From contig NZ_JACETV010000001.1 of the NCBI RefSeq assembly GCF_013912375.1, positions 1,488,001-1,552,000 of the forward strand: a stretch of 64,000 bases of DNA, in the 5' to 3' direction. Below the pieces are notes generated by a model that made no database searches, was not told the DNA's origin, and saw only the letters and a program-made list of their open reading frames with translations. Position numbers and translations under genes: made by a program. Below are positions 1-64,000 of the stretch, piece by piece. Position 1 is the stretch's first letter. Each line of letters opens with the position of its first letter. The stretch comes from Emticicia sp. BO119. Lineage in GTDB: Bacteria; Bacteroidota; Bacteroidia; Cytophagales; Spirosomataceae.

Positions 1-461
1 GGAGATTGAATTTCGAGAATTTTGGAGTAGCAGATAAACATTGGACTCTTTATGGCAGAAATTCAAATGCAGCTACACTAAGTTCTAACGTACTTAATAT
101 TTATCATTCTTCATTTGGAAATGTAGCCCAGTTTACTGGTGATGGGAATACGCAATTAAATGGCTATACACAATTAGGCTCTAACGCACCTAAAATAAAG
201 GTCATTAAATTGACCGGTACACTCGATGATGACAATTTTACTTCAGGTTCACTGAGTATTCCTATCGAAAAAATACTCTCATTTACTGCACAGGTTAAGT
301 ATTCGGAAGTTTTGTATCAGCCTAGCTCAACTGTTAATTCCTATAGCTACGAATTCCGGCTTTCGAGCCAAAATAGCCCTTATAATTTTTTTATCTTTGA
401 TGGTGTTCCGTCTGATCTTCGAGGGCAACCATATACAATTTTTATTACTTATGAGGAATAA
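1..461 (+). CDS. Hypothetical protein, 3' fragment cut by the window edge
   Basis: This is an open frame that already runs at the left edge and stops at 459-461. The only start-like codon near the edge is a TTG at 6, so the true start is probably outside the window. The visible ~150 residues are rich in Ser, Asn, Thr and Tyr, with alternating hydrophobic and polar stretches. That composition suits an exported beta-rich protein, but I recognise no family or catalytic motif. A Rho-independent hairpin follows at 541-580, so the gene ends its own transcript. Calling it a secreted beta-rich protein is inference only. Confidence 0.5.
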   Translation, partial: RLNFENFGVADKHWTLYGRNSNAATLSSNVLNIYHSSFGNVAQFTGDGNTQLNGYTQLGSNAPKIKVIKLTGTLDDDNFTSGSLSIPIEKILSFTAQVKYSEVLYQPSSTVNSYSYEFRLSSQNSPYNFFIFDGVPSDLRGQPYTIFITYEE

Positions 462-540
462 ATTTAAATTGAAGTAAACAAATATGTTTTGATATTGGAT
501 AATACATTTTGAAATTAGCCTTCAAAACGCTTGCTTTGCG

Positions 541-580
541 TCGCCTTAGAGAATGCTCGTGCATAATCTGAGGCGATTTT
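541..580 (+). terminator. Rho-independent terminator
   Basis: A 10-bp stem (541-550 with 567-576, one G-U pair) is followed by a T-rich run. It lies between the edge fragment and the flavoprotein gene at 600. Confidence 0.7.
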
Positions 581-599
581 TATATAAACCAATTTATCT

Positions 600-1823
600 A
601 TGTACGACCTCATTATTATTGGTGGTGGAGCAGCAGGTTTCTTTACGGCGATTAATGCTGCTGAAAAGAACAGAAGCCTGAAAATTGCTATTATAGAAAG
701 AGGAAGAGAGGTTTTACAGAAAGTGAAAGTATCAGGAGGTGGGCGGTGTAATGTTACACACGCCTGTTTTGAACCTGCTACTTTAATTAATTATTATCCG
801 CGTGGTAATCAGGAATTACTACAACCTTTTCAGAAATTCAATCCAACCCATACTATTGAGTGGTTTGAAAGTAGAGGGGTGAGAATCAAAAAAGAGGCTG
901 ATGGACGAATGTTTCCTGTCAGTAATTCTTCCCAAAGTATTATTGATTGTTTTATTGAGACCTGCTATAAAAACCGAATTGAAATCATAAAAAATACGCG
1001 GGTAGAAAGTATTGAAAATGAAGGAGACCGCTGGCAATTAAATACAATAGGTGATGGGCATTACCAGACCAAAAAACTCATGATTGCTACTGGCAGTGAT
1101 ACAGCCGTCTGGAAACTTTTGGGAAACCTTGGTATAAATCTTGTTTCACCCGTTCCATCCTTGTTTACTTTTAATATTAAGGATGAGAGGATTCAGGATT
1201 TAATGGGAATAAGTGTTGAAAATGTGGTTTGTCAATTAAGTGATGCGAAAACCAAATCACTCAATGATTTTTCTTCTAACGGAGCAATACTGATTACTCA
1301 CTGGGGGTTGTCTGGCCCTGCAATTTTAAAGCTATCGGCCTGGGCCGCCAGAGAATTGAATGGGTTAAATTACGAATTTGAAGTGATTATCAATTGGTTA
1401 GGTAAAACAGATATTGAGAAAGTAAGACAGCACTTGCATCAACAAATTGTAAATCAACCTAAGAAAAATGTATTGGCTAATCCTGAATTTGGCCTTTCTA
1501 TCCGGCTTTGGAAAAATCTTTGTATGGCGGCAGGCATAGGAGAGTATCAGAAATGGGCAGAAACCGGGAAAAAGCATATTATCAAACTGGTAGAACAACT
1601 GACCACTTGTCGATTCAGAGTGAACGGAAAAAGTACCTTTAAAGAGGAATTTGTAACCGCCGGAGGAGTAGATTTATCAGAGATAGATTTTGAGGCATTT
1701 TCTCTGAAAAAATACCCAAATTTATATTTAGCAGGAGAGGTATTAAATATTGATGCCGTTACTGGAGGATTTAATTTCCAGGCTGCATGGACAGGCGCGT
1801 GGATAGCTTCCCAAAATCTATGA
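600..1823 (+). CDS. BaiN/HI0933-family FAD/NAD(P)-dependent flavoprotein
   Basis: Predicted cytosolic flavin-dependent oxidoreductase of the HI0933/YhiN/BaiN family; the physiological substrate is unknown for most members. The N-terminus has the dinucleotide-binding GGGAAG (residues 8-13), followed by the family hallmark SGGGRCN (45-51) and the MFPVSNSS segment. The C-terminal FAD motifs TAGGVDLSEID and GEVLNIDAVTGGFNFQ are intact. At 407 aa it has normal family length. The ATG at 600 places the Rossmann motif right at the N-terminus, as in homologues. It converges on the minus-strand DUF1801 gene, overlapping its 3' end by 6 bp. The family call is firm; the substrate is not known. Confidence 0.93.
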   Translation: MYDLIIIGGGAAGFFTAINAAEKNRSLKIAIIERGREVLQKVKVSGGGRCNVTHACFEPATLINYYPRGNQELLQPFQKFNPTHTIEWFESRGVRIKKEADGRMFPVSNSSQSIIDCFIETCYKNRIEIIKNTRVESIENEGDRWQLNTIGDGHYQTKKLMIATGSDTAVWKLLGNLGINLVSPVPSLFTFNIKDERIQDLMGISVENVVCQLSDAKTKSLNDFSSNGAILITHWGLSGPAILKLSAWAARELNGLNYEFEVIINWLGKTDIEKVRQHLHQQIVNQPKKNVLANPEFGLSIRLWKNLCMAAGIGEYQKWAETGKKHIIKLVEQLTTCRFRVNGKSTFKEEFVTAGGVDLSEIDFEAFSLKKYPNLYLAGEVLNIDAVTGGFNFQAAWTGAWIASQNL

Positions 1824-2240
1824 TTTCTTCTTTTTTCTACCAGCCTGTAGAATTTCTGAGAATATTGATTTTTCGTTAATTTCATCTAAAATCAAGGCTT
1901 CATTTAATATTTCCAGAAAAACAGATTCTTTACTTTTCAAATCATTCAAATCAATAAGGGTTATCCCGTATATAAATTTTCTACCTTTTGGGTCTAAAAT
2001 ACCTTGCACATTTGATAACTGAAAACCTCTTAAAAAACAGACTTCAAGTCCTTTGATGGCACTTACTTTGCCAAAATAGCAAACATCCTGTTTCACTTTA
2101 TACATTGGGGTATTGATTTCAAGATGCTCTCTCATCTTTGGGTGAGCATTCAGAATCAAGATACGAAGTCTTTGCATGAGTTGCTGTAAGTGCGGAAGTT
2201 GATGATTTATAAAATCATCAGCCGATATGAACTTTATCAT
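1818..2240 (-). CDS. DUF1801 domain-containing protein
   Basis: A 140-residue cytosolic protein resembling the DUF1801 (YdhG-like) family: a short alpha/beta domain with a central stretch about a 'cYFGKVSAIKGLEVCFLRG'-type strand and a very basic Arg/Lys C-terminus. The biochemical role of the family is not settled. Its start overlaps the last 23 bp of the upstream symporter gene, so the two are probably co-transcribed and translationally coupled. A later start is possible but would cut into the N-terminal helix. It converges on the flavoprotein gene. Confidence 0.75.
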   Translation of the reverse strand: MIKFISADDFINHQLPHLQQLMQRLRILILNAHPKMREHLEINTPMYKVKQDVCYFGKVSAIKGLEVCFLRGFQLSNVQGILDPKGRKFIYGITLIDLNDLKSKESVFLEILNEALILDEINEKSIFSEILQAGRKKKKS

Positions 2241-3609
2241 CTTTTTTAATTAACGAGCCTATAATCATACCAATAATACTTGCTGTTAAACCCCATATTA
2301 ACCCTGGAATTTCTGTCGGATAAAATTCTGTTATTAGCCAAACCCCAGTACCAGCAATCATAGAAAGAATCGCACCTAAAGCCGTTGCTCTTTTCCAATA
2401 TAGGCCTGCCACCAATGGAGTAAACAGCGCTACTAAACTTAATGAAGAAGATTCACCGACTAATTCATAAATTTCTGATTTATAAAGAGATAAACTAACA
2501 CTGATAATAGTGATACCGATTACTGAAAATCTCATGATTTGGAGTAATCGTTTATCTGAAATTTTCTCGCCATACAACGGCCTTAATAGGTTTTCTCCTA
2601 CCACAGTTGCAGGGGCCAAGATTGCCCCACTACATGTACTTAATATTGCTGATAATAGGGCCCCAAAAAAAAGAATCTGCATACCTAACCCAGAATGACG
2701 CAATACCAAATTAGGAATGGTCATTTGTGAATCCCCCTCTTTTATATCCGGGTAAAGCAACGATCCGCAAAGTGCAATAACTAATGGCATGCAAGCAATA
2801 GAAATATACATAAAAGCAGACCAATATGCCCCTCGAACGGCTACTTTTACAGATTTAGCCGATAATACCCGCTGGAATACATCTTGTTGTGGAATTGAAC
2901 CCCAGCCTATAGTAATCCAGGCCCCAAAGTAGGTGATCCAACTTACCAACGATTTTTCTTTTGGAGTAAACCTGAAAAAATCGGGTTGAGTTTTTGATAT
3001 TATCTGTTCCCATCCGCCAAGTTCTGTCACCAACTCTATCATCAAAATTAACAGACCAATAATAATGATAGCTGTCTGAATTGTATCTGTAATCGCAACA
3101 GACCACATTCCTCCTATATAGGTATAGAAAACGACAATGGTTGCGCAAAACAGAACACCGTATATAAATGGGATTCCTGCCACTGCCTGTAAGACTATCG
3201 CTAAGGCAACTAATTGCGCGGCAATCCAGCTAAAATAGGAAGGTATCAGAAAAAGCGCCGAAATCCATTCTACATTTTTATTAAACCGGATACGGAAATA
3301 ATCGCTGAAAGTAAGTATATTTAATTTATATAAAGGGCGAGCAAAGAAAAGACCAATTAATAATAAGCACAGAGATGCACCAAAAGGGTCTTCAATTACT
3401 CCGATCAAACCGTTTTCAATAAATTCAGATGATGCCCCCATTACAGTTTCAGAGCCAAACCAGGTTGCAAAAAGCCCAGATGCTACTACATAAGTGGGCA
3501 TTTTTCTGCCTGCAATAGCAAAATCATTTGTTGTTTTTACGAATTTTGATGCAAACCATCCTACAAGCACAGTACCAAATAAATACAGAATAATAAATAT
3601 CAGAAGCAT
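2218..3609 (-). CDS. Sodium:solute symporter (SSS family)
   Basis: Inner-membrane secondary transporter of the sodium:solute symporter family. At 463 aa it has about 12-13 hydrophobic segments. Family signs include the early 'FAIAGRKMP' loop followed by GLFATWFGSETVMGAS (about residues 32-65), matching the conserved first unwound helix region of SSS proteins, and the central 'GAILAPATVVGENLLRP' region. It couples uptake of an organic solute to the Na+ gradient; the solute cannot be read from the sequence. It is followed by, and overlaps, the DUF1801 gene. The 237-nt gap upstream is very AT-rich, and I found no convincing promoter in it. Confidence 0.9.
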   Translation of the reverse strand: MLLIFIILYLFGTVLVGWFASKFVKTTNDFAIAGRKMPTYVVASGLFATWFGSETVMGASSEFIENGLIGVIEDPFGASLCLLLIGLFFARPLYKLNILTFSDYFRIRFNKNVEWISALFLIPSYFSWIAAQLVALAIVLQAVAGIPFIYGVLFCATIVVFYTYIGGMWSVAITDTIQTAIIIIGLLILMIELVTELGGWEQIISKTQPDFFRFTPKEKSLVSWITYFGAWITIGWGSIPQQDVFQRVLSAKSVKVAVRGAYWSAFMYISIACMPLVIALCGSLLYPDIKEGDSQMTIPNLVLRHSGLGMQILFFGALLSAILSTCSGAILAPATVVGENLLRPLYGEKISDKRLLQIMRFSVIGITIISVSLSLYKSEIYELVGESSSLSLVALFTPLVAGLYWKRATALGAILSMIAGTGVWLITEFYPTEIPGLIWGLTASIIGMIIGSLIKKDDKVHIG

Positions 3610-3846
3610 ACAATGATTTTGGTATGTTGAATTTTAATAATTTAAAGGTTTGAAAATAGTAATTTTTCTTTTTTTATTCTCTACTGGTTACTTTTTTTAA
3701 AGTATTTTGTATTTATTGAATAAATTTCATTGCTAAAAGGAACGTAAATGTTTTTTTAATATAAAATTTGTGACTTTATTTTTTAATTTAAGTCCAAATT
3801 AGCAAATATTCGTTAAATCCTATTTTTACTTAAATAATGCGCAACT

Positions 3847-4680
3847 GTGACCCATCTTATTGAGCGATTTACAGAAATATTAAAAAAAGGGAAATATAAC
3901 TCCCAAACTATTGCTGCTTACCGTAATGCCATTTTCGTTTTCTATAACCATTTCCGTGATTTGCCTCAAAGCAAAATTACGGAGGAATTGATTTCAAATT
4001 ATTTAATTGAATTAAGTGAAAAAAAAGGTGGTTCTACGGATGCCTCTAAACAGGCAGGCAAAGCGATAAAACTTTTTTTTGAGGTGATTTTCAAGCGCAA
4101 GCTTGGTATTAAAGCCTCGGGTGAGATGAAAGAGGATACATTGCCAGAAATTTTAACCGAAAATGAGGTGGAAAGTATCATTGGTGCGCTCGATAATCCT
4201 AAGCATAAGGCGTTAATGGCAACTATTTATGCAATGGGCTTAAAGTTGAGTGATATTCTGATTATGAAAGTAAATGACTTAGATATGGAAACAAAACTTA
4301 TCATGGTTCCACCATCTAAAACGGATAAAGGCAGAAAACTAAAGATACCCAACAAATTAATTCCGATTCTGATGGCCTATTTTGATAAACATAAGCCCAA
4401 GGAGTTGTTATTTGTTGGTGAAAAGGGTAAACCTTATAGTCCCAGAAGTGTGCAACTGGTATTCCAGCAAGCATTAGTAAAAGCTAAAATTGAAAAAAAT
4501 GCAACAGTACATACCTTAAGACACAGCTATGCCGTGCATTGTCTGGAGCGAGGAATTGATATTCATTTGTTAAAAGAAATTCTGGGGCATAAGTATCTAC
4601 AAACTACTTCGATGTATTATCAGATAGCTCAAATTGATTTGGCAAATATCAGAAGTCCATTTGAAGACTTAGAATTTTGA
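3847..4680 (+). CDS. Tyrosine-type recombinase/integrase (XerD-like) with Arg I replaced by Lys
   Basis: A site-specific recombinase with an N-terminal SAM-like core-binding domain (about 1-90) and a C-terminal catalytic domain. Visible catalytic residues are the Lys in the beta-hairpin 'SKTDKGRKLKIP', the HTLRH box (about 223-227), LGH (about 246-248) and the nucleophilic Tyr in TTSMYYQ (about 257). The position that is Arg in the usual 'TGLRxSEL' box is Lys133 (GLKLSD), so the first of the two catalytic arginines is missing. The start is GTG. The gene stands alone, with no excisionase, cargo or obvious att repeat, and a strong hairpin abuts its stop codon. It could be a lineage-specific housekeeping-like recombinase or a weakened enzyme. 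Confidence 0.88.
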   Translation: MTHLIERFTEILKKGKYNSQTIAAYRNAIFVFYNHFRDLPQSKITEELISNYLIELSEKKGGSTDASKQAGKAIKLFFEVIFKRKLGIKASGEMKEDTLPEILTENEVESIIGALDNPKHKALMATIYAMGLKLSDILIMKVNDLDMETKLIMVPPSKTDKGRKLKIPNKLIPILMAYFDKHKPKELLFVGEKGKPYSPRSVQLVFQQALVKAKIEKNATVHTLRHSYAVHCLERGIDIHLLKEILGHKYLQTTSMYYQIAQIDLANIRSPFEDLEF

Positions 4681-4726
4681 GAAAGCAATGCCAACAAAAT
4701 CAGTTGGTTTTGTTGGCATTGCTTTC
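4681..4726. terminator. Bidirectional 19-bp perfect hairpin between convergent genes
   Basis: Arms 4681-4699 and 4708-4726 are perfect 19-nt inverted repeats with an 8-nt loop. The hairpin begins on the base after the recombinase stop codon and ends 5 nt before the pdxA stop. The T-tract is poor, but the position between convergent genes fits a shared terminator. Confidence 0.65.
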
Positions 4727-4731
4727 TGGTT

Positions 4732-5808
4732 TCAATCTTCCATACTTGCTTCTTTCAGAACGATATTTTTCTTTTTCAAAGAATTTAATTCTAATTCTTC
4801 GAGTTGTGTTCTATTTTTAGCGACATCAATTGCTGTATATATGGCCTGAATCATTGAGGTCTCATCTGCTTGATTTTTGCCTGCTATATCATAGGCTGTT
4901 CCATGATCAGGAGAAGTACGGACCTTTGGAAGTGCTGCTGTAAAGTTTACGCCATTTTCAAAGGCCAACATTTTAAATGGCATTAATCCCTGGTCGTGAT
5001 ACATAGCTAAAACTGCATCGTATTGTTTCCAAGAGGCTGTTCCAAAAAAACCATCAGCAGGGAATGGTCCAAAAACTAAAGTTCCTTTTTTCTTGATTTC
5101 GGCCAAGGCCGGTTGAATAATTTCTTTTTCTTCATTACCTAAAAGGCCGTTTTCTCCTGCGTGTGGATTTAGCCCTAAAACTGCAATTCGGGGTTTCTGA
5201 ATACTAAAATCTCTTTTGAGAGAGGTATGTATCTGCTCTATTTTTTTTATAATAAGTTCTTTATTAATCTTTCTTTTTACCTGATCTAACGGCAAATGCC
5301 CAGTTACTACACCTACTTTAAGTTGTTCACTAACCATAAACATCAACGCATCATCAGTTTCAAATTCCTTGGCAAGAAATTCGGTATGTCCAGGAAATTG
5401 GAACTCTTCACTCTGAATATTGTGCTTACTTACAGGGGCGGTTACCAAAGCGTCAATTTTTCCTGCTTTCAAATCAGCTACCGATCTTTTTAATGCTTCA
5501 AAAGCTAATTTTCCTGCCTCCGGGGTAGTTTTCCCTGGTTGTACTTCCAGGTTCTGGTCATTAATGCAGTTAATGACGTTCACCTGTTTATGGTTTATTT
5601 GCTCAATTTTCTGAATTGTGAAAAACTGCCAGTCCTTTAGTTCTAATTGTTGACGATATCTATTAATGACTTTTCCAGAACCATAGATAACAGGGGTGCA
5701 GATTTTGTTTAATCGATTACCCCCAACCGCTTTTAGTATTACCTCCGGACCTATACCATTTATGTCTCCGATACTAATGCCTATTACAGGTTTATGTTGT
5801 TCGCTCAC
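4732..5808 (-). CDS. pdxA: 4-hydroxythreonine-4-phosphate dehydrogenase PdxA
   Basis: A cytosolic NAD-dependent, metal-requiring enzyme of DXP-dependent pyridoxal 5'-phosphate synthesis; it oxidises 4-phosphohydroxy-L-threonine. The three metal-binding histidine regions are present: GHTEFLA (about residue 140), LNPHAGENG (about 211) and MYHDQGLMPFK (about 270). The N-terminal 'GISIGDINGIGPEV' segment is typical. At 358 aa it is slightly longer than the E. coli enzyme. It is divergent from the dehydrogenase-like gene that begins near 5977 and convergent with the recombinase. No other B6 genes are nearby. Confidence 0.95.
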   Translation of the reverse strand: MSEQHKPVIGISIGDINGIGPEVILKAVGGNRLNKICTPVIYGSGKVINRYRQQLELKDWQFFTIQKIEQINHKQVNVINCINDQNLEVQPGKTTPEAGKLAFEALKRSVADLKAGKIDALVTAPVSKHNIQSEEFQFPGHTEFLAKEFETDDALMFMVSEQLKVGVVTGHLPLDQVKRKINKELIIKKIEQIHTSLKRDFSIQKPRIAVLGLNPHAGENGLLGNEEKEIIQPALAEIKKKGTLVFGPFPADGFFGTASWKQYDAVLAMYHDQGLMPFKMLAFENGVNFTAALPKVRTSPDHGTAYDIAGKNQADETSMIQAIYTAIDVAKNRTQLEELELNSLKKKNIVLKEASMED

Positions 5809-5908
5809 TTTTTATTAATTTAATTATTTCAAATCTGGCTTTAATTGTGGAAGATAAATGCGACTGAACCAAGCGCATATCTAACAACGTTTATTATTAA
5901 AAATATGT

Positions 5909-5938
5909 TTGACATTTTTACCTGTAAACGTAATTTTG
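5909..5938 (+). promoter_or_regulatory. Bacteroidota-type promoter (TTG-N19-TAATTTTG)
   Basis: A -33 TTG (5909-5911), 19-nt spacer and -7 TAATTTTG (5931-5938) match the Bacteroidota primary-sigma consensus TTG / TAnnTTTG exactly. Transcription would start near 5944, inside the longest open frame from 5845. The GTG at 5977 is therefore the better start for the downstream gene. Confidence 0.7.
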
Positions 5939-5976
5939 TTGCAATTTACTTACAATCATACGATAAAAAAAATACT

Positions 5977-6933
5977 GTGGATACAATTAAACCCTCCAAT
6001 CAAAGTTCTGTTTTAATAGTAGATGAAATGCATTTGAGTCTGTTGCCAATGCTCGAAAAGATAGGTTATTTTCCTGATTATCGGCCAGAAATAAAGAGAC
6101 AGGAAATAATTGATATTCTTGGAGATTATAAGGGAATGCTTATCAGAAGTAAGACTAAAGTTGATGAGGGATTATTGAAAAATGCGAGCAATCTAAAATT
6201 TATTGGTAGGGCAGGAGCTGGCTTAGATTTGATAGATAAGGTTACCGCAGAAGGTAAAGGTATCAGAGTTTTTGCCGCTAATGAAGGAAATCGGGTTGCA
6301 GTAGCAGAGCATATAATAGGAATGCTCTTAGCTTTGATGAATAATCTGCTAATTGCTGACCACCAGGTAAGAGAGGGAAAATGGTTGCGTGAAGAAAACA
6401 GGGGTTACGAAATTTTTGGGAAAACCGTAGGTATAATTGGATATGGTAATAATGGTTCTGAAACAGCAAAAAGATTGGCAGCATTTGGCTGTAAAATTTT
6501 AGCTTATGATAAATACAAAGTAGAATTTTCAGACGGATATGCTACTGAATCAACTATGCAAGAGATTTTTGATAAAGCTGATATTCTAAGCTTTCACGTT
6601 CCGCTTACGAATGAAACTTATCAATTAGCTAATCGTGAGTTTTTGAATTCATTTGCTAATAATATCTATATAGCAAATGCATCTCGTGGAGAGATTGTGG
6701 TTTTAGACGCACTTTTGGAAGGGTTAAACACAGGTAAAATAAGGGGCGCATGCCTTGATGTATTGGAAAATGAAAAATTAAACCAACTTACCTCTGTTCA
6801 GAAAGATACATTTGAGCAATTGTTAAAATCTGACAAGGTAATTTTTAGCCCTCATGTTGCCGGCTGGACTCATGAATCTTATATCAGAATAAATGAGATT
6901 CTGATAGATAAGATTCAAGCTATTTTTAATTGA
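5977..6933 (+). CDS. D-3-phosphoglycerate dehydrogenase-like 2-hydroxyacid dehydrogenase
   Basis: An NAD-dependent D-isomer-specific 2-hydroxyacid dehydrogenase, closest in layout to short phosphoglycerate dehydrogenases that lack the ACT domain. Visible motifs are GRAGAGLDLID (substrate domain), the Rossmann GIIGYGNNG, NASRGE with the catalytic Arg, LDVLENE, and SPHVAGWTHES with the catalytic His. I place the start at GTG 5977 (318 aa). The ATG at 5845 would add 44 residues not expected in the family and would lie upstream of a consensus promoter. The likely role is serine biosynthesis, but other 2-hydroxyacids are possible because no serine-pathway neighbour is present. Confidence 0.85.
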   Translation: MDTIKPSNQSSVLIVDEMHLSLLPMLEKIGYFPDYRPEIKRQEIIDILGDYKGMLIRSKTKVDEGLLKNASNLKFIGRAGAGLDLIDKVTAEGKGIRVFAANEGNRVAVAEHIIGMLLALMNNLLIADHQVREGKWLREENRGYEIFGKTVGIIGYGNNGSETAKRLAAFGCKILAYDKYKVEFSDGYATESTMQEIFDKADILSFHVPLTNETYQLANREFLNSFANNIYIANASRGEIVVLDALLEGLNTGKIRGACLDVLENEKLNQLTSVQKDTFEQLLKSDKVIFSPHVAGWTHESYIRINEILIDKIQAIFN

Positions 6934-6940
6934 TATTGAA

Positions 6941-6978
6941 AACAGACACCAATAACCTTATTGGTGTCTGTTTTTTAT
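6941..6978. terminator. Bidirectional Rho-independent terminator
   Basis: A perfect 15-bp stem (6941-6955 with 6958-6972) is followed by a T-run on the plus strand. It lies between the convergent dehydrogenase and peptidase genes. Confidence 0.8.
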
Positions 6979-6987
6979 ACATGGAGA

Positions 6988-8292
6988 TTATTTACGTTTC
7001 TTTTTCTTAGGAGTTTCTTCCTCCTCGTCATCCTCTTCATATTCCTCCTCGTCATCCTCTTCATATTCTTCCTCGTCATCCTCTTCATATCCCTCTTCTT
7101 CGTCATCCTCTTCTTCCTCGTCATCCTCTTCTTCATCGTCCTCCTCCTCTTCATATTCCTCTTCTTCTTCCTCCTCGTTATCATCATATTCTTCTTCTTC
7201 AGGTTCATCACCATAAGTGAAGCTATAATCTTCATCTATAGCATTTTTAGTGCAAAGCTTATCAAGTTCCTCTACAAATCCATCAGGGTCTTCGGTAAGA
7301 ATCTCAAAATTGGTGATATAGGTATATTCGATTTCAGTTTCATCATCTACTTCTGAATAATAATCGAAGTAAAAATCCTCTTCACTCTCAACGTATTTCA
7401 TACATAACTTCTCAAGCTTTGTGGAAAACTTTTCTGTATCTTCCACATTAATCCAGAATTCGTTAATGTACATCATTCCATCAACTGCAAAGTTTGACTC
7501 ATCACTTTCATCCCAGACTCCGTCACTAAAATCAAGATTTTCTACTGATTGAATAATCCATGAATCGTTGCCATTATATTCTTTATGAATTACATAATCA
7601 TATGGAATATAACAATAGCCCTTATCCCCCCAATTTTTTCCCCATGAATTACGAACAATGAACATTCTGTCAGGATCAGAATAACCGACACAAAGCATCG
7701 CATGCCAGCCATGAGTTGTTCTTACATTATCTGATTTGCGTGGCATAGGTACTCGCCCTTTATTTTTATTCGCCTCATCAAAAGAATCAAACGTATTCAG
7801 ACAGAAGGCAATAGGATAGCCTTCTGCAAGAGTATTTTTCCACAAGTCAAGATTTAACTCTATGTACTCAGCATCGACAATTTTAAAGTTAGCTCCGTGG
7901 TCATAAGCAGATTGATCAGGTTCATATAAAATCATGGTTTTGTCATTAGGCCAAAGATCTTCCGAGCAAGCTCCATATTCTTTTAAACCCTCAATTGCAT
8001 TATACATAATTGAGCCGCAGTCTTTGTCTTGTGAATCATCCATATAACGTGCGTTGTAATAGATGTATAAACGACTTACATCTCCTGATTCACCTAAAGT
8101 TCTTTTGGCGAGGTATTCATAGGCGCCTGCAAAAGCATTGGCAACGCAACTGTTGCCTACTTGCATTTCTACTTCAGTGAGGTGGTCTCTCAAATCAACT
8201 TTTGATGGTAGTTTATCGAATTTACCCGCCTTTTTTCTTTTTATATCTGCAGGGATTGCTCCGGCACGGTAGCCGCCGATTCTGTTTTCCAT
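6988..8292 (-). CDS. Papain-like (C1-type) cysteine peptidase with a long acidic tail and basic C-terminus
   Basis: The N-terminal ~280 residues form a papain-fold peptidase. The nucleophile is Cys49 in VGNSCVANAFAG, which replaces the usual QGxCGSCWAF. The catalytic His is in THGWHAMLCVGY (about 190-200) and the Asn in VRNSWGKNWGDKGY (about 213). No signal peptide or classical propeptide is visible, so the protein may be cytosolic or exported by an unrecognised route. Residues from about 290 to 360 form an acidic domain with two repeats of an 'E/DKLCxK' type element. About 65 residues of almost pure Glu/Asp/Tyr follow, and the protein ends in TPKKKKRK. The tail is encoded by tandem 24-nt repeats. 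Substrate and role are unknown. Confidence 0.85.
   Translation of the reverse strand: MENRIGGYRAGAIPADIKRKKAGKFDKLPSKVDLRDHLTEVEMQVGNSCVANAFAGAYEYLAKRTLGESGDVSRLYIYYNARYMDDSQDKDCGSIMYNAIEGLKEYGACSEDLWPNDKTMILYEPDQSAYDHGANFKIVDAEYIELNLDLWKNTLAEGYPIAFCLNTFDSFDEANKNKGRVPMPRKSDNVRTTHGWHAMLCVGYSDPDRMFIVRNSWGKNWGDKGYCYIPYDYVIHKEYNGNDSWIIQSVENLDFSDGVWDESDESNFAVDGMMYINEFWINVEDTEKFSTKLEKLCMKYVESEEDFYFDYYSEVDDETEIEYTYITNFEILTEDPDGFVEELDKLCTKNAIDEDYSFTYGDEPEEEEYDDNEEEEEEEYEEEEDDEEEDDEEEEDDEEEGYEEDDEEEYEEDDEEEYEEDDEEEETPKKKKRK
7020..7091 (-). repeat. Tandem 24-nt repeat encoding an acidic EEDDEEEY-type unit
   Basis: Three consecutive 24-nt units (7020-7043, 7044-7067, 7068-7091, the last imperfect) lie within the peptidase's acidic tail. 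Degenerate copies continue to about 7200. The length (a multiple of 3) lets copies be lost or gained without changing frame. Confidence 0.75.
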
Positions 8293-8400
8293 TTTGTTTA
8301 GAGTAGAGGTTAAATCTTAATGAATAATAGGGGTTAAAATTTCTTCAAAAATAAGAGATTGTAATGAAATGCGAATATTTTAGAAATTAAAATTTAATGG

Positions 8401-8443
8401 AATAAATAAGGGTAAAATGTAGCATATTTTACCCTTATTTATT
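8401..8443 (-). terminator. Long perfect inverted repeat downstream of ybeY
   Basis: Perfect 18-nt arms (8401-8418 and 8426-8443) flank a 7-nt loop. The hairpin lies just past the ybeY stop on the minus strand and probably ends the RND-ybeY transcript. It would also isolate the peptidase gene downstream. Confidence 0.7.
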
Positions 8444-8453
8444 AGATGATAAT

Positions 8454-8906
8454 TTAACTAAATTGCTGTAAATAATGATTTTCTTTTGAGCGCATGAGCT
8501 TTTCTTCTTCAGGAGTTTTATCAAAGAATCCACAGAGATGTAGAATACCGTGAGCCAGTACACGTTTTAATTCATGCTCAAAACTTACTTCATATGTTAG
8601 GGCATTCTCTTTCACCCGGTCAATACTTATAAAGATGTCGCCTTCAATCAAAGATTCTTCAAGTGAATTATCAAACGTGATAATGTCAGTAAAGTAATCA
8701 TGATCAAGGTATTCAATATTAATTTTTAAGAGGTAGTCATCCGAGCAAAATATATAGTTTATCTCTCCCAAACTAAACCCCTCGCTTGTAATTATACTTT
8801 TTAGCCAGTTTTTTAGTTTTAACTTATGCTGAATTTTAATAGCTATATTTTCTATGTGAAAGTTTATCATATCAGTGTATATTGGCATTCCGTCCATTTC
8901 AGACAT
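8454..8906 (-). CDS. ybeY: rRNA maturation endoribonuclease YbeY
   Basis: A single-strand-specific metallo-endoribonuclease for 16S rRNA 3'-end maturation and ribosome quality control. The signature is HGILHLCGFFDKTPEEE near the C-terminus. The third His of the classical HGxLHLxGYDH motif is absent, and a GxxDKT version is present instead. From memory of the family this variant is common in Bacteroidota, so it does not suggest loss of function. The 150-aa length is normal. Its ATG overlaps the stop of the upstream RND gene by one base (TAATG), which supports this start and translational coupling. Confidence 0.93.
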   Translation of the reverse strand: MSEMDGMPIYTDMINFHIENIAIKIQHKLKLKNWLKSIITSEGFSLGEINYIFCSDDYLLKINIEYLDHDYFTDIITFDNSLEESLIEGDIFISIDRVKENALTYEVSFEHELKRVLAHGILHLCGFFDKTPEEEKLMRSKENHYLQQFS

Positions 8907-11251
8907 TAACTCTTTATCAATGGCTTACGTTTATCCAGGGTCATCAGGAAAGCTGGTAATAATACAAGATTTGAAATCATTCCCATTAATAGAGTAATGG
9001 AAACCAAAGTTCCTAAGAAGACGGTGCCCTTAAAATTAGAAGCTACGAAAATCCCAAAGCCAAAGAAGAGAATAATACCTGTATAAATCATACTAAACCC
9101 GGTGTACATTATTGTTTCAGTAATAGCCTGAGAGACCGTTAAGTTCCGGTTAATAATTTCATCTTTATATTTAGTAAGGAAATAAATAGTTCCGTCGGAG
9201 GATATTCCAAATGCAATACTAAAAACTAAAGTAGTAGTTGGTTTCAGAGGAATGCCTAAATATCCCATTACACCAGCTGTGATTATTAGTGGGATAATAC
9301 TTGGGAGAGTCGAGATAAGTATCATACGAACATCAAAAAACTGGGTAGCCATCACTACACATACGAGTACAATTGCTAAAGCCGTACTCTCAACCAGATT
9401 TTTTAATAGGTAATTATTGCCTTTCATAAACACAACTCCATTTCCGGTTACTTTTGCCTCAATCTGGTTTTCTTTTGGTAGCCATTGTTTTGCTTCAAGA
9501 TCATAGTTAAAAATGCTATCTATTTTAGGCTGTAATGAATCTACTAACTCCTTGATACGGACAGTTCCTGCGTCGGCACATTGAAAACTAATACGTGTGT
9601 ATTGGTTGGTACTGTCAATAAATGAGGTAAAAAGGTTTTGTTTCCCTCTTACACTTCCGGCATAATTAGCCAATTTTTGCAATTCTAATGCCCCTGGGAG
9701 CTGATAATACTTTTCATTTCCGCCTCTATAACCTTGATAAACAAACTTTATAGCCTCAACAACTGAGATAGGATTAGTGAACTCTTCATACTTAGCAAAT
9801 TCACGTTGCATTACCTTGATTTTATTCAGAATCTGAGGATTTAATACACCATTTTCTCGTTTTGTATCAATCTCTACCTCAAATGGTACAACGCCATGAA
9901 AATGTTTTTCAATGAATTTAAGATCAGCATAGATAGGGTCGTTTTGTGGCAAATCATCTACTATATAACCAATTGCCCTAAGTCTTGACATACCAAAAGC
10001 TGAAATTACCACCAGTATTCCGATAAAAATATATAAGGCCGTGCGGCGTGTATGTACAAGTGAATTTACAAATTTTAAGAAAGCAGTAATGTGTTTATTC
10101 TCAAGATGACGAACGTTTTTTGCACTTGGGGGGGCACTATAGCTTAGCAGAATAGAAATTAATATCAGTGATACTGCCCAGGTAGCCATAATACATATAG
10201 CAGAGACCAAGCCAAATTCTAATAGTAATGGACTACCTGTAAAGTAAAATACAAAGAAGCCAATAGAAGTGGTAACATTTGCCAGAAAGGTAGTTTTGCC
10301 GATTTTTTCGATTGCTACTGACAATGCGCGCATTTTGTCGCTATGCTTCAGAAATTCTTCCTGATATTTATTGACCAGGAAAATAGTATTAGGGATACCG
10401 ATAACAATGATTAATGGTGGAATAAGCCCTAAAAGAATAGTAATTTTGAATCCTAATAAAACAATAATTCCGACCGACCACACAACAGAAATCATTACTA
10501 AAAGCGCAGTAAATAATGCGGTACGGACAGAGCGAAAGAAAAGATAAAGAATGCCTATTGTAACTAAAAAAGCCAGAAACATGAACTTAATCATTTCGTC
10601 TGTTACCTTAGAAATAAAATTTGTTCTGATGAATGGCATACCAGAAAAGTGCATTTCAATGCCATTTTTTTGTCCGAATGTTTTTGCTTCAGTTTCAATT
10701 TCTCTGGTTATAGTAATTCTACCTTTGCTATTGAGTTTCGTCTGATCGAAGGTAATTGCCATCAAGTGTGCATTACTTTCTTTACTATATACGAATCCTC
10801 TGTAAAACGGGAAGGTCTCGATTTTTTTCCTGATTGAATCAAGCTCAGTCTGACTTTTGGGTTTTTGAGGTACTAAAGGTTTAAAATCAAATCGCATTAA
10901 GCTATCGTTTCTTACTATTTCAAACAAGTTAGTATTAGAAACAACATTTTTGATTCCTTCAATAGCTTTGACTGATTTGGCTAATTCATACCATTGATTA
11001 AAAACAGGTAAATGGTATATTTTATCAGATTCAATAGCAATTACCATTACATTGCCGTCTTCACCAAAGCGTTTTTTGAAATCTTCGTATAATTTATAGT
11101 TGTCATCGGTTTGAGGAAGAATCCTTGCCAGTTCATAAGACATCTGAATCTGTGATGCCATATAAGCCATCAAGGCTGTCATAAGGGTTAAAAACACAAG
11201 CCAGCTTCTACGATTCTTTAAAATAATCTTCGAAATATTATACCAGAACAT
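8906..11251 (-). CDS. MMPL/RND-family exporter (SSD-type permease)
   Basis: An inner-membrane RND-superfamily protein of the MMPL type, 781 aa, with the expected two halves. Each half has one TM helix, a large periplasmic domain and a block of about five TM helices (about 220-380 and 625-775). No TM4 Asp pattern typical of AcrB is evident. The cargo (lipid, hopanoid, pigment or other hydrophobic compound) cannot be inferred. It is translationally coupled to ybeY, and no membrane-fusion or outer-membrane partner is nearby. Confidence 0.88.
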   Translation of the reverse strand: MFWYNISKIILKNRRSWLVFLTLMTALMAYMASQIQMSYELARILPQTDDNYKLYEDFKKRFGEDGNVMVIAIESDKIYHLPVFNQWYELAKSVKAIEGIKNVVSNTNLFEIVRNDSLMRFDFKPLVPQKPKSQTELDSIRKKIETFPFYRGFVYSKESNAHLMAITFDQTKLNSKGRITITREIETEAKTFGQKNGIEMHFSGMPFIRTNFISKVTDEMIKFMFLAFLVTIGILYLFFRSVRTALFTALLVMISVVWSVGIIVLLGFKITILLGLIPPLIIVIGIPNTIFLVNKYQEEFLKHSDKMRALSVAIEKIGKTTFLANVTTSIGFFVFYFTGSPLLLEFGLVSAICIMATWAVSLILISILLSYSAPPSAKNVRHLENKHITAFLKFVNSLVHTRRTALYIFIGILVVISAFGMSRLRAIGYIVDDLPQNDPIYADLKFIEKHFHGVVPFEVEIDTKRENGVLNPQILNKIKVMQREFAKYEEFTNPISVVEAIKFVYQGYRGGNEKYYQLPGALELQKLANYAGSVRGKQNLFTSFIDSTNQYTRISFQCADAGTVRIKELVDSLQPKIDSIFNYDLEAKQWLPKENQIEAKVTGNGVVFMKGNNYLLKNLVESTALAIVLVCVVMATQFFDVRMILISTLPSIIPLIITAGVMGYLGIPLKPTTTLVFSIAFGISSDGTIYFLTKYKDEIINRNLTVSQAITETIMYTGFSMIYTGIILFFGFGIFVASNFKGTVFLGTLVSITLLMGMISNLVLLPAFLMTLDKRKPLIKS

Positions 11252-11347
11252 ATTTAGGGTTTAGCCGTTAGTAGGAATGAAGGTTCAAAATTAGCCTTTT
11301 TTAATGAAAAGCTGTGAAGAAATGTTTAATTCTGCCTAAATAGTCGA

Positions 11348-12337
11348 CTAATCTGCACTCTTAGCATACTTTAGTAGTTCTTTTGCCCCATGAATAGGGA
11401 GCATTTTACCAGATGAAATTTTTTCTTTTATACCTGCAAATTTTTCTATAACAACCGAATTATTGAAAAAATCGTTTTCTAATGTCTGCCTTATAAATGT
11501 ATAAAGCCACTCTATATTTTGTTGTTGTCGATTCTGCTCCAAGAATCCACTTAACTTCATTTTTTTTATGTAACTCTGTATAGTTTCCCAGATTTCATTA
11601 ATTCCTTTGTTATTAATCGCGGAGCAAGTCATTACCGGGGTTTGCCAGTTATTGATACCTGAGGGGTAGAGATGAAGCGCATGCAAATATTCCAATCTTG
11701 CATTTTTTGAAGCTTGTAAATTGTTTCCATCGGCTTTAGTAATAGCGATAGCATCAGCCATTTCAATAATTCCTCTTTTAATTCCTTGTAATTCATCACC
11801 TGCACCAGCAAGCATGAGAAGTAAGAAGAAGTCTACCATACTCTTTACAAGAGTTTCTGATTGCCCAACCCCAACTGTTTCTACAATAATGATTTCAAAT
11901 CCTGCCGCTTCACAAAGTAAGATGGTTTCACGGGTTTTGTTGGCCACACCACCTAAACTATCCCCGGCCGGCGTTGGTCTGATATAAGCCAATGGGTTAT
12001 GGGCTAATTCTTCCATTCGGGTTTTATCTCCCATAATACTTCCTTTTGTAATCTGGCTTGTGGGATCAATAGCTAAAACAGCAATTTTCCTATTCTCTGC
12101 TGTAATACTTTTTCCAAAAGCCTCAATAAAAGTACTTTTGCCAACGCCAGGCACTCCTGTTATGCCTATTCTTATAGAATTTCCAGTATTTGGTAAAAGT
12201 TGTTCAACAAGATTTTGTGCTAAGGTTTTATCCTGGGGCAAATGGCTTTCAATAAGAGTGATAGCACGGCTGAGAATAACCCGATTGCCTGCTAAAATTC
12301 CATCTCTGTATTCATCTAATGAAAGCCTTTTGTGCAT
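11348..12337 (-). CDS. meaB: Methylmalonyl-CoA mutase-associated GTPase MeaB
   Basis: A G3E-family P-loop GTPase (MeaB/ArgK) that loads and protects the B12 cofactor of methylmalonyl-CoA mutase. The Walker A is GITGVPGVGKSTF (about residues 58-70), followed by the family's LAIDPTS, an ETVGVGQSE switch region and an ITKAD base-specificity motif (the family's usual N/TKxD). At 329 aa it is full length. The mutase subunits are not in this window. It is divergent from gcvH, with about 170 nt between them. Confidence 0.94.
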   Translation of the reverse strand: MHKRLSLDEYRDGILAGNRVILSRAITLIESHLPQDKTLAQNLVEQLLPNTGNSIRIGITGVPGVGKSTFIEAFGKSITAENRKIAVLAIDPTSQITKGSIMGDKTRMEELAHNPLAYIRPTPAGDSLGGVANKTRETILLCEAAGFEIIIVETVGVGQSETLVKSMVDFFLLLMLAGAGDELQGIKRGIIEMADAIAITKADGNNLQASKNARLEYLHALHLYPSGINNWQTPVMTCSAINNKGINEIWETIQSYIKKMKLSGFLEQNRQQQNIEWLYTFIRQTLENDFFNNSVVIEKFAGIKEKISSGKMLPIHGAKELLKYAKSAD

Positions 12338-12504
12338 AATATTTTTTGTGTTTAAATATAATGGTGTTTGTGAAGAAATATTAAGATTGTACGCATAAAA
12401 TTTATTTACTCAAACCTCTTATTTTATTTTTTTATTAGGAATTTTTCAAGTTTCCAACAAATCTACTAACTTGCGCTCGAAATAATAAACCCCTTCACAA
12501 TAAA

Positions 12505-12882
12505 ATGAATTTTCCTTCAGATTTACGCTATACCAACGAACATGAGTGGATTAAGTTAGAAAGTGATAATATTGCTTTGGTAGGTATTACTGATTTTGCA
12601 CAAGGCGAACTGGGTGATATTGTTTTTGTTGAGATAGAAACAGCAGGGCAAACACTTGGAGCGAATGATATTTTCGGAACAGTAGAAGCTGTGAAAACAG
12701 TTTCAGATTTGTTTTTACCTGTTGCAGGAAAAGTATTAGAAGTGAATCCTGCGTTGAATAACAATCCCGAACTGTTAAATTCGGATCCTTATGGTGAAGG
12801 CTGGTTAATAAAATTAGAAGTCTCAACACCAAGTGATATAGATACTTTGTTAGATTCTGCCGCATATCAAAATATTATCTGA
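12505..12882 (+). CDS. gcvH: Glycine cleavage system H protein
   Basis: Lipoyl carrier of the glycine cleavage complex; it shuttles the methylamine group between the P, T and L proteins. The 125-aa protein has the expected N-terminal YTNEHEW and the lipoylation site Lys in VEAVKTVSDL (about residues 57-66). The family C-terminal 'NDDPYGEGWLIKLE'-like element is present. The gene is monocistronic, with its own terminator 44 nt after the stop. The other gcv genes are not nearby. Confidence 0.97.
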   Translation: MNFPSDLRYTNEHEWIKLESDNIALVGITDFAQGELGDIVFVEIETAGQTLGANDIFGTVEAVKTVSDLFLPVAGKVLEVNPALNNNPELLNSDPYGEGWLIKLEVSTPSDIDTLLDSAAYQNII

Positions 12883-12925
12883 AAATATGGCTATGATAAT
12901 TGAATCGAAGATATTTTAAATGGAG

Positions 12926-12950
12926 ATGCCCTATTAAGGGCATTTTTTTT
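12926..12950 (+). terminator. Rho-independent terminator of gcvH
   Basis: A 7-bp stem (12926-12932 with 12937-12943) and a 4-nt loop are followed by a run of eight T residues. Confidence 0.85.
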
Positions 12951-12964
12951 GAATTTTTTAGAAA

Positions 12965-14245
12965 ATGAAAACTTTGCTTAAATCTGTAAAGATAATTGAC
13001 AGGAAATCTGACTTTAATGGTCAGATAAAAGATATATTAATAATTGAGGGGAAAATCAGCAAAATAGCTGATAAAATTGAAGATGAAGGTGTTAAAGTTA
13101 TTGAAGGAGCAAATCTACATGTCTCAACAGGTTGGATAGATATGCGGGTTTCACCGAAAGATCCTGGGTATGAATCTAAAGAGGATTTAACTTCGCTATG
13201 TCGGGCAGCGGCAGCAGGCGGATTTACAAAAATTGTTACTTTACCAAATACAAGGCCAACGGTACAAACCAAAGAGTCAATCGCTTATTATAAAGGGTTC
13301 TCTAAAACTCAAGTAGTAGATATTCTTCCGGCTGCTGCAATTACTAAAAATTGTGAGGGAAAGGATTTTACAGAAATGCTTGATTTGCACAATGCAGGTG
13401 CAATAGCTTTTACAGATGGAGAGCATCCTTTATGGAATGCGGATATTTTACTTAAAACGTTACAATACTTATATCCTATTAACGGTTTCCTGATGAATCG
13501 GCCAGAAGAAACCACGCTTACCCTATTTGGCCAAATGCATGAGGGTATTGAAAGTACCCTGTTGGGGATGAAAGGGATACCATCAACGGCAGAAGAGTTA
13601 ATTGTAATGCGGGATTTAAAACTTTTGGAATATGCTTTCAGCCAGGTTTCAGAAACAGGTAAAAATGCGGTTTTACATTTTTCTACTATCTCGACCAAAC
13701 GAGCGGTCGAATTGATTCGTGAAGCTAAAGTAAGAGGGCTCCCGGTGAGTTGTGATATTGCTGCGCATCAATTGGCCTTTACAGATGCAGATTTAAAAGA
13801 ATTTGATACGAATCTGAAGGTAAATCCTCCTTTCAGAGAAATAAATGATATAGAGGCATTGCAAGAAGGATTGGCGGACGGAACAATTGATGTGATAGTT
13901 TCAGACCATAATCCGCAAGATGAAGAGTCGAAAAATCTGGAATTTGATATGGCTGATTTCGGAATAATTGGCTTAGAAACTTCATTCGGAGTTGCCAATA
14001 CCTATAGTAAGTTATCAGTTGAAGCTTTAGTTGACAAATTGACGATTAATCCGGCTAAACTCCTACGTCTATCAGAAGAAACTATTAAAGAAGGGGAAAT
14101 TGCGAATATTACCATTTTTAACCCAGACCTGGAATGGACATTTATGGAAAAGGACATCCGTTCAAAAGCTAAAAATACACCATTTGTTGGTCGTAAGCTT
14201 AGAGGTAAAGTTATTGGGATAATAAACAAAAATCAATTCGCTTAG
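12965..14245 (+). CDS. pyrC: Dihydroorotase family protein lacking the HxH metal site (possible non-catalytic PyrC)
   Basis: An amidohydrolase-fold protein of the dihydroorotase family (pyrimidine synthesis), 426 aa. The strand-1 motif that is normally 'GxIDMHVHLREPG' reads GWIDMRVSPKDPG (residues 56-68). Both zinc-ligand His are replaced (Arg61, Ser63), and the substrate-binding Arg65 is Lys. The usual FTDDG region is FTDGEHP, and TDHAPH is SDHNPQ. PNTRP, HFSTIST and CDIAAHQL remain. By analogy with known inactive PyrC homologues that bind aspartate transcarbamoylase, this may be a structural partner, not the enzyme. It heads an operon with two DUF4199 genes, gldF and phzF. Family certain; activity doubtful. 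Confidence 0.85.
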   Translation: MKTLLKSVKIIDRKSDFNGQIKDILIIEGKISKIADKIEDEGVKVIEGANLHVSTGWIDMRVSPKDPGYESKEDLTSLCRAAAAGGFTKIVTLPNTRPTVQTKESIAYYKGFSKTQVVDILPAAAITKNCEGKDFTEMLDLHNAGAIAFTDGEHPLWNADILLKTLQYLYPINGFLMNRPEETTLTLFGQMHEGIESTLLGMKGIPSTAEELIVMRDLKLLEYAFSQVSETGKNAVLHFSTISTKRAVELIREAKVRGLPVSCDIAAHQLAFTDADLKEFDTNLKVNPPFREINDIEALQEGLADGTIDVIVSDHNPQDEESKNLEFDMADFGIIGLETSFGVANTYSKLSVEALVDKLTINPAKLLRLSEETIKEGEIANITIFNPDLEWTFMEKDIRSKAKNTPFVGRKLRGKVIGIINKNQFA

Positions 14246-14264
14246 TTATTTGAAATAATAGGTT

Positions 14265-14795
14265 ATGTTAAAAAACAGAATTGTCAAGCACTCACTTTAT
14301 TATGGATCAATTGCTGCATTGATATGTATTATTGTTGCGTTAATTCAGTTTTATGGGATCCATAAAAGTCCATTCGGACGATACAAACTACCTGCATTTG
14401 GAATTAATGTTTTGTTCATATTAATAGCAATATGGACCTATCGGGCAACCAATAGAGGGATTCTGACTTTTACAGAAGGTTTTTCAGTCGGATTTCTGAC
14501 TAATCTCTTTGCTGCTTTTATTACCGCGACTTTTTATTATATTTTTTTAAAGTTTGCTGGCGATGAAGCCATTCTGCTTTGGGTAAAAGAAAATGTAGAA
14601 GCAATTATGAAGATAAAAGATAGCCATATTAAAAATTTTGGATTAGAGGACTTTTCAAGTCTATTGAAACAGGCCAAACAGGTGCCTACTGCCGGATATG
14701 TGTTTTTAGATGAGTTAGGTAAAAAGCAGTTGTGTATTATAGCTGCAAGTATTATTTCATTGATTTTTAGAAGACATACATATACAGTTTCATAA
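14265..14795 (+). CDS. DUF4199 domain-containing membrane protein (copy 1)
   Basis: A 176-aa inner-membrane protein with four predicted TM segments (about 14-33, 45-60, 75-97 and 153-170) and a cytoplasmic or periplasmic loop between TM3 and TM4. The pattern, with a 'LTFTEGFSVGFLTNL'-type motif in TM3, fits DUF4199, a family largely limited to Bacteroidota and of unknown function. It is 19 nt downstream of the dihydroorotase-like gene and followed by a paralogue, so probably co-transcribed. Confidence 0.8.
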   Translation: MLKNRIVKHSLYYGSIAALICIIVALIQFYGIHKSPFGRYKLPAFGINVLFILIAIWTYRATNRGILTFTEGFSVGFLTNLFAAFITATFYYIFLKFAGDEAILLWVKENVEAIMKIKDSHIKNFGLEDFSSLLKQAKQVPTAGYVFLDELGKKQLCIIAASIISLIFRRHTYTVS

Positions 14796-14847
14796 ATTTT
14801 CAATAAATTTATTTTCCTTTTTTTATCACCTTAATCTTATCAACAAT

Positions 14848-15363
14848 ATGGAAAAACCGTCAACCGCTCGTATCGCACTTAAATGGGGAATCATCACTTC
14901 AGTTGTGGTTATTATTTATAGTGTTGTTTCATTTATGACAGGCTTATTCAAGAATTCTGCTACCTCTTACATATCATTCTTGTTTTTGTTAGTTGGAATT
15001 ATTTTGGCATTAAAGGAATTTAAAACTCTTAATAATAATTTTATAGGTTTTGGAGAAGGTTTAGGCGTCGGAACCTTAATGAGTGCTGTAACAGGATTAG
15101 TTGCTTCAATTTTCTCTTTCGCTTATATTATGTTTATTGATACAACTATCATGCAACAGATGGCTGATCTGCAAAGAGAGCAGTTAGAATCAAGAGGAAT
15201 GACACAAGAGCAAATTGAACAGGCAATGGAAATGGTTAGTAAATTTACGAGCCCAGGCATGATATTTATTTTTGGTGTATTAGGATATGTATTTTTTGGG
15301 TTTATTTTCTCGTTAATAGTATCAGCAGTTTTAAAGAAGGATAAACCCGAAATGAATTTTTAA
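14848..15363 (+). CDS. DUF4199 domain-containing membrane protein (copy 2)
   Basis: A 171-aa paralogue of the preceding gene with the same four-TM layout. It has the matching 'FIGFGEGLGVGTLMS' motif in TM3 and a Gln/Glu-rich loop (about 108-130, 'MTQEQIEQAMEM') between TM3 and TM4. The function is unknown. The next gene, gldF, starts 3 nt after its stop, so the two are in one transcript and may be functionally linked. Confidence 0.82.
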   Translation: MEKPSTARIALKWGIITSVVVIIYSVVSFMTGLFKNSATSYISFLFLLVGIILALKEFKTLNNNFIGFGEGLGVGTLMSAVTGLVASIFSFAYIMFIDTTIMQQMADLQREQLESRGMTQEQIEQAMEMVSKFTSPGMIFIFGVLGYVFFGFIFSLIVSAVLKKDKPEMNF

Positions 15364-15366
15364 TAA

Positions 15367-16089
15367 ATGCTTACTATTTTCAGAAAAGAATTAAATAGTT
15401 TCCTTAATTCATTAGTTGCTTATATTGTAATTGGAGTTTTTCTGGTATTAGCCGGATTATTTACCTGGGTATTTGAAGGAAATGTATTAGATTATGGGTA
15501 TGCTGATTTGAATATTTTTTTTCAACTGGCACCATATATCTTTATTTTCCTTATTCCGTCTATAACCATGCGTTTATTTTCAGAAGAGTTTAAGTCAGGG
15601 ACTATTGAACTACTTTTTACTAAACCACTTTCTGACTGGCAAATTATAACAGGTAAGTTTTTAGCAGCATTTGTGCTAATTATGGTTGCCATTTTGCCAA
15701 CTTTCGTATATTATTATTCTGTAATCGAATTGGGTAATCCTAAGGGAAACGTTGATACTTCAGCTATTATAGGTTCATATGTTGGGCTCTTCTTTTTAGG
15801 GGGTGTTTTTGCAAGTATTGGGTTGTGGGCTTCATCTCTTACCGATAACCAGGTGGTGGCTTTTATTATAGGTGCAGTGAGTTGCTTTATTTTATACGAT
15901 GGGCTACATCAGTTAGCTCTGTTATTTAATGGTCCAACCCAGTTTCTGATTGATTATATAGGGTTGAGTTATCATTATGAATCTATTGGCCGAGGATTGA
16001 TTGACTCGCGAACGATAGTTTATTTTCTCAGCGTGATAATACTAATGTTGTATCTGACTAAAATAAGGGTTTCTCTAAAGAAAAATTAA
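15367..16089 (+). CDS. gldF: Gliding-motility-type ABC transporter permease GldF
   Basis: A 240-aa ABC-2-type inner-membrane permease with six TM segments. The TM2 region has the 'IPSITMRLFSEEFKSGT' signature (about residues 57-74), which is also seen in GldF and in NosY-like permeases. In Flavobacterium GldF works with GldG (periplasmic/membrane subunit) and the ATPase GldA in gliding. Here gldG is not the next gene; phzF follows instead. Its start lies 3 nt after the DUF4199 stop. It could serve another ABC-2 exporter, but the length and the TM2 motif fit GldF best. Confidence 0.82.
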   Translation: MLTIFRKELNSFLNSLVAYIVIGVFLVLAGLFTWVFEGNVLDYGYADLNIFFQLAPYIFIFLIPSITMRLFSEEFKSGTIELLFTKPLSDWQIITGKFLAAFVLIMVAILPTFVYYYSVIELGNPKGNVDTSAIIGSYVGLFFLGGVFASIGLWASSLTDNQVVAFIIGAVSCFILYDGLHQLALLFNGPTQFLIDYIGLSYHYESIGRGLIDSRTIVYFLSVIILMLYLTKIRVSLKKN

Positions 16090-16112
16090 ACTAAGGAATA
16101 TTACTGTTTATT

Positions 16113-16901
16113 ATGCAATTACCTATATATCAGGTTGATGCCTTTACAGACAAGCTTTTTGGAGGCAATCCCGCAGCAGTAATTCCATTGAAGCAATGGT
16201 TGCCGGAAGCACTTATGCAAAAAATTGCTTTAGAAAATAATCTATCTGAAACCGCTTTTTTTGTTTCTGTCGATAATGGGTTTCATATCAGATGGTTTAC
16301 TCCAACTATAGAGGTAGCACTCTGTGGACACGCAACCTTAGCTACTGCATATGTGGTTTTTAATCTGTTGAAATATCCTTCAGATATAATCACTTTTGAT
16401 TCTCAAAGTGGAATCTTAAAAGTGAGAAAGGAGGGTAAATTGTTAGAATTAGATTTCCCTGTTCAAACTGTAACGCCAATTGAAGCTCCTTCGGGGCTTA
16501 TTGAAGGAATAGGAAAGAAACCGAATGAAATTTATAAGGCAGGCGAAGACTATCTATTAGTTTATAGTTCTCAGAGTGACATTGAAAACATTTCACCTGA
16601 TTTTGGTGTTTTAAGATCAGTGAAAACCCGTGGAATAATCATAACATCAAAAGCTAAATCAAAAAAACTTGATTTTGTCTGCCGTTTTTTTGCTCCTGCC
16701 TCAGGGATCAATGAGGATCCTGTAACAGGTTCAGCTTATACTAAATTAATTCCATACTGGGCTGATAAATTTGGAAAGAAAGTTTTTGAAGCCGAACAGA
16801 TTTCTGCAAGAAAAGGTAGTTTACATTGCCGATTGGCTGGAGACAGGGTATTAATTGGCGGACAAGGTAAATTATATATGAAGGGAAAGATTATAGTTTA
16901 A
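16113..16901 (+). CDS. PhzF-family isomerase/epimerase
   Basis: A 262-aa cytosolic protein with the diaminopimelate-epimerase-like fold of the PhzF family. Typical segments are QVDAFTDKLFGGNPAAV (about 6-22), the catalytic Glu in NNLSETAFF (about 43-51), LCGHATLATAYV (about 71-82) and ASGINEDPVTGSA near the C-terminus. No other phenazine genes are present, so the physiological substrate is unknown. It is the last gene of the pyrC-like/DUF4199/gldF run, 23 nt after gldF. Confidence 0.92.
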   Translation: MQLPIYQVDAFTDKLFGGNPAAVIPLKQWLPEALMQKIALENNLSETAFFVSVDNGFHIRWFTPTIEVALCGHATLATAYVVFNLLKYPSDIITFDSQSGILKVRKEGKLLELDFPVQTVTPIEAPSGLIEGIGKKPNEIYKAGEDYLLVYSSQSDIENISPDFGVLRSVKTRGIIITSKAKSKKLDFVCRFFAPASGINEDPVTGSAYTKLIPYWADKFGKKVFEAEQISARKGSLHCRLAGDRVLIGGQGKLYMKGKIIV

Positions 16902-16931
16902 TACCTTTTTTAAACATTTCTTCTAAAACAC

Positions 16932-16963
16932 TTGACACCCCCTATACCGATTTATTACCTTTG
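16932..16963 (+). promoter_or_regulatory. Bacteroidota-type promoter for queA (TTG-N21-TACCTTTG)
   Basis: A -33 TTG (16932-16934), 21-nt spacer and -7 TACCTTTG (16956-16963) match the consensus fully. The leader would be about 125 nt and would contain a small hairpin (16979-16985 with 16997-17003) and two mini-ORFs. Confidence 0.7.
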
Positions 16964-17012
16964 CGACCTAAAAAATTCGAGGTAATTAATATTTTTTTAC
17001 CTCTATTTCTCC

Positions 17013-17098
17013 ATGAAGGAAAAATTATATCCCCGATCATGAAGAAATTCAACAAAAAATTTTCCGCTTTGAGTGGAATTGGGGAGTCTATAAAATGA
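17013..17098 (+). other. Two overlapping mini-ORFs in the queA leader
   Basis: A 9-codon ORF (17013-17042) ends in an ATGA overlap with a 19-codon ORF (17039-17098). The second in turn ends in an ATGA overlap with the queA start at 17095. Such a chain could couple translation of queA to the leader. No Shine-Dalgarno-like motif is clear, and chance is possible in AT-rich DNA. Confidence 0.3.
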
Positions 17099-18147
17099 AA
17101 CTTTCAGAATTTAAATTTGATCTACCGCATAGTCTCGTAGCCATGTACCCTCCTGACCAACGTGACGGAGCTCGTATGATGGTGGTAAACAGAAAAACCA
17201 AAAAAATTGAGCATAAAATGTTTAAGGATATCGTTGATTATTTTGGTGAAAACGATACCTTAGTCGTAAACGACACCAAAGTTTTTCCGGCTCGATTATA
17301 TGGCTCTAAAGAAAAAACAGGAGCTAAAATCGAGGTTTTTTTGTTACGAGAACTTAACCGTGAAATGCGTTTATGGGATGTGTTGGTTGACCCAGCAAGA
17401 AAAATCAGAGTAGGTAATAAATTATATTTTGGAGATAGTGATTTGGTAGCAGAGGTAATTGATAATACAACTTCACGCGGGCGTACCATTCGTTTTTTAT
17501 TTGATGGTTCGCATGAAGAGATGATGAAAGCCATTCATGAATTGGGCGAGACTCCTTTACCAATTGATGTAATTAAAAGAAAAGTTACGGATCAGGACAG
17601 AGAAAGATACCAGACTATTTTTGCCGATAAGGAGGGAGCCGTAGCCGCACCAACTGCTGGTATGCACTTTACCAGAAATGTACAACGCCGTATGGAAATT
17701 AATGGAGTAAATTTTTGCCCGGTTACGTTGCATATCGGTATTGGAACTTTCAGACAGGTTGATGTTGAAGATTTAACTAAACACAAAACAGATTCTGAGA
17801 ATTTTTTTATTCCTGAAAAAACCTGTGATATTGTGAACCGATCAATTGATAAAGAGGGTAAAATTTGTGCAATCGGAACAACTGTTTTAAAAGCCCTTGA
17901 ATCATCGGTATCGGCGAGCAATCACTTGAAACCGATTGACAACGGTTGGACAGATAAGTTTATTTTTCCTCCTTACGATTTCAAAATTACGAATGCTCTA
18001 TTAACGAATTTCCATTTACCAGAGTCGATTCTGATTATGATGGCCTGCGCCTTTGGCGGGTATGAACTAATTATGAATGCTTATAGCGAAGCTATTAAGG
18101 AAAAGTACAAATTTTTTACTTATGGTGATGTGATGTTAATTCTTTAA
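17095..18147 (+). CDS. queA: S-adenosylmethionine:tRNA ribosyltransferase-isomerase QueA
   Basis: A cytosolic queuosine-pathway enzyme that moves the ribosyl part of SAM onto preQ1-modified tRNA to give epoxyqueuosine. At 350 aa it has normal length. Visible family segments are [20 protein letters not shown] at the N-terminus, [15 protein letters not shown] (about 59-73), [13 protein letters not shown] (about 181-193), [11 protein letters not shown] and the C-terminal [18 protein letters not shown] consensus promoter lies about 130 nt upstream and a terminator follows, so it appears to be a single-gene unit. No other queuosine genes are nearby. Confidence 0.96.
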
Positions 18148-18171
18148 GACATACTATCAGCTTTGTAATAG

Positions 18172-18210
18172 AACCGGGAAGTGAATATAGTTTTCATTTC
18201 TCGGTTTTAT
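18172..18210 (+). terminator. Rho-independent terminator of queA
   Basis: A 14-bp stem with two G-U pairs (18172-18185 with 18193-18206) is followed by TTTTATTT-like sequence. It overlaps the GTG at 18181 that could otherwise be read as an ispD start, so ATG 18226 is preferred. Confidence 0.75.
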
Positions 18211-18225
18211 TTATATAATAATTTC

Positions 18226-18912
18226 ATGGAAAAACAAAAGTTCGCAGTTTTAGTTGCAGGTGGAAGTGGAAACCGAATGGGTAGTGAAGTACCTAAACAA
18301 TTTCTTCTTCTAAACGGAAAACCTATCTTGCTTCATACAATTGAGCAGTTTGCTAAGATTGCAGGGATCAAGATAATACTGGTTTTACCTGAAAAAGATA
18401 TTGAATATTGGTATGAAATTACTCAACAATATTCCAGTGCTTCTTCAATAGTCTCAACTGTAAAAATTGTGAAAGGTGGCAAGAGCCGGTTTCAGTCTGT
18501 GAAAAACGGGCTTAAGAGTGTAGCACCAGATAGCATAGTGGCGATCCACGATGGTGTAAGGCCCTTAATTAGTATTGAAATAATTGAAAAATCATTCAAT
18601 GTAGCAAATGAATCGGGTAATGCTGTTACTTGTGTTCAATTAAAGGATTCTATTAGAGAAATAGGAGAGATGGGGGAGAATAAAGCTGTTGAAAGGAAGA
18701 AGTTTCGTTTGATGCAGACTCCGCAGACTTTTCAGTCTGAAATTATTACTAAAGCTTTTGAGACAATTGAACAACCTTTTTTCACTGACTGCGCCAGTGT
18801 ATTGGAGTTTGCAGGGTTTTCGATAAATCTTATAGAAGGCTCTTATGAGAATATTAAAATTACTACTCCAGAAGACCTTCTTATAGCAGAGGCTTTATTA
18901 AAAAGCCGATAG
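18226..18912 (+). CDS. ispD: 2-C-methyl-D-erythritol 4-phosphate cytidylyltransferase IspD
   Basis: A cytosolic MEP-pathway enzyme (isoprenoid synthesis) that couples MEP to CTP. The start is ATG 18226 (228 aa), because the longer frame from GTG 18181 begins inside the queA terminator. Visible motifs are the nucleotide-binding AGGSGNRMGSEVPKQF (about 9-24), VKGGKSRFQSV, the metal/CTP region IHDGVRPLI (about 107-115) and the C-terminal ENIKITTPEDL. It converges on the lipoprotein gene, with only two bases between the stop codons. Confidence 0.95.
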   Translation: MEKQKFAVLVAGGSGNRMGSEVPKQFLLLNGKPILLHTIEQFAKIAGIKIILVLPEKDIEYWYEITQQYSSASSIVSTVKIVKGGKSRFQSVKNGLKSVAPDSIVAIHDGVRPLISIEIIEKSFNVANESGNAVTCVQLKDSIREIGEMGENKAVERKKFRLMQTPQTFQSEIITKAFETIEQPFFTDCASVLEFAGFSINLIEGSYENIKITTPEDLLIAEALLKSR

Positions 18913-18914
18913 GT

Positions 18915-19715
18915 TTACCGGCATTGATAAGAGAATGTTGAAAGATTGGAAATTGTGCTTGACAAATCTTCACGTATTATTTTTATTGTTTCAGGGAATC
19001 CATTTTGATTATAAACTAATTCTCTTTTAGTTCTTTGGCTGACAGATTCTTTAAATTCTGTTTTATCGAATAAATAAACTTTAGATGATACTATATTATG
19101 GTCGCCAAATGGTACAAAGGTATTAAGCGGACGAACAATCCAATAAAATTTTATTTCCGGTATGCCTGAAAAGAAATTATGCATTTCGTCAAAAGTATGT
19201 TCTGTTATACTTGGAGTACTACCTAAATCTGATCTGAAAATAAGTTGAGGATTTCCTTTATTATCGTATTCGATATTTCGATTGATCCCTAATAAATATC
19301 TACTTGTAATCTCTGTTGGAAGGTTTTTAGCATTATATTGTACAGCTATTTCATCTTCAATATTTCCATTGGTTGTTTGAATAATTTTAGTCGCATTGCC
19401 ACTATTATCAAAACTGGCATCAAATCGTTTAATCCTTGTTGGGTTTGCTTCGTCTCGTACGGCTTTAACCTGGCCTTTTGAATTGTACTCAAAAAATATA
19501 ATTGCTTTGTTTAGTGTATCTTTATTGACGTTAATATCAAAACTAAGCAATTTTTCTATTCTACCATTTTTTAATGTAATATTGTCATAATGAAAACTTC
19601 TGTTTATCGGATTTTCCTGAATAAATTTCTCTAACTGGCAAGCGGCAAAATCTTCATTTTTTTTACATGAGGACATTACAACAGAAAAAATAAGTAGATA
19701 GAAACTGCCTTTCAT
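18915..19715 (-). CDS. Putative exported lipoprotein, unknown function
   Basis: A 266-aa protein with a short hydrophobic N-terminus and a lipobox ending VVMSSC (Cys about residue 17), so it is probably lipid-anchored in the envelope. The mature part has repeated beta-strand elements of the kind 'YNxxGxPxxI', resembling YD-type or DUF4595-like repeats of Bacteroidota surface proteins. I do not recognise a specific function. Its start lies one base after the stop of the upstream dehydrogenase, so the two are probably co-transcribed. Confidence 0.72.
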   Translation of the reverse strand: MKGSFYLLIFSVVMSSCKKNEDFAACQLEKFIQENPINRSFHYDNITLKNGRIEKLLSFDINVNKDTLNKAIIFFEYNSKGQVKAVRDEANPTRIKRFDASFDNSGNATKIIQTTNGNIEDEIAVQYNAKNLPTEITSRYLLGINRNIEYDNKGNPQLIFRSDLGSTPSITEHTFDEMHNFFSGIPEIKFYWIVRPLNTFVPFGDHNIVSSKVYLFDKTEFKESVSQRTKRELVYNQNGFPETIKIIREDLSSTISNLSTFSYQCR

Positions 19716-19716
19716 T

Positions 19717-20433
19717 TCAGAAGATTTTTACGAATAGCCATGTTGGTAATAATTTCATCAAAATTGCTAATAAAAAATACCTTTTCGTAATGTACGCAAC
19801 TTTTTTTTTCGTTTCTATTGCCCTTGCAATCTGAGTAGCCGCTTTCTGAGGGCTTGCAACCCAAAACATACCTTTGTTTTGTCTGGTCATCGGAGTATCA
19901 ACAAATCCTGGTCGAATATCTGTTATTGAAATATGGTGTCTGTATTTTTCTGATCGAAGTCTGAGCCCTTCTATATAGTTTGATATAAAAGCTTTTGAGG
20001 CATGATATTCAGGAGCATAAGGGCTTCCCTTCAAGGCAGCTAATGATGAAATACCAATGATATGGCCACTTCCTTTATTTTTAAAATAATGATATGACCA
20101 TTGAGCGATCGCTGTAAAACCTCTTACATTAATATCAATAGTTTTTATTTCTTCTTCAAAGCTTGCCTTAACAAAACCTACACCGGCATTAATAACAACC
20201 CTATCGAAACCTCCGTGCTTATCGGCTAAATATTCCATAGTCAGCCTTGCATTATCAATTTCAGCTACATCCATTAAAGAGATGTGAATTTTTCTCTCAG
20301 GATAGGTATTACGTATTTCTTCAAGGAGCGATATTCTTCCGCCTGTAATTGTTACTTCATGACCTTGATTTATATATAATTCAGCTAAGGCTTTTCCGAT
20401 GCCTGTGGTTGCACCAATGATAATGATTTTCAT
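19717..20433 (-). CDS. Short-chain dehydrogenase/reductase (SDR family)
   Basis: A 238-aa classical SDR with a Rossmann fold. It has the cofactor-binding GATTGIGKAL (residues 7-16), NAGVG (about 84-88), the catalytic Ser region ISSLAALKG and YHASK (about 145-149), which supplies the catalytic Tyr and Lys. The C-terminal ~25 residues are hydrophobic (LLAILMKLLPTWLFVKIF), suggesting membrane association. The substrate is unknown. It lies downstream of sprA beyond a terminator and is tightly spaced with the lipoprotein gene. Confidence 0.92.
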   Translation of the reverse strand: MKIIIIGATTGIGKALAELYINQGHEVTITGGRISLLEEIRNTYPERKIHISLMDVAEIDNARLTMEYLADKHGGFDRVVINAGVGFVKASFEEEIKTIDINVRGFTAIAQWSYHYFKNKGSGHIIGISSLAALKGSPYAPEYHASKAFISNYIEGLRLRSEKYRHHISITDIRPGFVDTPMTRQNKGMFWVASPQKAATQIARAIETKKKVAYITKRYFLLAILMKLLPTWLFVKIF

Positions 20434-20452
20434 AAAATGACAGATAAAAACA

Positions 20453-20480
20453 AGGGCTAATGCAAGAAAGCAATAGCCCT
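20453..20480 (-). terminator. Terminator downstream of sprA
   Basis: A 7-bp stem (20453-20459 with 20474-20480), extended by a further 3 bp after a mismatch, is followed on the minus strand by a T-rich stretch (TGTTTTTATC). It is 22 nt past the sprA stop. Confidence 0.7.
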
Positions 20481-20502
20481 AATATAAGATATATTTCAGA
20501 TA

Positions 20503-23500
20503 TTACTGATCTGACAAACTGAATCTGACATTTATACCTCCGGTGGTTGTCTTTCTTGGAAACGAGAAATTAGTCACAAAAGGGGTATTATTCATGTGTT
20601 CGACATAGAAATTTAATAATACCCTCTTATTTACCTGATAGGTAATTCTTGGTCCCCATTGCAAATTATAGTTACCCTGTGTTGGCTGAGGGTCTCCATC
20701 TAAACGTCTCTGAATTGCTTTTACATCACGAATGGTAAATGAGAATTGCAAGTTCAAGTCATTTTTTAGTGTAATGACTTTACCATCTCTGCCTCTTAGG
20801 GGTAGTTTTACTCCACTTTTTTTGAATCCGAAATTGAATACAAAATCATCGCTGCTATATTCTGCTACTTGTGCGTTTGAGAGGTTTAACACTGCTCTAC
20901 GTTCTCTGTTATAATCAAACCGTCCGGATATTTTGCTTTTAGTAGTAAATTGAACTCCGATAAAAGGCGCAAATTTCTCTTCGAGAGAGATTGTTGTCAT
21001 GACAAGCGCAGGAAGATAAAGACGCCCGTTGGTTGTACTTACATCTTTATTTACAAGACTGGCTAACGGATACCCTGCTACAGCCCAGTCAATTATTCTG
21101 GAACCATTATTGCCATTATATTCAAGTGAAGATGTATAGCTACCAACATTATAATTTGCTGTGTAACTATGGCTAATCGAAATTGAACTGAATATTTTGT
21201 TAAAGGGTGCTAAGTTTGCCAAGCCACCATAATCAATTCTCCAGTTAGGCATTGGCATTGTAAGCTTATGTTTAGAGAAAGGGAATCTATCAAGGTTGAG
21301 GTCTTCTGCTTTACGCCCACTGTAAGCAGCAATAAATGATGGGATAAGGACGTCTTGCGAATTTTGATCATAGGCACCTTTTTCTCCGGTGGAAGAAGCT
21401 TGCCTGGCATTTAGTATTTCAATGAATTTCGCCCGGTTAGCTTTCATCTGTTCAAAAACTTCATATTTGTAGTTGTCCTCAACATCCATCGATTTAAAGA
21501 ATGTTCTGAAACCCCAGAAAGACATACCAAAATTACCACCCTTAACCGGACTCTTTCGTTCAAATTTCCGCGTTAGTGAGTCAAAGACAAAATACTCCTG
21601 ATAACTTTCTCCTTTACTGAAATTGCCACTAATCTGCATTCTGAAATCTTTAAACGGCTCGATCGTTGTTCGATAGCTGAATTTGCGCTGAACTGTCTGG
21701 GTAAACGGCTGTGTCAACAGGGTTGTTTTAGATAACCACCCTTTTTCTTCAGCTTTATCAATAAACTCCCGACCTTCTCTGTATTGATTTCCCATCACAA
21801 ATCCAACACTTTCTTTAGTAAAGTAAGAATCTGCCAGACCGAGAAATCTTGGTGCTGGGTTAAAGCCGGGAAGAATTGAGGTCTCAAGTATGGAATAATC
21901 ATAGTCAATTCCTCTTACAGCCATCAGTAATCTGGTAAATGCTTTGGCTACATTACTTGGCGGAACTACAATGTCTTCGTCATCACCCGGGTTTCTGGTA
22001 AATCTTTTTCGTTCAGCATTAGGGCTATTTGCAAATTTGAGGTACTTAACTTTATTGTATAATTTTACAAAATCTATTTTCCCTCTTACTCCAGATTCTC
22101 TTCTATTTCCGATAGTATTTCCAAATGGTACACCATTTTCATCAGCTATATTATAAGCAATTGCCTGATAATTAAAATTATTATTGTATTTGGCATCTGC
22201 TGTTACCCAATCTAACAAGAAGAATTTGTCAAGTGGCAGCCTATAGGTGAAACGCATATCCTGATTAAAATTCTTTGCCCGGCCAAACCTGAATAGGTTA
22301 TGTCGTAGTGAATCAGCTTTCTCTTGCGTATTTATGTCTCCATAAGGCTCATCAATGACGGCATTCATTGTGGCAGAATAATTAAAAAGAATACTCTTTG
22401 TCAGATTCCACTGTAAATCATAGAAGCGGTTCATTAAGAAGTATTTCTCGAAGTATGGAACAGCCCCGTCAGTTGTAAAATCAGCATTTCTTAGTAAAGT
22501 TCTGGCAAAGCTCCTGTCAAAATCAGTTCTGAATGCCAAAACGGTTGGTATTGGAGATAAATTGAAATCTTTCAGCCAGTATAAGAATGGCCGTTCAAGG
22601 CTTTTGTTATTTTTAAAGGGCTCCCAATTTATTTGTTTTGGTTGGTACTGATATGTAAAACCACCCTTATATTGATTCAGAGAATAGTCATCAATTAATA
22701 TATTACTTCTGTTTACATTATTTTGGGCATAGGTAAAAGAGAAATTTTCTACATCATAAAAATGAGGCAATGCGCCTTCTTTTGTCTTTACTTTGCGGAC
22801 ATTAGAAAAGTTAAATCCCTTTCTCACACTATTGTCAATTACCATTCTTCTATATGCTTCTCTTTTAATAGGGTCATCAATATTATTGAGTGCATTTTCT
22901 AATGGCATATCAGGATCAAGTGGGTTGAAATGCGGAGTGACCGTTTGTTGGTCAAAATTAATAAAGAAAGGTATTTTGAGACCCCAGTTTTCAGGGAAGA
23001 ATTTATCTAATTCAATGTTAGAGGCAATACCAATGCCTTTACCTGTTTCGCGTGCACGTTCAGAAATTTTATCCTGTACACCACCAAAGCCAAAGGTTTT
23101 TAGGTTTGCATTTATTGAAACTGTGGCAATATCTGCTAATTTAATATTAGCGGCTAAAAGCCCTGCATCGCCAGAAGTCTGATCAAACCCATATGCCCTT
23201 AGTTCGTCAACCCATATTGTATAAGTATTTGGCTGTTCGTCAGCAGATTTAGGATTCCTTAATCCCACCATAATTGTCATAACCGCACTTAAGTCTGGAT
23301 TTCCAACAACTGTTATCTTGTAGGAATTTTCGTCTGTACCATCTTCAATTGTGCCTGTTGTAGTTCCTGAATAAGGTTCTGTTATATTGATTGCTCTTCG
23401 GTTCCGGTCGCCTTTCAATGCTACTAAATCTTGTAGAGCTACATCAATAAAATTCTCTTTTGGCCAGATTACATTTTCATCTATAGAGCCGTTGGGTGTA

Positions 23501-26500
23501 ATTTTTAATTGTGGAATTTCGATTTCATAATAATGCTGGCTCAGATCCGTTCCTATTCTTATAAATGCACCACCCACTGTTTTTTCATCACCTGCATCAT
23601 TTTCTGCATGGATAAAGAGTCTTAATCTTTTATAATTAAGCATATCGACTCTTGTATTACGGAAAACACCTCTTGAATCGCCATCCCGAAGGTTCGTTAC
23701 GGCCAATGACATTGACTGCTCATTGAATCTAACATTGAACTGTTGTTGGGTAATATCCTGATCTCTTATAAACCCGGGGGGTACTTTATAAGGAGTCTTA
23801 CCATCTTTAATATTACAGGTTTCTCCGTCATTGGCACATCCATTTTCTTCAATACTTACAACTCCCATTTTAAATTTGGCGTCATAAGGTTCAGGAATTT
23901 CGGTTAAGCCAGTATGAGTAAGGCTTTTATCATAAATACGATATTGGTTAGATTCTAACTGAAGAGACGCAAAACGCAAAACAACAGGTTCCTGAAATTC
24001 AGTTAAGACCATTCGCATAAAACGAATGGATTTGAAACCATTAATATCTCCAAATTTGCGAGTAAACTGCTTCACAGGGACACGGAAAAGATACCATGTT
24101 GCATTAGTATTAGGAACGGTAACCTGATCAACTATAAAACCACTACCAACTCCTAATCTGTTTGGTGCCAGATCTATTTCATATTCATAATAATTTTCAA
24201 CATCATTAATCGTATTATCGGCATTAATATCTTCTTTATCAGGAGTTACGGAGTTAGCTAATGTTGGGCTTGTTGTGGAAGTTGTATTACTTTGAGGAGA
24301 GTTATTCTCTACGCCTAAATAATTTTTATAACGCTCAAGTAATGATTGATTGGCGGTAAATGTAGGGTCAGTAAAGAATTTAAAATCATCACCAGAGGGG
24401 TCATTTACAATCTTCTCTTTAGCAGTAGGGCTAATATTAAGAGCATTCAAATATTTTGCAATATGATCAAATGTTCTTTCCTGTTCATTACTTAGCCCGT
24501 CTAAACCTACGTCCTGTTTTGCTCTTGAACCTTCTTGGTTATCGAATGCATCAGTCATAAACTGTATTTTAGGAACAAAGCCCCATTTAGTCTGGTCAGG
24601 TTTTGAAAGGTCAGATACCTTATCATTTGCAGGTAGTCCATTTTCAAAACTATTTCTTCCATCCGGAATAAAATCTTCAGATATATCACCTAAATGGAAT
24701 TTTAGCTTACCACCTGACACATTCGCTTTGTTGCCGTTTGGCGAGCCATCCCTTACAACATCTTTAAAGGGATCGAGCATCCAGAAGGTAAGATATTCAG
24801 TATTAGCATTATCAAAGTCATTATCAGCGGTAATTCCCCGCATAATTGATCCAAAGTTTTGTTTCGGATTTGACAAATAACCATCATTAGTAAGTGCAGG
24901 ATTATAGTTATACATTCCTCTTTCGGAAGGAAAGTATGATACATCTAATACATTAACAGGTACTCCTTGGCTAAAAGTTGGGATAGAACGTCCTGGGAAA
25001 ATCTGTTGCGGACTAAAAGCTCTTTCGTATAGGTTATTGTTAGCAGCCTCTTGAACTGCCGGTGGTAAAACGTTTCCGGCACCCCCAAACCCACTTTCTA
25101 AATAGGTGGTTTGATCGATATTATAAACAGAAATCTTTGCTCGTTTATAGTTATAATCAAAACCAATAGAGTTGCCATGAAATGCTTCAGGGGCGCTTCC
25201 TGGACGCCATCTATTGGGTTGACGGGTAAGGTCATTTATATTTCGTGTAGCTTCAAAATCATCAATCATGGCATTGCCATTGATACGCTTATTGTTTACA
25301 GCCGGAAAGAGTTTGGCGTATTCAGCTGTAAACTGAATAGAAGACATTTCTTTGGTCTGAATCAATGGTAATGCATCTAAAAATCTTGTTAGGAATCTGG
25401 CATCTTTTCGGTAGTTAATATCAAGCCCTACGATAGTGTTATTGACTGGTTCCTGACCGATAGCAATGCGGGTCATAAATGCTGGAGTGCTTTCACGCAA
25501 GGTCATTGCAGTTGCTCCAATATGAATGTCTTTGCTTAAGTTATAATCTAATCTTGTACCCAGCATCATTCTAATCTGAGTATTGAACAAATCGGGACGT
25601 TCCCATTCGATTCTAATCTGACGGGCTGAGTTCAGCACGCTTTGATTAATAATCTTTATTCTACCCATTTGTGGCTCGATAGTATAATCGGCTCCTTCCT
25701 GTAATTGAACACCACCTGCAAAAATTCTAACTGATTGACCTGATGCTCCCAAAGGAAGCATGATTTCTGAAGAATTACTGGCCTGTAGACTACCCCTGAT
25801 AAAGAACTTGTTTTTTGTAGTTACCTGTTGGGCGTCTGCTAAAGTGGTTCGGTATAGTTCACTAAAAACATATTTATCTTTTAAAACCTGTTCATCAACG
25901 GCAAACTTTGATGATAGATGAGAGCCAAATGGCTCAAGTACCGGGAAAATCAGCTTGCCCATTTTTGAATCTATGGTAATGTCTTCAACAAAGTCAAAAT
26001 TACCATCGCCACCGGGTTGAGGATCATTATTAGGATTGAGATTATCGAGATTCATTACCCTTACCAGTGGAACATCTTTTAAAGTTTTGCCTTCCTGCAA
26101 GTTAGGGTTATCAATTCCGGTGCGGTCATCTTTATAAATAATTCTTAGCTGAAAGCCTTGTTTGCCAACCCCTGGAACACCCAAAGAATAGATGTTTTTC
26201 ATCATCAGATCCCACATTGGCGCGGAAGTACGATTACGGATAGTTGAAGACTTTAGTAATTTCAGCATAACAGCTTCATTCTCAGATCGTATCGAATAAT
26301 CTTCTGTTAATTCTCCCACTTTGTAGTTTTGCCCATTATAGGTGTATTCGTATGCTACAGCCAGAATTTCATCATTACGAAGTGGGGTAACCAATGAAAT
26401 GTATCCTAATTCAGGGCTAAATTTATATTCTCGTTCGGTCAAGCGTTTTGCTCCTCTTAAAATCTCATAGTCGATACCTTTTTTTAGGTTAAGTGCATTT

Positions 26501-27798
26501 AATGCAGGCGCTGATAGTGTATCATCAAGCCTTCTGAAATTAGGATTATTAGTAAGTTTGTTATAGAGGTCACTATTTTGCTTATTATCTACAAAATCGT
26601 AAGTTCCATTCGTTTTCTTGTCACCCAAATCAGTAAACGCAATCACATTACGCATGGTTTCAACTGTATTGGTTCGGTTTGTGACATATACTTCCAGTCT
26701 TGTAATTTTTACATTAGAAAGTACTAATGGCAAATTACGTAATGCTCTCTCATAATTACTTCTGAAAAACTGTGCTAAAAAGAAATGTCGGTTTTCTTCA
26801 TAATTATCTGCTCTGATTTCAAAAATGCGGTTTTGAGTACCTCCGTTAAGGATAATTGACTCTGTCTTGGACCGTTGTTGAGCTACTACCTGAGTAACGT
26901 CTAATTTGCCAAATTTAAAGCCAGCTTTTATACCAAAAAGATTTTGAACACCAGGAATTAACTGACTTTTAACAGGCATAGTGATGTTGCCTGCTTCAAC
27001 TTTTTGAAGAATATCTTCTGGTTGGTTTTTAAAGTTCAGTTTAAGTTGGTTCTCAAAATTAAATGCGGCTTTGGTATCCAGATTTGTCAGCATTCCTAAT
27101 TTCTCACCAATCTGGCCGTTGAAATTAATATTGATTTGTTCGTCGAAATTAAAAAGAGTCTGACGTCGCTGAATAATAGGGAGTACAGGGTTATCGATAA
27201 ATTGATGAATAAGCTTGAAATCAAGCGTTACGAAGCCGTTAGGCTTTAGTTTGTCAATCATGTTACCCCCAAAAATTCTGTCCACAATCGGATTTTTCTG
27301 TAGTAAAGGCCTTAGACCTTTTTCAGTAGTTGCGCTTTTCCCGTCTGCTAATTCTTCATATTCTCTCAATATACTTTTTCTTACATAGGCATTCTGAATA
27401 CTTGAATATTCATTAAATGTTAAAGCTTGAGGAATTTTATAATCAATTCCTTTTCCGGCCTTTTCCGAAATTGATATATCTGTAGAGCCCGGAGAAAGAC
27501 TAAAATCTGTAGTGATATTATTAGGGTCTTTTAAATAAAATGGTGACTGGGGAACCGCCTGCGCATAACGATTCAGATAACGATCCTGCCAGCGATAGGC
27601 AGGCTGACTGCCTGTACGGGTAATTATAGTATCTTTTTCCGGAACTGCTAAAGAATCGGTACGGGTAGTATCAGCTTTAGTTGTCGTATTTCTTTTTTTG
27701 CCTAATAATTGAGCGTCCGCATTCTCACTTAGCAATCCAAAGCTGAAAATTAAGATAAAAAATAGTAAATAATTTTTTACGAATAGCTGTCCGAACAT
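20503..27798 (-). CDS. sprA: SprA/Sov, type IX secretion system outer-membrane translocon
   Basis: A 2431-aa protein matching the very large SprA family, whose members form the T9SS translocation pore, a giant single-chain beta-barrel in the outer membrane that is needed for gliding and secretion. The N-terminus is a signal peptide (cleavage about Ala-Asp-Ala-Gln, residues 27-30). A Thr/Asp-rich linker follows. The rest is strand-rich throughout, with long aromatic and Asn-rich segments, and the C-terminus ends in an amphipathic strand with penultimate aromatic/basic pattern (GGINVRFSLSDQ). It is uninterrupted by stops. ruvA lies about 210 nt upstream on the same strand, an arrangement common in this phylum. 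A likely client in this window is the pectate lyase at 55184. Confidence 0.95.
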   Translation of the reverse strand: MFGQLFVKNYLLFFILIFSFGLLSENADAQLLGKKRNTTTKADTTRTDSLAVPEKDTIITRTGSQPAYRWQDRYLNRYAQAVPQSPFYLKDPNNITTDFSLSPGSTDISISEKAGKGIDYKIPQALTFNEYSSIQNAYVRKSILREYEELADGKSATTEKGLRPLLQKNPIVDRIFGGNMIDKLKPNGFVTLDFKLIHQFIDNPVLPIIQRRQTLFNFDEQININFNGQIGEKLGMLTNLDTKAAFNFENQLKLNFKNQPEDILQKVEAGNITMPVKSQLIPGVQNLFGIKAGFKFGKLDVTQVVAQQRSKTESIILNGGTQNRIFEIRADNYEENRHFFLAQFFRSNYERALRNLPLVLSNVKITRLEVYVTNRTNTVETMRNVIAFTDLGDKKTNGTYDFVDNKQNSDLYNKLTNNPNFRRLDDTLSAPALNALNLKKGIDYEILRGAKRLTEREYKFSPELGYISLVTPLRNDEILAVAYEYTYNGQNYKVGELTEDYSIRSENEAVMLKLLKSSTIRNRTSAPMWDLMMKNIYSLGVPGVGKQGFQLRIIYKDDRTGIDNPNLQEGKTLKDVPLVRVMNLDNLNPNNDPQPGGDGNFDFVEDITIDSKMGKLIFPVLEPFGSHLSSKFAVDEQVLKDKYVFSELYRTTLADAQQVTTKNKFFIRGSLQASNSSEIMLPLGASGQSVRIFAGGVQLQEGADYTIEPQMGRIKIINQSVLNSARQIRIEWERPDLFNTQIRMMLGTRLDYNLSKDIHIGATAMTLRESTPAFMTRIAIGQEPVNNTIVGLDINYRKDARFLTRFLDALPLIQTKEMSSIQFTAEYAKLFPAVNNKRINGNAMIDDFEATRNINDLTRQPNRWRPGSAPEAFHGNSIGFDYNYKRAKISVYNIDQTTYLESGFGGAGNVLPPAVQEAANNNLYERAFSPQQIFPGRSIPTFSQGVPVNVLDVSYFPSERGMYNYNPALTNDGYLSNPKQNFGSIMRGITADNDFDNANTEYLTFWMLDPFKDVVRDGSPNGNKANVSGGKLKFHLGDISEDFIPDGRNSFENGLPANDKVSDLSKPDQTKWGFVPKIQFMTDAFDNQEGSRAKQDVGLDGLSNEQERTFDHIAKYLNALNISPTAKEKIVNDPSGDDFKFFTDPTFTANQSLLERYKNYLGVENNSPQSNTTSTTSPTLANSVTPDKEDINADNTINDVENYYEYEIDLAPNRLGVGSGFIVDQVTVPNTNATWYLFRVPVKQFTRKFGDINGFKSIRFMRMVLTEFQEPVVLRFASLQLESNQYRIYDKSLTHTGLTEIPEPYDAKFKMGVVSIEENGCANDGETCNIKDGKTPYKVPPGFIRDQDITQQQFNVRFNEQSMSLAVTNLRDGDSRGVFRNTRVDMLNYKRLRLFIHAENDAGDEKTVGGAFIRIGTDLSQHYYEIEIPQLKITPNGSIDENVIWPKENFIDVALQDLVALKGDRNRRAINITEPYSGTTTGTIEDGTDENSYKITVVGNPDLSAVMTIMVGLRNPKSADEQPNTYTIWVDELRAYGFDQTSGDAGLLAANIKLADIATVSINANLKTFGFGGVQDKISERARETGKGIGIASNIELDKFFPENWGLKIPFFINFDQQTVTPHFNPLDPDMPLENALNNIDDPIKREAYRRMVIDNSVRKGFNFSNVRKVKTKEGALPHFYDVENFSFTYAQNNVNRSNILIDDYSLNQYKGGFTYQYQPKQINWEPFKNNKSLERPFLYWLKDFNLSPIPTVLAFRTDFDRSFARTLLRNADFTTDGAVPYFEKYFLMNRFYDLQWNLTKSILFNYSATMNAVIDEPYGDINTQEKADSLRHNLFRFGRAKNFNQDMRFTYRLPLDKFFLLDWVTADAKYNNNFNYQAIAYNIADENGVPFGNTIGNRRESGVRGKIDFVKLYNKVKYLKFANSPNAERKRFTRNPGDDEDIVVPPSNVAKAFTRLLMAVRGIDYDYSILETSILPGFNPAPRFLGLADSYFTKESVGFVMGNQYREGREFIDKAEEKGWLSKTTLLTQPFTQTVQRKFSYRTTIEPFKDFRMQISGNFSKGESYQEYFVFDSLTRKFERKSPVKGGNFGMSFWGFRTFFKSMDVEDNYKYEVFEQMKANRAKFIEILNARQASSTGEKGAYDQNSQDVLIPSFIAAYSGRKAEDLNLDRFPFSKHKLTMPMPNWRIDYGGLANLAPFNKIFSSISISHSYTANYNVGSYTSSLEYNGNNGSRIIDWAVAGYPLASLVNKDVSTTNGRLYLPALVMTTISLEEKFAPFIGVQFTTKSKISGRFDYNRERRAVLNLSNAQVAEYSSDDFVFNFGFKKSGVKLPLRGRDGKVITLKNDLNLQFSFTIRDVKAIQRRLDGDPQPTQGNYNLQWGPRITYQVNKRVLLNFYVEHMNNTPFVTNFSFPRKTTTGGINVRFSLSDQ

Positions 27799-28008
27799 AA
27801 ATTTTTAGGGAGTATCAATAGGTACTTTACACTTAACGACTAAAATCTTGCCAATAGTCTGTAAGAAATACGAAAAATTGCAGGCTTTTTATTTAATGGT
27901 TCGATAAGCATATGAGAATGATTATCTAATAATTTTTAACGAAAGCAAATCTTTGTTTTTTGCAATTAAAATCAATTAATATGTTTATGTATCTTAATTA
28001 ATTACAAT

Positions 28009-28602
28009 TTATCTCAATGCCAGCTTGATCAATTGTTCAAGCGTAATTTCATTTCCTTCACGCTTAATTATCATATCAATACTTTTCTCTGCTACTGCTC
28101 TTGCAATACCTAATGTAACTAAAGCAGTAAGTGCTTCATTACGTAAGGCAGAATTTGCAGGAGCAAAAATGTTTGGTGTGACGCCTCCTAATAAAGATTC
28201 TTTTTTAAGTTTATCTTTTAATTCGATAATTGCTCTTTGGGCAGTTTTCAAACCTATACCTTTAATACTTTGTATCGTTCGGACATCTTCTGAGATAATA
28301 GCATGTTTAATTTCGGCCGATGATAAGGATGAAAGCATAATCATTGCCGTGCTTGGACCAATGCCCGAAACACTGATTAAATCTTCAAATAATTCTTTCT
28401 CTGCACCTTCAAAAAATCCAAAAAGGGTATGAGAATCTTCTCGAATTATTAACAATGTATGTAATTTACATCTCTCACCGGTATTATGAAGAGCTGCATA
28501 AGTTTGCAGGGAAATTTTTACCTGATAACCTACACCAGAGACATCAATAATTACATAGGTTGGGTCTTTATAGGCAAGTTTACCATCAAGATAAGCAATC
28601 AT
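28009..28602 (-). CDS. ruvA: Holliday junction branch migration protein RuvA
   Basis: The 197-aa DNA-binding subunit of the RuvAB branch-migration complex. Domain I begins MIAYLDGKLAYKDPTYV. Domain II contains tandem helix-hairpin-helix motifs (LISVSGIGPSTAMIMLS and SIKGIGLKTAQRAIIELKDK, about 75-130). The flexible linker and C-terminal domain III (ALVTLGIARAVAEKSI) are present. It lies upstream of sprA on the same strand, about 210 nt apart. ruvB and ruvC are not in the window. Confidence 0.96.
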   Translation of the reverse strand: MIAYLDGKLAYKDPTYVIIDVSGVGYQVKISLQTYAALHNTGERCKLHTLLIIREDSHTLFGFFEGAEKELFEDLISVSGIGPSTAMIMLSSLSSAEIKHAIISEDVRTIQSIKGIGLKTAQRAIIELKDKLKKESLLGGVTPNIFAPANSALRNEALTALVTLGIARAVAEKSIDMIIKREGNEITLEQLIKLALR

Positions 28603-28718
28603 GTTGTTTTACAGATTTTGAATTTCTGCACTTGATTTTAAGGATTAGAAAAACGTTTGAACCGTAAAGAAAGAAAAAATATATGACTTTTTAGCAATTT
28701 ACAGTTTTTAGGGCTGTA

Positions 28719-29261
28719 TTATTTTATGATATTAAGGCGTATTCCGCCACTAACTTGCCCATTTAAGAAAAAAGGAGAGGGGAGTGCTTCAAGATAAACG
28801 CCGCCATCCAAAAAGAACCCCATATTATTAGGTAACTTAAATTCCAATCCAGCAGTACCAGTCGGCCCTAAAGAAATTTTACTTACTGATTTGATACTTT
28901 CATTTCGCCACGCATCAGGAAAATGTTTTCTTGAATTGATTTGCCCACCAAAGCCATAGTAGACGTGCCCCCAGTCTTTACCGAAAAGTGAATGATGATA
29001 TAAATAAATACCCTGAATCATCAACCCCGCTGTTTTGTATTCACCATTATTATATCTACGATTGTTGTTATACAATAGTCCATAAGTACCTATGTTAACA
29101 TCAAAGGCCCGATCACCATTCTGAAAATATTTTCTTAGATTAAGCCCTACGGGTTCACCAATCCGAAAACCTACAGCCCAGTTATAGTCATATTGAGCAT
29201 GGAGAGTAGTGGTTGAGGAAACAAGGAGAATAGGAATAACCAAAAACAGTAATTTTTTCAT
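28719..29261 (-). CDS. Putative outer-membrane beta-barrel protein
   Basis: A 180-aa protein with a clear signal peptide (MKKLLFLVIPILLVSS... cleavage after HAQ, about residue 23). The mature part is a set of short amphipathic strands with Gly and aromatic residues (for example WAVGFRIGEPVGLNLRKYF and MIQGIYLYHHSL), and it ends with a strand typical of small 8-stranded barrels. I recognise no specific family. The role could be structural or porin-like; this is inference from composition. It lies upstream of ruvA in the same direction, with about 120 nt between. Confidence 0.68.
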   Translation of the reverse strand: MKKLLFLVIPILLVSSTTTLHAQYDYNWAVGFRIGEPVGLNLRKYFQNGDRAFDVNIGTYGLLYNNNRRYNNGEYKTAGLMIQGIYLYHHSLFGKDWGHVYYGFGGQINSRKHFPDAWRNESIKSVSKISLGPTGTAGLEFKLPNNMGFFLDGGVYLEALPSPFFLNGQVSGGIRLNIIK

Positions 29262-29350
29262 GATTCAAATTTTATGTGATTGGGAAAGGATATTAAAACA
29301 AATATAACGACAATCTAACGAATAACAGCCCCCATTTATTCAATAAAAAA

Positions 29351-29374
29351 GCGTCTGAATTTTATTTCAGACGC
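29351..29374 (-). terminator. Rho-independent terminator with A/T-tracts on both sides
   Basis: A perfect 9-bp stem (29351-29359 with 29366-29374) is flanked by six A on each side in plus-strand reading. On the minus strand it therefore ends in T6. It closes the ABC/DUF3299 cluster. Confidence 0.85.
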
Positions 29375-29401
29375 AAAAAATGGTTTTTTGTCACCCAAAA
29401 A

Positions 29402-29854
29402 TTATTGGACTAAATCTGCATTAGATAAAATATAATTTAGTTCATTAATATCGTCAGCGTTAAGTTTCAATGTGCCTTTTACAGTTATACGGTCATCAGT
29501 ATTAAAACGCTTGGTTGTTTTCTTAAATTTTACCTGTACAACTGATTCAGGTCCGGCTTGTCCACAAAAAAAACATGAACTATATGGATTGGCCGATAGT
29601 ACATACATATTGGCATCGACATCCACTGGAATCATATAACCGGTAAGAACTACATCTTTACCCTGTAATCCGGCGACTTTTGGGCCAAAGGTGGGATATA
29701 AAATAAACATTGATTCTTCTGCACTCCATTTCTTTTTAAAGGTTACATCTCTCAAAGTCTCCCATGTAATTTTGGTTGGTTCTTCAACAAAACCGAAAGA
29801 AATAGCTCCTAAAAATGCAAGGTTAATGATTAAATATTTTGATAGATTTTTCAT
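29402..29854 (-). CDS. Exported DUF3299-like protein
   Basis: A 150-aa protein with a signal peptide (about 1-23). The body resembles DUF3299: an N-terminal 'TWETLRDV' segment, a 'LQGKDVVLTGYMIPVD' strand pair, and a CFFCG motif (about 93-97) followed by a strand-rich end. The function of DUF3299 is unknown. In other bacteria it is found beside an ABC ATPase/FtsX-like permease pair, including zinc-regulated loci of Vibrio (recalled, not checked). The same neighbours occur here, so it is probably a periplasmic partner of that transporter. The two Cys could bind metal or be redox-active. Confidence 0.7.
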   Translation of the reverse strand: MKNLSKYLIINLAFLGAISFGFVEEPTKITWETLRDVTFKKKWSAEESMFILYPTFGPKVAGLQGKDVVLTGYMIPVDVDANMYVLSANPYSSCFFCGQAGPESVVQVKFKKTTKRFNTDDRITVKGTLKLNADDINELNYILSNADLVQ

Positions 29855-29955
29855 TTTTCATACCCTTTTCCAAGAAAAGGAACGTTTAGTTTATAGATGT
29901 TTCCCTCGTTTAAACCGAGTAATGATGAAATTATTGTTTAAAATTACGAGATAAA

Positions 29956-31185
29956 TTATTCTTCAGCAAGTGTTCTCGAAATATTCAATTTATAAATATT
30001 AATTGATGGTAAGGCAGCGGCTAAAATTCCGATAGCTAATGCGCCCGCAAAAAGATAAATTTCTCCTGTCTGGATGCTCATCTGACTAACATCAAAATGG
30101 AATTTTTTGCTGATCTGATTTGAAATCAGAATGATACCAATGCGGCTTAAAACTATTCCAGCCATAAAACCAAATAAGGCTAATAAGACTCCCTCTAATA
30201 ACAGCATTAAGAACAAACGAGTTCGGCTTGCACCCATTGAAAGCATCAAGGCCATCTCATATTTTCGTTCTTTTAGTGAATTATACAAAGATACAAAAAC
30301 ACTTATACCCGATATAAGCATAATAACTGCGGCTAATATTTGCAGCCCGTCAACACCAATGCCTAATAATTCAAATAGCCGATTTACTTCAATAGAAGGT
30401 AAAGCTGCTTGTAGTTTCGAATTCTGATTTATATTACGAGGCATACTCATTAAGCCCATTGGAGAGCGAAATTTTATCAGAGCACTTGTTATTTCACGCT
30501 TATCCATATCTACATCTTCTTCATTCTCAGGATGTTCGGCCACTTTATCCTCTGAATTTTCCATTTCTTCATTATGCTCATGAATATTCCAGATACTACT
30601 CAGGCTCGTCAGTACAAGATTATCAATAACCGAATTGTTAAACGCTAATATACCTACAACTTTATATTTAGTGTGGTCATGTACCTCGCCTGCTGCATCT
30701 AATCCGTGAGCACTTGCAAAAGAATCGCCTATCTTTAAGTCTGTATTTAATGCTACCTGGGCACCCAAAATCACATCTAAGTCTTTTTTGAAGAGTATAC
30801 CCGTTTCAATATTTGCTTTAAAATGTTCTAAATATTTTTTATTCGTACCAACAATCCGATAGCCCAGGTAATTATCTCCCATTGATAATGGAATCATTTC
30901 TTTTACCAAAGGATTTTGTGCAATTTCCTGTATATCACTCAGATATACATTTCCTGTAGGGTTGTCTATCTGGTAAACACTTGACAAAATTAATTGTAAT
31001 GGACTGCCCTTCGCACCAATTACCATATCAATTCCACTAATGTTTTTAGTAAATTTATCTTGTAACTGTTTGCCCAGAAGTAATAATAAAGAAATTATTG
31101 CAATGCCAAGCGTCATTAATAAGATACACAAAAAACTGTTAAGTTTTTTGTCAAGTATATTTTTCCAACTTATTTTAAGTAGCAT
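29956..31185 (-). CDS. FtsX-like ABC transporter permease with a His/acid-rich insert
   Basis: A 409-aa permease of the LolC/MacB type. It has an N-terminal TM helix (about 17-37), a periplasmic core domain, and three C-terminal TM segments (about 280-300, 330-350 and 375-395) with the coupling-helix motif KERKYEMALMLSMGAS. The periplasmic domain contains HDH (about 171-173) and a strongly acidic, His-containing insert (about 200-225, starting IHEHNEEME), which could bind divalent metal. It sits 52 nt after the ATPase gene and upstream of the DUF3299-like gene, so the three form one transporter unit. A metal-related role is inference. Confidence 0.87.
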   Translation of the reverse strand: MLLKISWKNILDKKLNSFLCILLMTLGIAIISLLLLLGKQLQDKFTKNISGIDMVIGAKGSPLQLILSSVYQIDNPTGNVYLSDIQEIAQNPLVKEMIPLSMGDNYLGYRIVGTNKKYLEHFKANIETGILFKKDLDVILGAQVALNTDLKIGDSFASAHGLDAAGEVHDHTKYKVVGILAFNNSVIDNLVLTSLSSIWNIHEHNEEMENSEDKVAEHPENEEDVDMDKREITSALIKFRSPMGLMSMPRNINQNSKLQAALPSIEVNRLFELLGIGVDGLQILAAVIMLISGISVFVSLYNSLKERKYEMALMLSMGASRTRLFLMLLLEGVLLALFGFMAGIVLSRIGIILISNQISKKFHFDVSQMSIQTGEIYLFAGALAIGILAAALPSINIYKLNISRTLAEE

Positions 31186-31237
31186 TTTTTGAGTATTCGT
31201 ATAAGGTTTTGTAGATGGAGTTTGTCCATCAATTAAT

Positions 31238-31867
31238 TTAACTCAGTATAATTTTATTACTAAATTTATCTTTCAGACGCTGGTCATGTGTAACTATTAC
31301 CAATGCCGCACCAATACTTTTAGATTGGTTTTCAAGAAGGTTAATTACTTTATCACAATTTTCATCATCAAGATTCGATGTTGGTTCATCAGCAAGAATT
31401 ACGTCAGGATTATTCATTAGAGCTCGAGCAATGCTTACTCTCTGTTGCTCCCCACCACTTAAAAGTGTTGTCTTTTTGTCTAATAGTTCATAAAAACCCA
31501 GGCTCTTGGCTAATCGTACAGCCTGTTCTTTTGATAGAGGCTTTTCTGCCAGGTAATTAGCTAAAATCAGGTTCTCTAATACGCTTAATGAGCTCACAAA
31601 ATGAGATTTCTGATAGATGATACCTAAATGCGAAGCACGCATTTTTGTTGCTGCTTTAGGCTGTAATTTTGCAAACTCCTGATTGTTTATCTGAATCGAA
31701 CCGCTTTCAGGTTGAAGCAATAATGCCAGAAGGTGTAGAAGGGTAGTCTTTCCGGTGCCTGAATTTCCTAATATCAGAAGGGCATCACCTTGAGCACAGG
31801 AAAAGGATGGAAAACTGAATTTTCTTTGGGATTTATATGAAAATGCGAGATTTGAAACAGTAAGCAT
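31238..31867 (-). CDS. ABC transporter ATP-binding protein (LolD/MacB-type)
   Basis: A 209-aa nucleotide-binding subunit. It has the Walker A GNSGTGKTTLL (about 33-43), the ABC signature LSGGEQQRVSIARAL (about 136-150), the Walker B VILADEPTSNLD (about 155-166) and the switch His in VTHDQ (about 192-196). It is the first gene of the ATPase-permease-DUF3299 unit. A TATCTTTG -7-like element lies at 31884-31891 on the minus strand, but no matching -33 TTG is seen. It is too far from, and not co-oriented through to, the permease array at 33.4-48.2 kb to be its obvious partner. Confidence 0.93.
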   Translation of the reverse strand: MLTVSNLAFSYKSQRKFSFPSFSCAQGDALLILGNSGTGKTTLLHLLALLLQPESGSIQINNQEFAKLQPKAATKMRASHLGIIYQKSHFVSSLSVLENLILANYLAEKPLSKEQAVRLAKSLGFYELLDKKTTLLSGGEQQRVSIARALMNNPDVILADEPTSNLDDENCDKVINLLENQSKSIGAALVIVTHDQRLKDKFSNKIILS

Positions 31868-31923
31868 TCAGGGTATTTTTGGTCAAAGATAAGCATTTGC
31901 AACTATATTGCATAAATGTTTTG

Positions 31924-31957
31924 TTGTAGATTTGAAATTTTTATTTCAAATCTACAA
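31924..31957. repeat. Perfect 15-bp inverted repeat between divergent genes
   Basis: Arms 31924-31938 and 31943-31957 are perfect inverted repeats with a 4-nt T loop. No gene ends here: the ATPase starts leftward at 31867 and the AraC-type regulator rightward at 32051. An operator or a regulatory hairpin is therefore more likely than a terminator. An AT-rich palindrome of this kind could also be a remnant of a small mobile repeat. Confidence 0.6.
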
Positions 31958-32050
31958 ACCTGGAAGGTTTTTAGAAAAAAAAGAATAGAATTTGTGAAAA
32001 AATATTTTACTTGTCACTAAATTTCTTAAGCCTAATTTCTAATTCTGTTC

Positions 32051-33343
32051 TTGAAAAAAAAACTGATTATTTCTTTTATTTTATTGCTGCTTGTTACTCT
32101 ATTGCAAGCCCAGACTTCTATTTATTATCTGAATAATACACCTGACATTGATGGCTTGGCTGATGACTGGGATATGCAAAAGGCAAAGCTTTTTCAATCT
32201 AAGGCCAAAAATGTATATTCAGTCAATCAGGCCAGGTATATTTTAGGTTTTGATGAACAAAATTTATATGGGTTGTTTCAGATTACGGATAGACATCTAA
32301 CAGATCTGGCATTAGATAAAAGTGGAAGCCCACGCCTGACTTTTAACGATGCCATTGAATTATACATTGACGCCAAAAATAATAGTAGACAGATAATGGA
32401 CGCCTCTGATTATCAGATTATTATTGATTTAAATAGCAATATAACTGTATTCAGAGGAGGTGATAGGTTTTTAGTACAAGTTGATGAAGCGTTAGTACCT
32501 AAAGATACAATAACTGCTAATTTTGTGATTGACGTAAAAACAACACATGAGGGAAGTCTGAATAATGGTAGAGATATTGATAATCAATATATTATAGAAT
32601 TCAGATTACCCTGGGCTTCATTAGGGGTTGTGCCTATTGAAGGGGAATTCTTTAAAATGGATATATGTTTTAATGATGCAGATGAATTTCTGGATATTAA
32701 ACCGCTGTCTGAAGGTGACCCGATTCCACATTATAGCTATGAAAGTATTACCGGAAATACGGATTTTGGTTATCCGGATAAATGGACAAAAGCTAAATTA
32801 GTTGGCCATTTATCATGGTGGAAAAAACTGAATGAAAAGTATGGGCATTATTGGTGGATATTATCACTAATAATTATTCTAATCTTTATTCCTGCAATTG
32901 TATATCTTTCAATATCAAATACTAACTTAAGGCACATACAGCCTAAGTCAGTTGAGGTTGATAGAAAACTGGGTTTGATTTTTTCTGAAGAAGACAAACA
33001 AAAAAAACAAGAGATAAACTCAGAGAAAGCATTTGTTAAAAATACCAGGCGGTTTATCTTACAGCAATTGGATAATGATATTACTCCAGCTGACTTAGCT
33101 TCGGAGTTAGGTATCAGCATACGTCAATTACAAAGAATCTTTAAAGAAGAACTCGATATTACGCCTAATGCCTTTATAACAACTTTAAAAATGGAAGCAG
33201 CTGCTTCAATGCTACAAGCTGAAGAAAGAAATATTTCGGAAGTTGCGTATGCCATTGGTTTTTCAGACCCAGCCTATTTTGCAAAAGTCTTTAAAAAATA
33301 TTTCAGGCAAAGCCCGAAAGAGTATATAAAAAACAAAACCTAA
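32051..33343 (+). CDS. Membrane-spanning AraC-family regulator with a CBM9-like exported sensor domain
   Basis: A 430-aa protein with an unusual layout. Residues 1-20 are a signal peptide (cleavage near LLQAQ). Residues 22-250 form a CBM9-like beta-sandwich (PDIDGLADDW, FNDAIELYIDAKN and YIIEFRLPWASLG are typical). A single TM helix spans about 266-288. A linker leads to a C-terminal AraC-type HTH pair (about 330-430) with SIRQLQRIFKEELD and the family signature FSDPAYFAKVFKKYFRQSP. The sensor would face the periplasm and the DNA-binding domain the cytosol, a one-component transmembrane design. The start is TTG 32051, the only option downstream of an in-frame stop that keeps the signal peptide. 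A carbohydrate ligand is inferred from CBM9. Confidence 0.88.
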   Translation: MKKKLIISFILLLLVTLLQAQTSIYYLNNTPDIDGLADDWDMQKAKLFQSKAKNVYSVNQARYILGFDEQNLYGLFQITDRHLTDLALDKSGSPRLTFNDAIELYIDAKNNSRQIMDASDYQIIIDLNSNITVFRGGDRFLVQVDEALVPKDTITANFVIDVKTTHEGSLNNGRDIDNQYIIEFRLPWASLGVVPIEGEFFKMDICFNDADEFLDIKPLSEGDPIPHYSYESITGNTDFGYPDKWTKAKLVGHLSWWKKLNEKYGHYWWILSLIIILIFIPAIVYLSISNTNLRHIQPKSVEVDRKLGLIFSEEDKQKKQEINSEKAFVKNTRRFILQQLDNDITPADLASELGISIRQLQRIFKEELDITPNAFITTLKMEAAASMLQAEERNISEVAYAIGFSDPAYFAKVFKKYFRQSPKEYIKNKT

Positions 33344-33417
33344 CACCCTTAAAGAAGAATTTAAGAAAAATGTAAAATTTCATTTCTTAAACTCTCCTTT
33401 AGGTTTTGGCAGCTCTC

Positions 33418-35820
33418 TTATTCCGTCTTTAAGCTTCTTACAGGATTGACCAATGCAGCTTTTATAGCCTGATAACTAACTGTTATAAGTGTAATCAATA
33501 TTGCACCTATACTTGCAACAACGAAAATCCACCAGGATATATCAGTTTTGTATGTATATTTTTGCAACCAATTATTCATGAAGTAATAGGCAACCGGAGT
33601 AGCAATCACTAAAGAAATACAAACCAATAGTACAAAATCCTTTGATAATAATTGCCATAAATTAAATACGGATGCTCCTAATACTTTTCTTACACCAATT
33701 TCTTTAGTTCGTTGTTCTGCCATGAAAGATGCTAACCCAAATAACCCGAGACACGAAATAAATATGGCTAATGAGGCAAAAATAGCTGCTAAAGTACCAA
33801 TTCGCTCTTCAGTAGCGAACTTAGCCGCAAATTCGCTATCTGCAAATTTGTAATCAAATGGGGCAGCTGGGATAATTTTCTTGAATATTTTCTCAATAAC
33901 CGCAATTGACTCACTTGCGCTTTTCTTAGGATTTAATTTAAGATTTATCCAGTTTGAATTGCCGTCGCTCAAAAAATAGATTGTTTGTTTTACGGGTTCA
34001 AAAGGAGATTCCATCACCATATCTTTTATTATACCGATAATTTTAAAATTGGGGTCTTTCTCATCAGTACCCCACTTGATTATTTTTCCGATAGGATCTT
34101 TTATACCCATAAATCGGATGGCAGCTTCATTTAAAACTATTGAAGAAGAATCAGTAGAAAAATTTTTAGATAAGTCTCGCCCTTCTTTAAATTGCCAGCC
34201 TACTGTTTTTCCAAAATTATGAGTTACCCATATTGTAGCAAAATCGGGCGTAAGGTTAGGGTCTTTCCCTTCCCAGTAAAACCCACCGTTATTTGACCAT
34301 ACACCTGTTAATGGACTTGAAGATTCAGCCATTTCTATAACTGCCCCTGAATTTTTTAATTCTCTCTGCAATACATCAAATTTGCCATAAAAATCAGGAG
34401 ATTTCTTTTGGATCATCATTAAGTTACTTCTATTATAACCTATCGGACGATTCTTAGTAAACTGTATTTGTGAATAGATGATAATAGTGCCGATGATTAA
34501 AGTGACTGAAACTGTAAATTGTAGAACCACCAGAACCTTACGGGGGATTGAAGCAAAACGTCCAACTTTAAAAGTTCCTTTCAATACTTTCACGGGTTGG
34601 AAAGATGATAAATAGAGGGCAGGATAACTTCCGGCAATAAAACCTGTAACGAGAATGAATAGTAGATTTAAAACCCAGAAATACGGATTACTCCAAAGTA
34701 AACTTATTTTTTTATCTGCAATTGTATTAAACCAGGGTAAACTGATTAACACCAAAATTATTGAGAGAATAAAAGCAAAGAATACAATCAGTAACGACTC
34801 GCTAAAGAATTGACTTATCAATTGAGTACGCAATGAACCAATTGCTTTCCGGATTCCCACTTCTTTGGCTCTTTTTTCAGATCTCGCAGTACTTAGATTC
34901 ATGAAATTAATACAAGCCAATAACAAAACAAAAATACCTACGACACCAAACAGCCAAACGTACTCAATTAATCCTCCTGATTTAACCCCGTTTTCCCAGT
35001 TAGACCTGAGATGCCAGTCGGCCATTGGATTCAGATAAATTTCTGCTTTAAATTTCTTCTCATCCTCCGGAACTCTGTTCAATTTTGCATTGAGAATACT
35101 TTTATCAACAGAAGCAAAATCAGTGTTATCCGCAATCTGGGCAAATAGCTGAAAGGAATTATTACCCCATTGGTTTTCATCACGCGCTCTTCTAACCCAA
35201 TCTTCCGAACTCACATATAACTCCCATGGAGCGATAAAAGTAAGATTTTTAAAGCGTGTATTATAGGGTAAATCCTTAAATACACCAGTTACTTTCACAT
35301 CTAATTTACTATCTATTCTAAGTGTTTTATTTAAAGGATCCGAATCCCCAAAAAAAGCTTTGGTAGTTGATTCAGATAATAAAATAGAGTTTGGATCTTT
35401 CAGCCCATCATGAGTACCATTTATCATTTCTAATGAAAATATCCTGGGGGCATCAATATCCATATAAACACCTGTTCTGGATAGTTTTGTGTCTCCCATT
35501 GTCAGAATATGGTCACCTACCCATGACGAATTGGCCAAGTACTTAAAATTACCACCATATTGTGTTCGTAATTCTTTCGCTAAAGGAAAAGGGATAGAGT
35601 TTTGTGAATATACTTGTCCGTTAGCGGTTTGATGCTGCATTACCTGTGCAATACGGTCATAGTTTTTATGATATTTGTCGTATGACAACTCGTCAAACAT
35701 CCAGAGGCCAATAAGCATGGCAACAGTCATGCCTGTGGCCAGCCCAAAAATGTTAATAAAAGAATATCCTTTGTGTTTCAAAAGGTTTCGGAATGCGATT
35801 TTAAAGTAATTGCTTATCAT
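33418..35820 (-). CDS. Fused FtsX/MacB-type ABC permease, array copy 1 (promoter-distal)
   Basis: An 800-aa inner-membrane permease made of two fused MacB/FtsX-like halves. Each half has one TM helix, a periplasmic core domain and three TM helices. Cytoplasmic coupling motifs follow the second TM of each half: EKRAKEVGIRKAIGS (about 313-327) and EQRTKEIGVRKVLGAS (about 700-715). It ends NPVRSLKTE, the shared terminus of the array. It starts MISNYFKIAFRNLLKHKGYS, nearly the same as copies 2 and 5. No ATPase is encoded in the array. The cargo is unknown; related transporters export peptides, antibiotics or lipoproteins, or work as mechanotransmitters. Confidence 0.9.
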   Translation of the reverse strand: MISNYFKIAFRNLLKHKGYSFINIFGLATGMTVAMLIGLWMFDELSYDKYHKNYDRIAQVMQHQTANGQVYSQNSIPFPLAKELRTQYGGNFKYLANSSWVGDHILTMGDTKLSRTGVYMDIDAPRIFSLEMINGTHDGLKDPNSILLSESTTKAFFGDSDPLNKTLRIDSKLDVKVTGVFKDLPYNTRFKNLTFIAPWELYVSSEDWVRRARDENQWGNNSFQLFAQIADNTDFASVDKSILNAKLNRVPEDEKKFKAEIYLNPMADWHLRSNWENGVKSGGLIEYVWLFGVVGIFVLLLACINFMNLSTARSEKRAKEVGIRKAIGSLRTQLISQFFSESLLIVFFAFILSIILVLISLPWFNTIADKKISLLWSNPYFWVLNLLFILVTGFIAGSYPALYLSSFQPVKVLKGTFKVGRFASIPRKVLVVLQFTVSVTLIIGTIIIYSQIQFTKNRPIGYNRSNLMMIQKKSPDFYGKFDVLQRELKNSGAVIEMAESSSPLTGVWSNNGGFYWEGKDPNLTPDFATIWVTHNFGKTVGWQFKEGRDLSKNFSTDSSSIVLNEAAIRFMGIKDPIGKIIKWGTDEKDPNFKIIGIIKDMVMESPFEPVKQTIYFLSDGNSNWINLKLNPKKSASESIAVIEKIFKKIIPAAPFDYKFADSEFAAKFATEERIGTLAAIFASLAIFISCLGLFGLASFMAEQRTKEIGVRKVLGASVFNLWQLLSKDFVLLVCISLVIATPVAYYFMNNWLQKYTYKTDISWWIFVVASIGAILITLITVSYQAIKAALVNPVRSLKTE

Positions 35821-35912
35821 GATTTTGTAAAGGTTAATAGAAAATGGAGAAAGGAATAAGGTTTAGGTAGCAAGGTTTTTACTTTCTCCATTCTCCGTAT
35901 TTCGTTCTCTAT
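35821..35912 (-). repeat. 92-nt spacer, duplicate of 38301-38392, with an 11-bp inverted repeat
   Basis: This spacer is identical to the one at 38301-38392 at about 83 of 92 positions (counted by eye) and has the same length. It contains a perfect 11-nt inverted repeat (35843-35853 with 35882-35892). Confidence 0.75.
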
Positions 35913-38300
35913 CTAATCAGTTTTTAATGATTTCACAGGATTCATTGATGCTGCTTTGATGGATTGATGGCTGACTGTGATTAAGGTTATTAATAATGTA
36001 CCAAAGCCTGCTGCAACAAAAACCCACCAGGAAATTTCGATTCTATAGTTATATTTCTGCACCCAATTATTCATAAAATAGTAAGCAATTGGGGTTGAAA
36101 TGATAAATGAGAGGAATATCAGAATCATAAAATCTTTTGATAATAGACCCCATAAATCCAGAATAGTTGCACCTAATATTTTTCTGATGCCAATTTCTTT
36201 GGTGCGTTGCTCGGCCATAAAAGAAGCTAAGCCAAAAAGCCCAAGGCATGAAATAAAAATAGCAAAGATGGTGAAGAAAAATGCTAATCGCCCTATACGT
36301 TCTTCATTGGCAAATTTCTGATTATAGGCCAAATCGGCAAATTCATATTCAAATGGAACTGATGGAACAAGTTTTTTAAATACTGCTTCAATTTTAGGTA
36401 AAGCCTCAGCTGCAGCAATTGCAGGATTCAATCTCAAATTGATGAAATAGTGATATTTTTCAAGAGTGAAAATAGTGGGGATGGTAGCTTCATAAGGTGA
36501 GCTTGTTATCATGTCTTTGGTTACTCCGATAATTGTAAAGAATTTATTTCTTCTCTTCCATTCAACTAATTGCCCTATAGGATTTTCTAATCCCATATAT
36601 TTAACCGCAGCTTCATTAATGATGATACCAGACGAATCACTGTTAAAATCTCTTGAAAAATCCCTTCCTTCTTTCATTTGCCAGCCGATGGTTTTACCAT
36701 ACTCCGGGGTAATACATAAAGTACTGAATTGTTCTTGCATTGATGGATTCTTGCCTTTCCACGAAAATCCACCTACACTTGACCTGTTTTCAGTTACTTT
36801 ATACTCAGATTCTGATATTTCTACCACTGCTCTGGTATTTTTCAGTTCAGTTCTTAGTAAATCGTATTTTCCTTTATAATCTTCCGTCTTTTTCTCAATT
36901 ACCAGAAGCCCGTTTGGAGTATAACCAACGGGTCTGTTCTTGGAGTAAATTATTTGCTGATAAATAACAATTGTATTCAGAATCAGTGTGATAGAAACAA
37001 TAAATTGAAAAACAACCAGAAATTTTCGAGGAGACGAAACAAAATTCCCGATATGCAAAGTGCCTTTTAAGACCTTAATTGTTTGGAAAGAAGAAAGATA
37101 AAAAGCAGGATAGCTTCCGGCAATAATACTCGTAAAACTAATAAACAAACTACAACCCAGCCAGAACCAAAGATTATTCCAGGGCATATATATTTGTTTG
37201 GTAGCAATAGTATTGAAGAATGGTAAAGCCATGCTTGCTAGTAACAGTGCTATTAAAAAAGCAAAAATTACGATTAGGAATGATTCACTGAAAAACTGAA
37301 TAATTAATTGGCTTCTTAATGAACCTATGGCTTTTCTGACACCCACTTCTTTTGCCCGTTTTTCACTACGAGCCGTACTCAGATTCATAAAATTGATGCA
37401 GGCCAACAATAAGATAAAAATGCCTATACTACCCACCAACCACACGAATCTCATCGGTCCTTTTTCTATTGTTCCGTTTTTAAAATCTGAATACAAATGC
37501 CATTTTTCCATAGGGTGCAAAAATACATTCGATTTGTATGCACCAGACTCATGTCTGCTTTGTGCATCTTTTACTCTTGTCGAAATAGTTTCAAAAGCAT
37601 TAGCGTCAATCTCTCCTTTTGTTTGAATCTGGGTGTAGATATTGACGAAGTTATTAGTCCAGCCTTGTTCCATTATCCATTCATTATGAGCAATGTATAA
37701 ATCGAAAGGGGCAAAAAACTTGGTTTCGGTCAGTTGGGTATTTAATGGTAAATCTTCATAAACACCTGTTACCTTCACATCCATTTTATTATTGATTTTT
37801 ACCAACCGATTGATTGGGTCTTTCTCACCAAAGAGGGACTTGGCTGTTGATTCAGCTAATAAGATTGAATGTGGGTCTTTTAAGCCATCCCACGAACCTT
37901 TCAACATTTTCAAAGAAAACATTTGAGGTGCTTGAGTTTCTGTAAACTGACCTTTTCTTGAAAGTTTTACCTCACCGCTTGCTAATACGTATTCTGCCAA
38001 AGGCAAGACAGCCACCAGGTTTTTGAATTGACTGCCGTAATTTGCTTTCAATTCATCACTTAAAACATAAGGTACATAATCGGTATTGAAGGTCTCACCA
38101 TTCAAGTTGATGCTACGCATCACTTTTGCAATGCTTTTATAGTTTTTATGATATTGATTAAAACTCAATTCATCATAAACCCATAAGCCAATTAGTATAG
38201 CCACAGCCATTCCGGTAGCCAACCCAAAAATATTAATGAAAGAATATCCTTTGTGTTTCAAAAGGTTTCGGAACGCGATTTTAAAGTAATTGCTTATCAT
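35913..38300 (-). CDS. Fused FtsX/MacB-type ABC permease, array copy 2
   Basis: A 795-aa paralogue with the same two-half layout. I set the start at 38300, where the protein begins MISNYFKIAFRNLLKHKGYS exactly as copy 1. The longer frame from 38339 adds 13 residues encoded by the spacer repeat, absent from all other copies. Coupling motifs are EKRAKEVGVRKAIGS and EQRTKEIGIRKILGAT, and the end is NPVKSLKTD. Its N-terminal ~40 residues and flanking spacer are nearly the same as those of copy 1, showing a recent duplication or conversion of this segment. Confidence 0.9.
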   Translation of the reverse strand: MISNYFKIAFRNLLKHKGYSFINIFGLATGMAVAILIGLWVYDELSFNQYHKNYKSIAKVMRSINLNGETFNTDYVPYVLSDELKANYGSQFKNLVAVLPLAEYVLASGEVKLSRKGQFTETQAPQMFSLKMLKGSWDGLKDPHSILLAESTAKSLFGEKDPINRLVKINNKMDVKVTGVYEDLPLNTQLTETKFFAPFDLYIAHNEWIMEQGWTNNFVNIYTQIQTKGEIDANAFETISTRVKDAQSRHESGAYKSNVFLHPMEKWHLYSDFKNGTIEKGPMRFVWLVGSIGIFILLLACINFMNLSTARSEKRAKEVGVRKAIGSLRSQLIIQFFSESFLIVIFAFLIALLLASMALPFFNTIATKQIYMPWNNLWFWLGCSLFISFTSIIAGSYPAFYLSSFQTIKVLKGTLHIGNFVSSPRKFLVVFQFIVSITLILNTIVIYQQIIYSKNRPVGYTPNGLLVIEKKTEDYKGKYDLLRTELKNTRAVVEISESEYKVTENRSSVGGFSWKGKNPSMQEQFSTLCITPEYGKTIGWQMKEGRDFSRDFNSDSSGIIINEAAVKYMGLENPIGQLVEWKRRNKFFTIIGVTKDMITSSPYEATIPTIFTLEKYHYFINLRLNPAIAAAEALPKIEAVFKKLVPSVPFEYEFADLAYNQKFANEERIGRLAFFFTIFAIFISCLGLFGLASFMAEQRTKEIGIRKILGATILDLWGLLSKDFMILIFLSFIISTPIAYYFMNNWVQKYNYRIEISWWVFVAAGFGTLLITLITVSHQSIKAASMNPVKSLKTD

Positions 38301-38392
38301 GATTTTGTAATGGTTAATGGAAAATGGAGAAAGGAACAAGGTTAAGGTAGCAAGGTTTTTACTTTCTCCATTCTTCGTATTCTTTTCTATAT
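38301..38392 (-). repeat. 92-nt spacer, duplicate of 35821-35912
   Basis: It has the same length and near-identical sequence to the spacer between copies 1 and 2, including the ATGGAGAAAG/CTTTCTCCAT inverted repeat. The similarity continues across the stop codon into the 3' ends of copies 2 and 3. Confidence 0.75.
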
Positions 38393-40777
38393 CTAATCAG
38401 TTTTTAATGATTTCACAGGATTCATTAATGCTGCTTTGATGGATTGATAGCTTATGGTTAGAAAAGCGATGACAATAGCTAAAATTCCTGCAATGCAGGG
38501 CATCCACCATTCTATTTCAATGCGATAGGCGAAATCTTTTAGCCAGATATCCATTAAATACCAAACAAGAGGAATCGTGATGATGAATGAAATGAAAACT
38601 AACTTGATAAACGAACCTGAAAGTGTATAAACTATTTGCTGGATCGATGCGCCTAATATTTTACGGATTCCTATTTCTTTTATGCGTTGTCGGATAACAT
38701 AAGATGAAAGCCCAAACAACCCTAAACAAGCCAGAAGAATGGTAATTGCTGAGAAAACCGAGAAAACTTTTCCAATTCTTTTTTCTGCTTCATACATATT
38801 CTGAAAATCATCATCCAAAAAGTGATATTCTAATGGACGATGAGGAGCTACGATTTTCCATTTTTGGGCAATATGATTTAAAGTTTGCTGCATATCATTG
38901 GCATTTGATTTGATGAGCAACGTTCTTCCAAAGTTCGCTGGATAAAGTACCAATGGTTCAATGGTATTGTGTAAGGAAGCAAAATTAAAGTCTCTCAATA
39001 CACCTTTTACCTCTCCGGGACGCCAATCACCTAAAAATATCTTTTTACCTATAGCTTCCTGAGGTTTCCAACCCAATTGTCTGGCTGCAGATTCATTGAT
39101 AAGGAAATGGAAATATGGTTCTTTTTCACGAGAGGCATCAAGTAGATCCTGATGGTTTAGGTCTTCACCTGCAATCAATTTCAGTCCATTTACTTTTACA
39201 TATTCTTCATCTATTTTGTTCCCTCGGGTATTCATAGCTTTTTCAGCCGTCTGGTCTCCTCTGAACATCGTATGTCCCCCCGGAATACTTACAGGAGTAT
39301 AATTGGTCTGGCTTATATGAATTATATTAGGGTTCTCTTTCAACTCATTTTTCATGGCATCAATTTTCTCAACAATCTTGCTGTCAATCGCAGCAACAAT
39401 CACCTGTTCACGGTTATACCCCATATTTTTGTTTTGAATGAATTGCAGTTGACTATTAATAACAATGGTACAGGCAATCATAAATATGGAAATGAAAAAC
39501 TGGAATACGATGAGCCATTGCTTGAGACCACTACCCGTTGTTGTGTTTTTAAATGCCCCTTTTAATACTTTGATAGGTTTAAAATTAGATAAAACCAGCG
39601 CAGGATAACTTCCGGCCAGAAGTGAAATAATTAATAAAATGCTTAAAAGCGACAGAAGAATAACAGGAGAGCTTATTTCAGAAAAAGCCAGTGATTTATT
39701 GCTTAATTGATTGAAATAAGGCAAAGTAGCGCTAACTAAAGCAACACTAAGTAAACATGAAATAAAAGTTATGATTGAAGATTCACTAATAAATTGCCAG
39801 AAGAGTTGTCTTTTAACTGCCCCTACTACTTTGCGTATTCCTACTTCTTTCGAGCGTTCCACAGACTTGGCAGTGCTGAGATTGATAAAAGTAAAACAGG
39901 CTATCAGCAAAACTAATATAGCAACTCCACTCACCATATAAATATATTTGATGTCACTATTGGCTTCAAAACCACTATACGGCGAATAAAGATGTACGCT
40001 CGTTAAAGGTTCTAATTGATAATTAATATAAGTACCAATTTGTTTAGCCATTTCCTTAGCCATGAAAGGTTTGATTTTGGCTTGGAGGGTAGGTATAGAA
40101 GAGGCATCTTTTAATAGTAGATAAGTATAATCATTTGCATCGAAATAGGTTTCTTCCTGAGCTGGACCTAAGGAAGAAAGAGAAGCCACGAATGTATATT
40201 TTATTTGTGAGTTAGCGGGCGGGTCTACAGAAACTCCGGTTACCAGATAGGGTTCTCTGTCACTACTGATTAGCAATGTCTTGCCCACAGGGTCTGAATT
40301 ACCAAAGTATTTCTTTGCCATTGAGGCAGTAATTACTATTTGCTTCGGTTTGTCTAAAACCTGTCTGGCATTGCCTTGCAATAATTTAAAATCAAAAACG
40401 CTGAAAAAAGTAGAATCGGCAAAGACAAAGCCCTCTTCATTAAAGAGGTGTTCGCCATAATTAACTACTCTGTTTACATCCGCTATTCGCACCCCACTTT
40501 CTATTTCGGCAAAGTTTCTTTTAAACGAAGGTAATACTTTGGTGCTTGTAAAATTGCCTTTCGTCGGCTCGCTTTCACCAAAGCTATACTCCATAATTAC
40601 CCGCACAATGCGGTCTTTTTTGCTATGAAACTGGTCATAAGATAGCTCATGCCTGATGAACATAATCATCAATAGACACGAAGTGATACCCACTGTGAGA
40701 CCTCCCACGTTGATAAGAATAAAAGACGGATTCTTAACAATATTTCGCCATGCGATTTTAAAATAGTTTTTAAGCAT
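38393..40777 (-). CDS. Fused FtsX/MacB-type ABC permease, array copy 3
   Basis: A 794-aa permease of the same type but more diverged (start MLKNYFKIAWRNIVKNPS). The coupling motifs are VERSKEVGIRKVVGA and RQRIKEIGIRKILGAS, and the end is NPVKSLKTD. The periplasmic domains differ strongly from copies 1, 2 and 5, while its 3' end is nearly identical to copy 2, consistent with gene conversion at the ends. The spacer to copy 4 is 89 nt. Confidence 0.9.
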   Translation of the reverse strand: MLKNYFKIAWRNIVKNPSFILINVGGLTVGITSCLLMIMFIRHELSYDQFHSKKDRIVRVIMEYSFGESEPTKGNFTSTKVLPSFKRNFAEIESGVRIADVNRVVNYGEHLFNEEGFVFADSTFFSVFDFKLLQGNARQVLDKPKQIVITASMAKKYFGNSDPVGKTLLISSDREPYLVTGVSVDPPANSQIKYTFVASLSSLGPAQEETYFDANDYTYLLLKDASSIPTLQAKIKPFMAKEMAKQIGTYINYQLEPLTSVHLYSPYSGFEANSDIKYIYMVSGVAILVLLIACFTFINLSTAKSVERSKEVGIRKVVGAVKRQLFWQFISESSIITFISCLLSVALVSATLPYFNQLSNKSLAFSEISSPVILLSLLSILLIISLLAGSYPALVLSNFKPIKVLKGAFKNTTTGSGLKQWLIVFQFFISIFMIACTIVINSQLQFIQNKNMGYNREQVIVAAIDSKIVEKIDAMKNELKENPNIIHISQTNYTPVSIPGGHTMFRGDQTAEKAMNTRGNKIDEEYVKVNGLKLIAGEDLNHQDLLDASREKEPYFHFLINESAARQLGWKPQEAIGKKIFLGDWRPGEVKGVLRDFNFASLHNTIEPLVLYPANFGRTLLIKSNANDMQQTLNHIAQKWKIVAPHRPLEYHFLDDDFQNMYEAEKRIGKVFSVFSAITILLACLGLFGLSSYVIRQRIKEIGIRKILGASIQQIVYTLSGSFIKLVFISFIITIPLVWYLMDIWLKDFAYRIEIEWWMPCIAGILAIVIAFLTISYQSIKAALMNPVKSLKTD

Positions 40778-40866
40778 ACCCCTAACCCCTAAAGGGAGAT
40801 TTAAGTTAAAAGATATTTATAGTTGACCCCACAAATTTCCCATTATTGGCCAAGGGATGGGGCTCA

Positions 40867-43242
40867 TTACTCCGTTTTCAAACTTTTCACAGGATTCATT
40901 AAAGCTGCCTTTATACTTTGATAGCCAACGGTTATAAAAGCTATCAGTATGGACAGACCTCCGGCTGCTGCAAATATCCACCATTCAATATCAATCCGAT
41001 AGACAAAGCCTTGCAGCCATTGATTCATAAAATAATAGGCAATTGGACCAGCTATAACGATTCCGATTAAAACGAGTTTTAGGAAATCTTTGGATAATAA
41101 ACCAGTAATGCCAATAACTGATGCCCCTAAAACCTTTCTGATACCAATTTCTTTGGTTCTGCGCTCGGCAGTAAAAGTAGCAAGTCCAAACAGGCCAAGA
41201 CAACAAATAAAAATGGCTGTGAAGCTAAAAATACTTATCATTTCTAATGAACGTTTTTCCCTCCAGAATTTTGATTCAAGTTCATAATCTGCAAATTTGA
41301 TATTAAGAGTGGCTTCAGGATCAAACCTTTTAACTATTTTTTCAATGCGGCTTACAGCTTCGTTAACCGATAGATTTTCGGTTAATTTTAAAGTAATAAA
41401 TGGAGCATTGGCCAGTCTCATAAAGAAGATTGTTGGCTTGGCATTATCATAAGGAGAGTCAAAAATGATATCCTTGGCAATACCAACTATTGCATATCTG
41501 TTTCCGCTGAATTCGATATACTCATTCAATGGATTCTTAAAACCAATCAATTCGGCAGCTGATTTATTCAGAATTACACTCGCGGTATCTGTTTTGAATT
41601 TTCGATCAAAGTCTCTCCCTTGTGAAATTTTCCAGTTTACAGTTTTACCAAACTCAGGTGTTACTATTACTTCACCAAAGCTGTCTGAACTATTTTCAGG
41701 TTTTCCACGCCAACTGATTCCAGATTGATTGTGCCAGTTTTCTGCCAGTGGTGTATTCATTTCTGCCATTTCTTTAACTGCCCCTGAGGCTAATAACTGT
41801 TCACGCATAGCCCAGAAATGCCCTCTCAAACCCGGAGTGTTTTTCTGTATTTGTATCAGGCGGTTTTTATCGTAACCCATCGGGCGATTCATGCCATATT
41901 TGAGTTGTTGACTTATAACCAACATGGAAACAAGCATCATTACCGAAATAGTAAATTGAAAAACCACTAATGTTTTCCTTAACAAAACTTCTTTACCAGA
42001 GCCAATTCGTAAACCTTTTAATATTTTTATAGGATTGAAAGATGATAAATAGAGAGCAGGGTAAATACCTGCCAACAATGTAATAATTGCAAGAGCAGAG
42101 AAAAATTTCAATATAAAAGTTGTGTCTATAAGGTTAAATTCAATTTTTATTGCAGTCAATGTATTAAACCAGCCTGCAAATAATTGCACTAAAAATAAGC
42201 TTATAATACCTGCAATAAATACTAATAAGGCAACCTCTGCATAAATCATTTGTAGTATGCCTTTACGACTTGAGCCTATGGCCTTTCGTACGCCGATCTC
42301 CTTAGCTTTTATGCTAGCTCTGGCTGTAACCAAGTTTACAAAATTAATGATAGCCAACAAGAGAATCAGAATACCAATACCTGCAAAAATCAGTATATTA
42401 TTAAGACCTGAGCCTACCGCTTTGCCATTTTCAAAGGCTGGGTAAAGTCTCCATTTCGACATCGGATGAATAAATACTTCTGGTTGAGATTTATCATCTG
42501 TGTGTGGCAATAAAATCTTTGCAATGGTTTTTGAAACTACGTCAAAATCGGTATTGCGAGCTAATTTTATGTAAATCGGGAATGACTGTTCCTCCCATCT
42601 GGTCTTTGAGTTTCTTACCCATTCTTCCATATTGGCAAATGCTTCAAAATCAGCGTAGAAATCGACATTCCTGAAGGTTGAATTCAATGGGAAGTTTTTA
42701 TAAACCCCGACAACTTTCAAATTGGCCTTAGAACTCAAGTTGATTATTTTGCTGACCGGGTTTTCTGTTCCAAATAGGGCGGAGGCGGTTTTTTCACTTA
42801 TCAGAATAGAAGTTGGGTCTAGTGGAAAAGTCGGTGAGCCTTTAATTATTTGTAAGTCAAGAATTTTGTGTCCACCTTTCTCCATAAAATAACCCCTTTT
42901 TATGGCCGAGGCTTCTTTATATTTTAAGGATTGTTCACCCCCAAATGAAGATACCACCACTTCATCAAAATATTGTCCGTATTCATTTCGTAGTGTTGCA
43001 CCAAGCAGAATAGAGTTAGATTCTGTAGTGTTAACGCTTCCGTTATATATTAAGTTTTTCTGTATTAATCCTAATCGATCATAATTTTGATTATAGGTAT
43101 TAAACTCCAGTTCACTTATTACCCAGAAACTGATAATCAAAGCAGCGGCAAAGCCTACGCTCAATCCTGCTACATTAAGAATACTATAAAGTCTGTTTTT
43201 TAAAAGACTTCTGAGTGCGATTTTAAAATAGTTTTTAAGCAT
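40867..43242 (-). CDS. Fused FtsX/MacB-type ABC permease, array copy 4
   Basis: A 791-aa permease (start MLKNYFKIALRSLLKNRLYS) with two MacB/FtsX halves. The coupling motifs are SIKAKEIGVRKAIGSS and ERRTKEIGIRKVLGAS, and the end is NPVKSLKTE. The first periplasmic domain is distinct from those of its neighbours. It is separated from copy 5 by a 101-nt spacer that holds a long imperfect inverted repeat. No ATP-binding site motif is present in the protein. Confidence 0.9.
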   Translation of the reverse strand: MLKNYFKIALRSLLKNRLYSILNVAGLSVGFAAALIISFWVISELEFNTYNQNYDRLGLIQKNLIYNGSVNTTESNSILLGATLRNEYGQYFDEVVVSSFGGEQSLKYKEASAIKRGYFMEKGGHKILDLQIIKGSPTFPLDPTSILISEKTASALFGTENPVSKIINLSSKANLKVVGVYKNFPLNSTFRNVDFYADFEAFANMEEWVRNSKTRWEEQSFPIYIKLARNTDFDVVSKTIAKILLPHTDDKSQPEVFIHPMSKWRLYPAFENGKAVGSGLNNILIFAGIGILILLLAIINFVNLVTARASIKAKEIGVRKAIGSSRKGILQMIYAEVALLVFIAGIISLFLVQLFAGWFNTLTAIKIEFNLIDTTFILKFFSALAIITLLAGIYPALYLSSFNPIKILKGLRIGSGKEVLLRKTLVVFQFTISVMMLVSMLVISQQLKYGMNRPMGYDKNRLIQIQKNTPGLRGHFWAMREQLLASGAVKEMAEMNTPLAENWHNQSGISWRGKPENSSDSFGEVIVTPEFGKTVNWKISQGRDFDRKFKTDTASVILNKSAAELIGFKNPLNEYIEFSGNRYAIVGIAKDIIFDSPYDNAKPTIFFMRLANAPFITLKLTENLSVNEAVSRIEKIVKRFDPEATLNIKFADYELESKFWREKRSLEMISIFSFTAIFICCLGLFGLATFTAERRTKEIGIRKVLGASVIGITGLLSKDFLKLVLIGIVIAGPIAYYFMNQWLQGFVYRIDIEWWIFAAAGGLSILIAFITVGYQSIKAALMNPVKSLKTE

Positions 43243-43245
43243 ATA

Positions 43246-43341
43246 GGAAAGGGGTAAGGGAGAAAGCAGAAAGGGACAAGGAGATGAGTCTTAAAGAAAA
43301 AGATTTTTATTGCTTTTTCCTTTCTCCTTATTCCATTTTCC
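43246..43341 (-). repeat. Imperfect inverted repeat filling the copy 4/5 spacer
   Basis: Arms of about 29 nt (43246-43274 with 43312-43341) are purine-rich (GGAAA..GGAGAAAG type) and resemble the inverted repeat in the 92-nt spacers. It could be a REP-like element or a transcript-stabilising hairpin. Confidence 0.5.
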
Positions 43342-43343
43342 AA

Positions 43344-45725
43344 CTACTCCGTTTTTAATGACTTTACCGGATTCATTAGCGCAGCTTTGATAGCCTGAAA
43401 ACTTACAGTTAAGAGGGTTATTAATAAAGCTCCTAAACTGGCTGCTGCAAAAATCCACCACGAAATATCGGTTCGGTAAGTATATTTCTCAATCCATTGG
43501 CTCATGAAATAATAGGCTATAGGAGAGGCAATGAAAAGAGAAATCAGAACTAATACTATAAAGTCTTTAGATAATAACCGCCATAAATTAAACACTGAAG
43601 CCCCTAATACTTTTCTTACGCCAATTTCTTTTGTGCGTTGTTCAGCCACAAAAGAAGCTAAACCAAATAGACCTAAACAACTGATGAAAATTGCTAAGAT
43701 GGCAAAGAAGGTAGCTAACTTGCCGATACGTTCTTCGTTGGCAAATTTCTTGTTGTAATCCTCGTCAACAAATTGATATTCAAATGGTTGGGTAGGATTG
43801 TATTCCTTAAAGGTAGCTTCTAATCTATCAATGGCCTCTTTGGCACTTGACGCCGAATTTATTTTGGCAAGTACAACCGAACCTGCTTCACCTAAAGCGA
43901 AATAAACCACCGGTTTCACAGGTTCATACGGCGACTGGATGACTATATTTTTAGCTACGCCAATTACCTTATAAGGTCTGTCAAACCATTTGATTGTTTC
44001 GCCAACAGGATTTTGTAGTCCCATAAACTTTACTGCAGCCTCATTAAGTACTAATCCTGACGAATCAGATGCAAAATCTCTGGAAAAATTACGACCTTCT
44101 TTAAATTGCAAGCCTATAGTTTTGGCATAGTCATAAGATATACCACACATTGCAATATCAACAGGCATATTAGGATCTTTACCTCTCCAGTCAAATCCGC
44201 TCGAAGTGCCCCATACATTTGTGGTTGGACTACTACTTTCAGCCATTTCTATAATAGCACCCGATTCTACTAAATCGCGCTTTATTGCATCAAAATGCTT
44301 ATGAATCTCATTCGTGCCAATATAAAAAGAAACCAGACCGTTGGTTTCATAGCCTAAGGGGCGGTTTTTAGCAAACTGAATCTGTTTAAATATAACAATA
44401 GTTCCAATGATTAAAGTAACTGAAACAGAAAACTGCATTACTACCAATACCTTACGCGGGATAGAGGCAAAACGGCCTACGCTAAAAGTACCTTTTAAGA
44501 CTTTAATTGGCTGAAATGAAGATAAATAAAAGGCGGGATAGCTACCTGCAATAAAACCTGTCAGTACGCAGAATCCTAAACAAGCCAGCCAGAATGGTGT
44601 GCTTGTCCATAAAATATTCATTTTTTTGTCAGCAATTTCATTAAATGCCGGCAAGCTCAATTGCACAAATATCAAAGACAATGTAAATGATAGAATCACA
44701 ACTAATAAGGATTCACTAAAGAACTGTAAAATTAGCTGAACCCTGACAGAACCAATGGCTTTTCTGATACCTACTTCTTTGGCACGTTTTTCACTACGGG
44801 CGGTACTCAGATTCATGAAATTTATACAGGCCAATAGCAATACAAAAATGCTGATGATGCCAAATAGCCATACATATTGAATACGTCCACCAGTATTTAC
44901 TCCATTTTTATATTCAGAATACAAGTGCCAGCGACTCATAGGTAACAAAAAGAGTTCAGGCTTCTTTTTAGCCAAAGTCGGATTTACTTTCTTCAATTTA
45001 GCATCTCTTATTTTGAAAGAAACTTTGTCAATATCAGCATTATCATTCAATTGTGTATAAATCTCAAAGGCGTTGGGTCTCCAGGGGTCTGTCATGGATT
45101 TCAATCCGGCATTAGTATATAATAATTCCCAGGGAGCCATAAAGGCAACTTCACCAAAAGAGGTATTCTTAGGTAAATCTTCATAAACTGCCGTTACTTT
45201 TACATTCATATCATTATCAATTTTTATGATTTTGTCAATCGGGTCTGCCTCTCCGAAAAAGACTTTTGATAATGATTCTGATAAAATAACAGAATTTGGC
45301 TCATTGAGCCCATTTTTATTGCCTTTTATGATATTTAAGCTTAGCAAGTCAACAATGCCTGGTTCAAAGAAAGTCCCTGTTTTGTTAACAATGGTTTCAC
45401 CTTTCGTTAACGTATGAAAGCCGTTCTGAGATGAAAGGATAATGTGTTTGAAATCGGCTCCATAATTTTTACGGAGTTCTTCCGCTAATGGATAAGGGAC
45501 TTGCGTTTGAGTACTTACGCCACCATTATTTGTCAGGTTTTGCATTACCTGTGCAATACGGTTATAGTTTTTATGATATTTGTTAAATGACAATTCATCA
45601 TAAACCCATAACCCAATTAGTATGGCTACAGCCATTCCGGTTGCTAAACCAAGAATATTAATGGTTGAATAACCTTTATACTTCAAAAGGTTTCTTAATG
45701 CGATTTTGAAATAGTTTATTATCAT
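43344..45725 (-). CDS. Fused FtsX/MacB-type ABC permease, array copy 5
   Basis: A 793-aa permease closely related to copies 1 and 2 (start MIINYFKIALRNLLKYKGYS, shared INILGLATGMAVAILIGLWVYDE-like first TM). The coupling motifs EKRAKEVGIRKAIGS and EQRTKEIGVRKVLGAS match copy 1, and the end is NPVKSLKTE. It sits between the more diverged copies 4 and 6, so the related copies 1, 2 and 5 are not all adjacent. The array has therefore been rearranged or converted, not just extended at one end. Confidence 0.9.
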   Translation of the reverse strand: MIINYFKIALRNLLKYKGYSTINILGLATGMAVAILIGLWVYDELSFNKYHKNYNRIAQVMQNLTNNGGVSTQTQVPYPLAEELRKNYGADFKHIILSSQNGFHTLTKGETIVNKTGTFFEPGIVDLLSLNIIKGNKNGLNEPNSVILSESLSKVFFGEADPIDKIIKIDNDMNVKVTAVYEDLPKNTSFGEVAFMAPWELLYTNAGLKSMTDPWRPNAFEIYTQLNDNADIDKVSFKIRDAKLKKVNPTLAKKKPELFLLPMSRWHLYSEYKNGVNTGGRIQYVWLFGIISIFVLLLACINFMNLSTARSEKRAKEVGIRKAIGSVRVQLILQFFSESLLVVILSFTLSLIFVQLSLPAFNEIADKKMNILWTSTPFWLACLGFCVLTGFIAGSYPAFYLSSFQPIKVLKGTFSVGRFASIPRKVLVVMQFSVSVTLIIGTIVIFKQIQFAKNRPLGYETNGLVSFYIGTNEIHKHFDAIKRDLVESGAIIEMAESSSPTTNVWGTSSGFDWRGKDPNMPVDIAMCGISYDYAKTIGLQFKEGRNFSRDFASDSSGLVLNEAAVKFMGLQNPVGETIKWFDRPYKVIGVAKNIVIQSPYEPVKPVVYFALGEAGSVVLAKINSASSAKEAIDRLEATFKEYNPTQPFEYQFVDEDYNKKFANEERIGKLATFFAILAIFISCLGLFGLASFVAEQRTKEIGVRKVLGASVFNLWRLLSKDFIVLVLISLFIASPIAYYFMSQWIEKYTYRTDISWWIFAAASLGALLITLLTVSFQAIKAALMNPVKSLKTE

Positions 45726-45727
45726 AA

Positions 45728-45799
45728 AGCTCCTAACCCCTAAAGGGGGACTTGTTTTAAATTATAGATAGATTTTTCCTAAACTCCCCTTTTGGAGCT
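45728..45799 (-). repeat. Inverted repeat in the copy 5/6 spacer
   Basis: AGCTCC at 45728-45733 pairs with GGAGCT at 45794-45799. Just inside, TAAAGGGGGA (45741-45750) pairs in part with CTCCCCTTTT (45784-45793). A similar CCCCTAAAGGG core appears in the copy 3/4 spacer (about 40787-40797). Confidence 0.5.
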
Positions 45800-45807
45800 G
45801 AGCGTGA

Positions 45808-48204
45808 TTACTCCGCTTTTAAAGATTTTACAGGATTTGTTAATGCGGCTTTGATAGATTGATAGCCGACTGTAGCAACCGCCACTGCAATTATTAACAC
45901 ACCAATAATTGCATAAAACCACCATTCGATGTTAATATGGTAAGCAAAGTCCTGCAACCATTTATTCATAAAATAGTAGGAGAGGGGACACGCCACAATA
46001 AAGGCAATGCCAACCAGTTTTAAAAAGTCACTTGAAAGCAAGACGGTAATACTTGTTACAGAGGCTCCTAAAACCTTGCGGACACCAATTTCTTTGGTAC
46101 GTTGTTCTGCCGCAAAAGCAGCTAAACCAAATAAACCCAAGCAGGAAACAAAGATGGCAACTATAGCAAAGGCATTGAATAATGTGGCAATGCGTTGCTC
46201 GGTATTGTAAAGCCTGTCATAAGTATCATTTAAAAAATGATACTCTAATGGGCGGCTTGGAATAAATTCGGCCCATAGTTTTTCAGTTGAGGTAATTGCC
46301 TCCTTTTCTTTCCCTTTTACTGGCTTTACATATACTCCACCCCGCCAGTTATCCTCGCTAAAAATTACCAGAGGGCCTATTTGTTCGTGCATACTTTTAA
46401 AATGGAAGTCTCTGACAACGCCTAAAATTATACCCTTACGGCCATGAAGGTGAAAACGCTTGCCTACAGGCTTCTTTATTCCGAATTTTTTTACTGCTGT
46501 CTCATTAAGCACAACATTTTCTTTATCGGCTAAATTGTTTTCTCCAAACCAGTGCCCTGCGGCCATTTTTAATCCAAAAACTTTCTGATAATTATGTTCA
46601 ACTGATAATTGAGAGACTGTGGGCTGAAAGTCTTCAGGGCGACCATCCCAGTCTAAACTACCGCTATGCGTACTTTTGATATCCACTATATTCTGGCTGG
46701 CAGTAGTTATGGATTCAATGCTTGATTCTGTCAGTAAACGGCTTTTTATTGTATTAATATCAATTTTAGATTTAATATTCCATGGAATCGAAAACTCAAA
46801 CATATTGGCTTTTTCATAGCCTAATTTTACATTTTGAATAAATTTTATCTGTTGAAATACCACCAGTGTAGCAATCAGAAAAACAGATGAAACCACAAAC
46901 TGAACAACTACCAAAGTTTTTCGGAATGAACTATTGTTTGATTTCAAAATGTTAAAACCTCTTAAAGCCCGGATTGGCTGAAAGGAGGAAAGTAGGATGG
47001 CGGGATAAATTCCAGTTAAAAGTATGGCTAAAAAAGTAGTACCTAAAAGCACAAGCCAAAGTGTGGTATCAGTCAGGTTAAGAGTAAAATGTTTATCAGC
47101 TAACTCATTGAAAAAAGGTAATAAACTGTAAACTAAACATAAGGCTATACCCAATGCTACCATACACATCAAAACCGACTCCACCATAAACTGGATAAAA
47201 AGCTGTGAATATTCAGCCCCGATAATCTTTTTAACACTTACTTCTTTGGCTCTCAGGCTTGCTCTTGCAGTCGCTAAATTTACATAGTTGATACATGCAG
47301 TAAACAAAATAATAAAAGCAAGTGCTAAGAAGATATAAGTAGTTTTTGCATCACCCTTTGGTATGTCATTAGAACGGTCCACACCATCCATATGAATGGC
47401 TGTAATTGGTTCAGTTAAAAGTGTTACATTGTCTTCAATCTTTCCTGTTTTGGGGTCTTTTCTTGCTAATTGCAGAATTCTGGTAATCTTCTGGTCTAAT
47501 TTTGAAAGATTGACATTAGGCTTGACCAATACAAAAGTTTCATAATTAAAGTTGCCCCAATTGCTATCATTTTCAAAGGTTTTAGGATTCGATAAATAAG
47601 CCGCCATTGGCATTAGAAAATCATACTGAAAACTCGAATTAGTAGGGTTGTCTTTAAAAACAGCTCTTACCATATAATCAAGTGTATCAATTTTGATGAT
47701 TTTTCCACTTACCTTAATGTCTCCAAATAATTGAATCGCCTTTGATTCAGTCATCGCGATGCTTCTCAGATTTTTGCCAAACTCTGTAAAATCCCCATCA
47801 ATCAAATCATAATCAAATACATTAAACCAGTTATTATCAACACAGGCCACTTTCTTTTCAATGGATAACTTATTTCCAATTTTCATAGGAGCACCATTCC
47901 AGAAAGGTCTGACAGTACGTGTAACTTCCTCTGCTTCAGGTAGTTGTTTCAACTGTTCAGCTAACAACATAGGTGTGGTTGACCAAATCCATGTTTCTTC
48001 CTTGTTTACTTTATTATGCGTAATAATTTGTCGAATTCTATCTGATTTTATATGATAAGTATCAAAACTTAATTCGTTCTGAACCCAAATCAACATGAGT
48101 ACAGCCACAGCCATACCAACAGCTAAGCCGCCTATATTTATGAGAGAAGAAACCCGGTTTTTGAACAGGTTTCTAAGGGTGATGGTGAGGTAATTGCGTA
48201 TCAT
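45808..48204 (-). CDS. Fused FtsX/MacB-type ABC permease, array copy 6 (first after PadR)
   Basis: A 798-aa permease (start MIRNYLTITLRNLFKNRVSS) and the most diverged copy. The second coupling motif is standard (EQRTKEIGVRKVLGAS), but the first is SLRAKEVSVKKIIGA, with the usual G-(I/V)-R-K changed to S-V-K-K. The end is NPVKSLKAE. It follows the PadR gene by 89 nt, so it is likely the first permease of the transcript. Layout and length match the other copies. Confidence 0.9.
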   Translation of the reverse strand: MIRNYLTITLRNLFKNRVSSLINIGGLAVGMAVAVLMLIWVQNELSFDTYHIKSDRIRQIITHNKVNKEETWIWSTTPMLLAEQLKQLPEAEEVTRTVRPFWNGAPMKIGNKLSIEKKVACVDNNWFNVFDYDLIDGDFTEFGKNLRSIAMTESKAIQLFGDIKVSGKIIKIDTLDYMVRAVFKDNPTNSSFQYDFLMPMAAYLSNPKTFENDSNWGNFNYETFVLVKPNVNLSKLDQKITRILQLARKDPKTGKIEDNVTLLTEPITAIHMDGVDRSNDIPKGDAKTTYIFLALAFIILFTACINYVNLATARASLRAKEVSVKKIIGAEYSQLFIQFMVESVLMCMVALGIALCLVYSLLPFFNELADKHFTLNLTDTTLWLVLLGTTFLAILLTGIYPAILLSSFQPIRALRGFNILKSNNSSFRKTLVVVQFVVSSVFLIATLVVFQQIKFIQNVKLGYEKANMFEFSIPWNIKSKIDINTIKSRLLTESSIESITTASQNIVDIKSTHSGSLDWDGRPEDFQPTVSQLSVEHNYQKVFGLKMAAGHWFGENNLADKENVVLNETAVKKFGIKKPVGKRFHLHGRKGIILGVVRDFHFKSMHEQIGPLVIFSEDNWRGGVYVKPVKGKEKEAITSTEKLWAEFIPSRPLEYHFLNDTYDRLYNTEQRIATLFNAFAIVAIFVSCLGLFGLAAFAAEQRTKEIGVRKVLGASVTSITVLLSSDFLKLVGIAFIVACPLSYYFMNKWLQDFAYHINIEWWFYAIIGVLIIAVAVATVGYQSIKAALTNPVKSLKAE

Positions 48205-48293
48205 AATTTTGAGAGGGAAAAGATTAGTATGGGTTATAAGGGTAATGTTTAGTAATAGCTATAGAATAAAGCCTTCAGGCAAATTCAGTGGTG

Positions 48294-48632
48294 TTATATG
48301 CTTATAGTAGCTAAACTTTGCGGTGGAATGGAATCCCACATCCGGTTGCGTAAAAGTCGAATCTCGTCGAGGGTGCGATTGCCTAAAGTTGTTACTGAAA
48401 ACAATCGTTTACGTCGTCCACCTCGTTCGGCAGTAGCCTCTCCCATATGAGAACTTAACATATTCTTTTCTTCTAAGCGGTTTAAAGCTGCATGAACGGC
48501 ACTAATACTAAGTGAACGCCCCGTTTGTTGTTCGATTTCTTCTGTAATAGCTACTCCATAAGCACCATCGCCTAATATGGCGACCGTCAGTAAAACAATT
48601 TCTTCAAATTCCCCTAAATAGGTTCTTCGCAT
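48294..48632 (-). CDS. PadR-family transcriptional regulator
   Basis: A 112-aa winged-helix regulator with the PadR N-terminal domain: YLGEFEEIVLLTVAIL, GAYGVAITEEIEQQTGR, and the recognition region SISAVHAALNRLEEKNML, then the wing with ERGGRRKRLFSVTTLG. It is at the head of the permease array on the same strand, so it probably represses or senses for the array. PadR genes paired with duplicated FtsX-type permeases are known from Acidobacteria. The effector is unknown. The 276-nt region upstream shows a CAAATTTA (minus-strand TAAATTTG) -7-like element at 48701-48708 without a well-spaced -33. Confidence 0.92.
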   Translation of the reverse strand: MRRTYLGEFEEIVLLTVAILGDGAYGVAITEEIEQQTGRSLSISAVHAALNRLEEKNMLSSHMGEATAERGGRRKRLFSVTTLGNRTLDEIRLLRNRMWDSIPPQSLATISI

Positions 48633-48858
48633 AATGGTTTTATATGAATCAGGTTTAAATAAAATTAACTGACGAAATAAGTTATGTGGAAGGAAAGAAA
48701 CAAATTTAAACCGGCTCCATGTCTGTATCAGTTGAACAAATGATATGCCAAGCCCAAAACTGAATAAAAACAGAGTGATTTTGATGTTTTTTTTAAATTT
48801 TAGTGTCCGAAATCGTACAGTTGGCTTGTCCGATACCGTACATGTTTTATAAATAAAA

Positions 48859-48879
48859 AACAGCCTTTGGAGGGCTGTT
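48859..48879 (-). terminator. Terminator of the epimerase-like gene
   Basis: A 7-bp stem (48859-48865 with 48873-48879) is followed on the minus strand by TTTTTATTT. It separates the Crp/epimerase unit from the PadR array. The rest of 48633-48858 shows no gene. Confidence 0.8.
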
Positions 48880-48908
48880 CATTAGGCGTCTTTCTGGAGT
48901 CTATTTTC

Positions 48909-49832
48909 TCAACTTTCAGCTTTTAATATTTCCTTTACCCCTTGCTGATAAGATGTTGGTTTAAAGTTAAAATACTTTTCAAACTTACTGCTATCAAAAA
49001 AGTATTCTCTGTCATATTGGTATCGCATTTCATAAATTTCTTTGAGAAACGGGACAAAAAAGCCAGCCAATTTTACCAAAAAGGTAGGGAATAACTGATA
49101 TTTCCCACTTTTGCCCATTTCTTTGGCAAATAGTTGAATCCATTCTTCACCAGTTAAAGAATTATGGTCTGTTGGTAGATTCCAGATTTGATTATAGGCT
49201 TCGGGTGTATTTCCGAGCATAGCGGTTGCTTTTCCGGCATCAGGGGTATAAGTAAAAGTGTGCTTCACCCTGGCATTGAAAAACCATTGTGCTTTTTTAC
49301 CTTCTGACAAATTTTTATGAACGAGTTCCATTAATATGCTTCTGTCTTTTACTGCACCATAAAAATCAGCCGCTCTGGTTATAATAGCTTGAAGTTTTCT
49401 TTCCTTAATGGCGTTTAAAATCATTCTATCTAAAACTGCACGTATTTCACCTTTCTTGCTTGTAGGGCTAAAAGGAGATTCTTCAGTAATGTGCTTAACA
49501 TTATCGCCTCCAATCATATATACATTATCGAAGAATACCAGCTTGCTATTATTTTCAATACAGGCATCTATTACATTCTGCATCAGTTCAGGCCATTGTT
49601 TTTGCCAAACACTTAGCTTGTATTCAAAACCAACTGTGAGGTAAACAATTTCAGAGCCTTTAATAGCTTTGAAAACTTCTTCTTTATTGGTTAAATCTGC
49701 CGGATGAATTGTATCCGTAGCATTAATTTTTTTTGGATTTCTGCTTACCAAACGAATCTCATTTGTGTATTTTTTTAAGGCTTTCGCAAGTTCGATCCCT
49801 ATTGCACCGTTAGTTCCTAATATTGTTTGCAT
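48909..49832 (-). CDS. NAD(P)-binding epimerase/dehydratase-like protein
   Basis: A 307-aa atypical extended-SDR protein. It starts MQTILGTNGAIGIELAKALK, a Rossmann-type motif with the glycines spaced as GTNGAIG, and has a VYLTVGF segment and an FFDNVYMIGG region. The usual YxxxK is not clear, so it may be an NmrA-like or atypical SDR. I use ATG 49832, because the longer frame adds 24 residues before the Rossmann strand and runs towards the upstream gene. It lies 68 nt after the Crp/Fnr gene, which may control it. The substrate is unknown. Confidence 0.82.
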   Translation of the reverse strand: MQTILGTNGAIGIELAKALKKYTNEIRLVSRNPKKINATDTIHPADLTNKEEVFKAIKGSEIVYLTVGFEYKLSVWQKQWPELMQNVIDACIENNSKLVFFDNVYMIGGDNVKHITEESPFSPTSKKGEIRAVLDRMILNAIKERKLQAIITRAADFYGAVKDRSILMELVHKNLSEGKKAQWFFNARVKHTFTYTPDAGKATAMLGNTPEAYNQIWNLPTDHNSLTGEEWIQLFAKEMGKSGKYQLFPTFLVKLAGFFVPFLKEIYEMRYQYDREYFFDSSKFEKYFNFKPTSYQQGVKEILKAES

Positions 49833-49900
49833 AATTGTCTGTTTTTGTTTTTTGATGACACAAAGTTCAGCAACAAACAAATTCATGCTCTTGACAAAAA

Positions 49901-50470
49901 TCAAGAAATTGCCTTTCGCCTTATTCTACTAAAAGTTTCTGGAGTCATACCCAACATTGAAGCTATATATTGTAGAGGCACCTGATTGAATAATTCTCTG
50001 TTTTGCTTAAAAAAGAAATTATACCTTTCTTCTGCAGTCATAGATAAATGACTGAAAATCCGATCTTCTAACATAGTAAAACATTTGGCGATGAAAAGTT
50101 TTTCAAGTAAATGCCATTTCGAAATTTTATTACCAATCTGGTTATAATCATCTTTTCTGATTGTATATAGTTCGACATCTGTCAAGGCTTGTATTGTCCA
50201 TCTGGCAGGACTATCAAAAACCAGACTTGAAAGATCGGTAATAAAATAACCCTGTGTCGAAATCCATTGCGTTACTTCTCTGTCTTCAGTAGTTATGTAA
50301 ATACGAAGCATACCGGATTTGATAAAACTCAGTTTTTCACAATGCCGGCCAGTTCTCAGATAAAAATCCCCTTTCTTTAAAGTTTGGTGTATGAATAAGG
50401 AGCTAATAAGCATTAGGTCTTCTTGCTCAACGCCAAAATAAGAATTAATGTATTTTTCAAGTTCGGTCAT
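49901..50470 (-). CDS. Crp/Fnr-family transcriptional regulator
   Basis: A 189-aa one-component regulator with an N-terminal cyclic-nucleotide-binding fold (LKKGDFYLRTGRHCEKLSFI, about 32-51) and a C-terminal HTH ending PLQYIASMLGMTPETFSRIR. The Arg and Glu that bind cAMP in Crp are not clearly conserved, as is usual for this group in Bacteroidota. The start is ATG 50470 (MTELEKYINSYFG). The longer frame adds 71 low-quality residues and would overlap the divergent metallophosphoesterase gene. It is upstream of the epimerase-like gene on the same strand. Confidence 0.9.
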   Translation of the reverse strand: MTELEKYINSYFGVEQEDLMLISSLFIHQTLKKGDFYLRTGRHCEKLSFIKSGMLRIYITTEDREVTQWISTQGYFITDLSSLVFDSPARWTIQALTDVELYTIRKDDYNQIGNKISKWHLLEKLFIAKCFTMLEDRIFSHLSMTAEERYNFFFKQNRELFNQVPLQYIASMLGMTPETFSRIRRKAIS

Positions 50471-50585
50471 TATTTTTCGGGAAATATGATATTTAAATTT
50501 TTTATCCAATCTTAATATCTCTCCCCAAATTAAGAATAATATTTTATGTAGTTTTGAAAATTGAAAAACTAAACACCTATAACCT

Positions 50586-51395
50586 ATGCAACGCAGAGAT
50601 TTTCTGAAAAATGTCTCTTTAGCTACTATCCTGTTAGCAGACGGAAGTATTATTCCAGCCTTAAGCGCAGAATCATTTGCCAAGCGAAACAGACTCAGAT
50701 TTGTAGTTGCTTCTGATGGACATTACGGACAAGATAAAACGGCATTTCAACAGTATTTCGATACAGCAGTCAACCAGATCAATCTTCAACATAAAAAGGG
50801 GAAATTAGATTTGTGTATTTTCAATGGGGATGTAATTCATGATAATCCTTCATTTTTACGGGCTTCAAAACAAGCCTTAGATAAACTTGAAATGCCTTAT
50901 TATGTTACTCAGGGAAATCATGATAGAGTAACACCGGAAATTTGGGAACAAACCTGGAAAATGCCGCTTGATTATGACGTGGTGATGAAAGATAATGCTT
51001 TTTTATTTGGTACAACTTCTAATATCAAAGGTGAATACCTTTGCCCGAATGTCAGTTGGTTCAGAAACAAATTGGAAGAGCATAAAAATAAAAAGAACGT
51101 ATTCATCTTTGTGCATATCACACCGGTGAAATGGACAGAGAATGGGGTGGATTGCGTAGAGTTTCAGGAATTAATGAAACAATATAAGAATGTAAGAGGA
51201 GTATTTAACGGGCATGACCACGACCAGGAAGGTGTAAAAATAAAAGATGGGATTCCCTATTTGTTTGATTCGCATATAGGCGGAAGCTGGGGTACCGCTT
51301 ACAGAGGTTTCAGGATTGTTGAACTTAAGAGAAATAATGATATATTAACCTATTTAATGAACCCAATAGAAAAAATCAATGAAGCAACTATTTAG
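50586..51395 (+). CDS. Exported metallophosphoesterase (Tat-like signal)
   Basis: A 269-aa calcineurin-type phosphoesterase. The N-terminus MQRRDFLKNVSLATILL looks like a Tat signal (RRDFLK), so it would be exported folded. The metal-binding set is intact: SDGHYG (Asp44, His46), NGD (80-82), GNHD (110-113), a VHIT His (about 175) and GHDHD (about 212). The substrate is unknown: a nucleotide, phospholipid or sugar phosphate is possible. It converges on the SGNH esterase gene with an 8-bp overlap of the coding ends. Confidence 0.88.
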   Translation: MQRRDFLKNVSLATILLADGSIIPALSAESFAKRNRLRFVVASDGHYGQDKTAFQQYFDTAVNQINLQHKKGKLDLCIFNGDVIHDNPSFLRASKQALDKLEMPYYVTQGNHDRVTPEIWEQTWKMPLDYDVVMKDNAFLFGTTSNIKGEYLCPNVSWFRNKLEEHKNKKNVFIFVHITPVKWTENGVDCVEFQELMKQYKNVRGVFNGHDHDQEGVKIKDGIPYLFDSHIGGSWGTAYRGFRIVELKRNNDILTYLMNPIEKINEATI

Positions 51396-52185
51396 CTTTG
51401 CTCATTGATTTTAAGTATGTTTCGGCAAATCTCTGACCAAGCAAGCGCTGTCCGTCTGAATTGAAATGAATAAAATCACCTTTGTGCTTTAAATCGCCTG
51501 TGTTAATCAAATAACAATTAGGGTCAGATTTTACATACTGTCTGATGATCTCATTAATTGCATTCCACTCTGAAGGTGATTTAGAATAATTACCCAATTC
51601 ACCTATCAGTATCGGAAGTGTATCATTATTGGCATATTGTCTGAAAATACTAAATATTTTTTTTAGATTATCATTGTAAAGAGGAATAGCTTTGGCATTT
51701 GCATCACTTTCTCCCTGATGCCATAAGATTCCTTTTACTATACCTTGCTTTTTTGCGAATTCCATTTTCTCACGAAAATTAGTCATTAATTTCACGCCTC
51801 TGTGCACAGAATCTCCAAGCCATTGCCTGCTTGAACTTCCACCGACAGCTGTCGGAATAATCAGAATAGTAATAGAATTGTCAATTCCTTTCAATAAATT
51901 TTGCGCAAAAGATAATCCACAATCTAAACCCTTAAGATTAGGCTCATAGAAGTGTATAGGCTCTCTGGCTTTAATAATCTGGAAGTTTTTGTCAATTGTA
52001 AGTATTCTATCATTAGTAATTGTATCGTGTGTCTCTAATAAACCTCTTCCAGCCATATTAGATTGTCCTGCCATCAGGAAAACCCATATTTCTTTATTAG
52101 ATACCTTACTATTACTTATCTGCTTACCTGGATGACAGGCATATAATCCTGAAATAACGAAGAGTGCCAGAATAATTCCTTTCAT
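51388..52185 (-). CDS. Sialate O-acetylesterase-type (SASA/DUF303) SGNH esterase lipoprotein
   Basis: A 265-aa carbohydrate esterase. The N-terminus has a lipobox GLYAC (Cys about 17), so it is probably lipid-anchored. The catalytic block GQSNMAG (Ser42) is typical of the SASA family, and WHQGESDA (about 157-164) carries the conserved HQGE. A Gly-Asn block (ELGNY) and a C-terminal DxxH-like region (KGDFIHFN) complete an SGNH-like set. It would remove acetyl groups from sugars. It lies 44 nt after the TonB-plug protein gene on the same strand and near a pectate lyase, so pectin or hemicellulose deacetylation is plausible. Confidence 0.87.
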   Translation of the reverse strand: MKGIILALFVISGLYACHPGKQISNSKVSNKEIWVFLMAGQSNMAGRGLLETHDTITNDRILTIDKNFQIIKAREPIHFYEPNLKGLDCGLSFAQNLLKGIDNSITILIIPTAVGGSSSRQWLGDSVHRGVKLMTNFREKMEFAKKQGIVKGILWHQGESDANAKAIPLYNDNLKKIFSIFRQYANNDTLPILIGELGNYSKSPSEWNAINEIIRQYVKSDPNCYLINTGDLKHKGDFIHFNSDGQRLLGQRFAETYLKSMSKAK

Positions 52186-52229
52186 GGTAATAAATTCACT
52201 TGTATTGGGGTGTCATCAACTATTTAATT

Positions 52230-54893
52230 TTATTTCTTTGTAGTAATCACAATTATTCCGTTTCCACCTCTTGCCCCGTAAATAGCAGCATTGCCGTATT
52301 TAATTGCACCAAGTGAAGCAATATCTCTTACGTTTATACTACTCAATAAAGCGAGAGTCAGGTTTGGGTCATCAGTAAAGTTACCATCTATAGAAATTGC
52401 TGCTGGTCTAACTCCTCCTTTTAAACTTGTTGAACTACGAAATCCAACAAATTCAGGATTCGCAATTAATCCTGGTATCCTTTTTAACAAATCAAAGATT
52501 GTAAGATTCATATCTATTTCATTGATTCTTACATTAAAATCGGTAAGAACACTTCCATAAACTTTTTCATCGGGCACCTCAATCTGTGCACGATTGAATT
52601 GAATACCAGCAATAGAGAGCCGATTGGTACTATCAAGGCTTAATTTTTTTGGATTTAGTACTTCAATATCTTCGAAATTAGTTCTATTTAGGTTCTCAAG
52701 ATCAAGCCAGAAGTCATTAGGTAAACTACTCGAAATGCCTTCTTTGCCCCAAAAATCTCTCATCTCTGCATTCTGATAGTTTGTGACTGTTCCGTCTGCG
52801 GCAAATTCGAGATAAAAATTAGGTAAAACAATTTGTGAACGTTTATAGGGATAATCCCTAAAAGTAAGCCTTACTGCTTCTGTCCTTTTGGTTAAGAATA
52901 CTAATAAAGGGTATTCTGAATATAAATAAAAGTGATTTGTTTCCTCATCAAATTTGCACAATTCCTTGGCTTTGCCAATTACTAAGGAGCTATCCTCCAA
53001 TTGTGATTTCACGGTCACAGTCGCATCATATAAGTCAAGTATTTTTCTCATTTTAAATACCTTAAACCCATTCTCCTCTAATCTGTTCTGGCTTAATGAA
53101 ATCAGAAAATATTTTAAGCTTTCCTGATAAATTTTTTGCTGGTTCTTTTTCCAGAGTAAATCTTGTTTTTCATTAACAGGAGTGAGTTTCTTAAAGAACT
53201 TATCTCCTTTAACCACACTCTCTTTTCCATCAGTTTCAAACTGATTCAATTTGTAAGTCATTATATACCCCAAAGCATTGTTTAGAATAAAAAGAGGTTT
53301 ATCCGCTTTTGCGGTTAATTTTTTTGATTCATCATAATTAAAACTAACTACTTCGGGGTTTGAAATAATGCAGCTTTCTGTAAACTGTGTTTTGCCGACT
53401 AATTCTGTTGGGTCACCTAATAAAGTCCTGGAAAAGATTTTCCAGTTTTTCTGGTAGTCTTTATTTTTTTCGCCTAAAAGTGAAAAATTATCAGGTTTTA
53501 GATTGATTTCATGAATAACTGAGTTTTCTTTCGCATTGATAGCTTCCTTCGAAACGTAAAATTTAGGATGATATGTCAATAATTCAAGTTGTTGCAGGGC
53601 AGAAGGAACTTTTAATGTGAATCTTCCTTCTTTATTAGTTGATACACCATTTTCTGTATGATTTACGAATACTTCGGCTGATTCAACAGGAATACCATCT
53701 GCATCAGTTACTTTTCCATTGATAAACCAGAATTTCTGCTCATTTTCGGCATATATACTTGCTAAATTTTCAGGAGTTGATTTTTCTAAAATGGAGTCTT
53801 CACCTTCAAAATCATCAGGTAAAAGGTTTGAAAAACCTTCGTTCCCCCAATAATCTCTTAAAATCATTCCGTTTGGTTTGGTCACCCAACCGTTATGAGT
53901 AAATTCTATAGAGCCATTTGTCATAACAATCTGTGAAAATTTATAAGGATAGTCAGAAAAAACAGGTCGTGGATTAAAATGATTAAGCAGGAAAATTATC
54001 AATGGTTTATCGGAACCAAGTATATATCTTTTAGTAAGACTATCGTATTTACAAATTGAATCTGCCCTACATTTGAAAATAGTGCCATCTTTTAAGTCTT
54101 TTGCCACTGTCGTTCTACCCAGGTACACGTCTTTTATATTAGACTCCTGAAATATCTCAAAACCATTTTCCTCTAATTTATTCTGACTAAGTGATACTAA
54201 GAAATTTCTGAAAGAATCATGATAGGCTCTTTTTCTGAATTTTTTCCATTTATTTTCCTGTCTTTCATCTTTTGACTTTAGTTTTTCAAAAAATTTATCT
54301 CCTGCAAAAAAGGTCAATTTGCCATTTGAGATAAATGTTTCCATCTGAAACATAATTTTATAGCCTAATCCATTATTCTGAATAAAAATAGGTTCATCAG
54401 CAGTAGCTAAAACATTTTTGTCTTTATCATACTCTAATCTGATTGATTCGGGATTTAATATTTCGCAATTAGAAGTAAATTGAGAATCTCCTAATAATCC
54501 TTCTTTAAATATTCTCCATTTCTTTTTCCAGTCTTTATCTCTTTTGGCGGTAATCATAACCTCTTTAAGCATATTTGAGGTTTCCATTAGAAAGATAATG
54601 GTTTTATTCATTTCATAAGGTGCGAGCACTTTTTTTACCGTATTATAACCTATAAATGAAACTACTAATTCGATCTTTTGAATACTTTTAGGAATTCTTA
54701 AAATAAAGCTACCATCTACTTTAGTGGTTGTACCAATAGAAGTATTGTTAACATAAACATTAACAAATTCAAGTGGAGTTCTACTAACTTCCAAAACTTT
54801 TCCTTTTACAGTCCAGCTATTATCCTGCGCATGAGATTCAGTATAGAAAATCTGAGACAGAATCACAAGAAAGCATGTTAATTGCCATTTCAT
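52230..54893 (-). CDS. Duplicated carboxypeptidase-like module with a TonB-receptor plug and no barrel
   Basis: An 887-aa exported protein (signal peptide to about 22). Two tandem copies of a ~370-residue module are visible (about 25-385 and 390-740). Each starts with a CarboxypepD_reg-like Ig domain (VKGKVLEVSRTPLEFVNVYV; INGKVTDADGIPVESAEVFV). Each then has the same block: KKW/KNW, LLGD, FTxxC-I-NPE, an AxADxPxFIxNNxLGY element, and FLVSLSQNKLEENGF or FLISLSQNRLEENGF. The last ~110 residues are a TonB-dependent-receptor plug ending GARGGNGIIVITTKK, where the protein stops. No 22-strand barrel follows, and the next gene is 44 nt on. It may be a periplasmic signalling or docking part. Function unknown. 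Confidence 0.85.
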   Translation of the reverse strand: MKWQLTCFLVILSQIFYTESHAQDNSWTVKGKVLEVSRTPLEFVNVYVNNTSIGTTTKVDGSFILRIPKSIQKIELVVSFIGYNTVKKVLAPYEMNKTIIFLMETSNMLKEVMITAKRDKDWKKKWRIFKEGLLGDSQFTSNCEILNPESIRLEYDKDKNVLATADEPIFIQNNGLGYKIMFQMETFISNGKLTFFAGDKFFEKLKSKDERQENKWKKFRKRAYHDSFRNFLVSLSQNKLEENGFEIFQESNIKDVYLGRTTVAKDLKDGTIFKCRADSICKYDSLTKRYILGSDKPLIIFLLNHFNPRPVFSDYPYKFSQIVMTNGSIEFTHNGWVTKPNGMILRDYWGNEGFSNLLPDDFEGEDSILEKSTPENLASIYAENEQKFWFINGKVTDADGIPVESAEVFVNHTENGVSTNKEGRFTLKVPSALQQLELLTYHPKFYVSKEAINAKENSVIHEINLKPDNFSLLGEKNKDYQKNWKIFSRTLLGDPTELVGKTQFTESCIISNPEVVSFNYDESKKLTAKADKPLFILNNALGYIMTYKLNQFETDGKESVVKGDKFFKKLTPVNEKQDLLWKKNQQKIYQESLKYFLISLSQNRLEENGFKVFKMRKILDLYDATVTVKSQLEDSSLVIGKAKELCKFDEETNHFYLYSEYPLLVFLTKRTEAVRLTFRDYPYKRSQIVLPNFYLEFAADGTVTNYQNAEMRDFWGKEGISSSLPNDFWLDLENLNRTNFEDIEVLNPKKLSLDSTNRLSIAGIQFNRAQIEVPDEKVYGSVLTDFNVRINEIDMNLTIFDLLKRIPGLIANPEFVGFRSSTSLKGGVRPAAISIDGNFTDDPNLTLALLSSINVRDIASLGAIKYGNAAIYGARGGNGIIVITTKK

Positions 54894-54989
54894 AATTTTA
54901 AACGGAGTCTTTGAAATATCTAATTTTTCAAGAATATATTACAAATATATAGAAATCCTGATTTTCAGGATAAGTATTTGGTTTCTTTC

Positions 54990-55019
54990 TTGACAAAGAC
55001 GTTTTTTTACTACTTTTTG
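54990..55019 (+). promoter_or_regulatory. Possible promoter for the pectate lyase
   Basis: TTG (54990-54992) and TACTTTTTG (55011-55019) are 18 nt apart; the -7 has one extra T compared with TAnnTTTG. It lies in the 290-nt divergent gap 54894-55183, which otherwise shows only AT-rich sequence. Confidence 0.35.
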
Positions 55020-55183
55020 GCGTTAATTTCCAAGCATTTAAATCAATTTAGTATGAGTTTTGTGGAATATTGAAAGATTTATTGAATAAGAAAAAGCTTT
55101 AAAAAAAAATAATTTATTGGATCGAAAATTGATTGGAACACAACAACTGCTTTCTTTAAAATTTGCTACAAGCCAAAACTGAT

Positions 55184-56911
55184 ATGAGACTTATTATTTT
55201 ACTATTGCTCTTCAACTTAATCTTTTGTAATTTATCTGGCCAAACAATTCCGGCATTCCCTGGGGCAGAGGGATTTGGTGCTTCAACTACTGGTGGCCGG
55301 GGTGGGCAGGTCATTTATGTTACCAACCTTAATTGTAGTGGTACGGGGTCGTTAGCAGCTGCTTTGCAGGTTGTAGGTAAGAAATATATATTGTTCAAAG
55401 TAAGTGGTGTAATACCCTGTGCAGCGGAAGTATTTCAGGGAGATGTGTACATTGCAGGTCAGACCTCACCTGGCGGCATAATTGTTCGAGGAATCGTTTT
55501 AGATGAAATCTATGAAACCAATACAAATTCCAAAAATATAATTATCCGACATTTACGTTCAAGACCAAAATTAGGTACCAATCTTCCTAATCAGGGTTAT
55601 GTACTGGATGATGCCCTACGTTTAGACGGAGCTTCAAACGTCATTGTCGATCATTGTTCATTTGCGAATGCCATAGATGAAGCTGTGCAGATATCTAACT
55701 CTCATAATATTACTGTTCAGAACTGCCAATTGGCAGAGACTTTGGGAGAACATTATTCTTTAGGTGGTATGTTACTGAATTACAGTGAAGCAGGTCATGA
55801 ACAAGACAATATCAGTATTCATCATAATGTCTGGAATAGGATCGGAGGACGAATGCCTGAGTTTTCTTGTGAATCTCCTTTTTGTCATAATAAGACATTG
55901 AATTTTGAGGTCTCAAACAATCTCTTTTGGGATCAGCAGATACAAACATGGTATAACCCTTGTACAACAGGTGGTGATGGCTGTCGTGATTTTCATCTGA
56001 ATCTTAATTTTGTTGATAACAGAACGGTGGCGCGAAACAGTTACACAGGACCACTGGCATCAGCCGATTTATTGGGTAATGCAAATAATCATTTATTTGC
56101 CAGTGGAAACACCATGAATCTATACCCGACATTAAGTGATTATCAGCTGTTTTATTGCTGTAATGATTTTAATACAAGTGCCCCGAATACAGATTTGGGG
56201 ATTGCTACCCGTTTAAGTGCACGGCATAATTTTCCTTCTATAGCTTATACTGTTTCTAACCAGCTGGTTAATTATGCAATCGAAAATGTAGGAGCTTTTC
56301 CGAGAGATCCAATGGATAGAAGATTGATGAATCCCTTAAAAAATAATGTAATCGATTCTAATCCCATTAATGGTACAGATTATTATAATGATGCTTTTCA
56401 GACGGATACTTCTCAAAGTGTCCCTATTGATAGTGATAATGATGGTATGCCAAATGATTGGGAAACTGCAAATGGGCTGAATCCAAATGTCCAGGATCAC
56501 AATGGCCTTCAGTTATCAAAGAAATTTACAGGTGTTGAAGGATATACAAATCTGGAATGCTATCTGAATGAATTATCTGATAAAGTAGTGGGTAAAAAAA
56601 ATATTGTTATTGATCCGGGTGGTGGAACAACAATTACAGGATTGGAACTGAATGCCGATGAAAGAATAAGTGTAACTATTTCTCCAAATCCTGCCGAAGC
56701 CGGTATTACTATTAAACTGAATGGTGACTTAGCTTCAGATTGGAGATTTGAAATGATAGATTCGATTGGTAGGGTTTTAACTCAGGAAAACAATATTAAT
56801 GAATCAACCAAAAGTTTTTACCTGCCAAGATTGATTCCAAACGGAATATATTTTATCAGAATCTACGTGCAGGAAGGTATTTTAGAGAAGAAAATTGTTG
56901 TGATAAAATGA
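55184..56911 (+). CDS. Secreted pectate lyase-like beta-helix protein with T9SS type A sorting domain
   Basis: A 575-aa exported polysaccharide lyase. ATG 55184 gives a good signal peptide (cleavage near LSGQ, about 22); the longer TTG start adds seven poor residues. The family 1 pectate-lyase start PAFPGAEGFGASTTGGRGG is followed by right-handed beta-helix repeats with NVIVDHCSFANAIDEAVQIS and similar turns. A Ca-binding type repeat (DSDNDGMPNDWETANGLNP, about 424-442) follows. The last ~75 residues form a T9SS type A C-terminal domain (ISPNPAEAG ... GIYFIRIYV ... KIVVIK). The protein would therefore pass through the SprA translocon and be released or anchored at the cell surface. Catalytic residues were not assigned. 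Confidence 0.9.
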   Translation: MRLIILLLLFNLIFCNLSGQTIPAFPGAEGFGASTTGGRGGQVIYVTNLNCSGTGSLAAALQVVGKKYILFKVSGVIPCAAEVFQGDVYIAGQTSPGGIIVRGIVLDEIYETNTNSKNIIIRHLRSRPKLGTNLPNQGYVLDDALRLDGASNVIVDHCSFANAIDEAVQISNSHNITVQNCQLAETLGEHYSLGGMLLNYSEAGHEQDNISIHHNVWNRIGGRMPEFSCESPFCHNKTLNFEVSNNLFWDQQIQTWYNPCTTGGDGCRDFHLNLNFVDNRTVARNSYTGPLASADLLGNANNHLFASGNTMNLYPTLSDYQLFYCCNDFNTSAPNTDLGIATRLSARHNFPSIAYTVSNQLVNYAIENVGAFPRDPMDRRLMNPLKNNVIDSNPINGTDYYNDAFQTDTSQSVPIDSDNDGMPNDWETANGLNPNVQDHNGLQLSKKFTGVEGYTNLECYLNELSDKVVGKKNIVIDPGGGTTITGLELNADERISVTISPNPAEAGITIKLNGDLASDWRFEMIDSIGRVLTQENNINESTKSFYLPRLIPNGIYFIRIYVQEGILEKKIVVIK

Positions 56912-57038
56912 TTAATTTGAGTATAAGCACTTAACCGAAGGCTTAATGTATGATTATTGAATTAAGTCTGATAATTATTAAAATAAATCAAATAAAACTT
57001 TGAATTGTCATATAGTTAATTTACATTTAAGCATATAA

Positions 57039-57068
57039 TTGAATGGTGATACAGTATTGGTAAGTTTT
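57039..57068 (+). promoter_or_regulatory. Promoter candidate (TTG-N19-TAAGTTTT)
   Basis: TTG at 57039-57041 and TAAGTTTT at 57061-57068 with a 19-nt spacer; the last G of TAnnTTTG is T. The -7 continues as TTTTCGCGG, a stretch also found upstream of the peroxiredoxin gene. The leader would be about 35 nt. Confidence 0.5.
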
Positions 57069-57108
57069 CGCGGATAAAATTTTTTAGACTCTTAAAATTT
57101 TTCTAATT

Positions 57109-57651
57109 ATGAAAACGAATTTGTTATCGCTTATGCTGCTTTCAGCAATTGCTTATGCCTGCCAGACAGCCAATTCTTCTCAAAGTGGTTTCTATGACCT
57201 CGAAAAAGAAAAAAAAGAAATTATGGCTGTAATTCAATCCGAAACTGATTGTTTTTTCAAGAGAGATTATAATTGTTGGCAAAACCAATTTGCGCACTCT
57301 GACTACGCATATCAGGCCTGGAGTAACGCCGATGGAACTTTTGATGCCAGTGTAGGCTGGGAAAACATTAACAAGAACTTGGGCAAGTTTATTAAAGAGA
57401 ATCCTAATGAAAAGGAAGAAGCAGGTAATAGTCACCCCATAGTAAAACGTGAAAATATACGCTATAAATTCTATGGGAATAACGCTGCACATCTGACATG
57501 GGATCAATACAATAGCGACCGCAATCAAAAGTACTTTCTGCAAAGCAAGGAGGTTCGCCTGATGGAAAAAGTAAATGGCCAATGGAAAATCGTCAATGTT
57601 TCAGCATTCTGGAATTATAAGGATAAAATACCTTTGGCCCAAATTCAATAA
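57109..57651 (+). CDS. NTF2-like (SnoaL/DUF4440-type) lipoprotein
   Basis: A 180-aa protein with a signal ending IAYAC (Cys about residue 18), so a probable lipoprotein. The mature part has the cone-shaped NTF2-like fold pattern: an N-terminal helix (EKKEIMAVIQSETDCFFKRD), a WxxxFAHSDY segment, and C-terminal strands ending VNGQWKIVNVSAFWN. Such domains bind small ligands or act as enzymes with varied functions. No catalytic residue can be named. It is a single-gene unit with its own promoter and terminator. Confidence 0.78.
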   Translation: MKTNLLSLMLLSAIAYACQTANSSQSGFYDLEKEKKEIMAVIQSETDCFFKRDYNCWQNQFAHSDYAYQAWSNADGTFDASVGWENINKNLGKFIKENPNEKEEAGNSHPIVKRENIRYKFYGNNAAHLTWDQYNSDRNQKYFLQSKEVRLMEKVNGQWKIVNVSAFWNYKDKIPLAQIQ

Positions 57652-57669
57652 ATCTTAAACGTATTACTT

Positions 57670-57696
57670 GAGACTTCATGTGAAGTCTCTTTTTTT
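57670..57696 (+). terminator. Rho-independent terminator
   Basis: An 8-bp stem (57670-57677 with 57682-57689) and 4-nt loop are followed by seven T residues. It is 19 nt past the NTF2-like stop codon. Confidence 0.85.
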
Positions 57697-57726
57697 GTGA
57701 AATATTGATTTATTTCTGTAATTTTC
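57695..57726 (+). promoter_or_regulatory. Promoter candidate for the peroxiredoxin (TTG-N21-TAATTTTC)
   Basis: TTG at 57695-57697 overlaps the end of the preceding T-tract; TAATTTTC at 57719-57726 is 21 nt away and continues CGCGG. One mismatch from TAnnTTTG. The leader would be about 117 nt. Confidence 0.4.
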
Positions 57727-57785
57727 GCGGCTATTTTTATTCCGATATGGAACTAAAACAAAAAGAGAATCATTATAATATTATT

Positions 57786-57804
57786 ATCTACTAAATCAGT
57801 AGAT
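57786..57804 (+). promoter_or_regulatory. 7-5-7 palindrome in the peroxiredoxin leader
   Basis: ATCTACT (57786-57792) and AGTAGAT (57798-57804) are perfect inverted repeats with a 5-nt centre, 45 nt before the start codon. It could be a regulator site or a small leader hairpin; no known operator is recognised. Confidence 0.35.
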
Positions 57805-57849
57805 TAATATAGGTTTTAAATATTATTCATCATTTAAATCATAAACTTT

Positions 57850-58485
57850 ATGTCACTTAGATTAGGAGATATCGCACCTGACTTTACAGCAGAAACTACC
57901 CAGGGTACTATCCATTTTCATGAATGGCTTGGAGATTCATGGGGATTGTTATTTTCGCATCCAGCTGATTTTACTCCTGTTTGTACGACCGAATTAGGTA
58001 AAACTGCGTTATTAAAAGGTGAATTTGAAAAAAGAAATGTAAAAGTGATTGCTGTTTCTGTTGATGATTTAGATTCGCATAATAAATGGGTACCGGATAT
58101 TCAGGAAGTAAATGGTGTTGAGGTAAACTTTCCTATCATTGCTGATGGAGACCGCCAGGTAGCTACTTTATATGATATGATTCATCCGAATGCTTCTGAA
58201 AAAACAACTGTAAGATCAGTATTTGTAATTGGACCTGATAAAAAAATTAAGCTTACTTTGACTTACCCAGCATCTACCGGACGTAATTTCCAGGAGATTC
58301 TCAGAGTAATTGATTCTTTGCAATTAACTGCCAATTATCAGGTTGCTACTCCGGCAGATTGGAAAGATGGTGATGATACTATTGTTGTACCTGCTGTTTC
58401 TACAGAAGATGCGATTAATAAGTTCCCTAAAGGTGTAAACGTAGTGAAGCCATATCTGAGATACACACCACAGCCAAATAAATAA
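57850..58485 (+). CDS. 1-Cys peroxiredoxin (Prx6 family)
   Basis: A 211-aa thiol peroxidase that reduces H2O2 and organic peroxides in the cytosol. The active-site block is SHPADFTPVCTTELG with peroxidatic Cys45. It is the only Cys in the protein, so the enzyme is 1-Cys and needs an outside thiol for recycling. The catalytic Arg lies in VRSVFVIGP, and the C-terminal Prx6 extension (LQLTANYQVATPADWKDGDD onward) is present. A terminator follows. Confidence 0.94.
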   Translation: MSLRLGDIAPDFTAETTQGTIHFHEWLGDSWGLLFSHPADFTPVCTTELGKTALLKGEFEKRNVKVIAVSVDDLDSHNKWVPDIQEVNGVEVNFPIIADGDRQVATLYDMIHPNASEKTTVRSVFVIGPDKKIKLTLTYPASTGRNFQEILRVIDSLQLTANYQVATPADWKDGDDTIVVPAVSTEDAINKFPKGVNVVKPYLRYTPQPNK

Positions 58486-58510
58486 TCTTGCATCATTAGA
58501 TTTTATAGAG

Positions 58511-58546
58511 AAAACCGGGAGCAAAAACTTCCGGTTTTTATTTTTT
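58511..58546 (+). terminator. Rho-independent terminator
   Basis: An 11-bp stem with one G-U pair (58511-58521 with 58528-58538) is followed by a long T-rich run. It ends the peroxiredoxin transcript. Confidence 0.88.
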
Positions 58547-58616
58547 GATTATTTTTGCACAATATTTGCCTTCAGATTAGCATTAGAATAATCGAAAAGA
58601 TTTCGCTATTGCGTCA

Positions 58617-59423
58617 ATGAGAAAAAAGAAAAAGAACCTGACAAATACTGCCAATCAGCAAAAGCCATTAGTAAAGCGAATAATCAATTTAAAGACTTTA
58701 TATGCTTTAATTGTTATTTTGCTTATTATTCTTTATCCGGTTTATGTAAGTGATGGACAGAAGTGGACTTATGTAGATAGTTTTGGTATAAAGGTACCTT
58801 TGCGTTATACAATTCATGGTATCGATGTGTCGCACCACAACAAGAAAATCGACTGGCATAAGGTAAAAAACAGTAACGATAATGTTGGTGTTACTTTTTG
58901 CTTCATAAAAGCAACAGAAGGAACTGACTTAAAAGATCAGGATTTTCAGAACAATTGGAGAGAAGCAAAAAAAGTAGGATTAATCAGAGGGGCGTATCAT
59001 TTTTATGTACCCTGGTCTGATCCAGTTTTGCAAGCCAGAAATTTTATTAATACAGTATCACTTGATGGAGGGGATTTTGTGCCTGTAGTTGATTTTGAAG
59101 TTCAGGGGCTTAATAAAAAAGTCAGGCAAAAACTTGTTGCTAATGTAACTACATTTATTGAACATCTGAAAAGCCATTATGGTGTCGACCCCATTATTTA
59201 TACAAATAAGCATATCTATCGTCAATACATAAAAGGCAATTTTGATAATTATCCGCTCTGGATATCAGATTATGAAAGTAGAAAACTGGAGGGATTTGAT
59301 AATTCAAATCTGATTCTCTGGCAACATAGTACTAATGGGCGGCTTGATGGTATCAGCGGCGATGTAGATTTTAATGTTTTTGTAGCTTCTAAAAGTCATT
59401 TAGACGATATTTGTATCAAATAA
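58617..59423 (+). CDS. GH25-family lysozyme, membrane-anchored
   Basis: A 268-aa peptidoglycan hydrolase (N-acetylmuramidase) of glycoside hydrolase family 25. A basic N-terminus and one TM helix (about 29-48) would tether it to the inner membrane with the enzyme outside. The family blocks are GIDVSHHNKKIDW (about 69-81, catalytic Asp), FIKATEGTDLKDQDF, GAYHFY and VPVVDFEVQG (about 156-165), which carries the DxE catalytic pair. QHSTNGRLDGISGDVDFN closes the barrel. A TATTTTTG -7-like element (58550-58557) lies upstream without a clear -33. The likely role is wall remodelling. Confidence 0.93.
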   Translation: MRKKKKNLTNTANQQKPLVKRIINLKTLYALIVILLIILYPVYVSDGQKWTYVDSFGIKVPLRYTIHGIDVSHHNKKIDWHKVKNSNDNVGVTFCFIKATEGTDLKDQDFQNNWREAKKVGLIRGAYHFYVPWSDPVLQARNFINTVSLDGGDFVPVVDFEVQGLNKKVRQKLVANVTTFIEHLKSHYGVDPIIYTNKHIYRQYIKGNFDNYPLWISDYESRKLEGFDNSNLILWQHSTNGRLDGISGDVDFNVFVASKSHLDDICIK

Positions 59424-59501
59424 CATTTTATTCCTAATCCCTAAAAGGAAAATATACTAATCAAATAAAGACCTCTACAAGGGAGTGGAGGTAAAAATAC
59501 T

Positions 59502-61145
59502 ATGCTACCTACTACAAATTTTACTCAAACCTCTGCATTTAAAAAACTTAAAAATCATTATAAAACCATCAGCAAAAAGCAAATTAGAGATTTCTTTGCT
59601 GAAGATAAAAACCGCTTTAAAAAATATTCTCTGAAATTTAATGATATTTTAGTTGATTATTCAAAGAATAATATCAATGGTCGAACGATGGCCTATCTGA
59701 TTGAACTTGCACATGAATGTAATCTTTCTGAGGCTATTAATCAGATGTATGCAGGAGTGAAAATTAACCAGACAGAAAACCGCGCTGTACTTCACGTTGC
59801 ATTACGGAATAGAAGTAATATGCCCATTTTAGTTGATGGTAATGATGTAATGCCTGAAGTAAATGAGGTACTGGCGAAAATGAAAGATTTTTCTGAAAAA
59901 GTAAATTCAGGATTTTGGAAAGGTTATTCAAATAAACCAATTACTGATATTGTTAATATTGGTATCGGAGGATCTGATTTAGGCCCTGTGATGGCAACTG
60001 AAGCCCTGAAACCTTATGCAAAAAAACTCAAAGTGCATTTTGTTTCTAATGTTGATGGTACTCATATTGCTGAAACTTTGAAAAAACTTTCGCCAGAAAC
60101 TACCCTCTTCATGGTAGCTTCAAAAACATTTACGACTCAGGAGACAATGGCGAATGCTCATTCGGCACGTAGTTGGTTTTTAAGGACTGCTCAGGATGAG
60201 GAATTTGTAAAGAAACATTTTGTAGCAATCTCTACTAATCAAAAAGAGGTTGAAAAATTTGGAATTGATCCGGCCAATATGTTTGGTTTTTGGGATTGGG
60301 TAGGAGGAAGGTATTCCTTGTGGTCTGCCATTGGCCTATCAATAGCTTGTTATATTGGGTTTGATAATTTTGAAGCTTTACTTAGTGGTGCTTTTGAAAT
60401 GGATAAGCATTTCAAAAGCACACCTTTCGAAAAAAATATTCCGGTTATTCTGGCTCTGTTAGGTATTTGGTACAATAATTTTCATGGAGCAGAATCTCAC
60501 GCCATTTTACCATATGACCAATATATGCATCGTTTTGCTGCCTATTTCCAACAAGGCGACATGGAATCAAACGGTAAATATGTAGATAGAAAAGGAGGTA
60601 AGGTTGATTATCAGACAGGCCCAATCATATGGGGAGAGCCAGGAACGAATGGGCAACATGCTTTTTATCAATTAATTCATCAGGGAACGAAATTGATTCC
60701 TGCTGATTTCATCGCTCCAGCTATATCACATAATCCTTTAGGAGAACATCATAAGATGCTGTTATCAAACTTCTTTGCTCAAACAGAGGCTTTGATGAAT
60801 GGTAAAACCTTAGATGATGTGGTAAAAGAATTAGCTGAAAAGTCACAAGAAGAAATTGACAAAATTGCTCCTTATAAAGTTTTCTTAGGTAACAGACCTA
60901 CCAACTCAATTCTTGTAAAGAAAATTACACCTAAGACATTAGGAAGTCTGATCGCTATGTATGAACACAAAATTTTTACTCAAGGGGTAATCTGGAACAT
61001 TTTTAGTTTTGATCAATGGGGTGTTGAACTTGGTAAACAATTAGCAAATAAAATATATCCTGAGTTGCAAGATGATACAATAGTTGTTTCGCATGACACT
61101 TCAACAAATGGCCTTATTAACCAATATAAAAAGTGGAGAAAATAA
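59502..61145 (+). CDS. pgi: Glucose-6-phosphate isomerase
   Basis: A 547-aa cytosolic glycolytic enzyme that interconverts glucose 6-phosphate and fructose 6-phosphate; its length is close to the E. coli enzyme. Typical blocks are [14 protein letters not shown] (about 151-164), the phosphate-binding [13 protein letters not shown] (about 206-218), [17 protein letters not shown] (about 264-280), the catalytic region [16 protein letters not shown] (about 382-397) and the C-terminal [11 protein letters not shown] terminator follows. No regulation is visible. Confidence 0.97.
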
Positions 61146-61154
61146 AAATTTTAC

Positions 61155-61188
61155 ATAACCTATTGATTTTCAGTAGGTTATATTTTTT
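61155..61188 (+). terminator. Rho-independent terminator of pgi
   Basis: An 11-bp stem with one G-U pair (61155-61165 with 61171-61181), loop ATTTT, followed by a T-run. Confidence 0.85.
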
Positions 61189-61257
61189 CTTATAGTTTTC
61201 ATTATTTTTTGAAAAAATAATTTTAATAGAAATTATAAAAAAAAATAGCGTTTACAT

Positions 61258-61288
61258 TTGGAAATATCAAATGCGTATTTTACTTTAG
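61258..61288 (+). promoter_or_regulatory. Promoter candidate for the LysM protein (TTG-N20-TACTTTAG)
   Basis: TTG (61258-61260), a 20-nt spacer and TACTTTAG (61281-61288), one mismatch from TAnnTTTG. The leader would be about 165 nt. The gene-free stretch 61146-61459 holds this promoter, the pgi terminator and the leader elements below. Confidence 0.5.
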
Positions 61289-61330
61289 CATCAGAATTTT
61301 AAAATAAGCTTTCCTAATTAAATTTAAAAA

Positions 61331-61436
61331 ATGGTTAAACCGCACACAAAGGTAGGCCATAGCGAGAACGCAAGTTCAAACTCAAACCCAACGTAAAGTT
61401 ATCAACTGTTATGGGGGATACTCATGTGTCTCCCAT
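61331..61436 (+). other. Leader with a 21-codon ORF and a hairpin
   Basis: A small ORF (61331-61396, 21 aa, rich in Ser/Asn) is followed by an 11-bp hairpin (61411-61421 with 61426-61436, loop TCAT, two G-U pairs). The ATG at 61424 lies inside the hairpin, so the ATG at 61460, just past it, is the preferred start of the LysM gene. An attenuation-like or start-masking role is speculative. Confidence 0.35.
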
Positions 61437-61459
61437 TTACAGTAACAGTGAATCTAAAA

Positions 61460-63346
61460 ATGGACTTACGTGCTTTTAGAAATATTGTTTACTTGAATTT
61501 ACTACTGGGTTGTTGGCTAAACAATAATTCATTTGCAGGAGATATAAACCCATACAACCCAGTAGTTCCAAATGAAGTTAAATTTGCGAATGTTACTTTT
61601 CAGTTGAATGATGTGACAAAGTACCTCATTCTGAATGAAATGAAAGACATTCTTTCAAATCGGCAGGTGCTTTTAAATAAATTAGAAAAAGCTACATTGT
61701 TCTTTCCTATTGTTGAACCAATTCTTAGGAGTCAGGGTGTTCCGGATGATTTTAAGTTTTTAGTCAATTATGATAAATATCAATTTTCAATTGAAAAAAA
61801 TGGTACACCAGAATCGGAAACTTTCTGGTGTTTAGACAGACAGAAAGCAGAAGAGGTTGACTTGTTGGTAAATTCACAGATTGACGAACGAAAACACCTG
61901 ATTGTTGCCACCAAAGGAGCAGCATTATGTTTGAAAAGAAATAACATTTTATATAATAATTGGGGAGCCACTTTGTACTCGTTAATTGCCCACAAAAAAA
62001 TAATAAATCAATTAGAGGTAAACAGGAGATGGGTTAATTCGTCAAATGCTGAAAATGAGTATATTGCCTTAGATAGTCCAGCGTATATTGCATTACTGCA
62101 ATTTTTAGCTTATAAGCTTATTATAGAACAGGAGTTTCCGGCTTTTAAACCACAAATACATAAAGTCGTATATGAGTACCCGTATAGCAAGGGAAAAAGT
62201 CTTAATCGTATATCGGCAGAATTAAAAGTTGATCTTACAGTATTAAAAGAATTTAATCCTTGGTTAATTGCCAAAAATGTACCTGATACTGAATGCCAGG
62301 TATTAGTTGTAATACCGACAAGCCGATTTAGTGAGATACGCGTCTTAACGGAATTATCGGCAAAATCTGGTGTGCCTTCAAAAGATATGGGGTTTCCTTT
62401 ATTAAAAAAGGAGACTAAGCAATCAAAAAACAAAGGAGGTGTATTCTACAAGATTAATAATCTGAACGGGATACGAGCTGAAATGTGTGATAATGCCGTT
62501 AACTTAGCTTATAAAGCAGAAATACCGCTTAAAAAGTTTGTAGAATATAATGATATTAAAGAAAATGACTTGTTACAGATAGGTCAAGTGTATTATTTAG
62601 AGGAAAAGCGTACGAAAGCGAGTGTTCCGTTTCATATTGTGAGAGATGGAGAGACATTATGGAGTATTTCTTACATTTATGGTGTTAAATTAGAAAGTTT
62701 GCTCAAATATAACAGATTTGAAACAGTTCAGCGTTTACAAAGAGGAAGGGTTATCTGGTTGCAGACTACCAGACCTAAAAATAAACCAGTTGAATATATA
62801 AATATGCCAGATGAGTTGGAGGCAATAGATGAGATTGTAAGAACTGAAAGCGATGCTGAACTTAATGATAATGGAAAGGTCTTTTCTAAAGAACCTGTGA
62901 AGACTGACACAATCGTTTTAGTTGATAAGAGTAAAGTGCAGGTGAGTAAAGAAGCAGAAGTGAAAAATAGTAGAGGCGAGTTGGGATTAACATTTGAAGA
63001 AAAAGAATTAAATTCTTTACCTTTGACACAAGAAATTAGGAAAGAAGAAACAAAGAACTTAACTTTGTCCAAAAGTGTTAATACTAAAGATTCTTTGTCT
63101 ACAGTCTTGAGAAAGGCCGAAACTGAAGTTAACACCACACCTCTCATAGCTCAGCAAATTACTAATCCATCAAAAGATAAAACCACGGAGCAAGGAAATT
63201 TTTTGTACCATTCAGTCAGGAAAGATGAAACCTTGTTCAGGATTTCAGTAAACTATAATGTGAGTTTGGAAGATTTGTGGAAATTAAACAATCTGTCCAG
63301 TAATATTGTGAAGATTGGCGTAGTACTGAAAATCAAACATTTGTAA
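61460..63346 (+). CDS. LysM protein with a degenerate MltD-like transglycosylase domain
   Basis: A 628-aa exported protein (signal peptide to about residue 27 from ATG 61460). Residues about 60-200 follow the MltD/SLT layout: VEPILRSQGVPDDFKFLVNY aligns with the segment that normally reads LPxxLKYLAVVES, and IDERKHLIVATKGAALCLK aligns with the helix after the catalytic core. The catalytic Glu-Ser is replaced by Tyr-Asp and the GLWQFM motif is missing, so it is probably inactive. Several LysM or LysM-like domains follow (about 237-285, 320-380, 390-437 and 582-628), with a low-complexity linker from about 450 to 575. It may bind peptidoglycan as a scaffold. A terminator follows. Confidence 0.82.
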   Translation: MDLRAFRNIVYLNLLLGCWLNNNSFAGDINPYNPVVPNEVKFANVTFQLNDVTKYLILNEMKDILSNRQVLLNKLEKATLFFPIVEPILRSQGVPDDFKFLVNYDKYQFSIEKNGTPESETFWCLDRQKAEEVDLLVNSQIDERKHLIVATKGAALCLKRNNILYNNWGATLYSLIAHKKIINQLEVNRRWVNSSNAENEYIALDSPAYIALLQFLAYKLIIEQEFPAFKPQIHKVVYEYPYSKGKSLNRISAELKVDLTVLKEFNPWLIAKNVPDTECQVLVVIPTSRFSEIRVLTELSAKSGVPSKDMGFPLLKKETKQSKNKGGVFYKINNLNGIRAEMCDNAVNLAYKAEIPLKKFVEYNDIKENDLLQIGQVYYLEEKRTKASVPFHIVRDGETLWSISYIYGVKLESLLKYNRFETVQRLQRGRVIWLQTTRPKNKPVEYINMPDELEAIDEIVRTESDAELNDNGKVFSKEPVKTDTIVLVDKSKVQVSKEAEVKNSRGELGLTFEEKELNSLPLTQEIRKEETKNLTLSKSVNTKDSLSTVLRKAETEVNTTPLIAQQITNPSKDKTTEQGNFLYHSVRKDETLFRISVNYNVSLEDLWKLNNLSSNIVKIGVVLKIKHL

Positions 63347-63374
63347 ATAGTATAGATTCACTCAATAGCTCAGA

Positions 63375-63407
63375 TTAGCCTCTGCCACTGGCGGGGGCTA
63401 ATTTTTT
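63375..63407. terminator. Shared Rho-independent terminator
   Basis: A 12-bp stem with two G-U pairs (63375-63386 with 63390-63401), ACT loop, followed by six T on the plus strand. It lies between convergent genes. Confidence 0.85.
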
Positions 63408-64000
63408 ATTGAATATCCTTTACACAGCGAAAACCTACATGCATAAGGCTTGTTTCTGGGGTTGTAAAAGACCTGCCAGATACTCTATATCCATGACACC
63501 ACGATGGCTCACACAAAAATGAACCTCCTCTTTGCACCTTTTCCTTTTTCTCAATCAATTCTGTTTCAGTCCCTTTAGCTAAATCTGAATAGTTAGTTTT
63601 CCAGTCTTCACACCATTCCCAAACATTTCCACACATATCATAAATACCTAATGGCGATTTAGCGAATGATGCCACAGGTGCGGCAAAATGAAAACCATCG
63701 AGTGTCTTGTCAAAATTCGGAAAAGTGCCGTTCCATGTATTTGCAAGATATTTTCCGTCAGCGACTAATTCGTTACCAAATGGGTATAATAGTTTTGAGT
63801 TTATTCCATTTCGTGCAGCATGTTCCCATTCAATTTCGTAAGGAAGTCTTTTTCCAGCCCATTTTGCATAAGCTTTGGCATCATTCCATGATACTTGTGT
63901 AACTGGGTAATTGTCTGGCGCTTTTAGGGAGTTTTTACCGTATGGAAATTCCCAATTTGCTCCTTTTTCTAACACCCACTGTTTGGTCGCCTCATTCAGA
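63406..64000 (-). CDS. Formylglycine-generating enzyme (SUMF1-type), truncated by the window edge
   Basis: The C-terminal ~198 residues are visible; the frame continues past 64000, so the N-terminus is outside the window. Family blocks are DNYPVTQVSWNDAKAYAKW, AGKRLPYEIEWEHAARNG, MCGNVWEWCEDWKTNY and RGGSFLCEPSWCHGYRVSGR. The last block has the two Cys in C-x4-C spacing, as in the copper-dependent active site of true FGE, which oxidises the Cys of sulfatases to formylglycine. Many Bacteroidota proteins of this fold (for example GldJ/GldK) lack this pair. No sulfatase is in the window. Confidence 0.9.
   Translation of the reverse strand, partial: LNEATKQWVLEKGANWEFPYGKNSLKAPDNYPVTQVSWNDAKAYAKWAGKRLPYEIEWEHAARNGINSKLLYPFGNELVADGKYLANTWNGTFPNFDKTLDGFHFAAPVASFAKSPLGIYDMCGNVWEWCEDWKTNYSDLAKGTETELIEKKEKVQRGGSFLCEPSWCHGYRVSGRSFTTPETSLMHVGFRCVKDIQ

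Follow-up and report, generated by a model that had tools for sequence, protein, structure and literature searches.

A six-permease array behind a PadR gene in Emticicia shares a promoter palindrome with ATPase units elsewhere in the genome

The array of six fused MacB/FtsX permeases encoded behind a PadR-family gene in Emticicia sp. BO119 is a conserved part of a large family of orphan permeases. From comparisons of sequence, we lean towards a reading in which the six belong to a single regulon with a shared engine supplied in trans, the array being powered by a DarD-like ATPase of that same regulon. What points this way is a palindrome that the permease arrays share with two units encoding DarD-like ATPases, one alongside an adaptor and the other alongside a TolC-type channel. 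Because a promoter code is common to orphan permeases and two ATPases, the question of how the permeases are energized becomes testable by two gene deletions. Our search of the open-license literature found no answer on what drives orphan permeases or on the reason for their number. A second pattern, that of an N-terminal prefix carried by related permeases, is a more novel lead than an engine acting in trans.

Organization and conservation of the permease array

The window (i.e., the whole 64-kb stretch of DNA that was analyzed) carries six minus-strand open reading frames (ORFs) of 800, 808, 794, 791, 793, and 798 aa between 33418 and 48204, headed by the gene for a PadR-family regulator of 112 aa (48294..48632, minus strand; PadR domain, 33.3 bits against a cut-off of 27), whose orthologues at loci L101 and L102 are 92% and 90% identical. 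All six array proteins contain two MacB_PCD and two FtsX stretches above the curated cut-offs. The first-pass annotation had described six fused double permeases on the minus strand behind a PadR gene, with no ATPase gene among them, and each part of this description holds for the ORFs of 791-808 aa found here. No ATPase ORF lies within 33418-48204, and the ATPase in the same protein or the same array that serves as a criterion for type VII permeases was not found there.

Counted from the PadR gene and all on the minus strand, P1 (45808..48204, 798 aa) has orthologues in three related species (G001, G008, and G002), P2 (43344..45725, 793 aa) has one in G001 and a 68% relative in G002, P3 (40867..43242, 791 aa) has orthologues in G001 and G008, and P6 (33418..35820, 800 aa) has one in G008. 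The best same-locus match in G001, G002, and G008 reaches 34% for P4 (38393..40777, 794 aa) and 56% for P5 (35913..38339, 808 aa from a TTG start). An in-frame ATG 13 codons past the TTG of P5 gives a 795-aa product that aligns with the neighboring permeases. P1 was modeled with AlphaFold (pLDDT 84.3) and shares its fold with YbbAP of E. coli (9ge6) and MacB (5gko, 5nik), the top Foldseek matches against the PDB being 9ge6 (E = 1.2e-19) and 5gko (E = 1.6e-14). YbbP was solved in complex with the ATPase YbbA, as the entry title YbbAP indicates, and in MacB a single chain contains both ATPase and permease (PMC5985334), whereas the window array comes without an ATPase and its permeases have none in their chains. 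The main text of the same source describes YbbP-type fused permeases without the word "orphan".

In contrast to the six permeases of the source genome, the orthologous locus comprises PadR, four permeases, and an AraC-type gene in G001 and G008, and two permeases with neither PadR nor the AraC-type gene in G002. Such variation of array membership between species could be taken to indicate that the array consists of decaying duplicates, a reading that we regard as highly improbable because all six ORFs are full length and orthologue dN/dS amounts to 0.05-0.06 for P1, P2, P3, and P6 and to 0.04-0.07 for PadR (dS near saturation; P4 and P5 lie outside the comparison). These low ratios imply that PadR and the permeases with orthologues are kept by selection.

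Beyond the last permease lies a plus-strand gene for a regulator with CBM9 and an AraC-type HTH (32051..33343), present here in three of the four array-bearing species, namely those with PadR at the locus. It is followed by the gene for a LolD-like ATPase (31238..31867, minus strand) and by that for the half-size FtsX permease adjoining this ATPase (29956..31185, minus strand), the latter assigned by domain search and locus comparison. The neighboring ATPase might power the array in addition to its half-size permease, given that it adjoins the array in all four species read for both, with the AraC-type gene between them in three, and that in G002, where two permeases upstream of it share its strand, the ~0.2 kb in between contains no gene. 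Even so, we consider this unlikely. The ATPase is found in 11/11 genus genomes, with orthologues 74-88% identical, and the half-size permease stands beside it in 8/8 genomes read, while in G003, G006, G007, and G009 no array adjoins it. The half-size permease also lacks the coupling-helix motif of the array, matching it at 6 of 20 positions at best. Since the neighboring ATPase is present in all 11 genomes, mostly without the array, it is probably not the engine and we judge it to lie outside the array, in agreement with its earlier description as a separate unit. The protein is LolD/FtsE-like and falls under the cut-offs of all 25 NCBIfam models listed.

The permease family across the genome

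Searching with the six window proteins returned 62 permease relatives in the genome, distributed over the window (6), a big array on C12 (26), three further PadR arrays (6 each), five PadR loci with one permease each, and seven single genes without PadR. Orphans, i.e., permeases without an ATPase heading their own unit, account for 36 of the 62. One of the single permeases (C22:236653) has an ATPase ~1.6 kb away on the opposite strand. The view that the window copies are one tandem family did not survive this comparison: the six are dispersed among the 62 and the locus has two or four members in related species. A single tandem expansion was rejected on the same tree, over which the six are scattered, with the window label changing 6 times against a shuffled mean of 5.8. 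We also discarded a rule of exactly six, suggested by all four PadR arrays of the genome having six permeases, because prefix-copy clusters in G001 and G015 have other sizes and units range from 1 to 7 complete permeases.

In the two coupling-helix segments, the 62 permeases are on average 55% and 71% identical, compared with 25% in both periplasmic domains. Coupling helices of window permeases resemble those of big-array permeases (55% and 72%) as closely as the latter resemble one another (55% and 69%), which speaks for a shared engine. The periplasmic parts had been described as more variable than the membrane parts, which is correct between paralogues; between orthologues of the window locus, dN/dS is ~0.03-0.07 in both parts with no consistent difference (dS near saturation). 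A proposed likeness to PadR sets with "acidobacterial duplicated orphan permeases" (ADOP) can likewise be retained in part. As in ADOP (TIGR03434), the window has fused permeases of ~800 aa, which match the model over their full length, and an adjacent PadR; however, the permeases score 245-281 bits against a cut-off of 622.3, and the window PadR scores 31.7 bits against the cut-off of 101.8 for padR_acidobact (TIGR03433).

A whole-genome search for ATPases found a plausible shared engine elsewhere, in that an adaptor and a DarD-like ATPase head the 26-permease array on C12, which has a few other genes interspersed. The best NCBIfam match of this ATPase is the darobactin-export ATPase DarD (286 of 375 bits), and that of the adaptor is DarC (193 of 450 bits), both below the cut-offs. 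The presumed engine therefore finds its best matches in the darobactin exporter DarBCD, from which it differs in having 26 permeases arrayed behind one ATPase. Another DarD-like ATPase, scoring 252 bits, adjoins an outer-membrane efflux (TolC-type) gene, with no permease within the 9 kb read; the two ATPases lie at C12:890293 and C12:111684. Divergent from the adaptor-ATPase operon is the gene for an NtrC-type response regulator (C12:887264-888616; Response_reg, Sigma54_activat, and HTH_8 domains). Shared ABC ATPases of the MsiK type are a precedent in other bacteria; our literature search for this precedent found no paper.

A palindrome common to permease and ATPase promoters

The 16-bp palindrome TGTNCGNNNTCGGACA has seven exact copies in the 6.57-Mb genome: two at the window array, one at each of two other PadR arrays, one between the adaptor-ATPase operon and the NtrC-type regulator, and two at the orphan ATPase-TolC pair. 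Each of the seven thus precedes a permease array, the adaptor-ATPase operon, or the orphan ATPase-TolC pair. Within the 64-kb window, palindromes occur upstream of PadR only, which also argues against the neighboring ATPase as the engine. The loci orthologous to the window array in G001, G002, and G008 share site 1 (TGTACGGTATCGGACA; 48827..48842, minus strand), a putative activator site, as do the sister arrays L006, L103, and L104. Site 2 (TGTACGATTTCGGACA; 48804..48819, minus strand) lies 23 bp from site 1, and the two sites are two of the seven exact matches. They are followed by a sigma-54-like element, TTGGCATATCATTTGTTC (48734..48751, minus strand), whose TGGCAT starts 69 bp past the start of site 2, where the sequence reads TGGCATATCATTTGTTC; TTGGCATATCATTTG is identical across 7/7 aligned promoters. 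We infer the sigma-54 class of this element; its -12 half is TTTGT, compared with TTGC in the sigma-54 consensus.

Allowing one mismatch added 14 places (strands merged), of which 8 are upstream of permease units, 5 are inside ORFs of 120-494 aa, and 1 is intergenic near a sugar-hydrolase gene. The one-mismatch scan of the genome gave no excess over a reversed control (27 rows each), so only the positions of these sites count as evidence. Among the 11 genus genomes, 42 exact palindromes were found in eight and none in the other three, compared with 7 over all 11 in the reversed control. Forty of these palindromes precede permease, PadR, or ATPase units (one in G004, at a contig end, was placed from gene sizes), and the remaining two (G006 and G007) lie at the start of an unrelated ORF of 295-299 aa. 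The 40 include one each in G003, G004, G006, and G007 that heads a unit ~2.9 kb before a related ATPase, the first gene of these units encoding about 825-859 aa and being split in two in G004. Palindromes located 250-330 bp before PadR in G001 and G002 overlap mechanical ORFs on the opposite strand.

At the adaptor-ATPase promoter, 7/7 genomes read retain the palindrome (exact in G006, on the other strand); 4/4 (G000, G001, G002, and G008) retain it at the ATPase-TolC pair, and 4/4 at the window locus, including G002, which has the permeases and no PadR there. At four other related ATPases of the same four genomes (16 loci, both strands), we found no site with up to one mismatch other than one intragenic match. 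Moreover, G003, G006, and G007 have the site at the ATPase promoter although they have no PadR of the window type, so the palindrome is more than a PadR operator. Across 103 distinct PadR promoters, the palindrome (up to two mismatches) is present at 91, the sigma-54-like element (up to two mismatches) at 74, and both at 71, whereas the reversed-sequence control gave 2, 7, and 0. The leading spacings between palindrome and element are 69 (the commonest), 79, and 68 bp. For these promoters, as for the 98 PadR units with permeases considered below, we excluded three duplicates, namely L102 and L104, which lie on the contigs of L021 and L022, and L090, which is the locus of L105.

The palindrome is a candidate binding site of the NtrC-type regulator, and the window array would then be transcribed as one unit within a permease regulon that spans the genome. 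The regulator, encoded divergently beside the adaptor-ATPase operon, would bind the palindromes and switch on the permeases and the engine together. Each permease, as a fused dimer, would take up an ATPase dimer made in trans via its two coupling helices, and ATP would drive movement of the two periplasmic domains, as in MacB and other type VII transporters. The six periplasmic parts might serve different ligands. PadR is retained at the head of the array, with the prefix that presumably ties other permeases to PadR being absent.

Co-occurrence and conservation of the ATPase

The permeases, the big-array ATPase, and the palindrome occur jointly in 8 of the 11 genus genomes, and the other three have none of them. 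In those eight, orthologues of the ATPase are 89-100% identical, and the permeases number 62, 53, 43, 20, 15, 7, 6, and 5 per genome. Scoring of ~30 ATPase and ~10 permease candidates in each of 98 genomes of the order placed the ATPase in 35 (E up to 1e-85) and permeases in 48 (E up to 1e-100). Each of the 35 ATPase-bearing genomes has at least one permease, and the ATPase is present in 0/50 permease-less genomes (Fisher P = 4e-16, with genomes counted as independent of ancestry). Thirteen of the 48 permease-bearing genomes lack the ATPase at this threshold; among the matches listed, 12 of them have one permease copy and G090 has three.

The big-array ATPase shows the lowest dN among seven related ATPases in 3/3 species comparisons, with values of 0.006, 0.000, and 0.013 against G001, G008, and G002, respectively, compared with 0.011-0.111 for the other ATPases. 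Its dS against G001 and G008 is likewise low (~0.3), so codon bias or recent exchange may account for part of this conservation.

An N-terminal prefix at PadR loci

The model perm_prefix_2 (NF038404; 62 positions, cut-off 35 bits) matches 23 permeases of the genome, which are all 23 PadR-linked permeases outside the window and 0/39 of the rest. Every match is in frame with its permease, and no stand-alone prefix gene was found in the genome. On the six window permeases, neither the profile search nor inspection of the N-termini revealed the prefix or any domain-sized N-terminal extension. The permease core, the PadR head, and the promoter architecture of perm_prefix_2 loci in Cytophagales are as in the window, but the prefix is theirs and is on 0/6 window permeases; in this respect the window array departs from the other PadR sets of the genome. 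At least one complete permease (permeases cut at locus ends excluded) follows PadR in 98 of the 103 distinct units, and in 95 of the 98 at least one bears the prefix (7 mixed). The wholly prefix-less units (3/98) are the window and its two orthologues.

Fusions of a HAAS domain to FtsX/MacB, paired with PadR, have been proposed to form an alternative two-component system (PMC11237479; PMC12419801), and the former states that HAAS always neighbors PadR and includes HAAS-FtsX/MacB fusions. The window likewise has a stand-alone PadR beside FtsX/MacB proteins, which raises the idea that its permeases are ATP-independent sensors signaling through PadR. We find this doubtful, since all six window permeases lack the prefix and the coupling helices are among the best-conserved permease parts. 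Further, HAAS is fused to the membrane protein in the published dyad, whereas the window permeases have no N-terminal domain.

On a quick tree of the permease cores alone, prefix status changes 19 times, equal to the shuffled mean of 19, with well-supported branches forcing 13. In the prefix tree, each of the three PadR arrays outside the window forms one group (bootstrap 66-90). We compared 93 PadR loci with 173 prefix-bearing permeases, a non-random sample made up of the best 80 of 553 by PadR similarity and loci from Emticicia genomes. Prefix identity averages 75.6% within a locus and 42.2% between loci, while core identity is 38.9% and 35.4%, respectively. Within loci, prefix and core identity show no correlation (r = 0.004). 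Given that the prefix is alike within a locus where the core is not, and that its presence is distributed at random on the core tree, it seems to go with the locus rather than with the core. Such a pattern would result equally from conversion of prefixes inside a locus or from the replacement of cores.

PadR identity tracks that of the prefix (r = 0.72) more closely than that of the core (r = 0.35; partial r = 0.68, with 0/2000 permutations as high). In the source genome alone (8 loci, 28 pairs), the correlations are 0.33 with the prefix and 0.42 with the core, so coevolution of PadR and prefix inside this genome is unsupported. In light of the weak within-genome correlation, the order-wide 0.72 versus 0.35 may rest on orthologous loci between species. 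Beyond its orthologues, the closest relatives of the window PadR (74-83%, 10 loci) all have a box of the GTTCTACAAAAGTT type upstream of PadR, with at most 4 mismatches in 22 positions; this box might be the PadR operator. The box is absent from the window and its two orthologues (8-10 of 22 mismatches).

Taken jointly, these patterns allow a reading to which we give slightly less than an even chance, namely that the prefix is a locus-specific address tag kept with the locus and its PadR while cores are swapped, such that one PadR could read many different cores bearing one and the same tag. The window lineage, without tag and box, would then depend on the shared activator and engine alone, leaving its PadR free to act elsewhere, e.g., at a sister array. 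If true, the unlinked histories of two parts of one protein would represent an unusual route to many-input signaling. Comparison of the prefix with HAAS through Pfam (E up to 10, 8 prefixes) gave unrelated families with a best E of 0.15, and a fold search against the PDB gave no match at E 0.001; the model of the prefix itself consists of three predicted helices (pLDDT 71.6).

Possible sequence exchange and prefix loss among the permeases

Two of the six fused MacB/FtsX permeases of the window array, P5 and P6, share identical residues 1-31, numbering from the ATG, and the spacers preceding P6 (35821-35912) and P5 (38301-38392) are nearly identical. Together, these similarities in sequence point to a recent exchange at the 5' ends of the two genes. 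At a PadR locus of another genome of the genus (L107, G001:C32:226001-233500, about 3276-5965), a short frame matching the NCBIfam perm_prefix_2 prefix, with a single TAA inside the match, is followed 3' by an 835-aa permease that itself lacks this prefix. L107 is possibly a snapshot of prefix loss.

Neighboring genes and additional palindrome sites

The window locus also holds a gene for a protein with CBM9 and an AraC-type HTH (32051-33343), which was found in the three species that also carry PadR there; at the same locus, G002 has the permeases and neither PadR nor the CBM9/AraC-type protein. Immediately upstream of the orphan pair of a DarD-like ATPase and a TolC-type efflux gene, and on the same strand, lie pentapeptide-repeat and Toastrack (DUF4097) genes (L020 5552-7466, i.e., G000:C12:112552-114466). 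Toastrack is likewise named as a partner in PMC11237479.

In four other genomes of the genus, a gene of about 825-859 aa lies between the 16-bp palindrome, a putative activator site, and a related ATPase (L156, G007; L157, G003; L159, G006; L161, G004), and is split into two pieces in G004. Two of these species carry an exact palindrome where a 295-299-aa ORF begins (L155 about 5334, G007; L160 about 5297, G006), and this ORF may be another member of the proposed regulon. A one-mismatch palindrome at G000:C3:152379-152394, intergenic and upstream of a 3-keto-disaccharide hydrolase gene, could reflect either chance or another regulon member.

Among the large ORFs, one of 2431 aa (window 20503-27798), presumably SprA-like, adjoins a 197-aa gene (28009-28602) that we take to be ruvA. 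Another, of 3231 aa (L010 6162-15857, i.e., C1:739162-748857), is flanked by two PadR plus single-permease loci.
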